Origin: Sulfuricurvum sp.
GTDB lineage: Bacteria > Campylobacterota > Campylobacteria > Campylobacterales > Sulfurimonadaceae
Assembly: GCA_024637215.1 (NCBI GenBank)
Contig: JAGXFM010000039.1
Coordinates: 1-61,910, forward strand
Reading direction: 5' to 3'
DNA: 61,910 nt
Positions 1 through 61,910 of this stretch are shown here, piece by piece. Made by a program: the position numbers and the translations under genes. The first letter of the stretch is position 1; each line of letters begins with the position of its first letter. The notes beneath the pieces were generated by a model, which did no database searches, had not been told where the DNA came from, and saw only the letters and a list, made by a program, of their open reading frames with translations.

Positions 1-108
1 CACCCGGTTACTCCATGGGGTAAACCGACTAAAGGTGCTAAAACACGTAAGAAGAAAGCAAGTGATAGACTTATTATTACTCGCCGTAAATCAAATCCGA
101 AGAGGTAG
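1..108 (+). CDS. rplB: 50S ribosomal protein L2, C-terminal fragment
   Basis: The window opens inside this gene. Frame 1 reads [14 protein letters not shown], then a basic tail ending RRKSNPKR and TAG. This is the conserved C-terminal end of ribosomal protein L2, which binds 23S rRNA near the peptidyl transferase centre. Only 35 codons are present. It is followed 3 nt later by rpsS, the usual S10-operon order. The truncation is caused by the window edge and is not biological. Confidence 0.95.
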
Positions 109-111
109 ATA

Positions 112-393
112 ATGGCTAGATCAGTAAAAAAAGGACCGTTTGTTGACGGACACCTAATGAAAAAAGTGATTGCTGCCAAAGAGACGAAAAGCAACAAGCC
201 TATCAAAACTTGGTCACGCCGTAGTGTGATCTTGCCAGATATGATCGGTTTAACGTTTACCGTCCACAATGGCCGTCAGTTTGTACCGGTTTTCGTAACG
301 GAAAACCACGTTGGTTACAAACTTGGTGAATTTTCACCAACACGTACGTTTAAGGGCCATAAAGGTTCTGTACAAAAGAAAATCGGGAAATAA
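112..393 (+). CDS. rpsS: 30S ribosomal protein S19
   Basis: S19 forms part of the head of the small subunit and works with S13 at the A-site/subunit bridge region. The 93-aa protein starts [12 protein letters not shown] and contains the family signatures WSRRS and the conserved stretch from [10 protein letters not shown] to HKLGEF-like (here [13 protein letters not shown]). Length is normal for S19. It lies between rplB and rplV in the standard S10 operon order and is surely cotranscribed with them. Confidence 0.98.
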
Positions 394-402
394 GGAAGAG
401 AT

Positions 403-720
403 ATGGCAAGAGCACTATTAAAATTCGTTCGCGTATCTCCGACTAAATCTCGTTTGATCGCTCGCGAAGTTCAAGGAATGAATGCAGAGCAAGCAATGGC
501 TGCATTGGAGTTTACTCCAAACAAAGCGGCAAAAATCATCGCTAAAGTGGTTGCGTCAGCAGTGGCTAACAGCGGTATCGATGCGCAAGATTGTGTTATC
601 AAATCATGCCGCGTTGATAACGGTCCGGTACTTAAACGTTTCACTCAACGTGCACGTGGTACCGCTTCTGGTATCCGTAAGCCGACAGCACACATTTTGG
701 TAGAAGTAGAGGGTAAATAA
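403..720 (+). CDS. rplV: 50S ribosomal protein L22
   Basis: L22 lines the nascent-peptide exit tunnel and contacts all 23S rRNA domains. The 105-aa product begins [20 protein letters not shown]. It ends in the L22 signature ([16 protein letters not shown] followed by acidic VEVEGK), which contains the beta-hairpin that reaches the tunnel. Slightly shorter than the E. coli protein (about 110 aa), as in other epsilonproteobacteria. It ends 2 nt before rpsC, so coupling is likely. Confidence 0.97.
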
Positions 721-722
721 TT

Positions 723-1433
723 ATGGGTCATAAAGTTAATCCTATCGGACTTCGTCTCGGTATCAACCGCAACTGGGAATCTCGTTGGTTCCCTAACTTT
801 AAAACAGCTGCGGTTTCTTTGGGCGAAGACCATAAAATCCGTACCTATTTGAAAAAAGAACTCTACTATGCAGGTGTGAGCAACATCGTGATCGAGCGTA
901 CTGCGAAACGTCTTCGCGTTACGATCATCGCGGCTCGTCCTGGTATCATCATCGGTAAGAAAGGTTCTGACATTGAAAAAATCAAAGAATCTCTTCAAAC
1001 GTTGATCGGTAAACCGGTAGCAGTTAATATCAAAGAAGAGAAAAAAGCACAAGCCTCTGCACAACTCGTTGCAGAGAATGTTGCTACTCAACTTGAAAAA
1101 CGTGTTGCTTTCCGCCGCGCGATGAAAAAAGTTATGCAAAATGCACAACGTGCAGGAGCTAAAGGTATTAAAGTATCGGTTGCAGGTCGTCTTGGCGGTG
1201 CTGAGATCGCTCGTACTGAGTGGTACCTTGAAGGTCGCGTACCGTTGCATACGCTTCGTGCAAAAATCGATTACGGTTTTGCTGAAGCGCACACCACTTA
1301 CGGTGTAATCGGTATTAAAGTTTGGATTTTCAAAGGTGAGGTACTCACTAAAGGAATTCAACCAGAAGCTAAAGAATCTAAAGAAGAGCGTGGGGACGAT
1401 CAACAACGTCGTCCACGACGAAAGGCTAACTAA
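723..1433 (+). CDS. rpsC: 30S ribosomal protein S3
   Basis: S3 sits at the mRNA entry channel and helps mRNA unwinding. The 236-aa protein starts [20 protein letters not shown]. It has the KH-domain core around residues 60-90 ([21 protein letters not shown], with the GxxG loop as GKKG), and the C-terminal S3 domain with [14 protein letters not shown]. The C-terminal tail is charged ([18 protein letters not shown]). Standard place between rplV and rplP. A long antisense reading frame over it is a codon-bias shadow. Confidence 0.98.
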
Positions 1434-1435
1434 TC

Positions 1436-1861
1436 ATGTTGATGCCTAAACGTACGAAATATCGTAAAATGATGAAAGGGCGTAACCGCGGTTACGCCAC
1501 AAATGCCAACAAACTTGATTTCGGTTCTATCGGATTCAAAGCAACGGAAGCGGGACGTATTAACTCTCGTCAAATCGAAGCGGCTCGTATTGCAGCAAAC
1601 CGTCATATCAAACGTCAAGGTAAAATCTGGATCCGTGTGTTCCCAGCTAAACCATTGACTGCCAAACCACTTGAAGTGCGTATGGGTAAAGGTAAAGGTT
1701 CTGTTGACCAATGGGTAATGAACATCAAACCAGGCCGTATCATTTTTGAAATGGGTGGTGTTGAAGAGACTCTTGCACGTGAAGCATTAGCGCTTGCGAT
1801 GCAAAAACTTCCGTTCAAAACCAAAATTGTAACTGCGGAGATGAGCAATGAAATATACTGA
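1436..1861 (+). CDS. rplP: 50S ribosomal protein L16
   Basis: L16 organises the A-site tRNA region of the large subunit. The 141-aa product starts [19 protein letters not shown]. The first ATG is preferred over the internal one two codons later because L16 proteins normally begin ML-x-PKRTK. The RIFPAKP-like region ([22 protein letters not shown]) holds the family signature. The gene overlaps rpmC by 14 nt, so translation of the two is probably coupled. Confidence 0.97.
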
Positions 1862-2033
1862 TTTGAACGACAAAACAGCTGCTGAACTTCAAGGTATGCT
1901 CAAAGAGAAAAAAATTGAGCTTTTCACTTTGAAAATTAAGCAAAAAATGATGCAATTGACTAACACGAGCGAACTTCGCACGGCGAAAAAAGATATTGCA
2001 CGCATTAACACTGCTATGAACGCAGTGAAGTAA
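1848..2033 (+). CDS. rpmC: 50S ribosomal protein L29
   Basis: L29 lies beside the exit tunnel and forms part of the docking site for SRP and trigger factor. The 61-aa, mostly helical product [15 protein letters not shown]... ends [13 protein letters not shown], matching the two-helix L29 fold and the conserved KKDIARI-type motif. It starts inside the last codons of rplP (14-nt overlap), and rpsQ follows, the usual order L16-L29-S17. Confidence 0.96.
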
Positions 2034-2043
2034 GGGCAGAGCT

Positions 2044-2295
2044 ATGACACATAAACGTGAAATTCAAGGTTTCGTAGTTACAAAAGCCGGCGAAAAAACA
2101 GCGACAATCGTTGTTGAGCGCCGTGTTATGCACCCACGTTACCACAAAACGGTAAAACGTTTCAAAAAATACATGATTCATGATGAGAAAAACGAATTGA
2201 ACATTGGTGATGAAGTGATCGCGATCGAGTGTCGTCCACTTTCTAAAAGCAAATCATTTCGTCTTAAAACTCTTGTTAGAGGGGTAAACGCATGA
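2044..2295 (+). CDS. rpsQ: 30S ribosomal protein S17
   Basis: S17 is a primary 16S rRNA binder that aids 30S assembly. The 83-aa OB-fold protein has the family pattern [30 protein letters not shown], then [21 protein letters not shown], the conserved GD-x-V-x-I-x-E-x-RPLSK signature. Start MTHKREIQG has a GGGCAGAGCT leader with a Shine-Dalgarno-like purine run. It overlaps rplN by 4 nt (ATGA). Confidence 0.97.
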
Positions 2296-2660
2296 TTCAA
2301 AGTTTTACCCGTTTAGCGGTAGCCGATAACACAGGGGCTAAAGAGATCATGTGTATTAAAGTTCTTGGCGGTTCAAAACGTCGTTATGCAACAGTAGGTG
2401 ATGTTATCATCGCTTCTGTTAAAAAAGCGGCTCCAACCGGTAAAGTAAGAAAAGGTCAAGTAGTTACAGCAGTCGTTGTACGTACGAAAAAAGAGGTTCA
2501 CCGTGAAAATGGTTCACTTATCCGTTTCGACGAAAATGCAGCTGTAATCCTTGATAAAAAACGTGAGCCAATCGGTACACGTATTTTCGGACCTGTAAGC
2601 CGTGAAGTTCGTTACGCAGGTTTCATGAAAATCGTATCACTTGCTCCAGAGGTTGTATGA
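2292..2660 (+). CDS. rplN: 50S ribosomal protein L14
   Basis: L14 forms an inter-subunit bridge and the binding site of ribosome silencing factor. The 122-aa product [27 protein letters not shown]... carries the L14 signature [22 protein letters not shown] and ends IVSLAPEVV. Length is exactly typical. It overlaps rpsQ by 4 nt upstream and rplX by 4 nt downstream, so all three are translationally coupled. Confidence 0.98.
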
Positions 2661-2890
2661 TGGCAAAATTTAATTTCAAAAAAGGCGACATTGTAGAAGT
2701 GATCGCCGGTGACGATAAAGGTACTAAAGCAGAATTGCTTCAAGTTATGCCTAAGAAAAACAAAGTAATCGTTAAGGGTGTTCGTGTTGCTAAAAAAGCG
2801 ATCAAACCTAGCGAGCAAAATCCACAAGGCGGATTCTTGAATAAAGAAATGCCTGTTGATGCATCCAATGTCCGTAAAGTTGAGGCGTAA
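2657..2890 (+). CDS. rplX: 50S ribosomal protein L24
   Basis: L24 is an early-assembly 23S rRNA binder. The 77-aa product contains the KOW motif near the N-terminus ([36 protein letters not shown]). Shorter than the E. coli protein (about 104 aa), as usual in this phylum. Two adjacent ATG codons (2657 and 2660) are possible starts; the first overlaps the rplN stop as ATGA. Which of the two is used cannot be decided from sequence. Confidence 0.96.
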
Positions 2891-2892
2891 TC

Positions 2893-3438
2893 ATGGCACG
2901 ACTAAAAGATAAATACTTGGCGCTCAAACCTGAGCTTCAAACCGCCCTTGGAATTGCAAACGTTATGCAAGTTCCATCTCTAGAAAAAGTGATCATCTCT
3001 GTCGGTTGTGGTTTTGCCATGAAAGACAATAAATTGATCCAAAGTATCCAAGATACAATCAGCAACATCGCGGGTCAACGTGCATCCGTTGTTGTTGCTC
3101 GTAAATCGGTTGCAGGTTTTAAAGTACGTGAAGGGATGCCGGTCGGTGTTAAAGTTACACTACGCGGTGCTCAAATGTACGATTTCATGGATAAATTGAT
3201 CTCTGTATCTCTTCCACGTGTTAAAGACTTCCGTGGTATTCCACGTAACGGTTTTGACGGTCGCGGAAACTACAACTTCGGTTTGACCGAGCAGTTGATT
3301 TTCCCTGAAGTTGATTACGATTCAATTATGCAAATCCACGGGATGAACATCACCGTGGTAACAAGCGCTACAGCCGATAAAGATGCGTTCAAGCTTCTTG
3401 AAATGATCGGTATGCCGTTTGCTAAAGGGAGAGAATAA
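2893..3438 (+). CDS. rplE: 50S ribosomal protein L5
   Basis: L5 binds 5S rRNA and contacts the P-site tRNA. The 181-aa protein has the N-terminal L5 motif ([16 protein letters not shown]) and the conserved middle [20 protein letters not shown] segment (here [24 protein letters not shown]). The C-terminal [22 protein letters not shown] part also matches. Normal length. Its stop overlaps the rpsN start (TAATG). Confidence 0.98.
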
Positions 3439-3623
3439 TGGCTAAAAAGTCAATGATCGCTAAGCAACAACGAACTCCAAAGTTTGCTGTTCGTGCGTAT
3501 ACTCGTTGTCAGATCTGTGGTCGTCCACACTCTGTCATCAGTGATTTTGGAATTTGTCGCGTTTGCTTCCGTAAAATGGCAAACGAAGGGTTAATCCCAG
3601 GCGTTAGAAAGTCAAGCTGGTAA
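3438..3623 (+). CDS. rpsN: 30S ribosomal protein S14, zinc-binding type
   Basis: S14 is a late-assembly protein of the 30S head. This is the short 61-aa zinc form: it holds CQIC and CRVC, two CxxC pairs that bind Zn2+, instead of the about 100-aa zinc-free form. The end of the protein ([17 protein letters not shown]) is the typical S14 tail. The start overlaps the rplE stop by one base. A 42-nt gap follows before rpsH. Confidence 0.98.
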
Positions 3624-3665
3624 TCCCAGTTCGATACTACTTACGACTAAGATAAGGAAATAGTA

Positions 3666-4061
3666 ATGATTAATGATTTGATCGCGGATTCGTTGACTCG
3701 TATCCGTAATGCGGCTATGCGTCGTTTAGATTCTACAACATTGGTTCACTCTAAAGTTGTAGAAGCGGTAGTTGCCATTTTAGTGGACAAAGGCTACATC
3801 GAGAGCTTTAACGTTCTTGAAGACGGCGTTAAAAAAACCATCAACGTAGTGTTGAAATACGACGAAAAAGGTCGTACGGTTATTAATGAAGTAAAACGTA
3901 TCTCTAAACCGGGACGTCGTGTTTACAAAGGTAAAGATGAACTTAAACGTTTCAAAAACGGTTACGGTACCATCATTGTCAGCAGTTCAAAAGGGGTTCT
4001 TCCTAACGATAAAGCATTCGAGCTTGGCGTAGGCGGAGAAGTCCTTTGTACAATTTGGTAA
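3666..4061 (+). CDS. rpsH: 30S ribosomal protein S8
   Basis: S8 binds the central domain of 16S rRNA; in E. coli it also represses the spc operon. The 131-aa product starts [20 protein letters not shown] and contains [15 protein letters not shown] ([16 protein letters not shown]) and the C-terminal signature [31 protein letters not shown]. The start is supported by an AAGGAAATAGTA ribosome binding site. Whether S8 autoregulates the operon here cannot be seen. Confidence 0.98.
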
Positions 4062-4070
4062 GGAGATAAG

Positions 4071-4607
4071 ATGTCACGTATTGGAAAACTTCCTATTTCT
4101 ATCCCAGCTGATGTAAAAGCGACACTTGATGGAACGGTATTGACGTTTGCGAAAGGTGCAACAACACAAACCTTGGATACCCTCGGTAACTGTGGAGTGG
4201 TACTTGAAGATAACACTTTAACGTTTAGTACAAATTCTGATCAACGTGCTGATCGCGCATTCTGGGGCACATACCGTGCACTAGCGGCAAACATCATCAC
4301 AGGTTTGACAACAGGTTTTGAGAAAAAACTAGAGATCAGCGGAGTTGGTTATCGTGCTGCGGTACAAGGTAGCGTATTGAATCTTCAACTCGGTTTCAGC
4401 CATGATATCAACTTTGATATCCCTGCAGGTGTTGATATTTCAGTAGAGAAAAACGTTATCACCATCAAAGGTGTAGATAAACAACAAATTGGACAAATTG
4501 CAGCTGTAATCCGTTCATTCCGTCCACCTGAGCCGTACAAAGGTAAAGGTGTTAAATACTCTGATGAGACTATCCTGCGTAAAGCCGGTAAGACATCTAA
4601 GAAATAA
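4071..4607 (+). CDS. rplF: 50S ribosomal protein L6
   Basis: L6 sits at the base of the L7/L12 stalk near the factor-binding site. The 178-aa protein has the duplicated L6 fold. The start [15 protein letters not shown] is conserved, and the C-terminal half ends with [17 protein letters not shown] and a basic tail, the L6 signature. Preceded by a good AAGGAGATAAG ribosome binding site. Normal order between rpsH and rplR. Confidence 0.98.
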
Positions 4608-4618
4608 GGAGCGATGAT

Positions 4619-4975
4619 ATGACAGGTAAAACACTTAAAAATAAATCGGCAAAACGCCTTCAGCGTAAACGCCGTATTCGCTCTAAAATTTCAGGATGCG
4701 CGTCATTGCCTCGTGTCTCTATCTTCCGTTCAAACCGTTACATCAGCGCGCAAGCGATTAATGATGATACGGCGGTAACGTTAGCTGCAGTACACTCAAA
4801 AACTTTGGGTCTTAAAGCCAATAAAGCGGACGCGGAAAAAGCGGCTGCAGTATTTGCAAAAACCCTAAAAGATGCCGGTATCAATGAAGTTACGTTTGAT
4901 CGTAACGGATTTTTGTATCACGGTGTTGTAAAAGCGTTTGCCGAATCACTTCGTGCAAATGAAATCAAGTTTTAA
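4619..4975 (+). CDS. rplR: 50S ribosomal protein L18
   Basis: L18 binds 5S rRNA together with L5. The 118-aa product has a basic N-terminus (KNKSAKRLQRKRRIRSKISG), then PRVSIFRSNRYISAQAINDD, and ends with FDRNGFLYHGVVKAFAESLRANEIKF, the L18 C-terminal signature (FDRxG-YHGRVxAxADxAREAG-like). Normal length and position. Confidence 0.97.
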   Translation: MTGKTLKNKSAKRLQRKRRIRSKISGCASLPRVSIFRSNRYISAQAINDDTAVTLAAVHSKTLGLKANKADAEKAAAVFAKTLKDAGINEVTFDRNGFLYHGVVKAFAESLRANEIKF

Positions 4976-4981
4976 GGCACG

Positions 4982-5428
4982 ATGATGAATCCAATTAACA
5001 GAGAAGAATTTTCAGAAGCGATTGTAAACATCGGTCGTGTAACCAAAGTTGTAAAGGGTGGTAGACGTTTTCGTTTTACTGCTCTCGTAGTTGTAGGAAA
5101 TAAAAAAGGAACCGTAGGTTACGGAGTCGGTAAAGCCAAAGAGGTTCCCGACGCTATCCGTAAAGCGGTTGACGAAGCGTTTAAAAACTTGACTAACGTG
5201 AAGATCAAAGGTACTACCATTGCTCACGATATCGAAGTTAAATACAACGCAAGTCGTATCTTGCTAAAACCTGCATCTGAAGGTACAGGGGTTATCGCCG
5301 GTGGCGCTACTCGTCCGGTACTTGAGCTTGCGGGAATCCAAGACATCTTGACGAAGTCTTTGGGTTCTAACAATCCAAACACCGTGGTACGTGCAACAAT
5401 CGATGCACTATCACGTATCAAAGGATAA
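4982..5428 (+). CDS. rpsE: 30S ribosomal protein S5
   Basis: S5 shapes the mRNA entry site and decoding fidelity. The 148-aa product has the double-stranded-RNA-binding-like N-terminal domain ([34 protein letters not shown]) and the C-terminal [32 protein letters not shown]. Two starts are possible, ATG 4982 and ATG 4985. The AAGG at 4974-4977 is better spaced (7 nt) for 4985, so the true protein may be one residue shorter. Confidence 0.98.
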
Positions 5429-5431
5429 GTT

Positions 5432-5830
5432 ATGGCATTAGAAAACCTTACTCCTGCTGAGGGTTCAACCCACAGCACAAAACGTCTTGGCCGTGGCCAA
5501 GGAAGTGGCCAAGGTAAAACAGCCGGTAAAGGTCACAAAGGTCAAAAAGCGCGTAAAGGTTACAATGAAAAACGTAACTTTGAGGGTGGACAACAACCAC
5601 TTGCTCGCCGTTTGCCAAAAATCGGTTTTACATCACGTGTTGTTAAACCAACAATTATCAATGTTGAAAAAACAAAGGTAATTGCTGAACTTGCAGAGAT
5701 CACAATGGAGAGTATCCGTGGTGTACATCGTTTGAAAAAATCGGTTACTTGTGTAAAACTCGTAGGTGCAAGTGCAAAAGATTTAGCATCTAAAATCAAA
5801 GACGAAAACGTTACAACAACTGGTAAATAA
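5432..5830 (+). CDS. rplO: 50S ribosomal protein L15
   Basis: L15 is a late-assembly protein with a long basic N-terminal extension reaching into the large subunit. The 132-aa product has [38 protein letters not shown], the Gly/Lys-rich signature, and [17 protein letters not shown]. The stop overlaps the secY start by one base (TAATG), the classic L15-SecY coupling. Confidence 0.97.
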
Positions 5831-7092
5831 TGAACCAACAACTTGTAAACAAGATCTTAATTACGATCGGTTTTCTCTTTATCTTCCGTCTACTGGCATA
5901 TGTGCCGGTACCGGGTGTTGACACAGCTGTCATCGCTTCGTTTTTTGATGATCACGCGGCAGATGCGTTAGGTCTATTCAATATGTTCAGCGGAAATGCC
6001 GTAGAACGTTTATCTATTATCTCTCTTGGCATTATGCCCTACATCACCGCCTCAATTATTATGGAACTATTAGCAGCCACTTTTCCAAACTTAGCGCAAA
6101 TGAAAAAAGAGCGTGATGGTATGGTTAAATACATGCAGATTATCCGTTACGCAACCATTGTCATTACAATTGTACAAGCAATCGGTGTGAGTGTCGGATT
6201 GCAAAGTATGACCGGAAAAGACGGAAGCAGTGCTATTTTAGTTGATCACAGTACCTTTATGCTATTGGCAGTTATTTCGATGCTGGCAGGTACAATGCTG
6301 TTGATGTGGATCGGTGAACAGATTACTCAAAGCGGGATCGGCAACGGCGTTTCGTTAATTATCTTCGCAGGGATTGTTTCAGCCATTCCGAGTGCTATTT
6401 CTCAATCGGTTACAATGGTAAATACGGGTGCTATGAGTTTCTTATCACTTCTCGCCATTATTGCTTTGATTATTGCGACGATTTTGGTCATTATCTATGT
6501 TGAATTGGGTGAACGCCGTATTCCGGTTACGTATGCCAAAAAAACAATGATGCAAAACCAAAATAAGCGGGTGATGAATTATATTCCGGTTAAAGTAAAC
6601 CTTTCAGGAGTTATTCCTGTCATTTTTGCTTCGGCAATTTTGATGTTTCCAATGACCGTTATGTCTTCGAGTACGAATCCGTATGTACAATCTGTAGCGG
6701 ATGTTTTGAACCCGAACCACTATTTCTTTAACTTTTTGACTTTTGTATTTGTTGTTTTCTTTGCATTCTTTTATGCGTCTATCGTGTTTAATGCAAAAGA
6801 TATTTCCGACAACCTCAAACGTCAGGGTGGTTTTATTCCGGGTGTTCGTCCGGGTGAATCAACGAAAGAGTTTTTGAATGATACGGCAGGGCGTTTGACC
6901 ATTACCGGTGCTATTTATCTCGGTCTTGTGGCAACATTGCCATGGGTGATTGTTAAAGCGATGGGAGTACCGTTCTTCTTTGGAGGGACAGCTGTTCTTA
7001 TTGTGGTTCAAGTAGCCCTAGATACCATGCGTCGTATTGAAGCACAGGTTTATATGTCTAAATATCAGACGCTTAGTGCGGTTGGCCTGTAA
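5830..7092 (+). CDS. secY: Protein translocase channel subunit SecY
   Basis: SecY is the pore of the SecYEG complex in the inner membrane and exports unfolded preproteins. The 420-aa product has about ten hydrophobic segments. It starts with KILITIGFLFIFRLLAYVPVPGVD (TM1), and shows the plug-region and TM2 signature GIMPYITASIIMELL. The cytoplasmic loop ERRIPVTYAKK and the late loop GFIPGVRPGESTKEFL are the ribosome- and SecA-contacting loops. Coupled to rplO upstream; map follows 2 nt later. Confidence 0.98.
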   Translation: MNQQLVNKILITIGFLFIFRLLAYVPVPGVDTAVIASFFDDHAADALGLFNMFSGNAVERLSIISLGIMPYITASIIMELLAATFPNLAQMKKERDGMVKYMQIIRYATIVITIVQAIGVSVGLQSMTGKDGSSAILVDHSTFMLLAVISMLAGTMLLMWIGEQITQSGIGNGVSLIIFAGIVSAIPSAISQSVTMVNTGAMSFLSLLAIIALIIATILVIIYVELGERRIPVTYAKKTMMQNQNKRVMNYIPVKVNLSGVIPVIFASAILMFPMTVMSSSTNPYVQSVADVLNPNHYFFNFLTFVFVVFFAFFYASIVFNAKDISDNLKRQGGFIPGVRPGESTKEFLNDTAGRLTITGAIYLGLVATLPWVIVKAMGVPFFFGGTAVLIVVQVALDTMRRIEAQVYMSKYQTLSAVGL

Positions 7093-7094
7093 CA

Positions 7095-7853
7095 ATGGCG
7101 ATTGCGCTTCGAAAAAATGATGAACTAACCAAACTTCGTGCCGCGAATAAAATCGTTGGTGCGACCTTAGAACTTTTAGCTGCTCATACTAAGCCGGGAG
7201 TTACATTAAAAGAGTTGGATGCGTTGGGTGAGGAATATATCCTTAGCCAAGGTGCTGTCCCTTCTTTTAAAGGACTTTACGGATTTCCAAGTGCGGTATG
7301 TACTTCCGTCAATGACGTGATTATTCATGGCATACCGACCGATTACGCTCTTGTTGAGGGTGATATCGTCGGGTTTGACGTAGGGACGCAAAAAAACGGC
7401 TATTTCGGCGATGCGGCAATATCGGTCGGTGTCGGTAAAATCTCTGCAGAAGATGAAGCATTAATCGCATGTGCGAAAGATGCCCTTTATTTTGCAATTG
7501 AGACGATTCGTGAGGGGATGCGATTTAAAGAACTCTCTTATGAACTTGAAACGTTTATCACCTCAAGGGGATTTATCCCTTTGCGTGGATTTTGCGGACA
7601 CGGAATCGGTAAAAAGCCGCATGAAGAGCCTGAAATCCCTAATTATTTGGACGGCCAAAATGCAAAAGCAGGCCCGAAGATTAAAAATGGGATGGTTTTT
7701 TGTTTAGAGCCTATGATTTGTCAAAAAGAGGGAACGTCCAAAATTTTGGCAAACGGCTGGGATGTGGTGAGCACGGATGGGCTGAGAGGCTCTCATTACG
7801 AGCATACGGTTGCAATTATCAACGGTAGAGCTGAAATATTATCAATCGCGTAA
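7095..7853 (+). CDS. map: Methionine aminopeptidase, type I
   Basis: Removes the N-terminal methionine from new proteins. The 252-aa product has the five metal ligands of the pita-bread fold: D in VGFDVGT, D in YFGDAAIS, H in GHGIGKKPHEEP, E in FCLEPM and E in HYEHTV. No N-terminal extension, so type Ia. It sits in the secY-map-infA order common in bacteria, 2 nt after secY. Confidence 0.98.
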   Translation: MAIALRKNDELTKLRAANKIVGATLELLAAHTKPGVTLKELDALGEEYILSQGAVPSFKGLYGFPSAVCTSVNDVIIHGIPTDYALVEGDIVGFDVGTQKNGYFGDAAISVGVGKISAEDEALIACAKDALYFAIETIREGMRFKELSYELETFITSRGFIPLRGFCGHGIGKKPHEEPEIPNYLDGQNAKAGPKIKNGMVFCLEPMICQKEGTSKILANGWDVVSTDGLRGSHYEHTVAIINGRAEILSIA

Positions 7854-7862
7854 AGGAATAAT

Positions 7863-8081
7863 ATGGCAAAAGATGATGTCATTGAAGTAGACGGAAAGAT
7901 TATTGAGGCACTACCCAATGCAACGTTTCGTGTTGAGTTGCCGAATGGTCATGTGATTTTGTGTCATATCGCAGGTAAAATGCGTATGCACTACATTAAA
8001 ATTCTTCCCGGTGATACGGTGAAACTCGAACTGACTCCCTACAGCTTGGACAAAGGGCGAATAACCTATCGCTATAAATAA
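7863..8081 (+). CDS. infA: Translation initiation factor IF-1
   Basis: IF-1 occupies the 30S A site during initiation. The 72-aa OB-fold product starts [22 protein letters not shown] and carries [49 protein letters not shown], the normal IF-1 sequence and length. It has an AAGGAATAAT ribosome binding site. In most relatives rpmJ and the alpha operon follow; here they do not, and a weak terminator-like hairpin lies downstream. Confidence 0.98.
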
Positions 8082-8088
8082 GTTACTT

Positions 8089-8118
8089 CCCCTTTCGGGG
8101 CAGGTGATAGCTATTTTT
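8089..8118 (+). terminator. Possible terminator after infA
   Basis: CCCC (8089-8092), loop TTTC, GGGG (8097-8100), followed after a short spacer by a T run at 8113-8118. An outer pairing CTATCGC (8067-8073) with GTGATAG (8104-8110) could lengthen the structure. The T run is not directly adjacent to the inner stem, so the call is tentative. It would mark the end of the ribosomal protein operon. Confidence 0.4.
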
Positions 8119-8137
8119 TGATAAGGATTTTCTCATT

Positions 8138-8764
8138 ATGAAAAAATATTTATACACCCTTCTCTTCTCCTCTCTTTTTGCATCTGAGGCACAACAATCA
8201 TTTTGGGAAACGTATACGGCAGCACTTCGCGGCGATAAAGTAGCCCAGTTTCAAACGGGTGTGATTTATGAACGCGGAATCGGTATAGAGCAAAATCAGA
8301 CACAAGCAGCGCAATGGTATGAGAAAGCAGCACAGCAAGGGCATGTGGATGCTCAGTATAATATTGCAATTATGTATGCTTCAGGTTATGGTGTGAGAGC
8401 AGATGAGGGGCTAGCTATGATGTGGCTTGCACGTGCGGCTAAACAGAAAGATCCTGAAGCGCGAAGATTGTTGTTGAAAATAATCGACGGTGATTTAGAG
8501 AGTGATAAACAAGAAGATAAAGGAAAGAGTGTTTTCTCTTCGGATATCGTCAGCATAACTCCTACCGTATTGTATAGTAAAGAGAATGCTTTTGTTTGTG
8601 AGGATGAAAACCTATGTACTGAATACAAAATGCCTATGGTCTTTACCTCTATAAGTAAACGGGGTGAATACTATAAAATTAGCGGGACATTAACCCAAAA
8701 AGGGTGGAAAAAATACTCAAAAGAGGGATGGATACACGAAAATAATATAGAGCGGAAGAAGTAA
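8138..8764 (+). CDS. Secreted Sel1-repeat protein with SH3-like C-terminus (copy 1)
   Basis: A 208-aa protein with an N-terminal hydrophobic signal (MKKYLYTLLFSSLFASEA). It has two Sel1-like (TPR-type) repeats at about residues 33-68 and 69-104 (AQFQTGVIYERGIGI and AQYNIAIMYASGYGV, each followed by A-x-x-W). A C-terminal part ends GEYYKISG...GWKKYSKEGWIHENNI, which resembles a bacterial SH3 domain. Sel1 repeats mediate protein contacts; the partner is unknown. It is the first of two adjacent paralogues. Start is supported by AAGGATTTTCTCATT upstream. Confidence 0.8.
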   Translation: MKKYLYTLLFSSLFASEAQQSFWETYTAALRGDKVAQFQTGVIYERGIGIEQNQTQAAQWYEKAAQQGHVDAQYNIAIMYASGYGVRADEGLAMMWLARAAKQKDPEARRLLLKIIDGDLESDKQEDKGKSVFSSDIVSITPTVLYSKENAFVCEDENLCTEYKMPMVFTSISKRGEYYKISGTLTQKGWKKYSKEGWIHENNIERKK

Positions 8765-8766
8765 GA

Positions 8767-9387
8767 ATGAAGTCACTTTTTTCCCTCCTAATAATTTTGG
8801 TGAGCTTGCATTCTGCGGAACAAGAGTCTTTTTGGGAAACCTATACAGCTGCTTTACGCGGTGATAAAGTAGCGCAGTTTCAAACGGGTGTAATATATGA
8901 GCGGGGTATTGGGGTAGAGGCCAATCAAACACGATCAGCAGAGTGGTATCTGAAATCAGCACAACAGGGGTATATGGATGCACAGTTTAACGTTGCGATT
9001 ATGCTGGTAAGCGGGCGAGGAGTAGAGCACAATATTACACAGGGGATGATGTGGCTTGCCTCGGCAGCCAAGCAAGGGGACAATGAGTCTCGAAAACTTC
9101 TTTTGGACGTGATTGATGGAAAGTATGACAAACCACTCAAGTCAATAGAATCTGAAATCAAAATCGGTGAAGTTATCCCTATCGCGGGTATTCGATTGAA
9201 AACCAATAAAGATACGATGATATGTGATCAAAGCGGAAACTGTACAGCGATTAAAGCGTATACAACAGTGACCTCAAGAGCTAAAAGCGGGGAATATTAC
9301 AAAGTTAGCGGTACAGGCGGTAAAAAAGGGTGGGAGCCTTATGAACAAGAAGGATGGATTCATAAGAAAGATGTACAGGGAGATTAA
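8767..9387 (+). CDS. Secreted Sel1-repeat protein with SH3-like C-terminus (copy 2)
   Basis: A 206-aa paralogue of the gene just upstream, starting 2 nt after it. It shares the same plan: signal peptide (MKSLFSLLIILVSLHSAEQE), two Sel1 repeats and a C-terminal SH3-like end (GEYYKVSGTGGKKGW...EQEGWIHKKDV). Residues 21-49 are identical in the two proteins although codons differ widely, while the linker and C-terminal parts have diverged. The pair probably acts in the periplasm; role unknown. Confidence 0.8.
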   Translation: MKSLFSLLIILVSLHSAEQESFWETYTAALRGDKVAQFQTGVIYERGIGVEANQTRSAEWYLKSAQQGYMDAQFNVAIMLVSGRGVEHNITQGMMWLASAAKQGDNESRKLLLDVIDGKYDKPLKSIESEIKIGEVIPIAGIRLKTNKDTMICDQSGNCTAIKAYTTVTSRAKSGEYYKVSGTGGKKGWEPYEQEGWIHKKDVQGD

Positions 9388-9397
9388 TCTCTGTACA
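9372..9397. terminator. Inverted repeat between convergent genes, possible bidirectional terminator
   Basis: TGTACA (9372-9377) and TGTACA (9392-9397) flank GAGATT/AATCTC, giving a nearly perfect palindrome that spans the stop codon of the second Sel1 gene. It lies in the 15-nt gap between convergent genes and has AT-rich sequence on both sides. No long T tract follows, so terminator function is only likely. Confidence 0.4.
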
Positions 9398-9402
9398 TGA
9401 AA

Positions 9403-9717
9403 TTATTTTACAAAACTGCAGCAGTAATCGCTGATGGTTTTAACTTTCAAATGAAAAGCACTGTTGGCAGGTACGTCAAAACTTTGCGGCCCTGTAACAC
9501 TCATCCATGCCTCTGAACCCGGAAGCTGAACGTCCATCTCTCCGCTCATAATTTCCATAATTTCGGCATCACCCGTGTTAAATGTGTATTCACCCGGCAA
9601 CATAATTCCAAGGGTTTTAATACTACCGTCTGCAAAATGAAGGGTACGGCTGGTAACTTTTCCGTCAAAATAGATATTGGCTTTTTTATCAGCGGTAACG
9701 TTAGTAAATTGTGACAT
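9403..9717 (-). CDS. ppnP: Pyrimidine/purine nucleoside phosphorylase (PpnP, DUF1255 family)
   Basis: PpnP-type proteins are small cupins that phosphorolyse nucleosides to a free base and ribose-1-phosphate. The 104-aa product matches the family pattern: [46 protein letters not shown]-x-x-[15 protein letters not shown]. It ends in a C-rich SDYCCSFVK tail. A ribosome binding site AGGAG precedes the start. The activity is inferred from the E. coli family member. Confidence 0.85.
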
Positions 9718-9743
9718 AGATTTCTCCTAAAAAATATGATGCA

Positions 9744-9749
9744 ATTATA
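9744..9749 (-). promoter_or_regulatory. Likely -10 box for ppnP
   Basis: On the minus strand this reads TATAAT, followed about 27 nt later by the ppnP start with an AGGAG ribosome binding site. It overlaps the last codons of the preceding minus-strand gene. No clear -35 box, which is normal in Campylobacterota. Confidence 0.45.
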
Positions 9750-9960
9750 GCGGATTGAGCTCTTGCTTGATCTTTTTAGGGAGATGGGCAAAGGGGAAAT
9801 CGGTGACGATCTTCGTCTCTTTCCCGTCATTTATATGAACTTCCAAGAGCATGGTGTCACGATTAAAACTTATGAGTGTATAGGTTTGATCATCTTCGCT
9901 GTAAACAAGATTACGCGCCTTTAAATGACTAAAAGGGCTTTTGCGTGGTCTATATCCCAT
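9745..9960 (-). CDS. Conserved hypothetical 71-aa protein
   Basis: A small protein starting MGYRPRKSPFSHLKARNLVY, with SEDDQTYTLISFNRDTMLLEVHIND and a basic tail. No signal peptide, no membrane segment and no motif I recognise. Reality is supported by an AGGAG ribosome binding site 9 nt before the start and by its 11-nt overlap with the CvfB-like gene upstream, which suggests coupled translation. Function unknown. Confidence 0.65.
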   Translation of the reverse strand: MGYRPRKSPFSHLKARNLVYSEDDQTYTLISFNRDTMLLEVHINDGKETKIVTDFPFAHLPKKIKQELNPL

Positions 9961-10789
9961 AAATTCCGTTCTCCTGAACTGTTATTTTTTTACTATCGAC
10001 GAGTTGTGTCAAGGCACTTTTAAAATTCTTTTTACTGAGTCCAAAGGCTTTTTGAATCAAATCGGGGTCACTTTTATAGTTGTACGGGAGCATCCCACTG
10101 TTGCTTTTAATCATTGAGAGGATTTTATCTGCGGCACTGGAGGCTTTTGCTTTTCCGACCATCTGAAGCGAGAGATCAAATTTACCATCGGGTCTGAGTA
10201 TTTTCACAAAGCCGTTTTTGATCTGTCCGACACGAACATCTTCAAAAATTTCATTGGCATAGATCATCCCCTCGTATTTATGATCGACGATTACTTTGTA
10301 CCCCATAGGGGTTTTGGCGATAATCATAAACTCTACGGGGGTATTAGGATAAAAACTTTTCGGAGGTATCTCTAATGCACCGCTGATTTTTTCCGTTCCG
10401 ACGAGGCGGTTGGTCTGCTCATCGAGAATAACCCGAACGAGCCGTTTTTCGCCGACGGCAAACGGACGTTTTTGGAGGGCACGAGGTACGAATAGATCTT
10501 TCGGCAAACCCCAGTTTACAAATGCCCCTATGCTACTGGTATCGACTACCTCAACAAAGGCGATTTCATTCACCATTGCTTTAGGTGTTACGGTTGTTGC
10601 GACGGGTCGATCTTCGCTGTCGGTGTAGACGAATACGTCGATCGTATCACCGATGTGCATGGTGTCTGTAACGTATTGATTTGGTAGTAATATATCGCTC
10701 TCATCCAGTGCACGCAAGAATAGCCCCGGTACAGTGTCGCGATCAATTATGAGGATATTTATTTCCCCGATTTTTAGTGTTTCATTCAT
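9950..10789 (-). CDS. cvfB: S1 RNA-binding domain protein, CvfB/YitL family
   Basis: A 279-aa protein. The N-terminal part (EINILIIDRDTVPGLFLR... LLPNQYVTD) and the following S1-like domains (FVEVVDTSSIGAFVNWGLPKDLFVPRALQ) match CvfB, a three-S1-domain plus winged-helix RNA-binding protein. The C-terminal winged helix is seen around AFGLSKKNFKSALTQLVDSKKITV. CvfB affects RNA metabolism and virulence factors in Staphylococcus; the role here is unknown. No Shine-Dalgarno sequence, and a TATAAT lies only 7 nt upstream, so the transcript may be leaderless. Confidence 0.85.
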   Translation of the reverse strand: MNETLKIGEINILIIDRDTVPGLFLRALDESDILLPNQYVTDTMHIGDTIDVFVYTDSEDRPVATTVTPKAMVNEIAFVEVVDTSSIGAFVNWGLPKDLFVPRALQKRPFAVGEKRLVRVILDEQTNRLVGTEKISGALEIPPKSFYPNTPVEFMIIAKTPMGYKVIVDHKYEGMIYANEIFEDVRVGQIKNGFVKILRPDGKFDLSLQMVGKAKASSAADKILSMIKSNSGMLPYNYKSDPDLIQKAFGLSKKNFKSALTQLVDSKKITVQENGIYGI

Positions 10790-10792
10790 GGG

Positions 10793-10802
10793 TATAATTA
10801 TA
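10793..10802. promoter_or_regulatory. Divergent -10 elements in one palindrome
   Basis: TATAATTATA is self-complementary, so it contains a TATAAT on each strand. The plus copy (10793-10798) could drive the SDR gene at 10831. The minus copy (10797-10802) could drive the CvfB gene at 10789. Only one polymerase could use the site at a time. Confidence 0.5.
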
Positions 10803-10830
10803 TCGACTATTTGCTTGCGGGAGAAAAGGG

Positions 10831-11583
10831 ATGAGGATTGTAATTACAGGGGCAAGTAGTGGATTAGGGGAAGCTTTGGCGCAATATTATGCGACTGGAG
10901 GTAATCAACTTGTATTAATAGCCCGCAGAGAAGATCGTTTGAGCGATGTTGCACAACGGTGTCGAGACAAAGGTGCCGAGGTGGAGACGATTGTCGCCGA
11001 TGTTAATGATTTTGAGCGAATGAGAGAGATCGGAGTGCGTTTAGGTGAAGAATCGATTGATCGGATTATCTTCAACGCGGGAGTATCGGTCGGTCATGGT
11101 GGGGGAGTGACACCGTTTGAGGATTTTGAACGGCTCTTTAAAACAAACTTTTTGAGTATTCATGCTCTTTTGGAGCCGATCATTCCAAAACTGATGGAAC
11201 AAAAATCGGGTGAGATCGTTTTTATCTCTTCACTCGCGTCACTTTTTACTATGCCGACCTCCATTGCCTATAGCAGTTCCAAACGGGCACTTAATGCCTA
11301 TGCGGAGGGATTGCACTATCAGCTTCGCCCGCATGGAATTACCGTTATGACGATACTGCCGGGGTTTATCGAATCGGAGATGACGCAGAAGAATCAGTTT
11401 AAAATGCCATTTTTCATGTCTACCGAAGAGGGGATTAAACGTATTACAGAGGCGATCGAACGAAAAAAAATTCGTTATGCGTTCCCTTTTAGATTTTACT
11501 TAATGATTCGAATTGTCTTGTTATTTCCGCAGTCCTTAAGAGACAAAATTGTACACTTCACTAATTTTAAAAAGGGTGCATAA
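10831..11583 (+). CDS. Short-chain dehydrogenase/reductase (SDR)
   Basis: A 250-aa classical SDR. The NAD(P)-binding TGASSGLG is at residues 6-13, the NAG motif is at 82-84, the catalytic Ser lies in FISS (about 133-134), and Tyr147 and Lys151 form YSSSK. Arginines after the second strand (IARRE) suggest NADP preference. The C-terminus carries a hydrophobic stretch (FRFYLMIRIVLLFPQSL) that may touch the membrane. Substrate unknown. It leads the + strand cluster with the formate dehydrogenase 24 nt downstream. Confidence 0.9.
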   Translation: MRIVITGASSGLGEALAQYYATGGNQLVLIARREDRLSDVAQRCRDKGAEVETIVADVNDFERMREIGVRLGEESIDRIIFNAGVSVGHGGGVTPFEDFERLFKTNFLSIHALLEPIIPKLMEQKSGEIVFISSLASLFTMPTSIAYSSSKRALNAYAEGLHYQLRPHGITVMTILPGFIESEMTQKNQFKMPFFMSTEEGIKRITEAIERKKIRYAFPFRFYLMIRIVLLFPQSLRDKIVHFTNFKKGA

Positions 11584-11607
11584 CCCGTACTATCAAGGAA
11601 ATATCCG

Positions 11608-13683
11608 ATGGTGATCGACAGCGTTTGTACTTATTGCGGCGTGGGATGTGATATTTCCGCTGAGGTTGAGGATAATAAAATCCAAAAAATCTTTGCCAAA
11701 GAAGAGGGTGTCGTCTCTCAAGGGCGCTTGTGTATTAAAGGGAAACAGGGGTGGGACTTTGTAACGCATCCTAAACGTCTTCGCAATGCCCGTGTTCGCA
11801 AATCTTTTTTAGCCAAAAATAGTGGACTGTTTGCCGATTTGGATATGGATTACCTTGAGCCGGTCGATCATGATTTTTACGAGATCAGTTATGAGAGTGC
11901 GTATGAACTCGTTGCCCGTAAACTCAGAGAAATTACGGATCAATACGGTGCGCACAGTTTTGCCGCGATCGGCGGGGCACGTACCAGTTGTGAGGGATCG
12001 TATCTTTTTCAACATTTTACCCGTCACGTTGTAGGCTCTCCTCATGTTGATAACTGCGCCCGTGTCTGTCACTCCCCCTCACTCAAAGGGATGCGTACCA
12101 CGATTGGAGAAGGGGCAATGACTAATCCCTTTGACGATATCTATGAGACCGAGTTTATGGTTGTTATGGGTTCCAATACGACGGAAGGACACCCTATCGT
12201 TGCTAATCGAATGCTCGATGTGATGAAACAAAAAGATATCGAACTTGCTGTATTGGATGTTCGCCGTATACAGCTTTCGAAATCGGCGACGAACCATTTG
12301 AGTATCCCCTATGAAGCGAATCTGATGATTCTCAATATGATGGCGTATGTTATCCTCTCCGAAGATTTGGTGAATAAAGAGTTTGTGAACAGCCGCACGA
12401 AAGGGTATGAAGCGTATAAAAGCTCAATTCTAAATGACCCGTATGCCAATCCTGAATTTTTATTGCAGATTCCAGGATATGAGCCGTTAGTGGAAGAGAT
12501 TCGTATGGTTTCTCGCAAATATGCGACCCGTAAAAGCCTTTTTTTCTGGGGCCTTGGGATTACGGAGCATTTGGATGGTTCATATGCCGTTATGGCGATA
12601 ACCCATTTGGCGATGTTGACCGGAAATATTGGGAAACGGGGTGCGGGGTTGATGCCGCTTCGAGGTCAGAATAACGTGCAGGGGACGTGTGATGTCGGAA
12701 TGTTGCCGTATTACGCTCCCGATTATCAACCGCCTAAAGAGGTGGGGATGATGACTCCCGATTTGATTAATGCGATGGTTGAGGGGAAAATCAAGGCACT
12801 CTACAATATTAGCGAAGACATTGCCCATATCCATCCGAATCAAAACAAAATCCACGTCGCTTTAGGAAACCTCGATCTTTTAGTTGTGAATGAACTCTTC
12901 GATAATGAGATTACCAAATTTGCCGACATTATCTTCGGGGTGAAAAGTGCGTATGAGAAGACGGGTGTTTATGTCAATGCCGAACGCAGACTCCACCTTT
13001 CTCAACCGCTTATTAACGTGATGATGCCGGATGATTGGGAAGTAATCGCCGAAATATCCAAACGTTACGGTACTGATTTAGGATTTAAAACTTCTCGTGA
13101 TGTGTGGGAAGCGGTGCGTGTTGATGCTCCGATCCGTTTTGGGGGTGCGAGTTATGAAAAACTTGAATCCAATCGCTTGCGCGGTTTGCAGTGGCCGGTG
13201 CAGGAAGAGGATATGCCGGTGCTACATATTGATACGTTCCGTACTAAAGACGGCTTTGGATCATTTCATTACCATCAATATTCTCCTCGTGGTCAGGTCG
13301 AAGAACTCATCAACACTCAAAGCCATGAGGGGTATTACCTTACTACCGGGCGTGTTTTAGTCCATTACAATAATAGTGCGCAAACGAATGCATGCGATAA
13401 ACTAAGCCGTTCTCATAGCGAAGATACGTTACTTGTCAGTGTTGAGGATGAGGAGTTTTTTGAATACAAAGATTTTGTCGTTCTCAAAAGCGAGTACGGT
13501 CAAAGTGCTCCGCTTCGGGTAAAAGTGAGTTCAACCGTGAAAAAAGGGACGTTATTCACCACGTTTCATCATGCTGCGAGCAAGATAAATTTCCTTTTCG
13601 GAGATGAGGCGGACGAGTTGATAAAAACTGCCCGTTTTAAATCGATTAAAGTCGAGGTAATTAAACCCGACTATCTGGATTAA
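11608..13683 (+). CDS. fdhF: Formate dehydrogenase-like molybdopterin oxidoreductase (Cys type, FdhF-like)
   Basis: A 691-aa cytoplasmic protein (no Tat signal) similar to E. coli FdhH. Its N-terminal [4Fe-4S] ligands are C7, C10, C14 and C42. Metal ligand C154 lies in ARVCHSPS, with H155 next to it, the formate dehydrogenase Cys/Sec-His pair; here it is Cys, not Sec. GHPIVANRM, GQNNVQGTCDVG and the C-terminal molybdopterin-binding segment (TGRVLVHYNNSAQT) also match. Expected reaction: formate oxidation to CO2, or the reverse. No electron-transfer subunit gene is adjacent, so the partner is unknown. Confidence 0.85.
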   Translation: MVIDSVCTYCGVGCDISAEVEDNKIQKIFAKEEGVVSQGRLCIKGKQGWDFVTHPKRLRNARVRKSFLAKNSGLFADLDMDYLEPVDHDFYEISYESAYELVARKLREITDQYGAHSFAAIGGARTSCEGSYLFQHFTRHVVGSPHVDNCARVCHSPSLKGMRTTIGEGAMTNPFDDIYETEFMVVMGSNTTEGHPIVANRMLDVMKQKDIELAVLDVRRIQLSKSATNHLSIPYEANLMILNMMAYVILSEDLVNKEFVNSRTKGYEAYKSSILNDPYANPEFLLQIPGYEPLVEEIRMVSRKYATRKSLFFWGLGITEHLDGSYAVMAITHLAMLTGNIGKRGAGLMPLRGQNNVQGTCDVGMLPYYAPDYQPPKEVGMMTPDLINAMVEGKIKALYNISEDIAHIHPNQNKIHVALGNLDLLVVNELFDNEITKFADIIFGVKSAYEKTGVYVNAERRLHLSQPLINVMMPDDWEVIAEISKRYGTDLGFKTSRDVWEAVRVDAPIRFGGASYEKLESNRLRGLQWPVQEEDMPVLHIDTFRTKDGFGSFHYHQYSPRGQVEELINTQSHEGYYLTTGRVLVHYNNSAQTNACDKLSRSHSEDTLLVSVEDEEFFEYKDFVVLKSEYGQSAPLRVKVSSTVKKGTLFTTFHHAASKINFLFGDEADELIKTARFKSIKVEVIKPDYLD

Positions 13684-13688
13684 CATCT

Positions 13689-14024
13689 ATGCACACTCGC
13701 GCCAAAGGTAATATTGCCGAAGAGCGGGGGTGCGAGTATTTAAGATCCAAAGGTTTTCGGATAATTGATCGAAACGTATATAACCGCTTCGGAGAGATAG
13801 ATATAATCGCACTGAGTTTAGAGGGGGTTATCCATTTTGTCGAAGTAAAAAGTGCGCTTAGTTATGAGCAAGCCGTCAATAATATCACCCGCGCAAAACT
13901 TCAAAAACTGGGGCGTACCATCCAAACCTATCTTCAACAAAAACGGCTTAACGGTGACTACTGTATAGATGCCCTGATTGTGACCGATGAGGGTGTAGAA
14001 TGGATAGAAAACATTACATTGTAA
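13689..14024 (+). CDS. yraN: UPF0102 (YraN) family protein
   Basis: A 111-aa protein with the nuclease-like YraN pattern: G-x-x-AE (KGNIAEERGCEYL), GFRIIDRNVYNRFGEIDIIAL, and VHFVEVKS. These give the E..D..E-x-K arrangement of a PD-(D/E)XK / Holliday-resolvase-like fold. The biochemical role of YraN is not firmly established. It starts 5 nt after the formate dehydrogenase gene, so both are in one transcript. Confidence 0.9.
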   Translation: MHTRAKGNIAEERGCEYLRSKGFRIIDRNVYNRFGEIDIIALSLEGVIHFVEVKSALSYEQAVNNITRAKLQKLGRTIQTYLQQKRLNGDYCIDALIVTDEGVEWIENITL

Positions 14025-14086
14025 GGGTACTCTCCTGAGAAATATTGTGAGAATAATGTAATAAGTCATTTTAAAGATTGTAGCGT

Positions 14087-14092
14087 TATAAT
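14087..14092 (+). promoter_or_regulatory. Likely -10 box for trxA
   Basis: TATAAT lies 35 nt before the trxA start in a 103-nt gap and is preceded by AT-rich sequence. It would give trxA its own promoter downstream of yraN. Confidence 0.5.
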
Positions 14093-14127
14093 GACTCATA
14101 ATAAACATTCGCAATCAAGGAAGTACA

Positions 14128-14445
14128 ATGGGTAAATACGTTGAATTGACAGTATCAAATTTTGATGAAGTAACCAAAGAGGGTGTATCGTTGGTCGATT
14201 TTTGGGCTCCTTGGTGTGGACCTTGCCGTATGATCGCTCCGGTTATTGAAGAGTTGGCGGCAGAGTATGAAGGTAAAGCAAATATTTGTAAAGTAAATAC
14301 CGATGAAGAGCAAGATATCGCAGTGAAATACGGTATCCGTTCTATTCCTACTATCCTTTTCTTTAAAAACGGTGAAGTGGTTGAACAAATGGTAGGTGCG
14401 GCTTCTAAGCAAGCGTTTGCTGATAAAATTAACGCATTACTATAA
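14128..14445 (+). CDS. trxA: Thioredoxin
   Basis: Cytosolic dithiol reductant. The 105-aa product has the active site WCGPC (C30 and C33), the conserved DFWAPWCGPCRM, the cis-proline loop GIRSIPT and the C-terminal GAASKQAF. Normal length. It is reduced by the TrxB encoded just downstream and probably feeds the Bcp peroxidase at 24710. Preceded by an AAGGAAGTAC ribosome binding site and its own likely promoter. Confidence 0.98.
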   Translation: MGKYVELTVSNFDEVTKEGVSLVDFWAPWCGPCRMIAPVIEELAAEYEGKANICKVNTDEEQDIAVKYGIRSIPTILFFKNGEVVEQMVGAASKQAFADKINALL

Positions 14446-14482
14446 TTCGAACGACGAGGGAATAAAATTCCTGCATCTACGC

Positions 14483-14500
14483 TTGACCCTTTCGGGTCAA
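14483..14500 (+). terminator. Rho-independent-like hairpin after trxA
   Basis: TTGACCC, loop TTTC, GGGTCAA: a perfect 7-bp stem 37 nt after trxA. It is followed by ATTTCCCCC, then a T-rich region, rather than an unbroken T run. Separates trxA from trxB. Confidence 0.6.
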
Positions 14501-14588
14501 ATTTCCCCCTAACTTTTATCTTCTCTAAATTTTTTCTAAAACGATTTTCTTCCGAACTCCCTTTTGGTATGGTTTAACTACAAGAGTG

Positions 14589-14594
14589 TATGAT
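14589..14594 (+). promoter_or_regulatory. Possible -10 box for trxB
   Basis: TATGAT, 28 nt before the preferred trxB start. It fits a promoter placed downstream of the trxA hairpin. Confidence 0.35.
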
Positions 14595-14622
14595 ATACAA
14601 AATAAAAAAGCGGAGGCTTTGG

Positions 14623-15564
14623 ATGTTGGATTGTGCAATTATCGGAGGAGGACCTGCAGGACTTACCGCAGGGCTATACACTACACGGGGTGGATTGGAC
14701 AATGTAACAGTGTTTGAAAAAGGGCTTCCCGGCGGTCAGATAACAATGAGTTCAGAGATTGAAAACTATCCGGGGGCAACAGCCCATAATTTAAGTGGGA
14801 TGGATTTTATGGCTCCGTGGCCGGAACAATGTCAACGTTTTGGACTTAAACATGAAATGAGCGAAGTAACCCGAGTTGAGCGACGCGAAGACGGTATCTT
14901 TTTAATCCAAAAATCGGACGGCTCATCCGATGAAGCTAAAAGTGTGATCGTCTGCACCGGTTCTGCTCCGAAACGTGCCGGATTTATCGGTGAAGATACG
15001 TTTTTCGGTCGCGGTGTAAGTACGTGTGCAACGTGTGACGGATTTTTCTATAAAAATAAAGAGGTAGCGGTTATTGGCGGTGGTGATACGGCACTCGAAG
15101 AGGCTCTTTATTTGGCAAAAATCTGTTCACGTGTCTATCTTATCCATCGACGTGATAGCTTTCGTTCCGCTCCTAATACTATTGCGAGAGTAAAAAATAC
15201 AGCAAATATCGAATTGGTTTTAAACGCTATACCCGAAGAGGTATTTGGCAGCGCAATGGGGGTTGATGGGCTTCGTATAAAACTCCAAGACGGTTCACTG
15301 CGTCAAATTGATGCTCCGGGGGTATTCGTATTTGTCGGTAATAATGTAAACAATCAGGTTTTAATCCAAGAAGACGGTTCATTTTTATGCGAAATGACTC
15401 CATGGGGAGAAGTAAAAGTGGATTTGAGTATGAAAACTTCCGTAGCGGGGTTATATGCTGCCGGAGATATGCGTGAATCGGCTCCGAAACAAGTCGTTTG
15501 CGCGGCAGGTGATGGTGCTGTTGCTGCACTACAAGCGATAGCGTATGTGGATGGACATCAATAG
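14623..15564 (+). CDS. trxB: Thioredoxin reductase
   Basis: FAD/NADPH enzyme that reduces thioredoxin. The start at 14623 ([13 protein letters not shown]) is chosen because GGAGG at 14612-14616 is well placed for it; an upstream in-frame ATG at 14590 lacks a ribosome binding site. The 313-aa protein has the FAD motif [10 protein letters not shown], the redox site CATC (C135 and C138), the NADPH motif [10 protein letters not shown] and the C-terminal GLYAAGD. Normal length. Confidence 0.96.
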
Positions 15565-15624
15565 CTTTTAAACACTATGAGTGTAAAATGTCATCAGAAT
15601 AATGCAGTATAGGGATTGTCCACA

Positions 15625-16395
15625 ATGATAAGAGCAGGTGTATTTGGCGCAGGCGGGCGTGTCGGGAAACTATTGATTGAAGATTTGCATCATGAGAGCG
15701 AAATCTCACTGGGTGCGGTCTATGTCCGTAATGAGCTTAATTTTTCGATTGATCCTTCGGTCTTGGTAACGAACGATATGGCGACCTTGCTTAAAGGGTC
15801 CGATGTTATTATCGATTTTTCACTGCCTGAAGCAACACAGGTGTTGCTCGAAAAAGCGATTGAACATCCTAAACCTTTAGTTATCGGAACGACGGGACTT
15901 GATACCCATCAGATGAATCTCCTTAAAACAGCGAGTGAATCGATGCCGATTCTCTATGCAACCAACATGTCATTGGGTGTGGCACTGCTTACTCAGTTAG
16001 TTCATATGGCATCTAAAACACTTGATGGATTTGATATTGAGATTGTTGAACAACATCATCGCCATAAAAAAGATGCCCCGAGCGGTACGGCGTTGACACT
16101 GGCGCATTCTGCGGCAGCAGGACGAAATCTTGATTTGGATGCAGTTCGTGTTAGCGGACGTAACGGTAATATCGGGGAGCGAACCAAAGATGAGATCGCC
16201 GTGATGGCATTGCGCGGAGGAGATATTGTCGGACGCCATACTGTCGGATTTTACAATGAGGGTGAATTCATTGAACTTCATCATACCGCAACCAGTCGCA
16301 ATACATTTTCCAAAGGTGCTATCCGTGCCGCAAAATGGCTGGTCGGAAAACCAAACGGTCTGTACACTATTCAAGACTGTTTAGAATTAGTATAA
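15625..16395 (+). CDS. dapB: 4-hydroxy-tetrahydrodipicolinate reductase
   Basis: Lysine/diaminopimelate pathway reductase. The ATG at 15625 (MIRAGVFGAGGRVGKLL) is preferred over an upstream TTG at 15616 because the AGGGA at 15611-15615 is 9 nt from the ATG but touches the TTG. The 256-aa product has the N-terminal dinucleotide motif GxGGRVG and the active-site signature EQHHRHKKDAPSGTAL. It precedes purF by 9 nt, an order also known in Campylobacter. Confidence 0.97.
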   Translation: MIRAGVFGAGGRVGKLLIEDLHHESEISLGAVYVRNELNFSIDPSVLVTNDMATLLKGSDVIIDFSLPEATQVLLEKAIEHPKPLVIGTTGLDTHQMNLLKTASESMPILYATNMSLGVALLTQLVHMASKTLDGFDIEIVEQHHRHKKDAPSGTALTLAHSAAAGRNLDLDAVRVSGRNGNIGERTKDEIAVMALRGGDIVGRHTVGFYNEGEFIELHHTATSRNTFSKGAIRAAKWLVGKPNGLYTIQDCLELV

Positions 16396-16404
16396 GGAAA
16401 AAGA

Positions 16405-17754
16405 GTGCGTAGTTTAAATGAAAAATGTGCAGTAGTCGGTATTTTTGATCATCCTGAGGCGTCAAAACTGGCCTATTTTTCCCTTCATGCGCTTCAACAT
16501 CGGGGTCAGGAAGCGGCTGGAATCAGTACCAGTGATGGGGAAAAACTTTACACGATTAAAGATCGGGGTTTGGTAACGCAGGTGTTTGATCCGCAAAAAC
16601 TTAATACCCTTAAAGGGCATATGGCAATCGGACATACCCGTTATTCAACCGCAGGTGATGATTCCATACTTGATGCACAGCCGGTATTCGCACGCTACGA
16701 TTTGGGAGAGATGTCGATTGTTCACAACGGTAATCTTACCAATGCTAAAGAGGTACGCGATGCCCTGATCAAAAAAGGGGCGATTTTCCAAACATTTATG
16801 GATACGGAAAATTTGATCCATTTGATTGCGAAAAGTGATCAGCACCATTTGACCGATCGTATTATTGATGCGGTAAAAAAGATCGAGGGTGCCTACTCGC
16901 TAGTTTTTCTCAGCCGCTCTAAAATGTTTGCAATGCGTGATCCGCATGGATTCCGTCCCCTAAGCCTCGGACGTGTAGGTGATGGGTACGTTGTGGCATC
17001 CGAGACTTGTGCTTTTGATCTGATCGGTGCAGAGTATATTCGTGATGTTGAGCCGGGCGAACTCCTTATTTTTGAAAAAGGGAAAGCCCCGAAATCGATT
17101 AAAGTGTATGAACCGACACCGAAACATTGTATTTTTGAATACGTTTATTTCGCCCGTCCCGATTCAAATGTTTATAACCAAAACGTGTATGAGATGCGTA
17201 AAGCGATGGGAAAAGCATTGGCGAAAGAGCAGCCGATTGAAGCGGATATGGTAGTTCCGGTTCCTGATGGTGGGGTTCCTGCTGCAATCGGTTTTTCACA
17301 AGAGAGCGGTATCCCTTTCGAGATGGCGATTATGCGTAACCATTATATCGGTCGTACTTTTATTGAACCGACACAAGAGATGCGTGATTTGAAAGTAAAA
17401 ATGAAACTCTCTCCAATCAATGACCTTATTCGTGGTAAACGTTTGATTGTTATTGACGACTCGATTGTTCGTGGAACCACAAGCCGTCAAATCGTCCGTA
17501 TGCTCAAAGCAGCAGGTGCTGCAGAGGTACATATGCGAATATCGAGCCCTCCGACGACGGATCCGTGTTATTATGGCGTTGATACCCCTGATAAAGAAAA
17601 ACTGATTGCCGCCAATATGACCAATGCAGAAATTTGCGCTTTTATCGAAGCCGATTCATTGGGATATTTGAGTAACGAAGCATTGCTTCGCAGCGTTAAT
17701 GGTAAAGAAGAGAATTACTGTACTGCCTGTTTTACCGGCAAATACATTATTTAA
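16405..17754 (+). CDS. purF: Amidophosphoribosyltransferase, Fe-S type
   Basis: First step of purine synthesis: PRPP plus glutamine to phosphoribosylamine. GTG start with AAGGA 6 nt upstream. The 449-aa product has the N-terminal Ntn nucleophile as C8, so a 7-residue propeptide (MRSLNEK) must be cut off. GHTRYST and the PRPP loop IDDSIVRGTTS are present. Cysteines C242, C388, C439 and C442 match the four [4Fe-4S] ligands of the Bacillus-type enzyme, unlike the cluster-free E. coli enzyme. Confidence 0.97.
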   Translation: MRSLNEKCAVVGIFDHPEASKLAYFSLHALQHRGQEAAGISTSDGEKLYTIKDRGLVTQVFDPQKLNTLKGHMAIGHTRYSTAGDDSILDAQPVFARYDLGEMSIVHNGNLTNAKEVRDALIKKGAIFQTFMDTENLIHLIAKSDQHHLTDRIIDAVKKIEGAYSLVFLSRSKMFAMRDPHGFRPLSLGRVGDGYVVASETCAFDLIGAEYIRDVEPGELLIFEKGKAPKSIKVYEPTPKHCIFEYVYFARPDSNVYNQNVYEMRKAMGKALAKEQPIEADMVVPVPDGGVPAAIGFSQESGIPFEMAIMRNHYIGRTFIEPTQEMRDLKVKMKLSPINDLIRGKRLIVIDDSIVRGTTSRQIVRMLKAAGAAEVHMRISSPPTTDPCYYGVDTPDKEKLIAANMTNAEICAFIEADSLGYLSNEALLRSVNGKEENYCTACFTGKYII

Positions 17755-17761
17755 TGCTACA

Positions 17762-17844
17762 CATTAAAACGAACTCGTCCGTTTTAATGGCAGGGACAAA
17801 TGTCCCTTGCAACCCCCTAAAGCTACAAAAAACTTTGTTTTTTG
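17762..17844 (+). terminator. Three consecutive hairpins after purF
   Basis: The 115-nt gap holds three perfect stems. CATTAAAACG (17762-17771) pairs with CGTTTTAATG (17780-17789). AGGGACA (17792-17798) pairs with TGTCCCT (17801-17807). CAAAAAAC (17826-17833) pairs with GTTTTTTG (17837-17844). The last ends in a T-rich arm and may be a terminator. The first two could be regulatory or part of a degraded repeat. Confidence 0.5.
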
Positions 17845-17869
17845 AGAAGTTCAAGAGAGTGAGTGTTTA

Positions 17870-18832
17870 ATGAGGGAGCAGATTTTTACATTTGGGCAAT
17901 ATCTGCATCGCAAATTCGGGGTTAAAGTCTCCAAAGTCCCCGTCTCCATCTCCGGATTTACATGTCCCAACATCGACGGTACGGTGGCGAAGGGTGGATG
18001 CACCTTTTGTGAAAATGACTCCTTTAGCCCTAGCCTTGATCATGCGCGTGCACTCAAAGGATTTTACCTCAATCTCGATTCACCCGATAACCCCCATTTA
18101 GAGAAACAGTTACAGCAACTGCAATGGCAGTTTGACCCCCTCTCCAAACGATTACAGGAAGAGAACGGTGCTGAGAAGTTCATGGTCTATTTCCAAAGCT
18201 TTACCAATACCTATGCCCCGTTTGAAACACTGAAAGCTTTATATGAGAAAGCCTTATCATTTGAGAATGTTATTGGCCTCAGTATCGGCACTCGCTCTGA
18301 TAGTATCAGTGAGGAGACATTTAAATATCTCGCGGAACTTGCACAAAAAACAGAAATTTGGATTGAATTCGGGATTCAATCGATTTATGATGAAACCCTA
18401 GTACGTATTAATCGCGGGCATGACAGTGCCAATGTCAAAGAGACCATTTTAAAAGCTAAATCATATGGGTTAAATGTATGCGGTCATCTTATCTTCGGCC
18501 TTCCTGGAGAGACAAAAGAGATGATGCTTGAGACGGCAAAAGAGGCATATGCGTTAGGGATTGATTCCGTCAAATATCATCCTCTGTATGTGGTTAAACG
18601 GACCGCATTGGCGAATGAGTTTGCACGGGGCGAGTTTGAACCGATCAGTGAAGCACTGTATTTGGAAGTTCTAATGGACGCTATATTGCTTAAGCCGCCT
18701 CATGTAAGTGTTCAGCGTATTAGTGCAGGGATTGATGATGAAAGCCTCATCGCCCCCTTGTGGTGCAAAGACAAAAATGGACAAGTACGTTCGATTAATA
18801 AAATATTGAAATCAGTCGGACTAAAATATTAA
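17870..18832 (+). CDS. Radical SAM protein, TIGR01212/YhcC family
   Basis: A 320-aa radical SAM enzyme. The cluster cysteines are C32, C44 and C47 (TCPNIDG...GGCTFCEND), the longer spacing typical of this subfamily. Conserved YFQSFTNTYAP, GTRSDS and EFGIQS follow. It is related in domain layout to Elp3-like enzymes but lacks an acetyltransferase domain. Substrate unknown. It follows the purF hairpins, so it likely has separate expression. The start has only a weak GAGAG ribosome binding site. Confidence 0.88.
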   Translation: MREQIFTFGQYLHRKFGVKVSKVPVSISGFTCPNIDGTVAKGGCTFCENDSFSPSLDHARALKGFYLNLDSPDNPHLEKQLQQLQWQFDPLSKRLQEENGAEKFMVYFQSFTNTYAPFETLKALYEKALSFENVIGLSIGTRSDSISEETFKYLAELAQKTEIWIEFGIQSIYDETLVRINRGHDSANVKETILKAKSYGLNVCGHLIFGLPGETKEMMLETAKEAYALGIDSVKYHPLYVVKRTALANEFARGEFEPISEALYLEVLMDAILLKPPHVSVQRISAGIDDESLIAPLWCKDKNGQVRSINKILKSVGLKY

Positions 18833-18843
18833 CGTATTTTTCT

Positions 18844-19377
18844 TTAGTAGCCTGCTTTTGCAGTAACATCAAAGGACATCCGCTTAAAATGAGGCGGATA
18901 ATCCATCATGATTCTAAACGTTTTAGATTTTCCGGGACTTAAAGATTCAGCAATAGTATGTTCTTCGAGAATATTTTGTTGCTTAAAATCGGGGTTATCC
19001 CCTTTGTATAACTCTGCAAATACACTTGGTTGAGAGAATAAAGATGCCTTATCTCCACCCCCCCCTTGTGAATTACTCAATTGAATAACGGCTACAACAT
19101 TGGCAACCGGAAACTTTCCAACATTGCGGACTATCCCTTTGATCAGTACTTGTTCCGATTGATAAAAACGCTCTTGTTCCAAATTGGAGACCTCTACGAG
19201 ATAAACACTTTCATTGATGAGTTTCCACATAAATGCGCCAATCAAGAGAAGAACAAGCGAGATAGTAATAAAAACAGAAGATTTTGAATTCGTGCGCATC
19301 GATACAAGTATTCCGACAATAAATAAAAGTCCTAAAACGATTAATAAAAGATAGTGCCAGGGTGTTAATGGACTCAT
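18844..19377 (-). CDS. DUF2393-like membrane protein (second copy)
   Basis: A 177-aa protein with two N-terminal membrane helices (HYLLLIVLGLLFIVGILVSM and VFITISLVLLLIGAFMW). An extracytoplasmic beta-rich domain follows (VLIKGIVRNVGKFPVANV... SPGKSKTFRIMMDYPPHF), resembling DUF2393 proteins of Campylobacterota. The start at 19377 gives a 4-nt ATGA overlap with the upstream gene; an ATG two codons earlier (19383) is also possible. Paralogue of the upstream gene. Function unknown. Confidence 0.7.
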   Translation of the reverse strand: MSPLTPWHYLLLIVLGLLFIVGILVSMRTNSKSSVFITISLVLLLIGAFMWKLINESVYLVEVSNLEQERFYQSEQVLIKGIVRNVGKFPVANVVAVIQLSNSQGGGGDKASLFSQPSVFAELYKGDNPDFKQQNILEEHTIAESLSPGKSKTFRIMMDYPPHFKRMSFDVTAKAGY

Positions 19378-19889
19378 CGACATTCCCCCTTTATAGTGAT
19401 ATTATAGTCTTTAGTATATCGGAACGGCTCAACGAAAAGTTTAAAGGGGGCAGATTCCCCCGGTGCAATTTTTTCTTTGAGTCTTAATGAACTCTTTTTA
19501 AAAGGGAAAGAGGGATAGATTCGATCCAAATAGTGATTATGGGTGACTTTATGGACGCCGGCATAGAGTGTACACTCTTTGAAAGAACGCTTTGATGTAT
19601 TTTTAATCTCCCCTTTTAAAAGGAGCGCTTCGGTAAATTCGAGTGCTTTTATTTCATAGAGGGTAACTTTATTTTTAAAAAGGTAGTGGTGCAGGAAAAT
19701 GTATCCGCTCACTGAGCCTGCCGTTAAGAGACCAAAGGCCAAGAGAACTAAAAAAATGGCTAAGATCATTTTATTCTTTAGTGCAATAGCTAAGATAAGC
19801 AGTAGAAGAAAGAGGATAAAAATTCCCCCGAACAGGAGGTAATCATATACTATTAAATGGTTGATAAAATCGATAATTTTTGCTTTCAT
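19374..19889 (-). CDS. DUF2393-like membrane protein (first copy)
   Basis: A 171-aa protein with two N-terminal membrane helices (YLLFGGIFILFLLLLILAIAL and ILAIFLVLLAFGLLTAGSVSG). Its soluble domain (ALLLKGEIKNTSKRSFKECTLYAGVH... IAPGESAPFKLFVEPF) has the same plan as the next gene. The LKGEIKNTS / IKGIVRNVG correspondence shows that the two are paralogues. Its start overlaps the hisIE stop by one base (TAATG), so it is cotranscribed with hisIE. Function unknown. Confidence 0.7.
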   Translation of the reverse strand: MKAKIIDFINHLIVYDYLLFGGIFILFLLLLILAIALKNKMILAIFLVLLAFGLLTAGSVSGYIFLHHYLFKNKVTLYEIKALEFTEALLLKGEIKNTSKRSFKECTLYAGVHKVTHNHYLDRIYPSFPFKKSSLRLKEKIAPGESAPFKLFVEPFRYTKDYNITIKGECR

Positions 19890-20560
19890 TATTCCCGCGA
19901 GTTTTTCTCCGCAATCCCGCTCATCCCAAATCTACGGGCAAGCTCTTGTTTAACGCGATCCGGAGAAATATTTTTGTGTCCCAGTGCGACCAGAACATGA
20001 TAGACTAAATCGGCACATTCGTAAATAATTTCATCTTCATTACCGTCTTTTATGGCAAAACTAAACTCTCCTGCTTCTTCAACCACTTTTTTGAGGATGG
20101 TGTTATCCCCTTTACTTAAAAGTTTAGCGGTCCATGAGGTTTCCGGATCGCTGTTTTTACGGCTTAGAATCGTATGATACAGTTCGTCAATAATACCGTA
20201 GGCTGCCGCTGTATCGATGGTAGGTTCACTCGTGGTTTTTCCTGACTCGATATCGGTAAAGAAACAGGACTTGCGTCCTGTGTGGCAAGCAACCCCTTCT
20301 TGGCGAACGATAAGCAAAAGGGTATCGTTATCGCAGTCTAAGAGAAACTGCTCGATATGTTGCAGATGGCCGCTTGATTCCCCTTTCTTCCAAAGACGTT
20401 TTTTAGAGCGTGAATAATAGTGCGCAATGCGGGTGGAGAGTGAAAGCTCCAAGGCCTCACGGTTCATATATGCCATCATAAGCACTTCCAGTGTTCCTGA
20501 TTCTTGAACGATAACAGGGAGGAGCTCAGATTTTTGCCAATCGATAAGATCGAGATTCAT
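19889..20560 (-). CDS. hisIE: Bifunctional phosphoribosyl-AMP cyclohydrolase / phosphoribosyl-ATP pyrophosphatase
   Basis: Two steps of histidine synthesis in one 223-aa protein. The N-terminal HisI domain (about 1-115) has EVLMMAYMNREAL, HYYSRSKKRLWKKGESSGH and the zinc/metal region DCDNDTLLL...GVACHTGRKSCFF. The C-terminal HisE domain (about 125-215) has SWTAKLLSKG, KKVVEEAGEF and ECADLVYHVLVAL, the MazG-like fold with acidic metal ligands. Coupled to the DUF2393 genes downstream. Confidence 0.96.
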   Translation of the reverse strand: MNLDLIDWQKSELLPVIVQESGTLEVLMMAYMNREALELSLSTRIAHYYSRSKKRLWKKGESSGHLQHIEQFLLDCDNDTLLLIVRQEGVACHTGRKSCFFTDIESGKTTSEPTIDTAAAYGIIDELYHTILSRKNSDPETSWTAKLLSKGDNTILKKVVEEAGEFSFAIKDGNEDEIIYECADLVYHVLVALGHKNISPDRVKQELARRFGMSGIAEKNSRE

Positions 20561-20609
20561 AGGTATACCTTTTAAGGGTTTCTTTTGTACTCACAAATGA
20601 AGACAAAAG

Positions 20610-20632
20610 AAACTCTCCAAAAAGGAGAGTTT
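20610..20632 (-). terminator. Terminator after the SPFH gene
   Basis: Read on the minus strand: AAACTCTCC, loop TTTTT, GGAGAGTTT, then CTTTTGTCT. The 9-bp perfect stem lies 4 nt past the SPFH gene stop and before hisIE. Confidence 0.75.
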
Positions 20633-20636
20633 ACAA

Positions 20637-21674
20637 TTATTCTTTGGATGAAATTCTTTGGCTCTGCTCACTCTTCATATCAACCCAGATATTCGGAGTA
20701 GAACCTCCCGGTGTAAGGAAAATTTTCGCATCTTTATTCTCTTTAAGTGCTTCGTTAAATTTCCCTTGTACCTTGATTTGCTCCAATTTTAGTAATCCCG
20801 GAGTTAATGACTGGGCTACGAGATGGTTGGCTTTGGCTTGTGCACTTGCTTCGATTGTGAGGGCATTTGCGGTACCTTGAGCTTCTGTCTCTTTTTTGAA
20901 CGCCTCTTGTTTCGCCCGTTCGACATCCTGTTGTGCTTTTTCAACCTCTTGTTTAGCGACTTGAACCCGCTCAATTTGATCTTTTACTTTTTGAGGAAGA
21001 CCAATCTCGCGTAGTTGAATTGATTCAAGATCGGCAGGGCCATTTTTTTGGCGATCAACACTAGCTCGAATGCCCGCTTCGATTTTTAAAGCGATAGCAT
21101 TACGCATAATAGGTAAGGTTTCTGCATCGTATTGACCGATGACGTTACGAACAACATCACGAGCAACAGGGTCGATGATTTTATCTTCCCAACTAAAGCC
21201 CCAGTTGGAGATTGTTTGGGCCGCTAGCTGTGCATTTAAACGATATTGTACAGTTAGCTCGATTGTAACCGGAAGTCCGCGCTTATCCAAAACCGTAATT
21301 GCGGGTTTGAGGACGATTCCATCCCCCGCCGTCGATGCACGTTCGATTTTGTCGGCATAGTTAATAATACGCACTTTCGTATCGACAATATAGACTTTTT
21401 GGATGAATGGAATCAGGAAATGGAGACCCGGCATTAATGCTTGATCTTCATATTTACCGTTGGTGGAGAGGATACCGCGTTCCCCCTCTGTGATAATAAT
21501 GAACGGTTTTGCCAAAACGAGGAGCAAAATAAATCCACCGATGATCCATAACATTCCCGCTTTTTGGCTGTTCATATTAAAATCGAATTTTGGCGGTTTA
21601 GGAGTATTAAAACCACCCCCTTTATTGGCCTCATTTTTTTTCTTGTTGAAATAGTCGTTCATATCACTTGCCAT
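20637..21674 (-). CDS. SPFH/prohibitin-family membrane protein (HflC/HflK-like)
   Basis: A 345-aa protein. A Gly/Pro/Lys-rich cytoplasmic start is followed by one membrane helix (AGMLWIIGGFILLLVLA, about 39-56), then an SPFH/band 7 domain (GERGILSTNGKYEDQALMPGLHFLIPFIQKVYIVDTKV). A long coiled coil follows (KVKDQIERVQVAKQEVEKAQQDVERAKQEAFKKETEA). Such proteins form large rings in the membrane and often control the FtsH protease; no ftsH is in the window. Start MASDMNDYF has an AAGGA ribosome binding site 7 nt before it. Confidence 0.88.
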   Translation of the reverse strand: MASDMNDYFNKKKNEANKGGGFNTPKPPKFDFNMNSQKAGMLWIIGGFILLLVLAKPFIIITEGERGILSTNGKYEDQALMPGLHFLIPFIQKVYIVDTKVRIINYADKIERASTAGDGIVLKPAITVLDKRGLPVTIELTVQYRLNAQLAAQTISNWGFSWEDKIIDPVARDVVRNVIGQYDAETLPIMRNAIALKIEAGIRASVDRQKNGPADLESIQLREIGLPQKVKDQIERVQVAKQEVEKAQQDVERAKQEAFKKETEAQGTANALTIEASAQAKANHLVAQSLTPGLLKLEQIKVQGKFNEALKENKDAKIFLTPGGSTPNIWVDMKSEQSQRISSKE

Positions 21675-21683
21675 GCAGGATCC

Positions 21684-22604
21684 TTAATTGATATAGGTTA
21701 AATAGTGGTCGTAATCCGGATTACGCCCGCATACGATGTCGAAATAAGCCGTTTGGATTTTCTCCGTCAACGGCCCACGTCCGCCTGCGCCGAGTACACG
21801 TGCGTCTACTTCGCGAATCGGGGTAATCTCTGCGGCAGTTCCTGTAAGAAATGCTTCATCGGCTACGTAAATCTCTTCACGGGTGATTTTTCTGCGCGTT
21901 ACTTTAATCCCCATGTTTTCCGCCATCTCGATAACGGTTTTTTGGGTAATCGATACGAGCGAGTTGTCATTCGGTGGGGTGATGAGCTCACCGTCTTTGA
22001 TAAGAAAGACCGAGGCACCGCTCGCTTCGGCAACGTATCCCTCATCATCAAGGAGTAACGCTTCATCGTATCCTGCTTCAACCGCTTCAAATTTTGCCAT
22101 TTGGCTGTTGAGATAGTTTCCGACTGCCTTGGCTTTACCCATATTCGATTTGTTGTTCGGACGACTGAATGATGAGATTTTTAAACGGATTCCCCGTTTC
22201 ATCCCCTCTTCACCGAGATAGGCACCCCATTCCCACGCCGCAACGGAAACTTCGACCGGTGCTTCTTTGTGGTAGACACCCATAACACCGTATCCGAGGT
22301 AAACGATAGGACGGAGATAGACGTTCTCTCCGGTAAATTCGTTGGCTCGCAAGAGCTCGATTTGCGCCGCATTGAGTTCTTCTACAGTATAGGGAACTTT
22401 AATGAGGGTCATTTTTGCCGATTCGATCAGACGTTTCGTGTGGTCGTTTAGACGGAAAATTGCATACCCTTTTGGGGTTTTGTACGCTTTAGTCCCTTCG
22501 ATCGCACCGTTACCGTAGTGCAGTGTATGGGAAAGGACGTGAATTTTTGCTTCACTCCATGGGAGTAGTTTGCCGTTCATCCAAATGTATTTGGCTTCAT
22601 TCAT
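21684..22604 (-). CDS. ilvE: Branched-chain amino acid aminotransferase
   Basis: PLP enzyme for the last step of Leu, Ile and Val synthesis. The 306-aa product starting MNEAKYIWMNGKLL at 22604 is preferred over an in-frame TTG five codons earlier, which lies inside the GGAGAA ribosome binding site region. Fold-type IV motifs are seen: HTLHYGNGAIEGTKAY, SSFSRPNNKSNMGKAKAVGNYLNSQMAK, EALLLDDEGYVAEASGASVF and FLTGTAAEITPI. It sits 10 nt upstream of the SPFH gene, so they are probably cotranscribed. Confidence 0.96.
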   Translation of the reverse strand: MNEAKYIWMNGKLLPWSEAKIHVLSHTLHYGNGAIEGTKAYKTPKGYAIFRLNDHTKRLIESAKMTLIKVPYTVEELNAAQIELLRANEFTGENVYLRPIVYLGYGVMGVYHKEAPVEVSVAAWEWGAYLGEEGMKRGIRLKISSFSRPNNKSNMGKAKAVGNYLNSQMAKFEAVEAGYDEALLLDDEGYVAEASGASVFLIKDGELITPPNDNSLVSITQKTVIEMAENMGIKVTRRKITREEIYVADEAFLTGTAAEITPIREVDARVLGAGGRGPLTEKIQTAYFDIVCGRNPDYDHYLTYIN

Positions 22605-22677
22605 AGGGAAGTTCTCCAAAAGAAAATTGGGAGATTTTAGCGTGAAAGGGGTTTGATGTTTATTAAGTTTATAACAA

Positions 22678-22695
22678 TTCCCGCAACTGCGGGAA
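22678..22695 (-). terminator. Terminator-like hairpin after the globin gene
   Basis: TTCCCGCA (22678-22685) pairs with TGCGGGAA (22688-22695) just past the globin stop codon on the minus strand. The T run after it is weak (TTGTTATAAAC on the minus strand). The same stretch may hold the ilvE promoter. Confidence 0.5.
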
Positions 22696-22698
22696 AAA

Positions 22699-23145
22699 TT
22701 AATGTGAAGGGGTGTTAATCATCCAGATCGAAAATATATCGAGATAGTCCCAAAACGATTGGATGTATTCAGGATTTACCCCTTCGGCTTCGAGCGGAGG
22801 GAGGAGTTCCGCATAAAATTCGAGCCATCTTTTGCGTCCGTGTTCATCAATACGAAACGGTGCATGGCGACCTACCATGCGGGGTTCTCCACGCGTTTGG
22901 GCAAAATAATCAGGCCCCCCGCAGATTTGAATCAGAAAATCAGCGGCATGTTTTTTGGCCGCCGCGAAATCTTCTTCGTCGTTGACCGGGAATAAAAAGG
23001 AGATATCACTGTTGCGGATCATTTCATAATGATCATCTACTAATTTACGAAAACGCTCTTCGCCGACTTGGAAAAAGAATCCCGGATGGGGTTTGGTAAC
23101 GGGAGGGTGTACCCCTAAAACACCGTCAGTGATCGTTAAATTCAT
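22699..23145 (-). CDS. Truncated hemoglobin, group II-like
   Basis: A 148-aa single-domain 2/2 globin. The region GGPDYFAQTRGEPRMVGRHAPFRID carries the E-F region typical of group II (TrHbO-like) globins, with H94 in RHAPFRI as the likely proximal heme ligand. LFPVNDEEDFAAAKKHAADFLIQ also matches. Such proteins bind O2 or NO and are often tied to nitrosative stress or microaerobic life; the precise role here is not shown. A weak -10 (TAGAAT at 23175-23180 on the minus strand) and AGAGGA precede it. Confidence 0.85.
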   Translation of the reverse strand: MNLTITDGVLGVHPPVTKPHPGFFFQVGEERFRKLVDDHYEMIRNSDISFLFPVNDEEDFAAAKKHAADFLIQICGGPDYFAQTRGEPRMVGRHAPFRIDEHGRKRWLEFYAELLPPLEAEGVNPEYIQSFWDYLDIFSIWMINTPSH

Positions 23146-23174
23146 CGTCTATCCTCTGCGTATTTTTGAGACAC

Positions 23175-23180
23175 ATTCTA
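23175..23180 (-). promoter_or_regulatory. Possible -10 box for the globin gene
   Basis: Minus-strand TAGAAT, 30 nt before the start, within the 135-nt gap between divergent genes. Confidence 0.35.
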
Positions 23181-23243
23181 AAGAGAAGATGAAAAGAAAC
23201 AGCTTAAAACATCCTCTTCCGCCACTTTTTAGGTGATGATTTG

Positions 23244-23249
23244 TATAAT
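23244..23249 (+). promoter_or_regulatory. Likely -10 box for the aldehyde dehydrogenase gene
   Basis: TATAAT, 31 nt before the ATG, followed by a strong ribosome binding site (GGAGGAG). Confidence 0.5.
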
Positions 23250-23280
23250 CGAAACATAATTTCATGGCGGAGGAGATGGT

Positions 23281-24696
23281 ATGGACGCACACATTTGGAT
23301 GGGATCACAACACATTGTTGCTCAAAACTATACTGAACGTCTCAGTCCGTATGACGGACGTGTTGTTTCACGCTCGGCGGAGTGTAGTGCTGAAGATGCA
23401 CGACAAACTCTTTTGATAGCGCAACGTGCGGCAAAAAAAGGGCGTAAAATTCCGCTTCATCAACGATGTGCATGGATGCAGGATGTTGCTTCCAAACTGC
23501 GTGAACAGCGCGAAGCATTTGCACGTATATTATGCGATGAGGTGGGTAAACCGATCACCTATGCGCGTATTGAAGTGGATCGGTGTATCGAGACGATTAT
23601 TCTCTCTTCTGAGACGATGCGCACCATGCACGGCGAGACGATCAATACCGATGCCATGTCCAGCGGAAGAGCTGCACATGCGTATTGGCGACGAGAGGCG
23701 GTGGGCGTTGTGGTAGCGATCACACCGTTTAATTTTCCCCTTAACCTTGTTGCGCATAAACTTGCCCCTGCGTTGGTGGCAGGGAATGCGGTAGTGCTGA
23801 AACCGACCCCCGAAGCCCCTCTTTGTGCCTACAAATTGGCACAGCTTTTTATCGAAAGCCCCTACGCAACACCCGATGCACTGAGTGTTGTCTACGGTGA
23901 TGCGGAAGTGGGGAGTGCTCTGGTAGGGAGCGATATTCCCCGTATCATCAGCTTTACCGGATCGGTAGGGGTAGGGAATATCATTACAAAAAGTGCGGGG
24001 ATCAAAAAAGTCTCCTTAGAACTCGGCGGTAATGCGGCGACCTATATCGATACAAGCGCCGATCTCGAATACGCTGCCTCACGATGCGCGATAGGGGCAT
24101 TTGTAAATTCGGGGCAAGTTTGTATTTCTTTACAGCGTATTTATGTTGATACTTCCATATACGATGCGTTTGCTCTCAAAATGGCAGAGGCAACGGCGAA
24201 GCTTGTAGTCGGTTCGCCGTACAATGATGATACTTTTTTAGGGCCTCTCATTAATGATGAGGCGGCGGAGAGGGCGATGAGCTGGGTTGAGAGTGCGATT
24301 TTAGAGGGGGCACGTCCTTTAACCCCGCCACGCCGAGAGGGACGAATTTTCTACCCCTGTGTGATGGCGGATGTGAGTGAGTCGATGAAAATAGTGTGCG
24401 AGGAAGTATTTGCTCCGATAGTGAGTTTGGTGCGGGTTAATGGAATAGACGATGCAATTGAAAAAATGAATAATTCACCGTACGGATTGCAGTTTTCGGT
24501 CTTTACGAACAATCTTTCCCATGCGACGAAAGCGATTGACGAACTTGATGCGGGCGGTGTCGTTATCAACGATATGCCGACACTTCGTTTCGACATTCAG
24601 CCCTACGGCGGTGTGAAACTCAGCGGCGTCGGGCGTGAAGGGCCACGTTTTGCCATCGAAGAAATGACAGAAATTAAATCAATCGTAATTTTATAA
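23281..24696 (+). CDS. NAD(P)-dependent aldehyde dehydrogenase
   Basis: A 471-aa ALDH-superfamily enzyme that oxidises an aldehyde to an acid. Key residues: N151 in PFNFP, K174 in VVLKPT, E247 in LELGGN and catalytic C281 in SGQVCIS. The substrate cannot be read from sequence; the pattern is closest to the lactaldehyde/GAPN-like group rather than betaine aldehyde dehydrogenase. Strong GGAGGAG ribosome binding site. Bcp follows 13 nt later and may be cotranscribed. Confidence 0.9.
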   Translation: MDAHIWMGSQHIVAQNYTERLSPYDGRVVSRSAECSAEDARQTLLIAQRAAKKGRKIPLHQRCAWMQDVASKLREQREAFARILCDEVGKPITYARIEVDRCIETIILSSETMRTMHGETINTDAMSSGRAAHAYWRREAVGVVVAITPFNFPLNLVAHKLAPALVAGNAVVLKPTPEAPLCAYKLAQLFIESPYATPDALSVVYGDAEVGSALVGSDIPRIISFTGSVGVGNIITKSAGIKKVSLELGGNAATYIDTSADLEYAASRCAIGAFVNSGQVCISLQRIYVDTSIYDAFALKMAEATAKLVVGSPYNDDTFLGPLINDEAAERAMSWVESAILEGARPLTPPRREGRIFYPCVMADVSESMKIVCEEVFAPIVSLVRVNGIDDAIEKMNNSPYGLQFSVFTNNLSHATKAIDELDAGGVVINDMPTLRFDIQPYGGVKLSGVGREGPRFAIEEMTEIKSIVIL

Positions 24697-24709
24697 AAAG
24701 GTATTAAAA

Positions 24710-25177
24710 ATGTTAGAAGTAGGAAGTGTTTCCCCCGATTTTTGTTTGAGTAACCAAGACGACGTAGAAATTTGTTCTCGCGATTTGCGCGGTAAATGGA
24801 TCGTTTTGTATTTTTACCCGAAAGATTCTACTCCGGGGTGTACTACCGAAGCGTGTGAGTTTAGTGAAGCAATGGATGCGTATGATGATTTGGGGGCGAT
24901 TATCCTTGGGGTAAGTGCCGATAGCACTGCGTCACATCGAAAGTTTATCGAGAAACAAAGCCTTGACATCACGTTGCTCAGTGATCCGACTACTCAGATG
25001 ATGCAAGATTACGGTGTATGGGCGATGAAAAAAAATTATGGCAAAGAGTATATGGGGATTGTCCGTTCAACCTATATTATTGATCCTAAAGGGGTTGTGA
25101 AAGCCGCATGGAGCAATGTGAAAGTCAAAGATCATGTAGCAAAAGTAAAAGAAGAGCTAGCCAAGTTACAAGGGTAA
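24710..25177 (+). CDS. bcp: Thioredoxin-dependent peroxiredoxin (Bcp/PrxQ)
   Basis: Reduces H2O2 and organic peroxides using thioredoxin. The 155-aa product has the peroxidatic Cys44 in STPGCTTEAC and resolving Cys49 five residues later, the atypical 2-Cys arrangement. FYPKDSTPGCT is the family signature. Probable electron source is TrxA/TrxB encoded about 10 kb upstream. A 240-nt gap follows before rpsB. Confidence 0.96.
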   Translation: MLEVGSVSPDFCLSNQDDVEICSRDLRGKWIVLYFYPKDSTPGCTTEACEFSEAMDAYDDLGAIILGVSADSTASHRKFIEKQSLDITLLSDPTTQMMQDYGVWAMKKNYGKEYMGIVRSTYIIDPKGVVKAAWSNVKVKDHVAKVKEELAKLQG

Positions 25178-25261
25178 ATGCCTGCAAAAGTGGGTCATCA
25201 TAACAAAATCCATTTGAATAATGAGAGTATTAAGCACAGCTAAAATTAAGTCCCCTTTCAG

Positions 25262-25267
25262 TATAAT
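25262..25267 (+). promoter_or_regulatory. Likely -10 box for rpsB-tsf
   Basis: TATAAT, 150 nt before rpsB. It predicts a long 5' leader of about 145 nt. Confidence 0.5.
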
Positions 25268-25310
25268 TCGCCCGATTTTCTCTCCTCATTTATGACGTAA
25301 GAAAAAAATC

Positions 25311-25369
25311 GCAAGCGAATCGTGCTGTTCTCGTGCATCCGATGTCTCATCGGCTCTGTTTGCGCTCGC
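25311..25369 (+). promoter_or_regulatory. Structured leader of rpsB, possible autoregulatory RNA
   Basis: GCAAGCG (25311-25317) pairs with CGCTCGC (25363-25369) with one mismatch, closing a region that contains CCGATG (25339-25344) paired with CATCGG (25348-25353). The layout, a closing stem around a hairpin in the long leader between the -10 box and rpsB, resembles leaders where ribosomal protein S2 controls its own gene in other bacteria. Pairing was done by eye only. Confidence 0.35.
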
Positions 25370-25417
25370 CCAAGTAAACGAATGAACACAAAAATATTTT
25401 AAACACAGGAGCCACTT

Positions 25418-26197
25418 ATGGTAACTATGAAAGACCTTTTGGAATGTGGTGTACACTTTGGTCACCAAACACGTCGTTGGAATCCGAAAATGAAAAAATA
25501 CATTTTCGGTGTTCGTAAAAATATTTACATCATCGATCTTCAAAAAACATTGCGTTATTTCCGCAATGCGTATCAACAAGTTGTTGATGCTGCGGCTGAG
25601 GGGAAAACTGTCCTTTTCGTAGGAACAAAAAAACAAGCGCGCGTTGCGATCCGTGATGCAGCTGAAAAATGTGGAATGCCATACGTTGATAACCGTTGGT
25701 TAGGTGGAATGTTGACAAACTTCCCGACTATTCAAAAATCAATCCGTAAACTTGATATCATCGAAGAGATGCAAGCAAACGGACAAATCAACCTTTTGAC
25801 TAAAAAAGAAGCGTTGATGATGAATCGTCAAAAAGAAAAATTGATTGCATACCTCGGCGGTATCCGTCATATGAAAACTTTGCCTGATTTGATGTTCGTA
25901 ATCGATGCGGTAAAAGAACACATCGCGGTTCAAGAAGCGCGTAACCTTGGAATCCAAGTTGTTGCTCCACTTGATACTAACTGTGATCCGGACGTTATTG
26001 ACATTCCAATCCCTGGAAATGATGATGCGATCCGTTCTATCCAGCTTTTCTGTAAAGAAATGGCTGAAGCGATCAACGAAGGTAAAGCACTTCGCAATGG
26101 CGGAAACGACGAAGCGGTAGCGGAAGAAGAAGTTGTATCTGAAGTAGCAGTTGAAGCAGCTGTTGAAGAAGTAGCAGTAGTAGCAGAGGAAGCGTAA
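25418..26197 (+). CDS. rpsB: 30S ribosomal protein S2
   Basis: S2 is added late to the 30S subunit. The 259-aa product has [48 protein letters not shown] and DTNCDP, all conserved in S2. The C-terminal tail is acidic and Val/Ala-rich ([24 protein letters not shown]), as often seen in this phylum. AGGAGCC ribosome binding site. tsf follows 2 nt later. Confidence 0.98.
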
Positions 26198-26199
26198 TC

Positions 26200-27267
26200 A
26201 TGGCAGAAGTTACAGCAGCGATGGTCAAAGACCTCCGCGCGGCGACTGATGCGCCGATGATGGATTGTAAAAAAGCCCTCACTGAGTGTGATGGCGACAT
26301 GGAAAAAGCAAAAGAATTTTTGCGTGACCGTGGTATGGCGCAAACCGCTAAAAAAGCGGATCGCGTAGCAGCTGAGGGACTTTTGGGACTTAAAGTTTCC
26401 GATACGTTTGCATCTGCGTCTTTGGTAGAAGTTAACTCTGAAACCGATTTCGTTGCTAAAAATGACGGTTTCATCAACCTCGTCGGCAACACAGCGGCAC
26501 ACGTATTTACGACGGGTGTTAGCAGTGTTGAAGAGTTGAACGAAACTGCATACGAAACCGCTACCTTTACAGAGTACTTTACCTCTCAAGTAGCCCGCAT
26601 CGGTGAAAAAATCGTAGTACGCCGTTTTGCAACTCTCAATGCAGGTGCAAATGGATGTGTTAACGGTTACGTTCACTCAAACGGCCGTGTCGGTGTTCTT
26701 GTAGCAGCAACCTGTTCGGATGCAAAAGTAGCCGAAGCACTTGCTCCGATGCTTAAAAACGTTGCGATGCACGCTGCAGCGATGAAACCGACGACATTGA
26801 CCTCTAAAGATTTCGATCCTGCATTCGTAGAAGCGGAAACTATCGGTCGTATCGAAGCGATCAAAACAGAGAACGAAGAGTTAGCGCGTTTGAAAAAACC
26901 GTTGAAAAACGTTCCTCAGTACATCTCAGCATCACAATTGACTCCTGAAGTTATGGCTGCAGCTGAAGAAGCGATCAAAGCGAAATTGCTCGCAGACGGT
27001 AAACCGGAAAAAATCTGGGCAAACATTATCCCAGGATCATTGGCTCGCTTCGTAGCGGACAACACGACTTTGGATAAAGAGCTTGCACTTTTGGACCAAA
27101 ACTACGTTATGGATGATTCTATGACCGTAGCGGAAGCGGTTACAAAAGAGGCTGCTAAACACGGCGGTACTGCTGAAATCGTCGAATTCGTTAAATACGA
27201 AGTCGGAGAAGGTTTAGAGAAAAAAGTTGACAACTTCGCAGAAGAAGTCGCTGCTCAAATGGCGTAA
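26200..27267 (+). CDS. tsf: Elongation factor Ts
   Basis: Guanine nucleotide exchange factor for EF-Tu. The 355-aa product has the UBA-like N-terminal domain with [37 protein letters not shown] and the EF-Ts signature [10 protein letters not shown]. The dimerisation core continues to the C-terminus. Standard order after rpsB. A hairpin terminator follows at 27287. Confidence 0.98.
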
Positions 27268-27286
27268 GCCAAACCGCTCTCACTTT

Positions 27287-27306
27287 ATTTCCCCATACGG
27301 GGAAAT
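27287..27306 (+). terminator. Rho-independent terminator after tsf
   Basis: ATTTCCCC, loop ATAC, GGGGAAAT, then a T run at 27314-27320. An 8-bp perfect stem 19 nt after the tsf stop. Confidence 0.75.
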
Positions 27307-27343
27307 CTTCAGATTTTTTTACTCCCCTTAAACATTTTTTCCC

Positions 27344-27349
27344 TATAAT
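27344..27349 (+). promoter_or_regulatory. -10 box just before the LolD-like gene (leaderless start)
   Basis: TATAAT ends 6 nt before the ATG at 27356, so transcription should begin at or next to the start codon. There is no ribosome binding site. Confidence 0.5.
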
Positions 27350-27355
27350 CTCTTT

Positions 27356-27997
27356 ATGACACTATTAAATGCCACTTCTTTATCTCATGCCTATGAGTAT
27401 CCGTTATTTGAAAATATTTCACTCACCCTAAAAGCGGGGGAATCCATCGCGATTGTTGGTGTGAGCGGCAGCGGAAAATCGACCTTGCTCCACATTCTCT
27501 CCTCCTTACTTCGTCCTAATTTTGGTAAAGTTGAGCTGTTTGGAAATGATATTTATGCGCTGAACGATTCGGCTTTAGTGCAACTGCGCCGAGATGATTT
27601 AGGGCTTATTTATCAAAGCCATTATCTTTTTAAAGGGTTTAGTGCGTATGAAAATTTGGAAGTTGCCGCAATTTTGGCACGCCAAAGTATTGATGAACAT
27701 TTATTGCAGCGTCTTGGGATTGAGAGCGTTATTCGGCAAAAAGTGACCGAACTCTCCGGTGGGCAACAGCAGAGGGTATCAATTGCCCGTGTCCTATCCA
27801 AAAAACCGCGTCTGATTTTTGCGGATGAACCTACCGGAAATCTTGATCATACGACGGCATTGGAAGTGATGGATATTTTTGAAGATTATTTGTCTCAAAA
27901 CGGTGCCGGAATGGTGCTGGTTACCCATGATGAGTCGTTAGCCGCGCGGTGTAATCACATTTACCGTATGCAAAACGGTAGTTTGCAGCAGGGATAG
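27356..27997 (+). CDS. lolD: ABC transporter ATP-binding protein, LolD-like
   Basis: A 213-aa ABC ATPase. Walker A is GVSGSGKST (35-43), the signature is LSGGQQQR, and Walker B is [13 protein letters not shown]. The EPTGNLD form is typical of the LolD/MacB/FtsE group, which extracts lipoproteins or acts as a mechanotransmitter. No permease gene is adjacent: fliR follows 6 nt later. The symbol is a best guess; the partner is elsewhere. No Shine-Dalgarno; a TATAAT sits 6 nt before the ATG. Confidence 0.85.
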
Positions 27998-28003
27998 AGT
28001 AGT

Positions 28004-28768
28004 ATGGAATGGGCTGAAATATTTAGCGAAGGCCGAACCGTTGCTTTCTTTTTGCTCTTTACCCGTTTTACGGCATTATTTATGGCGGTGCCTATATTTT
28101 CCCATATGAATATACCGATGTCGGTCAAAGCGGCAATGGCTTTTTTCTTTACGGTCTTTTTTTTCGGTGCGGTTCCACCGCTTAATATACCGACGGATGC
28201 CCTTAGTCTGACCGTTGCCATTTTAGGTGAAATGCTCTTTGGTCTTGCCGTGGGAATCGTATTGCAACTCGCCTATCATGTTATTACCTTTGCGGGGGGA
28301 CAAATATCGTTTATGATGGGTTTTTCACTCGCTTCAGCGATTGATCCGCAATCGGGTGTATCGATGCCGATCATAAGTCAGTTTTTGGCATTATTGGCAC
28401 TTATGGTTTTACTTGTATTTGATTTACACCATTGGATTCTTTTATATGCCTCTGCTTCGATTGCAGCGGTTCCGCTTGGTGGATTTATGATGACACCGTC
28501 ACTGTTTCAATATATTATGCATGCTATGACCAACATGTTTGTGGTGGGATTTATGATTGCATTTCCGATTACCGCACTTTCAATGTTGGCGGATCTTATC
28601 TTCGGGATGCTGATGAAAACTATGCCGCAATTTAACCTTCTCGTTATCGGTATGCCGATTAAAATTGCCATATCCTTTGTGGTTCTTATGGTAACACTGG
28701 GCGCAACGTTGTTAATTGTCACCTCTCAAACTCAAGGTGCTTACAACTACCTCGAAAAATTATTCTAA
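28004..28768 (+). CDS. fliR: Flagellar export protein FliR
   Basis: FliR is one of the membrane proteins of the flagellar type III export gate (FliPQR). The 254-aa product is almost entirely hydrophobic with about six membrane segments. Landmarks are RTVAFFLLFTRFTALFMAVPIFSHMNIP, GLAVGIVLQLAYHVITFAGGQISFMMGFSLASAIDPQSG and the C-terminal MPQFNLLVIGMPIKI. No other flagellar export genes are adjacent. It converges with the next gene with a 9-nt overlap at the 3' ends. Confidence 0.95.
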   Translation: MEWAEIFSEGRTVAFFLLFTRFTALFMAVPIFSHMNIPMSVKAAMAFFFTVFFFGAVPPLNIPTDALSLTVAILGEMLFGLAVGIVLQLAYHVITFAGGQISFMMGFSLASAIDPQSGVSMPIISQFLALLALMVLLVFDLHHWILLYASASIAAVPLGGFMMTPSLFQYIMHAMTNMFVVGFMIAFPITALSMLADLIFGMLMKTMPQFNLLVIGMPIKIAISFVVLMVTLGATLLIVTSQTQGAYNYLEKLF

Positions 28769-29236
28769 ATAACTGTGGCCATTTTTGAGGATAGGATTGA
28801 GTGCATCTCGAATAGCTTTAATTTTTTTAGGATTATCACTGCATTGAAGTGTGAAATGATTTGAGCTAAACGTCTCCTCCTGTATCGCCTTATCTGTAGT
28901 GCATACTTCTCTTTGATCAAAGAGAATGACACTTTCGCTCAAAGGGACGGAAGAGGTATAAAGGGTAAACCCCTTGTACTGAACCAGTGAATAAGAATCG
29001 CCGTGGAGCTTGTGTACGAATAATGTGACACGGCTTCCGCGTTTGATGCCGGATAGAATACTTTTTGTAAGTTTAGAGTGGTGATAGGCAGGGGTAAGGA
29101 TAAGAATATCGGAGCTGTTTTTAAAAGAGTGATTGAGGTGGTGGATTAAACGGCTATGGTGATCGGGTAAAATAAAGAGGGTTTCTTGAGCATAAAGAGC
29201 GGCAAAAGAGAAAAGAAATAGAATAAGTTTTATCAT
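28760..29236 (-). CDS. Secreted Nuc/phospholipase-D-like protein lacking the HKD motif
   Basis: A 158-aa protein with signal peptide MIKLILFLFSFAALYA. The pattern ILILTPAYHHSKLTKSILSGIKRGSRVTLFVH resembles the first half of a Nuc-type PLD domain. The position next to the acidic protein and gmk matches, as I recall, Nuc of Helicobacter. However, no H-x-K-x4-D catalytic motif is visible, so it may not be an active nuclease. Alternative: an unrelated secreted protein. Convergent with fliR. Confidence 0.6.
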   Translation of the reverse strand: MIKLILFLFSFAALYAQETLFILPDHHSRLIHHLNHSFKNSSDILILTPAYHHSKLTKSILSGIKRGSRVTLFVHKLHGDSYSLVQYKGFTLYTSSVPLSESVILFDQREVCTTDKAIQEETFSSNHFTLQCSDNPKKIKAIRDALNPILKNGHSYLE

Positions 29237-29252
29237 TTAATTTTTTTTTAGT

Positions 29253-29258
29253 TACAAT
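29253..29258 (+). promoter_or_regulatory. Possible -10 box for the acidic protein-gmk operon
   Basis: TACAAT after a nine-T tract (29241-29249), 56 nt before the start of the acidic protein gene. T tracts upstream of the -10 box replace the -35 box in many Campylobacterota promoters. Confidence 0.4.
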
Positions 29259-29314
29259 GATACCATTTAGCTTTTGATAGAACAAGAACATATTACAGAG
29301 GGGTAGCAAAGATC

Positions 29315-30706
29315 ATGAAAATTTTGCTTTTTAACGATAATCCGGTAGTTCGAAAACTGGTAGCTCTCAGCGCACAAAAAACAAAAGACGATTTGAGTGT
29401 AGTTTGGTCTGCCGATGAGATCGAAGAGAGTGAATATGATTTACTCATCATTGATGATGCACTTTACAATGATGAGATGTTTGAATCTCTTACCGAGAGA
29501 ATACACGTTAAAAGCAAACTGCTTATGGCAACACGGGGCGAAGCTATTCCTGCCGGATTTGACAATGTTATCAACAAGCCGTTTTTGCCTACCGACTTAG
29601 TAGACATATTTGTCAAAATTGAAAAGAAAATTATTTCAGAGTCTGATAAAAGTAGCAATTCATTCGAAGAGAACCTAGCTTCACCCGCCTATGATATCAA
29701 TTTGGAAGAAGCACTTCCTGATATGGCAGAATTAGATACGGCGGAAGATGATTTTGATTTCGGCGATTTAGAAGATTTTGATGAGAAGCTTCCGGAAACC
29801 GCTATCTTGGATAAAGATGAGGTGCAGGAAGTTCAAGGGCTTTTGGAAGATACGGAAGAAGAAAATTTAGAGATCGATGAATTTAATATGCCGGAAGAGG
29901 AACTCGCGCTTCCAAGTGATGTGATAGATGATTTGTCATTGGATGATGAGCCGGTAGTGAATGAGATAGAAGACGAAATTTTGAATTTTGATACGATGTT
30001 GGAAAATGACCGATTGGGTCATGAAGATGAATTGGTGCATAAAGAGTTATTAGATGAGATTGATTTTGAACTTCCGGCTTCTTTGCAAGAGGATGTAGCT
30101 GTTGAGGATGAGGAGTTACTATCTGCTTTCGAAGAAATCGGTTTGGAAGAGAGTGCTTTGGAAGATGACGAAGAGTTTGGTGAGATGGACACCTCTTTTC
30201 TTATGGATGATGAAGAGTTGGGCAATTTGGAGTCTAAAATTGAGGATGCCGTGAGTGGATTAGAGAGCGAAGAGTTGGCAAGAGAATTAGAAAGCGATGA
30301 TTTAGGACTTGAATTGGACGATAATCTATTGGAAGAATTAACATTGAACCAACAAGAAATGACGGATGAAGAGATAGAGGGTAGCGGAGATCTTGATGAG
30401 CTAGATATGCTTGATGAACGCGATCTCAAACGTGCCGTCGGTGAAGAGATAGAAGATGATGAACCTCTTATCCATGCGGCTGAGGGGGATACTTCATTAA
30501 GTGCTGAGATATTGGATGAGGTCTTGAATGAATCGGACTTATTTGATGAAGTGGATGAAGAAGTGTGTGCAGTTGAAGCTCCTTCTCATACCGATGGAGT
30601 CGAAGCACTTCAAGCGCTTCTTAAAGCACTCTCTAATGAAGATGTAGCAAAATCTCTCAAAGGGATGAATATTAGTATTAACATCAATTTCGGGAATAAT
30701 GAATGA
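29315..30706 (+). CDS. Acidic protein with degenerate receiver domain (poly-Glu/Asp)
   Basis: A 463-aa protein. Residues 1-110 look like a response-regulator receiver: strand MKILLFNDNP, acidic D47/D48 at the phosphorylation strand (DLLIIDDALYND), and K88-P89 (VINKPF). The first acidic pair is ND rather than DD. Residues about 120-440 are extremely Asp/Glu-rich with few hydrophobic clusters, so probably extended. A conserved-looking end follows (VEALQALLKALSNEDVAKSLKGMNISINI). As I recall, Helicobacter has a poly-E-rich gene in the same place before gmk. Function unknown. Confidence 0.75.
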   Translation: MKILLFNDNPVVRKLVALSAQKTKDDLSVVWSADEIEESEYDLLIIDDALYNDEMFESLTERIHVKSKLLMATRGEAIPAGFDNVINKPFLPTDLVDIFVKIEKKIISESDKSSNSFEENLASPAYDINLEEALPDMAELDTAEDDFDFGDLEDFDEKLPETAILDKDEVQEVQGLLEDTEEENLEIDEFNMPEEELALPSDVIDDLSLDDEPVVNEIEDEILNFDTMLENDRLGHEDELVHKELLDEIDFELPASLQEDVAVEDEELLSAFEEIGLEESALEDDEEFGEMDTSFLMDDEELGNLESKIEDAVSGLESEELARELESDDLGLELDDNLLEELTLNQQEMTDEEIEGSGDLDELDMLDERDLKRAVGEEIEDDEPLIHAAEGDTSLSAEILDEVLNESDLFDEVDEEVCAVEAPSHTDGVEALQALLKALSNEDVAKSLKGMNISININFGNNE

Positions 30707-31323
30707 ATCGTCACAGTGGAGCGATACTTGTTCTCTCCGGACCTAGCGGTGCGGGAAAAAGTTCGTTAATTAACAAAATAAAAGATCATATCGGTCCTAC
30801 CTATTTTTCCATTTCAACGACCACAAGGGGAAAACGTGAAGGGGAAGAGGAGGGTGTTCACTATTATTTTGTCGATGTGGATGAGTTTAAAAGTGATATT
30901 GAACAAGAGATGTTTTTAGAGTACGCGGTAGTTCACGGCAATTATTACGGTACCTCTTTAGGGCCTGTCAAGAAGGCTCTTAAAGAGGGAAAACTTGTTA
31001 TTTTTGATATTGATGTACAAGGTCACGATGCCGTTCAGAACAGACTTAGTGATATCACCACCTCCGTTTTTATCACCACCCCCTCACTTGAAGAGTTAAA
31101 ACGACGTCTGCATAACCGTTCAACCGATAGCGAAGAGGTTATTGAGCGTCGAATTGAAATGGCAAAACGGGAAGTTCAACGGATTAGTGAGTATGATTTT
31201 TTAATAGTCAATGATACGCTCGAAGAAGCTGCTGAAATTTTGATTTCGATTGCTAAAGCGGCACGGATGAAAATACCGACGTTGCAAATCAATGAATTTG
31301 TCCAAACATGGGAAGCCTCGTAG
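30703..31323 (+). CDS. gmk: Guanylate kinase
   Basis: Phosphorylates GMP to GDP. The 206-aa product has the P-loop SGPSGAGKSS (12-21), then STTTRGKREGEEEGVHYYFVD for GMP binding and the lid region RRLHNRSTDSEEVIERRIEMAKREV. Normal length. Its ATG overlaps the stop of the acidic gene (ATGA), so translation is coupled. Confidence 0.97.
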   Translation: MNRHSGAILVLSGPSGAGKSSLINKIKDHIGPTYFSISTTTRGKREGEEEGVHYYFVDVDEFKSDIEQEMFLEYAVVHGNYYGTSLGPVKKALKEGKLVIFDIDVQGHDAVQNRLSDITTSVFITTPSLEELKRRLHNRSTDSEEVIERRIEMAKREVQRISEYDFLIVNDTLEEAAEILISIAKAARMKIPTLQINEFVQTWEAS

Positions 31324-31355
31324 TAAAACGCGTTGCTGAATTAATCGAAATACGT

Positions 31356-31361
31356 TATACT
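31356..31361 (+). promoter_or_regulatory. Possible promoter for tatA-argS
   Basis: TATACT at 31356-31361 with TTGCTG at 31333-31338 (17-bp spacing) forms a sigma-70-like pair 33 nt before tatA. Confidence 0.45.
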
Positions 31362-31393
31362 TCCCCACTTAATTTTACATAAGGAACTCCACC

Positions 31394-31633
31394 ATGAGTA
31401 TGCCAAGCGGAACTGAATTATTATTAATTTTCGGAATAGTTATTTTATTATTCGGTGCGAAAAAAATTCCTGATCTTGCCAAAGGTATCGGTCAAGGGAT
31501 CCGTAATTTCAAAAAAGAGATGAAAGAGGAAGATGCTGCTCCAACTGCGTCTACAACTCCTGAAACTCCAAAGCAAGTGGATGCTGCGGCATCAACAACG
31601 GTAGAAGCTCCTAAAACTACTACACAAGCGTAA
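31394..31633 (+). CDS. tatA: Twin-arginine translocase subunit TatA
   Basis: TatA forms the pore-like oligomer for export of folded proteins such as the Tat-type redox enzymes of this lifestyle. The 79-aa product has one N-terminal membrane helix ([31 protein letters not shown]), with the FGAKKIP hinge, an amphipathic helix and a Thr/Ala-rich tail. Strong AAGGA ribosome binding site. tatB/tatC are not adjacent. argS follows 3 nt after the stop. Confidence 0.97.
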
Positions 31634-31636
31634 GCC

Positions 31637-33217
31637 TTGAAGCAGCGAGTCAGTGCGCTGTTGCGCGAAACGTTTAATTGTGATGTAATTCTTGAAAAGC
31701 CGAAAGACCGTTCTTTCGGTCACTTCGCTACCCCTATTGCTTTTTCCCTCGCCAAAGAACTCCGAAAATCTCCTATGGCTATTGCTGAAGAGATCGCCAC
31801 CTCGTTTAATGAGAGTGAAATGTTCGGTGCGGTTGAATCGGTCAAAGGGTATATCAATTTCCGGCTCTCAGAACAGTTTTTAGATGAGTATGCTTCATGG
31901 GCGTTACAGCATGGCAATGAATTCGGAAGCAGTGATAAAAAAGGCTCTATTCTCCTTGAATTCGTCAGTGCCAACCCGACCGGACCGCTTCATATTGGAC
32001 ATGCACGCGGCGCCGTTTACGGTGATACGATACTCCGTCTCGGACGTCATCTTGGGTATGACATCACGGCAGAGTATTACGTCAATGATGCGGGAAATCA
32101 GATCGATTTGCTGGGTGTATCCTTACAGCTTGAGGGGCGTAGTTCTCTACTTGATGAGAATGTCGAATGGCCCGAAAAATACTATCGCGGCGAATATCTC
32201 AGTGATCTAGCTAAAGAGGTTGTAAAACTCTTCGGTGAAGAAGCACTTCGGGATGAGAGCCGTCAAAAAGAGTTGGCGCTTTGGGCAAAGGATAAAATTT
32301 TAACCCTTATCGTTGAGGATTTGGCGGCGATTAATGTCCATTTCGATACCTTCGTCGGGGAAGCATCCCTCTACAATGAGTGGGATCGTGTTATGGTTAA
32401 AATGGGTGAGGGTGTTTACCAAAACGAAGGTAAAACCTTTATCCGATCCTCTGAATACGGTGATGATCACGACCGCGTTGTAGTACGTGAAGACGGCCGT
32501 CCGACCTACCTCGCAGGTGATATTATCTACCATAACCAAAAGTTTGAGCGTGGATATGAGGATTACATCAATATCTGGGGAGCGGATCATCACGGCTATA
32601 TCGCTCGTGTGAAAGCGGCGGTGAACTTTTTAGGGTACGACTCAGAGAAACTTGAAGTACTCCTCTCTCAAATGGTAAGCCTTCTCAAAGACGGTGAGCC
32701 GTTTAAGATGTCCAAACGTGCCGGAACCGTGATTCTCATGAGCGACGTGGTTGAAGAGATTGGAGCCGAAGCGTTACGCTTTATGTTCGCCTCTAAAAAG
32801 TGCGATACGGCGCTCGAATTTGATATCGAAGAGCTTAAACGACAAGACAGTTCCAACCCGATTTACTATATTCAGTACGCCCATGCACGTATCCAAACGT
32901 TGATCGCGAAAAGCGAAAAAAATATGGATGAGATTATGGCTTCCCATTTGTACGGATTAAGTGCAGATGCGGACGGGTTGTTGTTTGAAGCGTTGTTATT
33001 GCCGGAGATTATCGAAGATGCCTTCGAATCACGGCAAGCGCAAAAACTTCCCGATTATTTGAAAGTTTTAGCGGGACGTTTACATAAATTTTACTACGAT
33101 ACCCGTATCATAGGTACTGAAGATGAGGCGAAACTGCTTAAACTTCTCCTCGTCGTTGCCCTCTCTATTAAAACAGGACTTTCACTACTCGGAATCCAAG
33201 CTAAAGATCGAATGTAA
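31637..33217 (+). CDS. argS: Arginyl-tRNA synthetase
   Basis: Charges tRNA-Arg. The 526-aa product has the class I signatures HIGH (in PTGPLHIGHARG) and a KMSK-type loop (PFKMSKRAGT), plus the anticodon-binding DALR-type C-terminus (YYIQYAHARIQTL). The only plausible start is TTG at 31637 (MKQRVSALLRETF), which has no good ribosome binding site, so translation probably depends on tatA just upstream. Confidence 0.96.
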   Translation: MKQRVSALLRETFNCDVILEKPKDRSFGHFATPIAFSLAKELRKSPMAIAEEIATSFNESEMFGAVESVKGYINFRLSEQFLDEYASWALQHGNEFGSSDKKGSILLEFVSANPTGPLHIGHARGAVYGDTILRLGRHLGYDITAEYYVNDAGNQIDLLGVSLQLEGRSSLLDENVEWPEKYYRGEYLSDLAKEVVKLFGEEALRDESRQKELALWAKDKILTLIVEDLAAINVHFDTFVGEASLYNEWDRVMVKMGEGVYQNEGKTFIRSSEYGDDHDRVVVREDGRPTYLAGDIIYHNQKFERGYEDYINIWGADHHGYIARVKAAVNFLGYDSEKLEVLLSQMVSLLKDGEPFKMSKRAGTVILMSDVVEEIGAEALRFMFASKKCDTALEFDIEELKRQDSSNPIYYIQYAHARIQTLIAKSEKNMDEIMASHLYGLSADADGLLFEALLLPEIIEDAFESRQAQKLPDYLKVLAGRLHKFYYDTRIIGTEDEAKLLKLLLVVALSIKTGLSLLGIQAKDRM

Positions 33218-33229
33218 AAATTCGATCTT
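33204..33229. terminator. Hairpin between argS and the flagellin gene
   Basis: AAGATCGAA (33204-33212) and TTCGATCTT (33221-33229) form a perfect 9-bp stem with an 8-nt loop that overlaps the argS stop codon. It lies between convergent genes, followed by a pyrimidine-rich stretch, and may terminate both. Confidence 0.6.
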
Positions 33230-33242
33230 CAACCTCTTTCTT

Positions 33243-33989
33243 TTACCCCAACAATCGCGTAATATTTTGTCGAAGAGCATCATTTTGATGGGCGATTGCA
33301 ATTTGGGTTACATCTAATTTGAAATTATTTTGTTGGAAATCTTTGGCTGCATTCTCCATATCGGTATCGGAAATCTGACTTTTTGCTGCGGACATCTCTG
33401 TGATTTGGTTGAGAAGGGTATCGGTTGCACTGATAAGGTTTTGGGTCGTAGCACCAATGTCCGAAGAAGCTTCCATTAAAGCTTCTCGGTACATTTCGAT
33501 GCTATAGAGACTTTCAATCGATAAAGAAGAAGTGGTGAGTGCCGGGATAGATGTTGTAATATTCCCCTCACCCAAAGAGAAGGTAGTATTGCTTCCAAAC
33601 AGAGATTTTCCGTTAAAACTACTGCTCTCAATATTTTGCTGCATCGACTCCAGCGTACGGTTAAATTCGCCCTGTAACACTTCTTTTTGAGATTCATTCA
33701 ATGCGTCATTATTGTAGCGGACACCGAGGTCATTTAGTTTTTGGGTTTGCTCACTTAGTGCATTCAGGGTTCCTCCGGCGATCTGCATCATAGAAATACC
33801 CTCATTCGCATTCATTAGCCCCTGTGAAACAGTAGAAATATTGCTTTGAATCATATTTGAAATTGTACGTGAGGAGCTGTCTTCCATTTTTAGTTCAGTC
33901 GCAGCCGCTATTTTATCGAGTGTCTTATCTCTTTTGGATGTTTCACTGTTGATTTGTGGAAGTGGATTGAATTGGGTATCTAATTTCAT
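33243..33989 (-). CDS. flaC: FlaC-like flagellin-family secreted protein
   Basis: A 248-aa protein with the N- and C-terminal flagellin ends (SSRTISNMIQSNISTVSQGLMNANEGISMMQIAGG... ESSSFNGKSLFG and DTDMENAAKDFQQNNFK...). It differs from true filament flagellins, and the length and pattern match Campylobacter FlaC, which is exported through the flagellar system. Start at 33989 (MKLDTQF) is chosen because an AAGGG ribosome binding site precedes it, while the earlier ATG (34013) sits at the predicted transcription start. Confidence 0.8.
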   Translation of the reverse strand: MKLDTQFNPLPQINSETSKRDKTLDKIAAATELKMEDSSSRTISNMIQSNISTVSQGLMNANEGISMMQIAGGTLNALSEQTQKLNDLGVRYNNDALNESQKEVLQGEFNRTLESMQQNIESSSFNGKSLFGSNTTFSLGEGNITTSIPALTTSSLSIESLYSIEMYREALMEASSDIGATTQNLISATDTLLNQITEMSAAKSQISDTDMENAAKDFQQNNFKLDVTQIAIAHQNDALRQNITRLLG

Positions 33990-34018
33990 AGTAATCCCTT
34001 CTAAAAGTATCATATTAA

Positions 34019-34024
34019 ATTATA
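34019..34024 (-). promoter_or_regulatory. Likely -10 box for the FlaC-like gene
   Basis: TATAAT on the minus strand, 29 nt before the preferred start. It is sigma-70-like, not an obvious sigma-28 or sigma-54 site. Confidence 0.45.
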
Positions 34025-34097
34025 ATATCACTGAACAGATTAAAATGGGATTAATATTTTAAGGGTAAGTAGCAGGTACGCGAGAGAGTAGCAATGC

Positions 34098-34103
34098 TAT
34101 AAT
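34098..34103 (+). promoter_or_regulatory. Likely -10 box for the carbamoylputrescine amidase gene
   Basis: TATAAT, 29 nt before the start, followed by an AAGGAGTAAAA ribosome binding site. Confidence 0.5.
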
Positions 34104-34132
34104 TCCGTTATTGCGAAGCGTAAGGAGTAAAA

Positions 34133-34981
34133 ATGGTTAAAGTTGCGGCAATACAGATGCAAATGAGTGAGGATAAAGCTTCCAATAGAGCAAAAGCCGA
34201 AGCTATGGTGCGTGAAGCGGCACGTAACGGAGCCAATATCATTTTAATCCCTGAATTATTTGAAGGGCACTATTTTTGTAAAGATATGGATAAAAAATAT
34301 TTCGAGTGGGCGCAACCGCTCCTCAATAATCCATTGATTACTCAGTTTAGTTCTTTAGCCAAAGAGCTTGGGATTGTGCTTCCTATCAGCTATTTCGAGC
34401 GTGAGGGGGATCATTATTTTAACTCTCTTGTGATGATCGATGCCGACGGTACTGTGCTAGAGAATTACCGCAAAACCCATATTCCCGACGGTCCCGGATA
34501 CGAAGAGAAATTTTATTTTGAGCCGGGAGACACGGGATTCAAAGTGTGGCAAACAAGATTCGGAAATGTTGGTGTCGGTATCTGCTGGGATCAGTGGTTT
34601 CCTGAAACCGCACGCTCACTTACCCTTATGGGTGCCGATATGATTTTCTATCCGACCGCTATCGGAAGTGAACCCGAAATCGGGGTTGATTCGGTGTCGC
34701 ATTGGCAGAGGGTTCAGATGGGACACTCTGCGGCAAATATCGTCCCCGTTATCGCTGCCAACCGTATCGGCGAAGAGAAGGGGGAGAGTTGTACTCTGAC
34801 GTTTTACGGTTCTTCATTCATCACCGATCATACGGGTGCAAAAGTTGCCGAAGCGTCGCGGGACAAAGAAGAGATTCTCTATAGTGAGTTCAATCCCGCC
34901 GCTATTCGTGAGCATCGTCACTACTGGGGATTAGTTCGTGACCGCCGTCCGGAGTGTTACGGGGAGATTGTAAAAAAATAA
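34133..34981 (+). CDS. aguB: N-carbamoylputrescine amidase
   Basis: Nitrilase-family hydrolase of polyamine synthesis (N-carbamoylputrescine to putrescine, CO2 and NH3). The 282-aa product has the catalytic triad E41 (LIPELFEG), K114 (YRKTHIPDGPGY) and C151 (GICWDQWFPE). The GICWDQWFPEAAR-like form separates it from other nitrilases. The partner aguA (agmatine deiminase) is not adjacent. Strong AAGGAG ribosome binding site and likely own promoter. Confidence 0.93.
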   Translation: MVKVAAIQMQMSEDKASNRAKAEAMVREAARNGANIILIPELFEGHYFCKDMDKKYFEWAQPLLNNPLITQFSSLAKELGIVLPISYFEREGDHYFNSLVMIDADGTVLENYRKTHIPDGPGYEEKFYFEPGDTGFKVWQTRFGNVGVGICWDQWFPETARSLTLMGADMIFYPTAIGSEPEIGVDSVSHWQRVQMGHSAANIVPVIAANRIGEEKGESCTLTFYGSSFITDHTGAKVAEASRDKEEILYSEFNPAAIREHRHYWGLVRDRRPECYGEIVKK

Positions 34982-35002
34982 TTTTTTGGAACTCCTTTTG
35001 CT

Positions 35003-35025
35003 TTAGTAAGGTAATGAGTTACTAA
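35003..35025 (+). promoter_or_regulatory. Hairpin before the DnaJ-domain gene
   Basis: TTAGTAA (35003-35009) pairs with TTACTAA (35019-35025), ending just before the GGGGG ribosome binding site. Could end the aguB transcript or affect translation of the GTG-start gene. Confidence 0.35.
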
Positions 35026-35036
35026 CGGGGGTTGCC

Positions 35037-35825
35037 GTGAAAGTTGTTTTACGCAATAACGCTATCTTTGTTCAAGGGAGTACTAATACTCTCGAAGAGT
35101 CATGGATGGAAGAGTTTTTCGATCATCACATCCATAACACGCTTTTTTTGGACAACGGGGTATTGGTTCTCAATAACGAAAATTCTTCCGACCAAAAAGA
35201 GGAGTTTCTAGAAACATTGAGTGAGTGCTATACGAAAGCAAATGAGCTCACAGGAACGTTTTACAGCCGTTCGCTCAAGCGTTGTAAAACGGCAGCCGTT
35301 CGGATCGAAATTCCATACCGTGAGAGTGAAAAAGTAGATATTGAACTCTATGCCTACAACTCCGGATGCGTCCAATTCACTTTTTTAACTCCGAACCGTT
35401 GGGTGATGCGTTATCTCAAGCAACAACTTTCTAATCTCGTCACAAGTTCCAGTGAAGAGGATATTTTTATCGATGTGAGTACGGCTGCGGCGAAGTCACG
35501 TCTTGAAAAAACCCTTAACCGTCGTGATGTACTCCACTTTACGATTAACTACCAATACGATGATGAGTTTATGAGTCGGCTTTACGGAAACTACAAAGGA
35601 TGGGGATTCGGGAATGATGCCATCGACAAGATGATCCGTTACCACGCTATTTTTGAAATTCCGATGGGCTCATCCCCTGAAGATTTGAAAAAACGGTACC
35701 GTACTTTAGCTAAACGGTATCACCCTGATCGCGTCCAAAGCAAAAACCCTAAAATTATTAATAAATATACCGAAAGATTTCAGCTTCTCCAAGAGGCATA
35801 CGGCGCTTTAAAAGCGGTCAGTTAA
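35037..35825 (+). CDS. DnaJ-domain protein with unrecognised N-terminal domain
   Basis: A 262-aa protein from a GTG start. The last about 55 residues are a J domain with the HPD tripeptide at about 228-230 (KKRYRTLAKRYHPDRVQ), which would stimulate a DnaK-type Hsp70. The first about 195 residues, including CKTAAVRIEIPYRESEKVDIELYAY, match no family I know. Cys/Gly zinc repeats of true DnaJ are absent. It converges with the next gene, with an 18-nt overlap of 3' ends. Confidence 0.8.
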   Translation: MKVVLRNNAIFVQGSTNTLEESWMEEFFDHHIHNTLFLDNGVLVLNNENSSDQKEEFLETLSECYTKANELTGTFYSRSLKRCKTAAVRIEIPYRESEKVDIELYAYNSGCVQFTFLTPNRWVMRYLKQQLSNLVTSSSEEDIFIDVSTAAAKSRLEKTLNRRDVLHFTINYQYDDEFMSRLYGNYKGWGFGNDAIDKMIRYHAIFEIPMGSSPEDLKKRYRTLAKRYHPDRVQSKNPKIINKYTERFQLLQEAYGALKAVS

Positions 35826-36713
35826 AACACTTAAATCTTCCGCACAGAAACGGTAAAGCCGCTTATCTTTCATCTCATTTAGTTCGTTTGAAAATCCCCG
35901 TTTGGTAAAGAGAAATATTTTATCGGGGAGAATCGAGAGCTTGGTACATTTTTCCTCAAGTTTGTGAAACTCTTTTTTATTCACTTTGTGGTTTGTCCAT
36001 TTACACTCTCCAACCCATATGTCCCCCTCCATAGTTTCGCTGAGAAGATCAATCTCTACTTCACGATTCCAGTAACTTCCTGAATCGAGCAGCTCATTTC
36101 CAAATTTTACAGTGAGTATTTCACGAATGTAAAGATCACACACTTCTTCAAAGGTAAATCCGACGAATGCATTGAAGTGAGTATGAAAATGGTTGAAAAA
36201 AGGGAGATAATTTTCCTCTCGAATCGAGCCTGAAAAAGGTTCAACAAAGGCAAACCAAAAGCGTAAAAAAGGGGTCGTAAATCGGAATTTATGAGAAATT
36301 CGATGGTGTTCAATCTCTTTTTTAAAACGTTGTTTCGGATGGGAACGTATCAAAGGCATTTCGCGTGAACGCTCTAACGTAAGATAACCGCTGGCGCGTA
36401 AGAAGTCAAAAGCTTCATTCCCCCGCTCTTTGCCGATACGGGCACGTCGATAGGCTGATCCTTGACGTCGATCTCCGATTGCAATCGCATGGAGAAGATT
36501 TAAATACAGAGGGTCATCGTTTAGCAGGGTGAGTAAATGCTCCCGATGGGATTTAAAGGGCTTGAGTATGTGGTGAGTGATGAGGGATTCAATCGGAGTG
36601 TCGGTATCGATAGGTTCGTCGTATCCACCGAAAATAGAGAACAGTTCAACGCATTGTTCTATGTCGGAAGGGAGATTACGGTGAAAAAAATTGTGGATTA
36701 AAAATCTATTCAT
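35808..36713 (-). CDS. DUF234-like protein with PD-(D/E)XK motif, no ATPase domain
   Basis: A 301-aa protein. The middle has a winged-helix-like region (GKERGNEAFDFLRASGYLTLERSREMPLI). The C-terminus has E220-x-D222 (NREVEIDLL) and E236-x-K238 (VGECKW), the layout of the PD-(D/E)XK nuclease fold found in DUF234. DUF234 is usually the tail of an archaeal-type AAA ATPase; that part is missing here, and no Walker motifs are visible. No ribosome binding site; TATAAT lies 7 nt upstream. Function unknown. Confidence 0.65.
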   Translation of the reverse strand: MNRFLIHNFFHRNLPSDIEQCVELFSIFGGYDEPIDTDTPIESLITHHILKPFKSHREHLLTLLNDDPLYLNLLHAIAIGDRRQGSAYRRARIGKERGNEAFDFLRASGYLTLERSREMPLIRSHPKQRFKKEIEHHRISHKFRFTTPFLRFWFAFVEPFSGSIREENYLPFFNHFHTHFNAFVGFTFEEVCDLYIREILTVKFGNELLDSGSYWNREVEIDLLSETMEGDIWVGECKWTNHKVNKKEFHKLEEKCTKLSILPDKIFLFTKRGFSNELNEMKDKRLYRFCAEDLSVLTDRF

Positions 36714-36720
36714 TGGATAA

Positions 36721-36726
36721 ATTATA
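36721..36726 (-). promoter_or_regulatory. -10 box just before the DUF234-like gene (leaderless start)
   Basis: Minus-strand TATAAT ends 7 nt before the ATG at 36713, with no ribosome binding site between. Predicts a leaderless mRNA. Confidence 0.45.
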
Positions 36727-36762
36727 GCGCAGTTTTATGTTCGGAGAAAATGGACAATAGGG

Positions 36763-36768
36763 TACAAT
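36763..36768 (+). promoter_or_regulatory. Likely -10 box for the aldo/keto reductase gene
   Basis: TACAAT, 26 nt before the start, with an AGGAG ribosome binding site between. Confidence 0.4.
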
Positions 36769-36794
36769 TAGACAAAAATCGCAGGAGCTAGAGA

Positions 36795-37811
36795 ATGCAA
36801 TATCGTTATATCGGGCAAAGCGGTTTACGGGTTTCGCCGATTTGTATGGGTACGATGACATTCGGAAGCCAATGCGATGAAAAAAATGCGTTTGCGATTA
36901 TGGATAAGGCGTACGATGCCGGAGTAAATTTTTTCGATACGGCGGAGCTCTATCCTGTCCCTCCGCAAGAGAGCCTCGTCGGATTGACGGAAGAGATGGT
37001 AGGGCGTTGGCTCAAAACGAAACCTCGTGAAAGTATTATTTTAGCGACGAAAGTAGCGGGTGCCGCGTCGGGGTGGTTTGTCCCTCCGATCCGTCACGGC
37101 TACACGGCGATTGATCGGTTTCATATCGAGCGGGCGATTGAGGGATCGCTGAAACGGCTCGGAACGGACTATATCGATCTTTATCAGATGCACTGGCCTG
37201 ATACGATTGTCCCTATCGAAGAGTCCATGAGGGCGTTCGATGCATTGGTGCAAAGCGGCAAAGTGCGCTACATCGGAACCTCTAACGACACCGCACGAGG
37301 GACGATGAAATCATTAATGGTTTCTAAATACGAAAAATTGGCCCGTTTCGAGTCAATCCAGAATAATTTTTCGCTTCTCAACCGACGTGATTTGATTGAG
37401 ATCGGTGCACTGTGCCGTGAAGAGAAAATTTCACTCCTCCCTTACTCACCATTAGGAGGTGGAGTGCTGAGTGGAAAATACAACCAAGATATTAATACTC
37501 ACGGGCGATTCAGCGATTACGTCAAATCTTCCAATAAACGCCAACGTCTGATGGCGGCGCGATTTATGAACGATAAAACGCTTGCCTCGACGCAAGAGTA
37601 TCTGAAAATTGCCCATGAAGCGGATGTCCATCCTGTGACAATGGCAATCGCATGGAGCAAGCAGTTCGATTTTGTCGCCTCGACGATTATCGGGGCAACA
37701 ATACCTGAACAGCTCGATGCGAGTTTAGCGGCAATGAACGTCACTCTGAATAGTGAAATACTCCAAAAACTGGATGAGGTACATGCAAAAATTCTTTATC
37801 CTATGGGTTAG
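36795..37811 (+). CDS. Aldo/keto reductase
   Basis: A 338-aa NADP(H)-dependent aldo/keto reductase of the Tas/YajO type. Conserved features are the start YIGQSGLRVSPICMGTMTFG, catalytic D and Y in FFDTAELYP, K in ILATKVAG and H in YQMHWPD, plus the C-terminal cofactor site STIIGATIPEQLDASL. Substrate unknown. Good AGGAG ribosome binding site. The lipoprotein gene starts inside its 3' end (29-nt overlap), so they are likely cotranscribed. Confidence 0.93.
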   Translation: MQYRYIGQSGLRVSPICMGTMTFGSQCDEKNAFAIMDKAYDAGVNFFDTAELYPVPPQESLVGLTEEMVGRWLKTKPRESIILATKVAGAASGWFVPPIRHGYTAIDRFHIERAIEGSLKRLGTDYIDLYQMHWPDTIVPIEESMRAFDALVQSGKVRYIGTSNDTARGTMKSLMVSKYEKLARFESIQNNFSLLNRRDLIEIGALCREEKISLLPYSPLGGGVLSGKYNQDINTHGRFSDYVKSSNKRQRLMAARFMNDKTLASTQEYLKIAHEADVHPVTMAIAWSKQFDFVASTIIGATIPEQLDASLAAMNVTLNSEILQKLDEVHAKILYPMG

Positions 37812-38283
37812 TCTTATTACCCTTTTTATCGGAGGGTGTAGCACCAAGCACTATTCGATCAGTGAGCCAAAAATTATTACGTTGAAAACTCCGAAACTCA
37901 AGTTTGCCGATACGGGATACGTTCGCCATGATGAGACCTCGGTGGAGGTAGAACTCTTTACTGCCGGAGTTGCGGTCGAGAAAATTTCGATTGACGATCA
38001 GGTATGTGTGAGTAGCGGATGTATGAGTGAAGAGGCATTTGTCAAAGAGTATTTATACCCTGATTATCCCGCCGACACGATGCACAATATCCTCTTAGGC
38101 AAGGATATCTTTTCAGGTCGAGGAAAAGAGGAGATGTGTGACGGAAGGTTGTTTCAATTTATCCGCAACGATGAGATGGATATTATCTATCGACGTAGCA
38201 AAGGGGAGATCTATTTTAAAGACCGTCTCAACAGCCTCATTATTAAGCTTGAGGATTTAAAGGAGAACAATGCGACTGAGTGA
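37783..38283 (+). CDS. Predicted lipoprotein
   Basis: A 166-aa protein starting MQKFFILWVSLITLFIGGCS: a signal peptide with a lipobox (IGGC, Cys19). The start at 37783 is chosen over an earlier ATG at 37753 because it puts the signal at the N-terminus and has GAGG upstream. The body (TPKLKFADTGYVRHDETSVEVELFTAG... DMEIIYRR-like) and two further Cys residues (CVSSGC) are unknown to me. It overlaps the AKR gene upstream and the aminotransferase gene downstream by 14 nt. Confidence 0.75.
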   Translation: MQKFFILWVSLITLFIGGCSTKHYSISEPKIITLKTPKLKFADTGYVRHDETSVEVELFTAGVAVEKISIDDQVCVSSGCMSEEAFVKEYLYPDYPADTMHNILLGKDIFSGRGKEEMCDGRLFQFIRNDEMDIIYRRSKGEIYFKDRLNSLIIKLEDLKENNATE

Positions 38284-39415
38284 ACGAAGCTCTCATGTAG
38301 AGCAATCCCATATCCGCTCAATGACGCGGGCGTGTAATGCCATAAACGGGATCAATATGGCGCAAGGGGTCTGTGATCTTGAAGTTCCCCGCGAGGTGAT
38401 CGAGGGGGCGTATGCGGCGATGAATGAGGGAATTAATATTTATACCCCGACCGAGGGATTACCGCGATTACGTTCGGCAATAGCCACTAAAATGAAACAA
38501 TTTTATGAGGTCGAAATCGCACCTGAACAGGTATTGGTCTCTGATGGAGCGACGGGGGCGTTTTATACAGCGTGTATGGCGCTCTTGAACCCTCTCGATG
38601 AGGTGATTTTATTTGAGCCGTATTATGGATATCACCGTTCCACGCTTACCTCACTTGGAGCTGTTCCGACCTATGTCCGTCTCGAAGCTCCTGAGTGGAA
38701 ACTGGATATGGAAGCACTCGAAGCGGTTGTAACTCCTAAAACCCGTGCGATGGTGATATGTAATCCTGCCAATCCAAGCGGTAAAGTCTATACCCGCACA
38801 GAACTCGAAATGATAGGTTTATTTGCCGAAAAACACGATCTGATCGTATTTGCCGATGAGATGTACGAGCACTTTTTATACGGGGATGCGGTTCATATCA
38901 CGGCACTTAGTATTCCGAGTTTAAAAGAGAGATGCGTTGTCCTCTCAGGCTTTTCCAAAGTATTCAGTATTACGGGTTGGCGATTGGGATACGCTATTGC
39001 CCCCGTGAGCGTTATCGAAGCAATGGCACAGCTCAACGATCTCATCTACGTCTGCGCCCCTGCACCGCTACAGATCGGTGCGGCGGTCGGGTTGGAGCGT
39101 TTGGGAGATGACTATTACACTGAGCTTGCCCGAATCCACGAGCATAAACGTGACCTATTTTGTGATGCGCTTCGTGATGCGGGGTTGACTCCGAGTATTC
39201 CTATGGGTGCGTATTACGTCATGACCGATGTGAGCCGTGTGGCGGGAAATGATGATTTTGAAAAAGCGATGGCAATTTTAGAAAGAACAGGGGTTGCATC
39301 GGTTCCGGGACGGGCATTCTATCATGACGATGCGGGGAAAAATATGGTGCGCTTTTGCTACTCTAAACCTCTGAGTGTACTTGAAGAGGCGGCGGAGAGA
39401 ATACGACGACTGTGA
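38270..39415 (+). CDS. Class I/II pyridoxal-phosphate aminotransferase
   Basis: A 381-aa fold-type I aminotransferase. PLP Lys230 lies in SGFSKVFSITGWRLGY. Other conserved sites: NPANPSGKVY, ADEMYEHF and the C-terminal VRFCYSKP (substrate-carboxylate Arg). It resembles aspartate/alanine-type transaminases; the exact substrate cannot be told. Strong AAGGAG ribosome binding site located inside the lipoprotein gene. It ends the cluster that started with the aldo/keto reductase. Confidence 0.9.
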   Translation: MRLSERSSHVEQSHIRSMTRACNAINGINMAQGVCDLEVPREVIEGAYAAMNEGINIYTPTEGLPRLRSAIATKMKQFYEVEIAPEQVLVSDGATGAFYTACMALLNPLDEVILFEPYYGYHRSTLTSLGAVPTYVRLEAPEWKLDMEALEAVVTPKTRAMVICNPANPSGKVYTRTELEMIGLFAEKHDLIVFADEMYEHFLYGDAVHITALSIPSLKERCVVLSGFSKVFSITGWRLGYAIAPVSVIEAMAQLNDLIYVCAPAPLQIGAAVGLERLGDDYYTELARIHEHKRDLFCDALRDAGLTPSIPMGAYYVMTDVSRVAGNDDFEKAMAILERTGVASVPGRAFYHDDAGKNMVRFCYSKPLSVLEEAAERIRRL

Positions 39416-39448
39416 TATAATAATGGGAGTTGTTGAAACAATATTTTC

Positions 39449-39508
39449 CCGTTCGCCCTGAGCCTGTCGAAGGGTTAGTTCATGGTTCGACAAGCTCACC
39501 ACGAACGG
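39449..39508. repeat. REP-like palindromic element
   Basis: A 60-nt imperfect palindrome. CCGTTCG at 39449-39455 and CGAACGG at 39502-39508 form the outer arms. TGAGC plus TGTCGAA on the left pairs with TTCGACA plus GCTCA on the right, with a 3-nt internal mismatch. The sequence belongs to the widespread class whose translation gives RQAQGER and VVSLSNHE in spurious frames. It lies between the aminotransferase and the antitoxin-like gene. I see no other copy in the window. Confidence 0.8.
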
Positions 39509-39533
39509 AAACATCAAACAAATGGAAAAAATC

Positions 39534-39764
39534 ATGAAATGTTTGATTTGTAAACATGGTGAGACTCAATTGGGTGACACAACAGTAACACTTGAAAAAA
39601 ACGGGTCTATCATTGTCATTAAACACGTTCCTGCTCATGTGTGCGATAACTGCGGAGAAAAATATGTCGATAGCGAAATTAGCGCAGAGCTTTTGAAAAA
39701 AGGGCAAGAGATTATTAACAATGGTGTCGAAGTTGATATTCGTGAATTTCAAAGTGTGGCGTAA
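39534..39764 (+). CDS. YgiT-type zinc finger protein (MqsA-like antitoxin, orphan)
   Basis: A 76-aa protein with two CxxC pairs (KCLICKHGE and VCDNCGEKYVD), the zinc-binding N-terminal part of MqsA/YgiT antitoxins. The C-terminal half (SAELLKKGQEIINNGVEVDIREF) is short and lacks a full helix-turn-helix domain. The partner toxin gene usually sits directly beside such genes; none is visible here. The start could also be the ATG at 39522; neither has a good ribosome binding site. Confidence 0.7.
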   Translation: MKCLICKHGETQLGDTTVTLEKNGSIIVIKHVPAHVCDNCGEKYVDSEISAELLKKGQEIINNGVEVDIREFQSVA

Positions 39765-39832
39765 CTTTTCTCGTCATTTCCAACTCAATTGGGAATTCAG
39801 CTAAAAAATATAGTTGTAAGGATAATTGGAAA

Positions 39833-41848
39833 TTGCAAACAATAAAATATTTATATATTAAATCAAAACTAATCCTATTCCGAGCAATATCTAATACTCA
39901 ATATTTGGTAAACAATATTTTAAAATTGTCTATTTTTACTCTAGTTGCTATTATATTTTTTTGGATCATATGTTTTTTTGATCTTTCTATGGATTTACAG
40001 GAATTCGATTTTAAGAATGTTTTACTTGCAATAGCGACTATATTTGCAACAATTTTAGCTTTGGTATTTACACTCTCTCTGATACCTATCCAAAATGCTG
40101 CACAAATGTGGTCATTTTCTATTTTGAAAATATATAAAAAAGACAAGCAAACTTTTTGGACTTTTTTTATTTTTGGACTTTTTACTTTAGTTTTTATAGT
40201 ATTAACTATTTTTGAGGAAAAGATATCTGATTTCTTATTGTTTAGCTTTATAGTTTTGTCTTTTAGTGTAATTCTTGATGTATTGAGAGGATATCATTCA
40301 CATGTGGTATCGCTCTTCGACCCAGAAAGTATTCTAAATAAAATAAAATTACAAGCTTTCGAAACGATTGATTATTTAGACAATACTGTAAAAGAAGTAG
40401 CTAAATACAATCATTTACTTTTGGATAAAGATAAAAAAATTGATATTAAAATACTTGAAGCAAAAGCATACAAAACTTTACCAAACTATCCACAATCTAT
40501 AAACTATTGGCTACGAGATTTAAGCGAAGTATATCAAAAATCTATTTCTAGAAATGATTTAGCAGTTTCCAAACAATCTATTTTTACTATGTTAGAAGTT
40601 ATAAAATATTATGTAGAAAAAAGAAAAAACAACATCTATTTTTATACAGTGATGACAAGTTTAATTCCAATACAAGAAGCAGACATAGATAGAGATGTAC
40701 TATCGCCATTTTATGAATTAGCAATGAATTTATTTAAAGTATCTGTAAAGCGATCATCAGAGAATAATGCTTTAGAAATTATAGATTTTTACAAAAATAT
40801 TTCAATTTATTTGGCAAATATAAATCCAAAACTTTCATCAAAGCCGATTAATTACGCTATGGAGTGTATCAAGTATTCACAGACAATAAATAGTATCGAA
40901 ATACCTTTTCAAGCATCTCAAATATTTTTTGAAATATCAAATACAATAGGAGATAAAAATTTAGATTATCAAGATGTTGATTCTCATATTATGAAGGCTA
41001 TTGAGCAGATTGTATTGTATCTGTATATAAAAAATAGACCAGAATTAAGTGAATATTCTACTAAGTATCTTATGAAATTGAATAAGTCTGATGATGATTT
41101 TATTGAAAGATTAGAGAGGATAATGGAGATAGTAGAGGGGTTTGTCCCTTTTGCTCTATTAAGTGAACAGAATAAAGGAAAAATAAGTGGTTATATTCCT
41201 TTAAGTGAAGTCTACAGTCTTACATGTGATTATTCTATTGGGAATATTTATGAGTATGCTGTAGCGTTTTGTAAAGTTGATAAAAAAAGAGAATTCTATA
41301 ACCCTTATCAAGTGTTGATTGATATTTTAGATATTTATTGGAGACATTTACGTGCAATAGCAGAAAAATATGATATTCAAAATAGTTTTATGATACACGA
41401 AATAGATCAAACTATTAAGTATATTGCAGGAATAAACATTGAATTATATAAAAATCCAATAAGAGATAAAGAAAATGATTTAGAAGAATTAAATGAAAAA
41501 TTTATTTGGCTAATGTCATTTTATTGGGTTTCTTTTGAGTATAAGAAAACGTTTAATGAATATTTTTGTCGCAAAATTATTGGGAGTTTAAAAGAGATAA
41601 CTGGTGAATATTTAGAGCAAGATTTGATAGAAGTTGCTGAATATTGTGTTAGTCATATTGAGTCAATTATTAATTCAATAGAAAAAATTTCTAATAATAT
41701 ACATTTGCTAAATGATTTACTTGAGGAAGTTTTAGAAATTAAAAATTTATCTGATACAAGTACAAAATATAAAAGTATTTCGGAAAAATGTATAAAAATA
41801 GAAAAACGATTAGAACAAATCGAAAAGGAAAAAAATCATGTCAAATAA
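39833..41848 (+). CDS. AT-rich four-helix membrane protein, unknown (DUF2254-like topology)
   Basis: A 671-aa protein from a TTG start with AAGGA 10 nt before it. Four membrane helices lie near the N-terminus (about 29-49, 62-85, 107-127 and 132-150). A long, mostly helical cytoplasmic part follows with a Lys/Glu-rich coiled-coil end. The second helix region [24 protein letters not shown] recalls DUF2254 proteins. Base composition is unlike its neighbours (for example 13 G+C in 60 nt at 40381-40440), with AT-rich codon choice, pointing to horizontal gain. It overlaps nfo by 11 nt. Function unknown. Confidence 0.7.
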
Positions 41849-42686
41849 ATTTGTTGGAGCTCACGTCTCAGCCTCAGGCGGCGTTTTTAACGCTCCGCTT
41901 AACGCAATGAAAATCGGCGCAAAAGCATTTGCCCTTTTTACCAAAAACCAAAAACAGTGGGCGGCGAAGCCTCTCGATGAGGAAACGATAGCTCTGTTTA
42001 AAGCCAATCTTGCCCAAAGCGGAATCCTCCCGAAACACATTCTCCCCCATGATTCATATCTGATCAATCTGGGTCATCCCGAAGAGGATAAACGGCAAAA
42101 ATCACTTGAAGCATTTATCGATGAGGTACAACGGTGCGCTCAGTTGGGATTGGATCGTTTGAACTTTCATCCGGGGAGTCATTTGAAACAAATCAGTGAG
42201 GAAGAGTGTATCGATCGGATTGCGAGTTCTATGAATGAAGCGTTGAGTGTTACCAACGGGGTCACATTGGTAATCGAAAATACAGCGGGTCAGGGGAGCA
42301 ACCTCGGATGGAGATTTGAACACCTGCGTGCGATTATAGAGCGTATAGAGGACAAATCACGTGTCGGTGTTTGTATTGATACGTGTCATATGTTTACCGC
42401 AGGGTATGACATCCGAAGCCGCGCGGCATATGATGCAACGTGGGCGGAGTTTGATACAATTGTAGGATTTAAGTATCTCAAAGGGATGCATATCAACGAT
42501 TCTAAACCTGATTTAGGGGCTCATGTCGATCGACATGATTCACTCGGCAAAGGGAAAATCGGGTTGGATGCGTTCGGATTTTTGATGAACGATCCGAGAA
42601 TGGATGATATTCCTCTGGTACTAGAGACGATCGATGAGACGATTTGGGCTCAGGAGATTAAACTTCTGTACGGAATGGAGAAATAA
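41838..42686 (+). CDS. nfo: Endonuclease IV
   Basis: Apurinic/apyrimidinic-site endonuclease of base-excision repair, needing three zinc ions. The 282-aa product starts [16 protein letters not shown]. It carries conserved [62 protein letters not shown] and LVLET. These include the His, Asp and Glu metal ligands. Its AAGGA ribosome binding site lies inside the AT-rich gene upstream. Confidence 0.97.
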
Positions 42687-43864
42687 TGAGGATTGTGGCT
42701 CTGTCGGTGATTGTATCAGCGACAGTGATGGCAGGGGGATATAAAATCCCTGAAAGCTCAATCAATGGTACTGCCTTGAGTGCTGCGTATGTCGCTAATG
42801 CTCACGGAGCCGATGCGGCTTATTATAATCCTGCGGCGATGGTCTATAACGAGGATGTCAACCTACTCGAAGTGGATGCAACGTACATCGGCCTTAGTTC
42901 GATTGATTTCGACGGGGCGAGCGATTACGGTTCTAAAGAAGAGAATTTTTTAATTCCATCCCTTCATTTTAGCTCTAAAAAATTAGGAGACAACAATGCT
43001 CGTGTTGGATTTAGTATTGTTGTTCCTGCAGGGTTGTCCAAACGGTGGGAGAACCCGACGCCTAAAGCGACCGCAGAAGAGTTTACGTTGGAGACGGTTG
43101 AGTTTAATCCCTCTTTGGCGATACCGCTTGGCGATACTGTCAGTTTCGGTGCCGGAATTCGTGTTATTTCGAGCAGCGGTATCGTTAAGAGCAGTGCCGC
43201 AGTTTCAAGAGATATGGAGGGAAGCGGGATTGATTACGGTTACAATCTTGCCCTCATGGTTAAACCGACTTCCGCATGGGCTTTAGCGGCAACGTACCGT
43301 TCTAAGATCGATTTATCGATTGAGGGAAACGCTAAGCTTTATTCAGGAGCTACATTAGCTTATAACGGTGATGTTAGTGTGAGTGTTCCGGTTCCTGCGG
43401 CATTTAATCTCGCTGCTGCTTATACATTTGATACAGGGACAACAGTCGAAGCGGTATTCGAGAGAACATTTTGGTCAGCTTACAAAAATTTAGATTTTGA
43501 CTATCCTGTATCCATCGGAGGATTGAGTAGCTTCTTTGATGATCCTAAACCTAAAAACTGGAAAAATACAAACTGCTACCGCCTCGGATTGACTCAAAAA
43601 TTTGATCAATGGACGGGTATGGCGGGTTTTGGATACAGTGAAACACCGGTACCGGAATCGACACTCGGGTATGAACTTCCCGATTCGGATGATTGGATGG
43701 TATCTCTTGGGGGGCGCTATCAGTTGGATGAACATTGGAACATTGGTTTAGCCGGATTGGTTGATGTTAAAAAATCACAAGAAGTTCATAATAGTTCTAT
43801 CAACGGTGAATTTAGCAATGCACGTGCGTATTTGGTCACGGCAGGAATCGAGTACCGCTTTTGA
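42686..43864 (+). CDS. fadL: Outer membrane protein, OmpP1/FadL family
   Basis: A 392-aa protein with a signal peptide (RIVALSVIVSATVMAGG) and the FadL features. After the signal come GYKIPESSINGTALSAAYVANAHGADAAYYNPAAM (the NPA region of the hatch) and alternating beta strands ending in an aromatic residue (YRF), typical of outer membrane barrels. Such porins take up long-chain fatty acids or other hydrophobic compounds. Its ATG overlaps the nfo stop (TAATG), and the acyl-CoA ligase follows at once. Confidence 0.9.
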   Translation: MRIVALSVIVSATVMAGGYKIPESSINGTALSAAYVANAHGADAAYYNPAAMVYNEDVNLLEVDATYIGLSSIDFDGASDYGSKEENFLIPSLHFSSKKLGDNNARVGFSIVVPAGLSKRWENPTPKATAEEFTLETVEFNPSLAIPLGDTVSFGAGIRVISSSGIVKSSAAVSRDMEGSGIDYGYNLALMVKPTSAWALAATYRSKIDLSIEGNAKLYSGATLAYNGDVSVSVPVPAAFNLAAAYTFDTGTTVEAVFERTFWSAYKNLDFDYPVSIGGLSSFFDDPKPKNWKNTNCYRLGLTQKFDQWTGMAGFGYSETPVPESTLGYELPDSDDWMVSLGGRYQLDEHWNIGLAGLVDVKKSQEVHNSSINGEFSNARAYLVTAGIEYRF

Positions 43865-45405
43865 TTCACTATCCATATGAGAATTTTTATGCAATGCTTC
43901 GTGCCGTGGCAGAAGAAAACCCTTCTAAACGGGTTATTTTCGTCGACGATAAAAGTTTTAATTACAAAAGCTTTTTAGAGGGTGTTGATCGGGTTGCCCG
44001 TTCTCTTGAACTTATCGGTGTCGAGAAGGGAGATCGGATTGCTCTGATCTGCCCCAACAGTATTGAATTTGTCCAAAGTGTTTTTGCAATCAGTAAACTC
44101 GGTGCAGTTACGGTACCGATTAATACGATGCTCAAAAATGAGGAGTATCGCTATATTTTGGATGACTGTAGTGCGAAGGCATTGATTACATCATCCAAGT
44201 TTATCAAAGAGGTAGGCGATTTGTGTGATTCGGTTGAGACGATCACTCACACCATCTGGATCGATAAAGCACCAAAAGAGGATTCACAACATTTGGTGTT
44301 GGATGAGATACTAAGCGATCACTTGCACACGCACAGACCTTCTCCCTCTCAGCTGGACGATACGGCAGTTATTTTTTACACATCAGGTACTACGGGCTAC
44401 CCTAAGGGGGCGATGATTAGCAACCGTAATCTTTTCTCTAATCTCATAGGGGCCAAAGAGAGATTCGATCTCCGTTCGCATGATCGTTTTATTGTTTATT
44501 TACCTATGTTTCACTCCTTTACGTTTGCGATTATGGTGATATTGCCGTTTTTTATCCGTGCGTCGTTTGTCATTATCCCCTCGATTTTGCCCTTTAGCAA
44601 TATCATTAAACAAACACTTTTCAAACGGGTTACGGTATTTATGGGGGTTCCTGATATTTACAATGCCCTTATCCGAGCTAAATTACCATGGTATTTTTTA
44701 TGGTTTAACTCCATCCGCTGTTTTATATCGGGGGGGTCAGCATTGAATGAAGATACCCTTAATCGTTTTCGCGTTACTTTTAAGCGTGCAACCATGTTGG
44801 AAGGGTATGGTTTAAGTGAATGTTCTCCGGCGGTAGCGATCAATCCTCTTAATAGGCAAAAGCCCCTTTCGGTAGGGTTACCGCTTTATGGATACGATGT
44901 AAAAATTGTAGATGATGAGATGATGGAGCTTCCTATCGGTGAGGCAGGAGAGCTAATCGTACGAGGAGATTGTGTCATGCAGGGGTATCTTAATAACCCT
45001 GAGGCTACGGCAGAGACGATTCAAAACGGATGGTTACGTACCGGTGATATTGCAAAAGTAGACGATGAGGGGTATGTGTATATCGTTGATCGGATCAAAG
45101 ATTTGATTATTTCGAAAGGGCTTAATATATATCCCCGCCAAATCGAAGAGCAGATGATGCTTTTGCCATCGGTTAAATTGGCCGCGGTAATTGCACAGAG
45201 TGATCCACACAGCGGTGAAGTTCCCATTGCCTTTATTGAGCTTGAAGAGGGGTATGAAAATACACCTCCTTCCAAAATTAAATCCGAATTGAAAGAACAT
45301 TTGGCATCATTTAAAATCCCTAAAACAATTACCGTGGTAGAATCATTACCGAAAACCGCCACAGGTAAAGTACTCAAACGAGTTTTAAAACAAGGAATCC
45401 ATTGA
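43861..45405 (+). CDS. Acyl-CoA synthetase (AMP-binding, FadD-like)
   Basis: A 514-aa AMP-forming ligase. The start is TTG, overlapping the fadL stop as TTGA. It has the P-loop-like motif YTSGTTGYPKGAM, YLPMFHSFTF, EGYGLSECSP, WLRTGDIAKVDDEGYVYIVDR and the C-terminal catalytic Lys in PKTATGKVLKR. It would activate the fatty acid imported by the FadL neighbour. No beta-oxidation genes are in the window, so activated acids may feed lipid synthesis. Confidence 0.92.
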   Translation: MIHYPYENFYAMLRAVAEENPSKRVIFVDDKSFNYKSFLEGVDRVARSLELIGVEKGDRIALICPNSIEFVQSVFAISKLGAVTVPINTMLKNEEYRYILDDCSAKALITSSKFIKEVGDLCDSVETITHTIWIDKAPKEDSQHLVLDEILSDHLHTHRPSPSQLDDTAVIFYTSGTTGYPKGAMISNRNLFSNLIGAKERFDLRSHDRFIVYLPMFHSFTFAIMVILPFFIRASFVIIPSILPFSNIIKQTLFKRVTVFMGVPDIYNALIRAKLPWYFLWFNSIRCFISGGSALNEDTLNRFRVTFKRATMLEGYGLSECSPAVAINPLNRQKPLSVGLPLYGYDVKIVDDEMMELPIGEAGELIVRGDCVMQGYLNNPEATAETIQNGWLRTGDIAKVDDEGYVYIVDRIKDLIISKGLNIYPRQIEEQMMLLPSVKLAAVIAQSDPHSGEVPIAFIELEEGYENTPPSKIKSELKEHLASFKIPKTITVVESLPKTATGKVLKRVLKQGIH

Positions 45406-47138
45406 AATATCTTATTGACTTTTTAGAAAACAAAACAATCGAAGAAACCCATATCTTTTCACAACTCAAATGTACTGTTGAAGAGGCAAAAATTTTGCAG
45501 CTTCTCACCCGAAAGTTTTTACAATCTCAAGAAGACGTCATTGTCGCTGAGCTCCTTCAAGAACTTTACGGAGCCGATGATTATTCGTATCTCAGCCATT
45601 TTGGGGAAGTGAAAACTCTTTTGGAACTGGGATGGATAACCCATCACTCTTTTACTCCGATCAAAATTAGTGAGTTGTCGCATTTGGAACTCTATAACAC
45701 TCCCGTTGCGGTGACGTCGGTTTTTATGAAACTTCTCGAAGAGGGCTCCTTGGAGATGACACTTCCCGATATCAAACCTTACGCCGATCATTTGGAATAT
45801 CTCCAAGATCAGTTTTTCCGTATCGAGCTGTATCAGAAGATGTCGATTATCCGCCACAACGGAAATGAGCATTCGCTGGGGATAAACCGCATCCAAAATA
45901 AACTTGATCTCCTCGAAAAACGGATCGATGAGCGGATTGCGCAAACCTCACTCGACGTGGTACTCGATCGCTTTTTCAAACAAAAGAAACTTGAGCCTAA
46001 AGAGCAGGTGATTTTTCTTGCTCTTCTCAAAGAGGAGTACAGTGCGACCGAGGGGAATTTACGGGAGATGAATACCCTCATCGATCTGATTAGTTTCGAT
46101 GATTACGAGCGGATTAAAAATCGTGCTCTCCTCGAAGACGGTGCTCGTCTTATCAACGAAGAGGTGATCGATTATGAGGAGATGCTCAACCCGTTCGGCG
46201 GTATTAGCCGCGCTTTCTACATTGTTGACGAGGTACTTCAGTCGATTATGCATCCGCAAAAAAAGAAGAAAGTGCGTAAGCTCAAACTCGATATGCTGAT
46301 CAAAGAGCAGGAGATCTTCGAGCTGATTGAGCCGACAACCTCACTGGAGAATGTTGTTCTGAACCCTTCCACGGAACAGACCCTCTCGAATCTTATGCGT
46401 CAGTTGGATCGCGAAGTGATCGCACGGCTGCATGAATGGGGAGTTAAAGATAAAAAAGCGGGGATTGATGCACGGATTATTTTCTACGGTCCTCCGGGGA
46501 CGGGAAAAACCCTCACTGCTCACTCCCTTTCACGCTCATTGAAGCGTCAGGTTTTGAGTTTTGATTGTTCCAAAATTCTTTCGATGTACGTCGGTGAGTC
46601 GGAGAAAAATGTCCGTAAAATTTTCGATACCTATGCGGATCTTACAAAGCAGACGAAAACAGAACCGATCTTGCTTTTGAACGAAGCCGATCAGTTTCTC
46701 TCCTCACGCTCATCAGGAGTCGGTTCCTCCGCTGATCAGATGCACAATCAGATGCAAAACATCTTCTTGGAGCAGATCGAGAAATTTCAGGGGATTTTGA
46801 TTGCGACGACCAATCTCCTTGAAAACATTGATCAGGCTTTTTCACGTCGATTTAATTACAAGATCGAGTTTAAAAAACCGGATCAAAAACAGCGTATAAC
46901 ATTATGGAAAATGATGCTTCCGCCGAACGCACCCTATGAGAGTGGATTCGATATTGAAAAATTGGCTTCTTATCCTCTAACAGGCGGACAGATCAATCTA
47001 ATTGTCAAAAATACGGCATACCATGTTGCCGCACGAGCTGAGGGAATATTCAAACTCGAAGATTTTATCGGTGAGATCAAAAAAGAGCGTTCCGGTAGTT
47101 TTGAAGGGGAAAAATCGATGGGATTTATCAATCATTGA
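45402..47138 (+). CDS. AAA family ATPase with unknown N-terminal region
   Basis: A 578-aa protein. The TTG start overlaps the ligase stop (TTGA) and has AAGGA 5 nt upstream. The first about 330 residues are helical with no family I know. The C-terminal AAA module has Walker A FYGPPGTGKT (about 361-370), Walker B ILLLNEADQ (about 422-430, with Asn before Glu), and a sensor 2/arginine region SRRFNYKIEFKKPD. It resembles p97/CDC48-type single-domain ATPases. Substrate unknown. Confidence 0.85.
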   Translation: MKYLIDFLENKTIEETHIFSQLKCTVEEAKILQLLTRKFLQSQEDVIVAELLQELYGADDYSYLSHFGEVKTLLELGWITHHSFTPIKISELSHLELYNTPVAVTSVFMKLLEEGSLEMTLPDIKPYADHLEYLQDQFFRIELYQKMSIIRHNGNEHSLGINRIQNKLDLLEKRIDERIAQTSLDVVLDRFFKQKKLEPKEQVIFLALLKEEYSATEGNLREMNTLIDLISFDDYERIKNRALLEDGARLINEEVIDYEEMLNPFGGISRAFYIVDEVLQSIMHPQKKKKVRKLKLDMLIKEQEIFELIEPTTSLENVVLNPSTEQTLSNLMRQLDREVIARLHEWGVKDKKAGIDARIIFYGPPGTGKTLTAHSLSRSLKRQVLSFDCSKILSMYVGESEKNVRKIFDTYADLTKQTKTEPILLLNEADQFLSSRSSGVGSSADQMHNQMQNIFLEQIEKFQGILIATTNLLENIDQAFSRRFNYKIEFKKPDQKQRITLWKMMLPPNAPYESGFDIEKLASYPLTGGQINLIVKNTAYHVAARAEGIFKLEDFIGEIKKERSGSFEGEKSMGFINH

Positions 47139-47208
47139 AGTAATCAAAAAATAATCACATGAATTAGTAAAATTAATACTCTAGGATAAATTTTATTAGT
47201 ATAAAGAG

Positions 47209-47214
47209 TATAAT
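47209..47214 (+). promoter_or_regulatory. Likely -10 box for the chemoreceptor gene
   Basis: TATAAT, 39 nt before the ATG, in the 115-nt gap after the AAA gene. A GAGG ribosome binding site follows. Confidence 0.5.
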
Positions 47215-47253
47215 CACCAACTTGACGTAAAAAAGCTAAAAAAGAGGCTAAAA

Positions 47254-48348
47254 ATGGGTTGGTTTAGTGATGATGCACTATTGAAAGAGGAACTTTCAAC
47301 ACTACGTAAAGAGAATAATGCTCTTCAGAATCAAAATGAAGAACTCATTCATAAGGTTCAAGAATATGAAGCCGCGATAGCTGAAAAAGATGAACACCAT
47401 AGATGCGGTAATGCCTCAATGATGATGACGTATCAAAATGAACAGCTTAAAAAAAATCTTATCGATGTTCAAGGGAATATGGCTTCCTCCGTCTCTTCCT
47501 CAAAAGAGAACATTACACAATCTACAGAATTATTAGAAAACATTGTTGAACTTGGGCAAAAAGCATCGAGTATTTCAGAGACTTTGGAGGGGCTAAACCA
47601 CTTGGCTCTTGAGTCAATGGAGACCGTTAAAGCTCTTTCTGAACGGGCACAAGATGTTGCGAACATATTGGTGCTGATTAAAGATATTTCCGATCAAACA
47701 AACCTATTGGCATTGAATGCTGCTATTGAAGCGGCACGTGCGGGTGAACATGGACGAGGCTTTGCCGTGGTCGCGGATGAAGTTCGAAAACTTGCAGACC
47801 GAACCGATAAAGCAATCAGTGAGATTAATATTTCGTTACAATCGATGAAACAAGATGTCACGACAATCGGTGAGAAATTTGAGCAGGTACAGGAGAATAT
47901 AGAAGAATCCAACGAATCGATTGGAAGCTTTAATAAAAATATGGATCATAATGTGATGATGATGCGTGAAACTTTCAAAAATACAGAAAATACAGCTGAA
48001 CAAACTTTTATGAGTTTGGCAAAACTGGATCATATTGTGTGGAAAGTAAACACCTATCTTTCCGCTATTACACGAAAAGAACAATTTAAATTTGTGGATC
48101 ATCATAACTGTCGTTTGGGTAAATGGTATTATGAAGGAGAAGGGGCTGATTTTTTCAAACAAACCCCAAGCTATACTTCCCTTGAATCGCCACACTCTGT
48201 TGTCCATAACTCAACTCATAAAATATTTGATTTAATGCAAACGGAAAGTATCGGATCGGACGAATTTGTGAAAATATTTGAAGAGATGGAACATGCGAGT
48301 GACGGTGTCTTTGCTACATTAGACCGTATGCTTCAAGAAAAACATTAA
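47254..48348 (+). CDS. Soluble methyl-accepting chemotaxis protein with CZB zinc domain
   Basis: A 364-aa chemoreceptor with no membrane helix and no signal. It has an N-terminal coiled coil ([28 protein letters not shown]), the signalling tip [35 protein letters not shown] (about 150-185), and a C-terminal CZB domain (about 254-330). The CZB domain has LDHIVWK and the [14 protein letters not shown] zinc signature. CZB domains sense zinc and, through it, oxidants such as hypochlorous acid. It signals to CheA in the cytoplasm. Confidence 0.88.
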
Positions 48349-48661
48349 TATTGCTTCGATTAGTAGCACATGAGTATCTCTCGCTAAGCTTATAATTCTC
48401 CTCTCGACCCGTTATATTGTTCCGATTTGACACGATATAACGGTAGTTTCACTAAAGTGTTACGAAATATAACATTTATCTCCAAAACCCAATACAACGG
48501 TGTTTCTTATAGTGACAGACCTATGAAAATATCGGATAGATAAGGGTTTGTTTAATTCTCTTTTTGTTATAGTGCAATAACTGTTTTTATAAAAACCGTA
48601 TATTGTGGCAGAGAAGTACTCTGTCATGGGATATGCCATCAACCACAAGAAGGTCGGAACT
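48349..48661. promoter_or_regulatory. Regulatory region upstream of the nuo operon
   Basis: A 313-nt gene-free region before nuoA. It holds three inverted repeats with GTTA/TAAC half-sites. CCGTTATAT (48409-48417) pairs with ATATAACGG (48435-48443). TGTTA (48458-48462) pairs with TAACA (48470-48474). GTTAT (48566-48570) pairs with ATAAC (48577-48581). Two TATAGTG -10-like boxes lie at 48508-48514 and 48568-48574. The third repeat overlaps the second box, so a repressor could block it. The regulator is unknown. Confidence 0.45.
48568..48573 (+). promoter_or_regulatory. Possible -10 box for the nuo operon
   Basis: TATAGT, preceded by a T-rich stretch (TTTTTG), gives a leader of about 85 nt. 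The earlier box at 48508-48513 (TATAGT in a similar context) is an alternative. Confidence 0.4.
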
Positions 48662-49051
48662 ATGGAGCATTACAACGTAGCAAATCCCTATTTTGGAGTA
48701 TTTGTACTGTTTGTGTTAACGTTTGGCGCATTTTACGCCACAACCGTCATTGCACGCTTAGCCAGTCGCGCTTTAGCGGCCAAAGATACTGAGAAAATTA
48801 AACTCTCGGTTTATGAATGCGGACCGGAAGTGACAAAGCAACCCAACCGTATCTCGACGCAGTTTTATCTCTTTGCGTTGTTGTTTTTATTGTTTGATGT
48901 GGAGATCGTTTTTATGTTTCCGTGGGCGATTGACTTCAAACTCTTGGGCTGGTTCGGATTCGTTGAGATGATGATGTTCATCTTATTGCTGGCAATCGGT
49001 TTCGTTTATGCGTGGAAGAAAGGGGCTCTCGAATGGCACAACATCAAGTAA
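48662..49051 (+). CDS. nuoA: NADH-quinone oxidoreductase subunit A
   Basis: Membrane subunit of complex I near the quinone site. The 129-aa product ([14 protein letters not shown]) has three membrane helices and the conserved YECG motif ([39 protein letters not shown]). The ATG at 48662 is chosen over GTG 48605 because AAGGTCGGA precedes it and the length then matches the family. First gene of the operon, overlapping nuoB by 19 nt. Confidence 0.95.
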
Positions 49052-49542
49052 ATTATCTTAAAGACGGTGGACTTCCCGTTGCGTTGACAACGATTGACAA
49101 AGTGGTCAATTGGGGTCGATCAAACTCTCTTTGGGCATTGACGTACGGTCTCGCCTGTTGCGGTATCGAAATGATGGCCTCAGGAGCATCACGCTATGAC
49201 TTCGACCGTTTTGGTACGATTTTCCGTGCCTCTCCGCGTCAAGCAGAGCTTATGGTGGTAGCAGGAACATTGACGAAAAAACATGCCGAGTTTATTCGCC
49301 GTCTGTACGATCAAATGACCGAACCTAAATGGGTCATCTCTATGGGTTCATGCGCCAATACCGGCGGTATGTTTAACACCTACGCAACCGTTCAAGGGGT
49401 TGATCGTGTTATCCCTGTCGATTTGTATCTTCCCGGTTGCGCGCCTCGTCCTGAGACGTTGCAATATGCGGTGTTGTTACTCCAACAAAAAATTCGACGT
49501 GAGAGCGCATCCCGCGCTCAAAAACCAAAAAGGTTGATGTAA
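49033..49542 (+). CDS. nuoB: NADH-quinone oxidoreductase subunit B
   Basis: Carries the terminal Fe-S cluster N2 that reduces quinone. The 169-aa product has the CC pair ([10 protein letters not shown]), Cys in [10 protein letters not shown] and Cys in LPGCAPRPE, the four N2 ligands. The start at 49033 ([13 protein letters not shown]) is chosen over GTG 49012 because AGGGG precedes it. It overlaps nuoA and its stop overlaps the nuoC start (TAATG). Confidence 0.97.
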
Positions 49543-50348
49543 TGAGAGCTTACACCCCTAAAGACGACGTACAGAAAAAACCCTATTACACGGACCGTTA
49601 CTGGGTTGCCCCACAGGTAGCGAAAAGCGATGTTTCTGCAGATGCGGTATTCGCTGCGGATCTCGAAGCGATCAAAGCAAAGTTTGAGGTCTTAGATGCC
49701 TATATCCAAGTGAAGCAAATGGTTGTTGTGATTAATGCTGTAGATAACTTTAGCGTGATTGAACTCCTTAAAAATGAGCTTGAGTACAATCAACTTTCAG
49801 AGATGTCGGCGATTGATTGGTTAGCAGACGAGGGAAAATTTGAGATTTTCTACCAAATGCTCAGTATGTCCAAGCGCAAACGTCTCCGTATCAAATGCAA
49901 AATCGATGAGAAAGAGTCACTCTCAAGCGTCTCTTCCCTTTTCCGTTCCGCCGATTGGTCAGAGCGTGAGATGTACGACATGTTCGGTGTCGTAGTAAAC
50001 AACCATCCGTTTATGAAACGTATTTTGATGCCGGATGATTGGGAAGGGTTCCCCCTTCGTAAAACCTATCCGCTTCAAGGGGATGAGTTTGCTCAATGGT
50101 ACGAAGTGGATAAAATCTTCGGTAAAGAAGCACGCGAGATTATCGGGCCTGAAAACCGTGATCCTGCCCGTGTGGATCGTTACGACACCGAACGATTTTC
50201 GCGTTTGGGGCATGAAGTACCACGCGGTGCCGACATCAGCCAAGGTGAACCGGATACTCCTCTGGTGTACCAAGAAGAGGGTGGAGTATTCCTCATCCAA
50301 AAATTTGACGCAGAAAAAAGCGTCGTGATCTCTGATCGCGATCGTTAA
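49542..50348 (+). CDS. nuoC: NADH-quinone oxidoreductase subunit C
   Basis: Peripheral arm subunit without cofactor. The 268-aa product has the 30-kDa-subunit core [42 protein letters not shown], the family signature. The long N-terminal part (to about residue 60) and the C-terminal extension ([16 protein letters not shown]... ) lie outside the core. Not fused to NuoD, unlike in E. coli. Confidence 0.96.
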
Positions 50349-50359
50349 GGAATTACAGT

Positions 50360-51586
50360 ATGCAACAAGCCAATAGATTACGACCTTTTTTTGAAAATAT
50401 TACGTTTGATCGCGATGACAATGAACTGATCCTCAACTTCGGGCCTCAGCACCCCTCTGCACACGGACAATTACGTTTAATGCTCCATTTGCAGCAAGAG
50501 CAAATCACGAAGGCCCATCCGGATATCGGATACCTTCACCGTGGTATGGAAAAGATGGCGGAGAACATGATCTACAACGAGTTCATGCCGACGACAGACC
50601 GTATGGACTATATCGCTTCAAGCTCAAACAACTACGGCTTTGCGTTAGCGGTAGAAGAGCTTATCGGACTCGATGTCCCCCGTCGTGCCAAAGTGATCCG
50701 TATGATGCTTCTTGAGACCAACCGTTTGATGTCTCATCTTTTCTGGTTGGCGACGACGGCTCTGGATATCGGGGCTATGACCGTATTCTTATTTGCATTC
50801 CGTGAACGTGAGTATTTGATGGATTTGATTGAAGATTACTGTGGGGCACGTTTGACCCATGCGGCAATCCGTATCGGCGGTGTACCGCTTGATCTTCCGG
50901 ATAATTTCATTGCGGACTTGCGTAAATTTCTCGATAAATTGCCGGAAAACATCAAAGACTACGAAGACCTTCTCGATACCAACCGTATTTGGTTGATGCG
51001 TATGGAAAATGTCGGGGTTATCTCTAAAGAGATGGCACTTAGCTGGGGATGTTCAGGGGTAATGCTCCGCGCTTCAGGCGTTGAGTGGGATATTCGTAAA
51101 GAAGAACCGTATGAGCTTTATGATGAAGTGGAGTTCAATGTTCCGGTTTCGGACAAAGGGGACAACTATGCCCGTTATAAACTCTACATGGCAGAGATGC
51201 GCGAATCGGCGAAAATCTTGTACCAAGCAATCGATATGTATGAGGGGACTGGGCTTGAATTAATGGCGCATGCACCGCAATATATTTCAGCACCAAAAAT
51301 CGACATTATGACCCAAAACTACTCGTTGATGCAGCACTTTGTCCTCGTGACCCAAGGGATGCGTCCTCCGGTCGGTGAAGTGTATGTGGCGACTGAATCA
51401 CCTAAAGGAGAGCTTGGGTATTACATCAACTCTCAAGGGGGAGCCTATCCGTACCGCCTAAAACTTCGTGCGCCCTCATTCTGGCATACAGGGATTTTGA
51501 CCGACTTACTGCCGGGTCATTATATTCCGGACGTAGTATCTATCATCGGGACGACCAACATCGTCTTCGGTGAAGTTGACCGCTAA
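50360..51586 (+). CDS. nuoD: NADH-quinone oxidoreductase subunit D
   Basis: The 49-kDa-type subunit that forms the quinone-binding cavity with NuoB. The 408-aa product has [58 protein letters not shown] ([22 protein letters not shown]) and the end [16 protein letters not shown]. Length and motifs are normal. Follows nuoC by 11 nt. Confidence 0.97.
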
Positions 51587-51598
51587 AAGGAGCATGCA

Positions 51599-51823
51599 GT
51601 GAAACGTTACGATTTACGTCATTTAAAAGAGAACTTTGCAGGCCGCATGTCCGACATTATCAAAAATGAAGCAGCACAGGGTGAAGTGTTGATTTTCTTG
51701 TTTGAGATTGGTGATTTTACCCCCGTGCAGCAATCGGCTGATTTGGTTAAAGAACTGGGATGTGAACTCATGAACTCGTTGAAATTCAACGAAGCTGACT
51801 GGACCATTGTGGTCAAGAAATAA
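51599..51823 (+). CDS. Small NuoE-position subunit, Campylobacterota type
   Basis: A 74-aa protein starting from GTG: KRYDLRHLKENFAGRMSDIIKNEAAQGEVLIFLFEIGDFTPVQQSADLVKELGCELMNS. It holds a single Cys, so it cannot carry the normal NuoE [2Fe-2S] cluster with four Cys. As I recall, Campylobacter and Helicobacter encode similar small unknown proteins in place of NuoE. It lies between nuoD and the NuoF/GltD fusion, 10 nt from each. It probably helps dock the alternative input module. Confidence 0.85.
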   Translation: MKRYDLRHLKENFAGRMSDIIKNEAAQGEVLIFLFEIGDFTPVQQSADLVKELGCELMNSLKFNEADWTIVVKK

Positions 51824-51832
51824 GGAAACGGT

Positions 51833-53869
51833 GTGAGTAAAGTCTATTTCTCCACGTGGCGGGGTGAGCAAATTAACAACATCGGTAAAGCTGACGATGC
51901 TTGGGAAAATTCTGCTTATAACCTTCCGTTGGAATACAACGAACATGCCCATTCCAAAGCGTTTATCGGTTGGGACGGTGTAGCACTGTTTAATCCCGAT
52001 GTGGATGTTGTTCGTTTAGCGACGGAATACGCAGCGCAATATCAGGTCTACTCCGAAGCATGCGGACGCTGTGCACCGGGTCGATGGGGCGGACGTATTT
52101 TATACGATTTGCTTGATAAAATCGCGCGCGGTGAAGGTGCCCTTTCAGATATGGAGCATCTCAAAGAGGTTTCCCGTACGATGCAGGAAACTTCTAAATG
52201 TGAAATTGGAAAAACGGTTCCTACTCCTTTGCTTGATCTTATGACTCACTTTGAGTCTGAGTTTATCGCATGTATCGAGAACCAAAAACCTTCCAAGCAT
52301 TATCATTTGGAAGATACCAGCTATATCGCGAAGATCACTGCGCCGTGCATGGATGCGTGTCCGGCACATGTCGATATTCCGGCCTACATCGAGGGTGTTC
52401 GCGATTTGCGCTTTGATGATTCACTGATGGCGACTCGTCAAACAATGCCCTTAGCGCATACCTGTGGACGTGTCTGTCCCCATCCGTGTGAAACTGAGTG
52501 CCGCCGTACAAACCTTGACGAGCCGATTTCGATCATGGAACTCAAACGTCTGGGTGCTGATTATGAGACCAATCATGGATTTGGATTCTTTCATCCGAGC
52601 GAGAAAAAAACTTCACTCGGTAAAAAAGTAGCCGTTATCGGTGCAGGTCCTGCGGGACTTACGGGAGCGTATTATTTAGCATTAGACGGTATCGATGTGG
52701 ATGTGTATGAAGAGCTTCCGGTTCTCGGCGGTGAAGTAGCCGTCGGGGTACCGGAATATCGGATGCCGATTGATAAATATAACCAAGACATTGAAGCGGT
52801 ACGCTCTTTAGGGGTTAATTTTATCACGAACACCAAAGTGACCGCCGATATGATGCGTCAATTTGAAAATGAGTATGATGCGACATTGATTGCTACGGGT
52901 ACCCGTATCTCGAAAAAAGTCTATTGTGATAACGAGCGTCCTGAGATCCAAGGATACTGGGGTGCCATCGACTTTTTGGATAAAGTAAACCTCCAAGTTA
53001 AATACGACATTATGGTTCCCGAAGCCGATCAAAAACGTCATATGCTTCCAACAGATTTTGTCGACTTGAGTGGTAAAACCTTGGTCTGTGTGGGTGGAGG
53101 ATTTACCTCTATGGACGTTGTCCGCTGTGCGATCCGTGCAAACGCCAAAAAAGTGGTGATGTTGTACCGTCGTGATGAAGCGACGATTATTAAAAATACA
53201 ACGTACGAAGAGTACCATGAAGCGGTCGAAGAGGGTGTTGAGTTTATTTTTCACTCTGCCGTTGCGAAGATGAATGATGAGAATGATGTTCTTAAATCCC
53301 TAATAGTGGACCGTTTCGAATTGGTTCCCGATCCGAACGGCGGACGTCCAACGTTGGAAAAAGTCGAAGGGGCGAGTTTTGAGATGGAGTGTGATTATCT
53401 CATCCCGGCCGTTTCTCAAAGTGCCGATTTGAAACTGATCCCTGAAGAGTGGGAGATTGAGCGCACTTCATGGGCGACAATCAAAACGAACGGGAAAGAT
53501 TATATGACCTCACGTAAAGGGATTTTTGCAGCGGGAGATTGTGAATACGGACCAATGACGATTGTTAATGCGGTCGGTCAAGCAAAACGTGCCGCCTCAG
53601 TGATATCACGTTATGTACAAAGCAGTGAGATCACATTGAGTAATGATGAGATTATGGAAGATCACCTTCGTAAGCTTAAGGTCTATAATAAAAAAGAGAA
53701 GATTGTCGGTTGGCTTCCGGGTCTGCCGAGGGCGCACAGTGAAGTCCTCACCGTCGATGAGCGGCGTGACAATAATCGTGAAGTGAAATACGGCTTTACC
53801 CAAGAAGAGGCATTAGCCGAAGCGGAGCGCTGTATGCGCTGTTATTACATCGCGATGATCGCACATTAA
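51833..53869 (+). CDS. NuoF-like Fe-S / GltD-like FAD-NAD(P) fusion protein of complex I
   Basis: A 678-aa protein from a GTG start. Residues about 70-150 resemble the NuoF C-terminal N3-cluster region: C77, C80 and C123 are present, but the third Cys of the CxxCxxC is Gly83. Residues about 165-680 are a GltD/NfnB-like oxidoreductase: Cys motifs C172-C176 and C211-C215-C219-C223, FAD site VIGAGPAGLTGAY (268-280) and NAD(P) site CVGGGFTSMD (419-428). The NuoF flavin/NADH Rossmann part is absent. It likely feeds electrons into NuoG; donor unknown. Confidence 0.88.
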   Translation: MSKVYFSTWRGEQINNIGKADDAWENSAYNLPLEYNEHAHSKAFIGWDGVALFNPDVDVVRLATEYAAQYQVYSEACGRCAPGRWGGRILYDLLDKIARGEGALSDMEHLKEVSRTMQETSKCEIGKTVPTPLLDLMTHFESEFIACIENQKPSKHYHLEDTSYIAKITAPCMDACPAHVDIPAYIEGVRDLRFDDSLMATRQTMPLAHTCGRVCPHPCETECRRTNLDEPISIMELKRLGADYETNHGFGFFHPSEKKTSLGKKVAVIGAGPAGLTGAYYLALDGIDVDVYEELPVLGGEVAVGVPEYRMPIDKYNQDIEAVRSLGVNFITNTKVTADMMRQFENEYDATLIATGTRISKKVYCDNERPEIQGYWGAIDFLDKVNLQVKYDIMVPEADQKRHMLPTDFVDLSGKTLVCVGGGFTSMDVVRCAIRANAKKVVMLYRRDEATIIKNTTYEEYHEAVEEGVEFIFHSAVAKMNDENDVLKSLIVDRFELVPDPNGGRPTLEKVEGASFEMECDYLIPAVSQSADLKLIPEEWEIERTSWATIKTNGKDYMTSRKGIFAAGDCEYGPMTIVNAVGQAKRAASVISRYVQSSEITLSNDEIMEDHLRKLKVYNKKEKIVGWLPGLPRAHSEVLTVDERRDNNREVKYGFTQEEALAEAERCMRCYYIAMIAH

Positions 53870-53879
53870 GGGGGGATGG

Positions 53880-56132
53880 ATGATTAACTTTACCATTAAC
53901 AATCAACCCGTTACGGCGCAAAAGGGGGAGAGTATCCTCCAAGCTGCGCGCAAAGCGGGATTTTATATTCCGACGATGTGCTATTTGGAAAAAACAACAC
54001 CGTGTGCCTCATGCCGTTTATGTGTAGTGGAAACCGATAAAACGGACGGATTGATTCTAAGCTGTCAAACCCCTCCGACCGAAGGACTCTCCGTTACCAT
54101 CGATTCAGATCGTTTGAAGCAAGAGCGCACCAATATCATGCGTCTTTACGATGTTAATCATCCGTTGGAATGCGGTGTATGTGACAAATCGGGTGCATGT
54201 GATCTTCAAAATAAAACATTGGAGTTCGGTGTCTCTTCACAGCACTTTAGTGCGAAAGATCAACCGCGTAAAATTGAACATTGGGGATTGATCAATTACG
54301 ATCCTTCACTGTGTATCCTGTGTGAAAAATGTGTTCACGTCTGTAACGAGATTATCGGTGACGATGCGATTACCCTCCAATTTGGGGGATATAAATCTGC
54401 GGTTATCCCGAAGAACAGCGATGTGCTGGACTGTACTTTCTGCGGGGAGTGTATTGCGGTATGTCCGGTAGGTGCATTGATAAGCTCAAATTTTCAATAC
54501 AGTGCTAATGCGTGGGAACTTTCTCAAATTCCGGCAACCTGCGTCCACTGTTCGGCGGGATGTTCATTAAGTTATGAAGTAAAACATACGTCGACAACGA
54601 ATGGTGAAGAGCGTATTTATCGTGTTACTAATGATTTTGAACACACGACACTGTGCGGTGCGGGACGATTCGGATTTGATTTTGCGGTTGAGGGAACCAA
54701 AAAGGAATCAGAATTTGCTCAGGCGACCAATGCCCTTCAAAATGCTAAAGCGATCCGTTTTAGCTCTTTGATTACGAACGAAGAAGCGATGATTCTTCAA
54801 AGTCTCAAAGAAAAGCTTGGGGTAAAACTGTATAACGAAGAGGCCCGTGCGTATCAAAACTTTATGAGCGCGTATGCTTCTATCAGCGGTAAATTAGGTT
54901 TTGGTGGAAGCATTGACGCAATTAAACAAAGTGACGGGATTATCGTATTCGGCGGGCGTATCACTACCGATAATCCTGCAGTGCGCTATAGTGTTACCAC
55001 AGCGGCGCGCCATAATGGAGCAAAAGTCGTTTACATGCATCCGCTTGAAGACGATTTACTTCAAAATGTCGTTACTCAGTTTGTAAAGTATGAAGTGGGA
55101 ACAGAAGAGGGGGTTATCGCCATGTTGGCAAAAACCCTTCTGAATCATTCCGATATCTCAGAGGAAATACGTGGATATTTTGACGAACTTGATGAGGGTT
55201 ATTTGTGTGCAGAGTCTAATGTCGGAGATGAAGAGTATGCTCACATTGCTAAAACATTCGTAAGAGCTAAACGTAAAACACTCATCATTGGAAGCGATGT
55301 ATTGCATCATAAGCGCGCATCCAATATAGCACGCTTGTGCGCTATGGTTGAAATCTACACTGAATTTTCGGTGGTAGTTGTCGCTCCGAGTGTTAATACC
55401 GTCGGGGTTTCGTTGATTTGTGGTTTGGATGCGGATAATGCTGATGAGAATGTACTCGGCTACAATGCGGCAGGTGATTACACTCTGGGCTCACTCGGAG
55501 ATGTCAATCTCAGAATGGGGTCTTTGAATCAACAAGAGGGGACATTTGTAAGTCTTAATTATCACGTATTGCCGACAAATGTTGCGGTTGGTTTTGAGGG
55601 CTACACATTAAACGATCTCGCCTCTTCTGTGGGAATTATGGCAAAAAATACGATTGACTATACCGCTAAACTTCCTACTTCGAAAGGGTTTAACGGCACA
55701 GCATTTGATGAGCTTGGGAATTTTTTCGGGGCGTTTTGGGAAGATAATCGAGGTTATATGCTCGAAAACCGTGATATTGAAGCAAACGGTCAGCTCGAAG
55801 AGATTGCCGATTTACCGGAATTTAACGGTACGGTTGTGTATCGCTGTAATCCGGTAAATCAGTTCAACGGTTATACGGCACGCAGTGAACAGCTTGAAAA
55901 AGAGGCAACTTTACGCGGTTCGGCACAGTTTGCGGCAGCTGCAAAAATCAGTGATGGTGATAAAATTCGAATTGAATTTAAAGCCGAGACGCAAGAGCGG
56001 ATTTTCAAACTTGATTCTGCCCTAAAAGGGACTATTGCTTTGGTTCCTACGTATGACAGTACATTCGGTACATTACATGAACAATATCGTTTTGAAAAGG
56101 TGAAAATTATGAGGATGGGGAGTGAATCATGA
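53880..56132 (+). CDS. nuoG: NADH-quinone oxidoreductase subunit G, copy 1
   Basis: A 750-aa Fe-S chain subunit. It has [2Fe-2S] ligands C34, C45, C48 and C62, His-ligated cluster H94-C98-C101-C107, two ferredoxin-type [4Fe-4S] motifs C145/148/151/155 and C185/188/191/195, and an N7-type cluster C221/224/228/259. The molybdopterin-like C-terminal fold follows without catalytic Cys/Ser. It overlaps the next nuoG by 4 nt (ATGA). It would collect electrons from the fusion protein. Confidence 0.95.
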   Translation: MINFTINNQPVTAQKGESILQAARKAGFYIPTMCYLEKTTPCASCRLCVVETDKTDGLILSCQTPPTEGLSVTIDSDRLKQERTNIMRLYDVNHPLECGVCDKSGACDLQNKTLEFGVSSQHFSAKDQPRKIEHWGLINYDPSLCILCEKCVHVCNEIIGDDAITLQFGGYKSAVIPKNSDVLDCTFCGECIAVCPVGALISSNFQYSANAWELSQIPATCVHCSAGCSLSYEVKHTSTTNGEERIYRVTNDFEHTTLCGAGRFGFDFAVEGTKKESEFAQATNALQNAKAIRFSSLITNEEAMILQSLKEKLGVKLYNEEARAYQNFMSAYASISGKLGFGGSIDAIKQSDGIIVFGGRITTDNPAVRYSVTTAARHNGAKVVYMHPLEDDLLQNVVTQFVKYEVGTEEGVIAMLAKTLLNHSDISEEIRGYFDELDEGYLCAESNVGDEEYAHIAKTFVRAKRKTLIIGSDVLHHKRASNIARLCAMVEIYTEFSVVVVAPSVNTVGVSLICGLDADNADENVLGYNAAGDYTLGSLGDVNLRMGSLNQQEGTFVSLNYHVLPTNVAVGFEGYTLNDLASSVGIMAKNTIDYTAKLPTSKGFNGTAFDELGNFFGAFWEDNRGYMLENRDIEANGQLEEIADLPEFNGTVVYRCNPVNQFNGYTARSEQLEKEATLRGSAQFAAAAKISDGDKIRIEFKAETQERIFKLDSALKGTIALVPTYDSTFGTLHEQYRFEKVKIMRMGSES

Positions 56133-58615
56133 ATGAAATCACGATTACCATAGACGGTCGCAGTGTTCAGACGCAAGAGGGTGAATATATCCTTAATGCG
56201 GCACGTGCCAATGGGATCTTTATTCCGGCTATTTGTTATTTGACGCGATGCTCACCAACGTTGGCATGTCGTATTTGTTTGGTTGAGGCTGATGGCAAAC
56301 AAGTGTACGCGTGTAATGCCAAAGCCAAAGAGGGGATGGAGATTACAACCACGACGCCGAATATTTTGGCAGAGCGCAGAGCGATCATGGAAGTTTATGA
56401 CGTAAACCACCCTCTAGAATGCGGTGTATGTGATCAATCGGGTGAATGTGAACTCCAAAACTATACACTTGAAGTGGGGGTTGACGCGCAAACGTATTCG
56501 ATCAAAGATACCCACAAACCGGCACAAGACTGGGGCTTAATCCACTATGATCCGGCATTGTGTATTATGTGTGAGCGTTGTATTACCGTCTGTAAAGATA
56601 TGATCGGGGATGCGGCACTCTCTACCGTAGCACGAGGATCTGAAGCAATTGAGGCTGAATTCAAAGAGTCTATGCCAAAAGATGCCTACGCGATGTGGAA
56701 TAAACTCAATAAATCGTTGATTGCCCCTAATGGCGGTGACACCCTCGATTGTACGAATTGCGGGGAATGCAGCGCCGTATGTCCGGTAGGTGCATTGGTA
56801 AGCAGTGATTATCAGTACACCTCAAACGCATGGGAACACAAACAAATCCCGGCAACATGCGCCCATTGTTCGGCAGGATGTCAGCTCAGCTATGATATCA
56901 AGCACACCTCGATCGAAAATCCGCAGAGCAAAATCTACCGTGTTAAAAACGAGTGGAATTATGTCTCTTTGTGCGGTGCAGGGCGCTACGGGTACGATTT
57001 TGAAAATCGCAATGTCGTAAAAAATCAAACTGCTTTTGATGCGGCGATCACCGCTTTCAAAAAAGCCGATACCATCGCATTTACTTCAACCATCACGAAT
57101 GAAGAGGCAATGATTCTTCAACGTCTCAAAGAGAAATTTGGGTATCGTTTGGTGAATAACGAAGCGTTGGCACTTAAGAACTTTTTGAACAGTTACAGTG
57201 CGATCAGTGGCACATCGCTTTACGGCGGTGATTTGAAAGCGGTTCATAACGCCGATTTCGTCGTCTCTATCGGAAGTGCACTCAAAACCGATAACCCGAA
57301 TGCCCGTTTTGCGATGAACAATGCCCTCTCCATGAACAAAGGGGCTGGATTGTATTTTCATCCGATCAACGATCCTGTTATCGCCGATATGTCCAAAAAC
57401 GTGACGCAATTCAATCATGCACCGATGATGGAAGAGGCGGCGCTGTATTTGATGCTCGATCTTTTTGGGGATAAAGCGGCAATGCCATCAAGTATTACAG
57501 AATATTTGGCAATGTTCCATTCGACGAAAACCGTAACAGTGGAAGATACAGTCGATGAAAAAGTGACTGAAACCGTGATTAAAATGGTTCTTAATGAAGA
57601 GAGCGGTGTTGAAGAAGAGGTGAGTGAAGAGGTCACAAAAACGATCAAGAAAAAAGTCTCGAAAGAGGTCGAAGTGGATGAAAACGGCCTCTTCGCCCTT
57701 TTAAACGCACCTGCTGGATTTGGCGATACACTCACCAAATATTTGGCAAAAAAAGAGAATTTCACATTGATGGTGGGGCCTGACTTGTATACTCATCCGC
57801 ATGCGGAAAATTGTGCACGTCTTGTTGCTTTGATTGAAAAATATACACCGTTTAGTGTAACAATGATCCCGAACCTCTCCAACACCCTCGGTGTGGCGAT
57901 GATTTGTGATCTTGAGAGTTCACGTGGAAGTTATACCATCGGTTACAACACCGCGGGTGATTTTACCCTTAGCGCATTGGGTAACGGTGATTTGGATATG
58001 CCATCTCTTAATCAGCAAGAGGGGACACTCACCGGTATCGATAAACGGGTTAATCCAACTAATGCGGCACTCGGTTACGGCGGATATGTTCTGAATGATC
58101 TTGCCAACGCCCTTGGGGTGAATGCAAAACTTACCGTTGATTATACGGCGCAACTTCCTGAAAATAGAGGATTCAAAACAACGCCATTTGATGCTCTTCC
58201 AAACCACTATACCAATAGCGGCGAAGAAGTTCGCGGTTACTGCCTTGAGATCCAAAATGTAGGGGTAAGCGGCGATGAAAACGTAGCACCGTTTAATGCA
58301 GATGCGGCAATTCATGAAGCGGGCGTTTATTTAGCGAATCCTGTTTTACAGTTTTCGCCGTTTACGGCGGCCTCTCATCAGCTTGAGGCAAAAGGTGGTC
58401 TCTATGCATCAAGAACGCTTATGGAAACCAATGGCTGGAATGAAGGGGATCGTGTGAAGGTTAAAACAGCACACGGTGAGTTAAGCGTTAGCGTTATCAC
58501 GGATGGCAAAATAGAAGGAGATATCGCGTATCTTCCGACATTTGATGTCGCTATTAATTCTGAAGCACTGTTTGACGGTTACCGTTTTACAGGTGTATCA
58601 ATTCAAAAGGTGTAA
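56129..58615 (+). CDS. nuoG: NADH-quinone oxidoreductase subunit G, copy 2
   Basis: An 828-aa second NuoG. All cluster ligands are kept: C36, C47, C50 and C62; H94-C98-C101-C107; C145/148/151/155; C208/211/214/218; and N7-type C244/247/251/282. The spacing of the last [2Fe-2S] Cys is 2 residues shorter than in copy 1. Two insertions account for the extra length: a short one near residue 185 and a highly charged one near 467-520. Coupled to copy 1 by a 4-nt overlap. Both copies are under clear coding constraint. Confidence 0.95.
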   Translation: MNEITITIDGRSVQTQEGEYILNAARANGIFIPAICYLTRCSPTLACRICLVEADGKQVYACNAKAKEGMEITTTTPNILAERRAIMEVYDVNHPLECGVCDQSGECELQNYTLEVGVDAQTYSIKDTHKPAQDWGLIHYDPALCIMCERCITVCKDMIGDAALSTVARGSEAIEAEFKESMPKDAYAMWNKLNKSLIAPNGGDTLDCTNCGECSAVCPVGALVSSDYQYTSNAWEHKQIPATCAHCSAGCQLSYDIKHTSIENPQSKIYRVKNEWNYVSLCGAGRYGYDFENRNVVKNQTAFDAAITAFKKADTIAFTSTITNEEAMILQRLKEKFGYRLVNNEALALKNFLNSYSAISGTSLYGGDLKAVHNADFVVSIGSALKTDNPNARFAMNNALSMNKGAGLYFHPINDPVIADMSKNVTQFNHAPMMEEAALYLMLDLFGDKAAMPSSITEYLAMFHSTKTVTVEDTVDEKVTETVIKMVLNEESGVEEEVSEEVTKTIKKKVSKEVEVDENGLFALLNAPAGFGDTLTKYLAKKENFTLMVGPDLYTHPHAENCARLVALIEKYTPFSVTMIPNLSNTLGVAMICDLESSRGSYTIGYNTAGDFTLSALGNGDLDMPSLNQQEGTLTGIDKRVNPTNAALGYGGYVLNDLANALGVNAKLTVDYTAQLPENRGFKTTPFDALPNHYTNSGEEVRGYCLEIQNVGVSGDENVAPFNADAAIHEAGVYLANPVLQFSPFTAASHQLEAKGGLYASRTLMETNGWNEGDRVKVKTAHGELSVSVITDGKIEGDIAYLPTFDVAINSEALFDGYRFTGVSIQKV

Positions 58616-58618
58616 AGC

Positions 58619-59608
58619 ATGGATGTAGCATTTATCATCGAAACGATTGTTAAAATCGTCGTCATTTTATTAGTTTTTTCAGCGCTTGCTGGTCTTGGGA
58701 CCTATTTTGAGCGTAAAGTGCTTGCATTCATGCAACGCCGTCTTGGGCCGATGCATGTTGGACCGTTCGGATTGTTGCAAGTGGCAGCGGATGGGATTAA
58801 ACTCTTTACTAAAGAGGACATAATCCCTCAAAACGTTGTTAAGTCGATCTTTAAAATTGCTCCGGTTATTACAGCGGCAACCGCATTCATGGCATCAGCC
58901 GCGATTCCATTTTGGCCGCAATTTACAGTGATGGGGTATACCGTTCATCCAATCGTCGCCGATATCAATGTCGGTATCCTCTATGTATTGGGAGTTATGG
59001 CTATCGGGCTGTACGGACCGCTTTTGGGAGGTATGGCTTCGGCGAATAAATGGTCGTTGATCTCTGCGGCACGTAGTGCGGCGGTATTTATTTCGTATGA
59101 GGTTATTACGGGACTATCCTTGCTGGCACCGCTCATGATGGTTGGTTCATTGTCACTAATCGACATTAACAACTACCAAGCGGGCGGTATTACGAACTGG
59201 ATCGTATGGTCTCAGCCGGTCGCGTTTATTCTCTTTTGGATTGCGGCATTTGCGGAAACCGGACGTACCCCATTTCACTTAGTGGCGAACGACCATGAGA
59301 TCATCGACGGATTCGGAACCGAATATTCGGGTATGCGTTGGGGTCTTTTCTTCATCGGTGAATACGCCAATATGTTCTTTATTTCGTTTGTAATCGCCAT
59401 TATCTTTTTGGGCGGTTTTGGTGATGGCACTATTGCCGGAGCGATTCAGCTCTTACTAAAAGTAGCGTTTTTCTTTTTCTTTTTCCTCTGGACACGTGCT
59501 GCATGGCCGGATGTCCGACCTGACCAATTGATGTGGTTGTGTTGGAAAGTATTAATGCCGATTGCGGTGATCAACATTGTGATCACCGGCATCGTGATGA
59601 TGTTCTAA
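58619..59608 (+). CDS. nuoH: NADH-quinone oxidoreductase subunit H
   Basis: Membrane subunit joining the quinone site to the proton-pumping arm. The 329-aa, about eight-helix product has the conserved loop YFERKVLAFMQRRLGPMHVGPFGLLQ, FTKEDIIP, and AETGRTPFHLVANDHEIIDGFGTEYSGM. Start ATG follows 3 nt after nuoG2. Confidence 0.97.
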   Translation: MDVAFIIETIVKIVVILLVFSALAGLGTYFERKVLAFMQRRLGPMHVGPFGLLQVAADGIKLFTKEDIIPQNVVKSIFKIAPVITAATAFMASAAIPFWPQFTVMGYTVHPIVADINVGILYVLGVMAIGLYGPLLGGMASANKWSLISAARSAAVFISYEVITGLSLLAPLMMVGSLSLIDINNYQAGGITNWIVWSQPVAFILFWIAAFAETGRTPFHLVANDHEIIDGFGTEYSGMRWGLFFIGEYANMFFISFVIAIIFLGGFGDGTIAGAIQLLLKVAFFFFFFLWTRAAWPDVRPDQLMWLCWKVLMPIAVINIVITGIVMMF

Positions 59609-59620
59609 GGAGGTTGGGTT

Positions 59621-60244
59621 ATGAATCATGAAGAACCATTTACAAACCGTAACGTGAGCGAGTCATCGGCTTACTATTACGTCGATATCGAAACCTATCC
59701 GACTGCAGGGTGGGATAAGTTTAAACAAGTTGTAAAACGTACTTTTAACGGAGAACTTTTTGTAGGTCTTTGGGTAGTACTCCGTGAGATGATCAAATTT
59801 GACATCCATACGGTTCAATACCCCCTTGAAAAACTCCCGATCGGACCGCGTTACCGGGCTGTTCATAAACTGCTTCGTTTGTGGGAGTCGGGATATGAGC
59901 GTTGTATCGGATGCGGATTATGCGAAAAAATCTGTATCTCTGATTGTATCCGTATGGACACCCGTATCGATGAGAACAGCCGTAAAGAGGTAACCGAATA
60001 CAGTATTAATCTCGGACGTTGTATTTTCTGTGGCTACTGCGCTGAAGTGTGCCCGGAACTGGCTATTGTTCACGGACAGCGGTATGAAAATGCTTCGGAA
60101 CAACGTGCCCATTTCGTCATCAAAGACGATATGCTGACCCCGCTTGATCTTTTAAAAGCGGGTGAACAAGCAGAATACCCAGGCTTCGGAGCCATCATCC
60201 CAGGAAGCGACGCGTCGGTCAAAAAGACCCCGTTGGCGTATTAA
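59621..60244 (+). CDS. nuoI: NADH-quinone oxidoreductase subunit I
   Basis: Carries clusters N6a and N6b. The 207-aa product has two [4Fe-4S] motifs, CIGCGLCEKIC and CIFCGYCAEVCPE. It has a long N-terminal part and a C-terminal tail outside the ferredoxin core. AAGGAGG ribosome binding site. Confidence 0.97.
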   Translation: MNHEEPFTNRNVSESSAYYYVDIETYPTAGWDKFKQVVKRTFNGELFVGLWVVLREMIKFDIHTVQYPLEKLPIGPRYRAVHKLLRLWESGYERCIGCGLCEKICISDCIRMDTRIDENSRKEVTEYSINLGRCIFCGYCAEVCPELAIVHGQRYENASEQRAHFVIKDDMLTPLDLLKAGEQAEYPGFGAIIPGSDASVKKTPLAY

Positions 60245-60253
60245 GGAGTAGGA

Positions 60254-60832
60254 ATGTTTGAAGCAATTGCTTTTTATCTGTTTGCGACCCTCACGATTGT
60301 GATGTTTACCATCACGGTTATGACGTCTCAAGCGCTGTATGCGATTACCGCAATGGCGGCGGGGATGATTTTCATCTCGGCATTTTTCTTTATTTTGGGT
60401 GCCGATTTTTTAGGGGCAATCCAAATTATCGTCTATACCGGTGCGGTTATGGCATTGTACGCGTTTGGTATGATGTTTTTCGACACTACGCGTGATGTGG
60501 TCGAAAAACGTACCAGTCCTCAAATCGTATTTGTTTTGGGTGTATTAGCGGCAGTAATGGTAGTAGTGATTTTCGTATCACCGATTGTCTCTAATAATAT
60601 TCAAGCCCTCTATCCGATCCAAGAAGGGGTTGGTAACTCACAAGCGGTGGGTATGGTTCTCTTTACGAAATACCTTGTCCCTTTCGAACTTGCCGCGGTT
60701 ATGTTATTGGTTGCGATGATCGGGGGAATTATTTTGGCCGGTAAGAAAATGGATAAATCATTGACGTTGATGGCAGAAGAAGAGATTGGTTCAATGGATG
60801 AGAGTTTTGAACCGCAAGAAGGGGGACACTGA
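60254..60832 (+). CDS. nuoJ: NADH-quinone oxidoreductase subunit J
   Basis: A 192-aa, five-helix membrane subunit. The third helix holds the conserved GADFLGAIQIIVYTGAVMALYAFGMMFF pattern (the YTGAVM site near the proton path). The C-terminal tail is acidic (EEEIGSMDESFEPQEGG). Its stop overlaps nuoK start (TGATG). Confidence 0.96.
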   Translation: MFEAIAFYLFATLTIVMFTITVMTSQALYAITAMAAGMIFISAFFFILGADFLGAIQIIVYTGAVMALYAFGMMFFDTTRDVVEKRTSPQIVFVLGVLAAVMVVVIFVSPIVSNNIQALYPIQEGVGNSQAVGMVLFTKYLVPFELAAVMLLVAMIGGIILAGKKMDKSLTLMAEEEIGSMDESFEPQEGGH

Positions 60833-61137
60833 TGGAAATTACACTTACCCATTATCTTGTTTTATCCACGATTTTATTTGCTATAGGTTTGATCGGGGTT
60901 ATGCGCCGTAAAAATCTTTTGATGCTTTTTTTTGCTACGGAGATTTTGCTCAATGCAACCAACATTGCATTTGCAGCGATCTCTCATTATATCGGGGATT
61001 TGAGCGGGCAAATGTTTGCGTTTTTTATTATCGCGATTGCGGCATCCGAAGTAGCAATCGGGTTGGGTCTACTCATTGTATGGTTTAAACGTACCGGTAA
61101 GATCGACCTAGACCAAATGAATTCAATGCGAGGATAG
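60832..61137 (+). CDS. nuoK: NADH-quinone oxidoreductase subunit K
   Basis: A 101-aa, three-helix subunit of the antiporter-like arm. Conserved Glu residues lie in helices 2 and 3 (LMLFFATEILLNATNIAF and AASEVAIGLGLLI), which take part in proton transfer. Normal length. Confidence 0.97.
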   Translation: MEITLTHYLVLSTILFAIGLIGVMRRKNLLMLFFATEILLNATNIAFAAISHYIGDLSGQMFAFFIIAIAASEVAIGLGLLIVWFKRTGKIDLDQMNSMRG

Positions 61138-61140
61138 GCT

Positions 61141-61910
61141 ATGGAACTTTATTTATATATTGCACTCTTCGCTCCGTTAGTCGGCTCGCTTTACGCGGCT
61201 CTTTTCGGTGCATCACCTAAATCGCAGCATGTCGGTATCGTGGCATCGGGGTTACTCTTTACCTCATTTGTGAGCAGTGCTATTTTGCTCAGCTATGTGA
61301 TGAGTGGGCACATCGTACATGTTGAAATGATGACATGGATGGCAACAGGGGATCTTTATATCCCATTCGGATTTGTCGTTGATCAGGTAAGCGTCGTGAT
61401 GATGATGGTAGTTACCATCGTTTCCACGGTTGTCCATGTCTACTCTATCGGTTACATGGATCACGACAAAGGATTCAACCGTTTCTTCTCATGGCTTTCG
61501 GCTTTCGTTTTCTCGATGATGGTGCTTGTTATGAGTGACAACTTCGCAGGTCTATTTATTGGTTGGGAAGGGGTCGGTCTTTGTTCGTGGGGACTTATCG
61601 GATTTTGGTACCACAAAGAATCGGCGACATGGGCAGCAAACGAAGCGTTCATTATGAACCGTATCGCTGACCTTGGGATGTTGATCGGTATTTTCTTGTT
61701 GTATTGGAATACGGGTTCACTTCAATACGACGTCGTATTTGCTGAAATCGGAAATCTTCCATTAGTCGTTACAACGTGGATCGGCATTTTCCTCTTTATC
61801 GGTGCAATGGGTAAATCGGCGCAGTTTCCGCTTCACACTTGGCTTGCCGATGCGATGGAAGGTCCTACTCCGGTTTCTGCGCTGATCCATGCGGCAACCA
61901 TGGTTACGGC
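61141..61910 (+). CDS. nuoL: NADH-quinone oxidoreductase subunit L, N-terminal part
   Basis: Reads MELYLYIALFAPLVGSLYAALFG from the ATG 3 nt after nuoK and stays open to the window end (256 codons seen). Conserved antiporter-like features are VHVYSIGYMDHDKGFNRFFSWL, GWEGVGLCSWGLIGFW and AQFPLHTWLADAMEGPTPVSALIHAATMV, with the key Glu in GWEGVG. Normal NuoL is about 600 residues, so the rest lies beyond the edge. Confidence 0.97.
   Translation, partial: MELYLYIALFAPLVGSLYAALFGASPKSQHVGIVASGLLFTSFVSSAILLSYVMSGHIVHVEMMTWMATGDLYIPFGFVVDQVSVVMMMVVTIVSTVVHVYSIGYMDHDKGFNRFFSWLSAFVFSMMVLVMSDNFAGLFIGWEGVGLCSWGLIGFWYHKESATWAANEAFIMNRIADLGMLIGIFLLYWNTGSLQYDVVFAEIGNLPLVVTTWIGIFLFIGAMGKSAQFPLHTWLADAMEGPTPVSALIHAATMVT

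Follow-up and report, generated by a model that had tools for sequence, protein, structure and literature searches.

The window analysed here, a stretch of 61,910 nucleotides from a Sulfuricurvum sp. genome (contig JAGXFM010000039.1 of the assembly GCA_024637215.1), carries a compact complex I operon with the gene order nuoA-B-C-D-X-fusion-G1-G2-H-I-J-K, as read from the ORF listing and from the loci of relatives (Table 1). The canonical core of the complex is present, being represented by NuoB, C, D, H, I, J and K and by antiporter-type subunits; the names nuoH, nuoI, nuoJ and nuoK are those we presume from homology and gene order, while the rest of the ORF in the nuoL position and two further antiporter-type ORFs were located by a PF00361 search on another contig (C48) of the same genome. 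For nuoA and nuoB, translation probably begins slightly downstream of the listed ORF starts. In agreement with the earlier note, neither a normal NuoE nor a normal NuoF is encoded between nuoD and nuoG: the two ORFs found there, both with GTG starts and situated where the note had placed them, encode a PF16514 protein and a fusion protein.

Table 1. Features of the complex I locus (positions in the window).
Feature	Position	Strand	Evidence
nuoA, nuoB, nuoC, nuoD	48605..51586	+	ORFs; Pfam for B, C, D; lengths in relatives
NuoX, 74 aa	51599..51823	+	PF16514; PDB 2lxr_A
678-aa fusion, NuoF N3 domain and NfnB/GltD-type FAD/NADP(H) module	51833..53869	+	Pfam, model fold, neighbours
N3-like domain of fusion, residues 73-146	52049..52270	+	PF10589
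Two-[4Fe-4S] GltD-type domain of fusion, residues 169-248	52337..52576	+	PF14691
FAD/NAD(P) double Rossmann domain of fusion, residues 264-584	52622..53584	+	PF07992
C-terminal CMRC of fusion (C667, C670)	53831..53842	+	invariant in 68 rows
NuoG1, 750 aa	53880..56132	+	PRK08493; Cys conservation; AF2; Foldseek
NuoG1 stretch matching NuoY, about residues 346-508 and 634-748	54915..56123	+	hhalign; kept alignment blocks
NuoG2, 828 aa, second full NuoG	56129..58615	+	PRK08493; Cys conservation in 34 rows
nuoH, nuoI, nuoJ, nuoK	58619..61137	+	ORFs; order conserved among relatives
Start of antiporter-type subunit, nuoL by position	61534..61908	+	PF00361 search; ends at contig edge

The 74-aa product, first described as a one-cysteine protein, is indeed encoded as such, but it belongs to a known family, that of H. 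pylori HP1264 (PF16514, E 4.8e-39), with a solved relative (PDB 2lxr_A, E 4.2e-21), and its only cysteine, Cys55, is a cysteine in 8 of 80 rows; a functional role of this residue was rejected on account of this lack of conservation. No NuoE-type [2Fe-2S] thioredoxin-like protein was found in the NuoE place, which this protein occupies. PF16514 was detected in 242 of the 298 genomes of the phylum searched, and NuoX is common to both operon forms encountered there, the fusion-bearing and the fusion-less. HP1264 binds FMN according to a review (PMC6269979); this FMN has no role in the mechanism proposed below.

The earlier description of the 678-aa protein as a C-terminal Fe-S segment of NuoF joined to a GltD/NfnB-type oxidoreductase, which brings its own flavin/NAD(P) module, is borne out by the Pfam matches: NADH_4Fe-4S (PF10589, the C-terminus of NuoF; whole-protein E 6.7e-20, cut-off 23.5 bits), Fer4_20 (PF14691, E 5.7e-23) and Pyr_redox_2 (PF07992, E 4.5e-25), the last being the Rossmann domain, follow one another along the chain, and the NADH/FMN domain of NuoF, PF01512, is absent among its 15 Pfam matches. 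A chance ORF is ruled out by these profile matches together with the 152 of 678 residues that are invariant in an alignment of 68 rows (the window and 67 loci from 63 genomes, four genomes being present twice and one locus, L001, being the window's own). A second alignment comprised 55 rows, that is the window and 54 of 80 loci, leaving out L161, whose match is interrupted by a stop, as well as L167 and 24 others. The fold of the predicted model is nearest to the StnC type and next to NfnI, with AF2 confidence below 50 at the Fe-S loops 171-179, 212-232 and 669-678. Matches limited to residues 139-676 (long frames, in some genomes of code f2) were considered as a different fusion and rejected, since those that were read, L036 and L037 among them, keep the same N3 domain, set apart from the rest of the protein by a long linker insertion.

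The survey of the phylum that had been proposed together with the first description revealed that the fusion is not rare. It occurs in 81 of the 298 genomes, all of them marked as anything from the window's own to the same order as the window, and a wider contig scan confirmed at least 590 stretches, the best 80 of 590 all being titled as Campylobacterota. Many relatives of Campylobacter that use sulfur and hydrogen are among its bearers. Counted in loci, which include repeat copies of the same genomes and are not independent genomes, the fusion has nuoX in front of it in all 144 whose upstream neighbour could be seen, and a nuoG behind it in 140 of 141; in the remaining one (L161) the fusion is split into two ORFs, after which G1 follows. 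The best NCBIfam match of the protein is PRK12771 (365.9 bits, below the 516-bit cut-off), a general NAD(P)-binding subfamily. This match, along with the fact that no structure of the complex is known to us, might be taken to mean that the fusion is a soluble NADPH-dependent oxidoreductase in its own right, its gene merely being located in the operon. We consider this very improbable, given the NuoF domain in the protein, the operon place kept in the loci read, and the coincidence of the absence of the fusion with the loss of the Fe-S part of NuoG1 in 32 out of 32 fusion-less loci.

A normal nuoE/nuoF pair elsewhere in the genome, the observation which the earlier note had named as speaking against its proposal, was not seen: PF01512 is matched neither in the window's genome (84% complete) nor in three congeners (99-100% complete), so that a hidden normal nuoF was found in none of the four genomes of the genus. 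The domain is absent in 66 of the 81 fusion genomes; its surroundings were read in 10 of the 15 that have it (for G210, around one of two matches).

Among the Fe-S sites of the fusion, the N3-like one (C77, C80, G83, C123) is invariant in the 68 rows and in the 55 rows, yet it keeps only three of the four cysteines: the third is Gly83 in 68 of 68 rows and Cys in 10 of 10 NuoF/HoxF-type comparators from the phylum. The electron step at this site may thus be altered or absent. In the GltD-type domain C172, C176, C215, C219, C223, the additional C211 and K238 are all invariant in the 68 rows, and so are C667 and C670 of the C-terminal CMRC, which in the alignment correspond to RCLQC at the N-terminus of NfnB and to the cysteines following the GltD domain in StnC-type chains. 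By this alignment C667 and C670 are the predicted two remaining ligands of the distal cluster, C-terminal as in StnC-type proteins, and all seven cysteines that would coordinate the two GltD-type [4Fe-4S] clusters are then invariant. Also invariant in the 68 rows are R310, which corresponds to R187 of T. maritima NfnB and R239 of StnC, and Y445-R446-R447 (YRR), conserved in the 55 rows as well and aligned with Y310-R312 of the same NfnB. The YRR motif holds the NADP phosphate in NfnB, and in the DsrL family it goes with NADP(H) use (PMC7596348).

As for the proximal cluster, K238 aligns with K170 of StnC, this residue being Lys in the three StnC-type chains and Glu in the two NfnB chains compared; the Glu that marks bifurcating Nfn is replaced by K238 in 68 of 68 rows. 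The invariant YRR and the Lys shared with the non-bifurcating StnC lead us to expect a gate that works linearly with NADP(H) and that neither uses NADH nor bifurcates. On the same grounds the range of partners first suggested (NAD(P)H, ferredoxin or both) can be narrowed to NADP(H) as the best guess, the presence of a flavin/NAD(P) module as such being supported. A bifurcating or confurcating complex I, in which the FAD of the fusion couples NADP(H) with both a low-potential carrier and quinone, would be in line with the correspondence of R310 to the NfnB and StnC arginines and with the further clusters added by NuoG1; it is nevertheless quite unlikely, considering the Lys in place of Glu, the conclusion that StnC does not bifurcate despite the same Arg, and the region from nuoD to nuoH, in which no partner resembling StnB or NfnA is encoded.

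Behind the fusion, two full NuoG proteins are encoded in tandem, both matching PRK08493 (888.8 bits for NuoG1 and 1171.6 bits for NuoG2, cut-off 591). An alignment of NuoG1 covered the window and 40 of the 59 loci with a full-length protein. NuoG1 carries full cysteine sets for several Fe-S clusters (conservation in 36 rows); its AF2 model has a pLDDT of 87.2 and finds NuoG and formate dehydrogenases in Foldseek. Each of the 32 fusion-less loci that were read has, next after nuoX, a gene which is equated here by this position with the published nuoY and which is a vestige of NuoG1, namely of its C-terminal part (hhalign probability 100, E 1.7e-56, with 12 of the 32 NuoY compared). NuoY as a homologue of NuoF was rejected, as blastp at E 1e-4 connects it with the fusion in 0 and with NuoG1 in 30 of the 32 loci, and hhalign also gives NuoG1. 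The earlier note had cited Campylobacter as another case of non-canonical NuoE/F positions. The two do not seem to be parallel cases: since NuoX is common to both forms and the next gene is a leftover of NuoG1 rather than a substitute for NuoF, the Campylobacter-type operon looks like a reduced form of the fusion operon. The trees, built from 41 chosen fusion rows and 31 NuoY rows (L179, without nuoH, stands outside them), suggest that the fusion-less, NuoY-type form arose more than once.

We suppose, with a probability of roughly 0.6, that the fusion is a subunit of the peripheral arm and the NADP(H)-linked electron gate of complex I, replacing NuoE and NuoF. Observed as its basis are the operon place, the domains, the invariant motifs and ligand positions, the two NuoG genes, the finding of no NuoF in the genus and, in the fusion-less loci read, the lack of the fusion together with that of the Fe-S part of NuoG1; the physical assembly, the NADP(H) specificity and the order of the wire are what we infer. 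The quinone of the complex would be menaquinone. Hydride would be exchanged between NADP(H) and the FAD of the fusion, single electrons would pass through the proximal (C176, C215, C219, K238) and distal (C172, C223, C667, C670) [4Fe-4S] clusters and probably next through the N3-like three-cysteine centre, and would go onward through the clusters of NuoG1, NuoG2, NuoI and NuoB to quinone. Most likely the complex thus connects NADP(H) with menaquinone. StnC has a different order: there the NuoG-type clusters receive electrons straight from the GltD clusters, and the N3-type cluster stands last in the chain; the placement of N3 between the GltD domain and NuoG1 may therefore be wrong. The least certain point is the direction in vivo, for which our guess in the case of this bacterium is pmf-driven reduction of NADP+ by quinol (reverse electron transport). 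The citrate-binding domain of ATP-citrate lyase (PF16114), present in the window's genome, was counted for the model. PntB was not found in the incomplete assembly of this genome; this carries little weight, since PntB is uncommon in fusion-bearing and fusion-less genomes alike, exceeding the cut-off in 3 of the 298.

A different role would fall to the fusion if ferredoxin or flavodoxin were the true partner, docking at one of the clusters in the fusion or in NuoG1, or else at the FMN of NuoX, with the nucleotide site being secondary. The literature examined (reviews and a proteome paper) connects complex I of the phylum with flavodoxin or ferredoxin, with reference to work on C. jejuni, and for NfnB a ferredoxin-binding site close to the distal cluster has been predicted (PMC6405883); moreover, NuoX accompanies both operon forms. 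However, in C. jejuni the place of nuoEF is assigned in the literature to cj1575c and cj1574c, the fusion-less loci have no FAD/NADP(H) module, and FAD and NADP(H) motifs invariant in 68 rows are not expected of a vestigial site; we regard such a partner as unlikely.

Taken more broadly, the NADP(H)-gate reading would describe a widespread NADP(H):menaquinone complex I with an NfnB-type gate and two NuoG in series, which would lengthen the electron wire, serving autotrophs as a proton-driven source of NADPH and converted more than once to a flavodoxin form through loss of the gate together with the Fe-S part of NuoG1, NuoY being left as a structural stump; this wider picture is tentative, its chances being slightly short of even. 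If NADP(H) gating does operate in many free-living members, the energy balance of carbon fixation needs to be redrawn for bacteria that are common at vents and in sediments. The choice of carrier would be directly testable, the origin of NuoY would be explained, and there would be a natural case in which to ask whether an NfnB-type flavin can serve complex I and whether two NuoG can act in series.

Compared with known systems, the fusion shares with NuoF and HoxF/HydB-type proteins the C-terminal N3 domain, alignable with those of the 10 phylum comparators, and differs from them by lacking the NADH/FMN domain and by the Gly at the third N3 position. With NfnB (NfnL) and GltD it has in common the fold, the FAD and NADP(H) motifs, YRR and seven of the eight cluster ligands, whereas the eighth is Lys instead of Glu, the CxxC is C-terminal instead of N-terminal, the N3 domain stands in front, and no NfnA or GltB partner is seen beside it. 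The GltD-like FAD/NADPH domain recurs in StnC of the Sporomusa-type transhydrogenase StnABC and in the NfnABC chains of C. saccharolyticus and T. sibiricus (9bov_A, 9n5u_A); StnC and the fusion are alike in the proximal-cluster Lys, the Arg near FAD, the cluster Cys pair after the domain and the association of this module with NuoG-type Fe-S clusters. In StnC, however, the GltD domain is part of the NuoG-like chain itself and passes electrons to a bifurcating HydB/NuoF-like subunit, while the fusion, with Ile182 in place of C114 of StnC, combines this domain with the N3 domain of NuoF; its operon is that of a complex I and contains no such subunit. Finally, the epsilon-Nuo with nuoXY for nuoEF (C. 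jejuni cj1575c/cj1574c and relatives) has the same operon order, the same NuoX family and, likewise, no NuoE or NuoF between nuoD and nuoG; its NuoY-type protein and the C-terminal part of the window-type NuoG1 are homologues, and in the place of nuoY the window operon has the 678-aa fusion and a full NuoG1.

The nuo operon of many Campylobacterota contains a real, widespread and conserved fusion of a NuoF-type Fe-S domain with an NfnB/GltD-type flavoprotein. The earlier note had read such a protein from the window, and Pfam domains, PDB matches and Foldseek agree with that reading (see the table). Its top PDB sequence matches are NfnB and the GltD-like parts of chains of the type of StnC, a subunit of the Sporomusa-type transhydrogenase Stn (PMC7483475, PMC10482914), while the first 150 residues match NuoF/HydB-type chains. 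For the AF2 model (mean pLDDT 78.9; Fe-S loops below 50) Foldseek ranked 9bov_A, 8oh5_C, 9n5u_A and 9n5v_A, followed by NfnI 5jca_L. According to the ORF listing, the operon at the window end has the order A-B-C-D-X-fusion-G1-G2-H-I-J-K, and behind it a truncated gene for an antiporter-type subunit begins, which resumes on contig C48 with two further ones after it; judging from the ORF ends, all gaps or overlaps from nuoB to nuoK are at most 12 bases. Upstream lies a receptor-like ORF, its translation judged by eye. The nuoX product belongs to PF16514 (E 4.8e-39) and resembles PDB 2lxr_A, which is H. pylori HP1264, a protein with bound FMN, a novel fold and no conserved cysteine, according to the review PMC6269979. 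PF16514 is present in 242 of 298 Campylobacterota genomes, including, by our count, 80 of the 81 with the fusion.

Coordinates of the features discussed
Feature	Sequence	Positions	Strand	Size
Cytoplasmic methyl-accepting receptor-like ORF	window	47254-48348		364 aa
nuoX (PF16514)	window	51599-51823	+	74 aa
Fusion gene	window	51833-53869	+	678 aa
NuoF C-terminal Fe-S domain (Pfam)	fusion protein	73-146		
Two-[4Fe-4S] GltD-type domain (Pfam)	fusion protein	169-248		
FAD/NAD(P) double Rossmann domain (Pfam)	fusion protein	264-584		
Blocks shared with NuoY	NuoG1	346-508 and 634-748		
Fusion gene in two ORFs (assembly error possible)	L161	10001-12010		512 + 156 aa

As to distribution, the survey of Campylobacterota proposed in the earlier note revealed the fusion in 81 of 298 genomes, our own included, at 53% identity or more, the matches below being GltD-type proteins at no more than 34%; in the family of the window it occurs in 27/27 sampled genomes. 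Titles among the best 80 of at least 590 confirmed stretches name Sulfuricurvum, Sulfurimonas, Sulfurovum, Nitratiruptor, Nitratifractor, Hydrogenimonas, Arcobacter and one Helicobacter, and the fusion-bearing records among the matches listed are mostly metagenome bins. In the family coded f2 (L034-L039, L049, L050, L087-L090) the fusion is more diverged, with a long low-complexity linker between the N3 domain and the GltD part in L036-L039, L049 and L087. The absence of a normal NuoF, which the earlier note saw between nuoD and nuoG, extends to the sampled genomes of the genus: its NADH/FMN domain PF01512 was found in none of four genomes (our own 84% complete, the other three 99-100%). Among all 298 genomes, 59 carry PF01512, 15 of the 81 fusion genomes among them. 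In the ten of these 15 whose PF01512 surroundings were read, it belongs to a second nuo cluster in four, marked by an adjoining nuoCD-type gene of the fused kind; it adjoins a second nuoG-type gene in one, and in five a gene for a 239-319-aa protein resembling the NuoG N-terminus, which we take to be a Hox-type arrangement. Loci L066-L069 are second, canonical-looking nuo clusters with PF01512 and fused nuoCD in fusion genomes, and L070 is a NuoF-NuoG pair on a short contig of another; such second sets would permit separate NADH and NADPH complexes.

The ligand residues suggest how the fusion might work. In an alignment of the window row with 67 loci of 63 genomes (68 rows in all), and likewise in a second set of 55 rows, C77, C80, G83 and C123 of the N3-like domain are invariant, as are C172, C176, C215, C219, C223, C667, C670, an additional C211, K238, R310 and Y445-R446-R447. 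The third Cys position of N3 is thus Gly in every fusion row, whereas it is Cys in 10/10 NuoF/HoxF-type proteins of the phylum. Alignment to NfnB, with the ligand numbering of PMC7596348, assigns C667, C670, C172 and C223 to the distal cluster and C176, C215, C219 and K238 (NfnB Glu117) to the proximal one. K238 aligns with StnC K170, which was observed in one state as a ligand of the proximal cluster; the same paper concludes that StnC is non-bifurcating (PMC10482914). In the alignments, this position is Lys in 3/3 StnC-type and Glu in 2/2 NfnB chains. The YRR motif corresponds to Y310-R312 in NfnB of T. maritima, residues described as binding the phosphate of NADP; DsrL-2, which has YRR, uses NADP(H), whereas DsrL-1, which lacks the motif, prefers NAD(H) or depends on it (PMC7596348). 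Based on these alignments, we predict NADP(H) as the nucleotide and a linear electron wire.

Downstream, both NuoG1 (36 rows) and NuoG2 (34 rows) retain in most rows the cysteine sets that we presume to be [2Fe-2S] N1b, N5, two further [4Fe-4S] and N7-like; in fusion-less loci the N7-like set of NuoG2 is kept in only 5/13 rows, the window row counted in. Structural matches of the NuoG1 model (pLDDT 87.2), at 14-20% identity, are formate dehydrogenases and the NuoG proteins of E. coli and Thermus. Where the fusion is missing (32 loci, 31 genomes), nuoX is followed by a gene for 230-339 aa, assigned in L171 and L188 by place and by eye from the sequence. By blastp it matches NuoG1 in 30 loci and the fusion in 0/32, and a profile of 12 such proteins against 13 NuoG1 gave probability 100 (E 1.7e-56, 32% identity). 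Because of these matches and the two shared blocks, the protein, equated with published NuoY by position only, is by sequence a NuoG1 deprived of its Fe-S part and middle piece, the fusion being absent too.

When a quick tree was built from NuoD+NuoH for 72 chosen rows, 41 with the fusion and 31 with NuoY, the fusion/NuoY label changed seven times on it, at least five being demanded by well-supported branches. A tree of NuoG1 C-terminal parts and NuoY (253 columns; long NuoY branches, some joins flagged unsafe by the tool) needs four changes, at least two forced. One group of it (SH-aLRT 94) unites 11 NuoY with 13 NuoG1, all of them from genomes of f2, a family code that contains a record titled Helicobacter; the remaining 20 NuoY adjoin NuoG1 of L040, L041 and L158. 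Repeated loss explains this pattern most simply, because the Fe-S part would hardly be regained once only a stump is left, although gene transfer may have played a part. The known non-canonical complex I without the fusion looks like a reduced descendant. Genome G208 has two nuo loci (L178, L179), each with nuoX and then a NuoY-type gene, and G096 of the same genus code has the fusion form (L080). The sampled genomes of family code f10 (L052, L172-L174, L182-L184) have NuoX-NuoY, and those of them among the PF01512 matches have that domain elsewhere as well. For Arcobacter butzleri, nuoEF is described in place of nuoXY (PMC6682613).

The fusion is probably (roughly 0.6) an NADP(H) gate replacing NuoE/NuoF in a complex I with two NuoG subunits. 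The parts and their conservation are observed; assembly, specificity, order and direction are inferred. Hydride would be exchanged between NADP(H) and FAD; electrons would pass the proximal and distal clusters, probably the three-Cys N3-like centre, and then NuoG1, NuoG2, NuoI and NuoB to quinone, coupled to proton pumping. Reverse flow to NADP+ is a guess with little better than even odds. The wider proposal, an NADP(H):menaquinone complex I serving autotrophs as a proton-driven NADPH source, with an NfnB-type gate and two serial NuoG, repeatedly reduced to a flavodoxin form, is tentative, falling just short of an even chance. Profile searches of our own genome found the citrate-binding domain of ATP-citrate lyase, a feature of reductive-TCA autotrophs, and no PntB (genome 84% complete). 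The latter is weak evidence because PntB is rare with or without the fusion: it exceeds the cut-off in 3/298 genomes (five at E 0.001), none bearing the fusion. These three (G083, G099, G135) share genus code g33, and two have NuoY-type nuo loci (L058, L187).

The openly accessible literature describes replacement of nuoEF by nuoXY with likely coupling to flavodoxin or ferredoxin (PMC6682613), two complexes I in Sulfurospirillum multivorans, one of epsilon type oxidising ferredoxin (PMC4585668), flavodoxin electron transfer mediated by Cj1574c, probably with Cj1575c (PMC4178425), and Nautilia profundicola without nuoE, F, G and K (PMC2628731). Searches of it turned up neither an NfnB/GltD-NuoF fusion in complex I, nor tandem NuoG in Campylobacterota, nor NuoY as part of NuoG; older work may mention them. 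As for Stn, its wiring speaks against the position we assign to the N3-like centre of the fusion, since in StnC the GltD clusters pass electrons straight to clusters of NuoG type, with the N3-type cluster at the far end of the path (PMC10482914).
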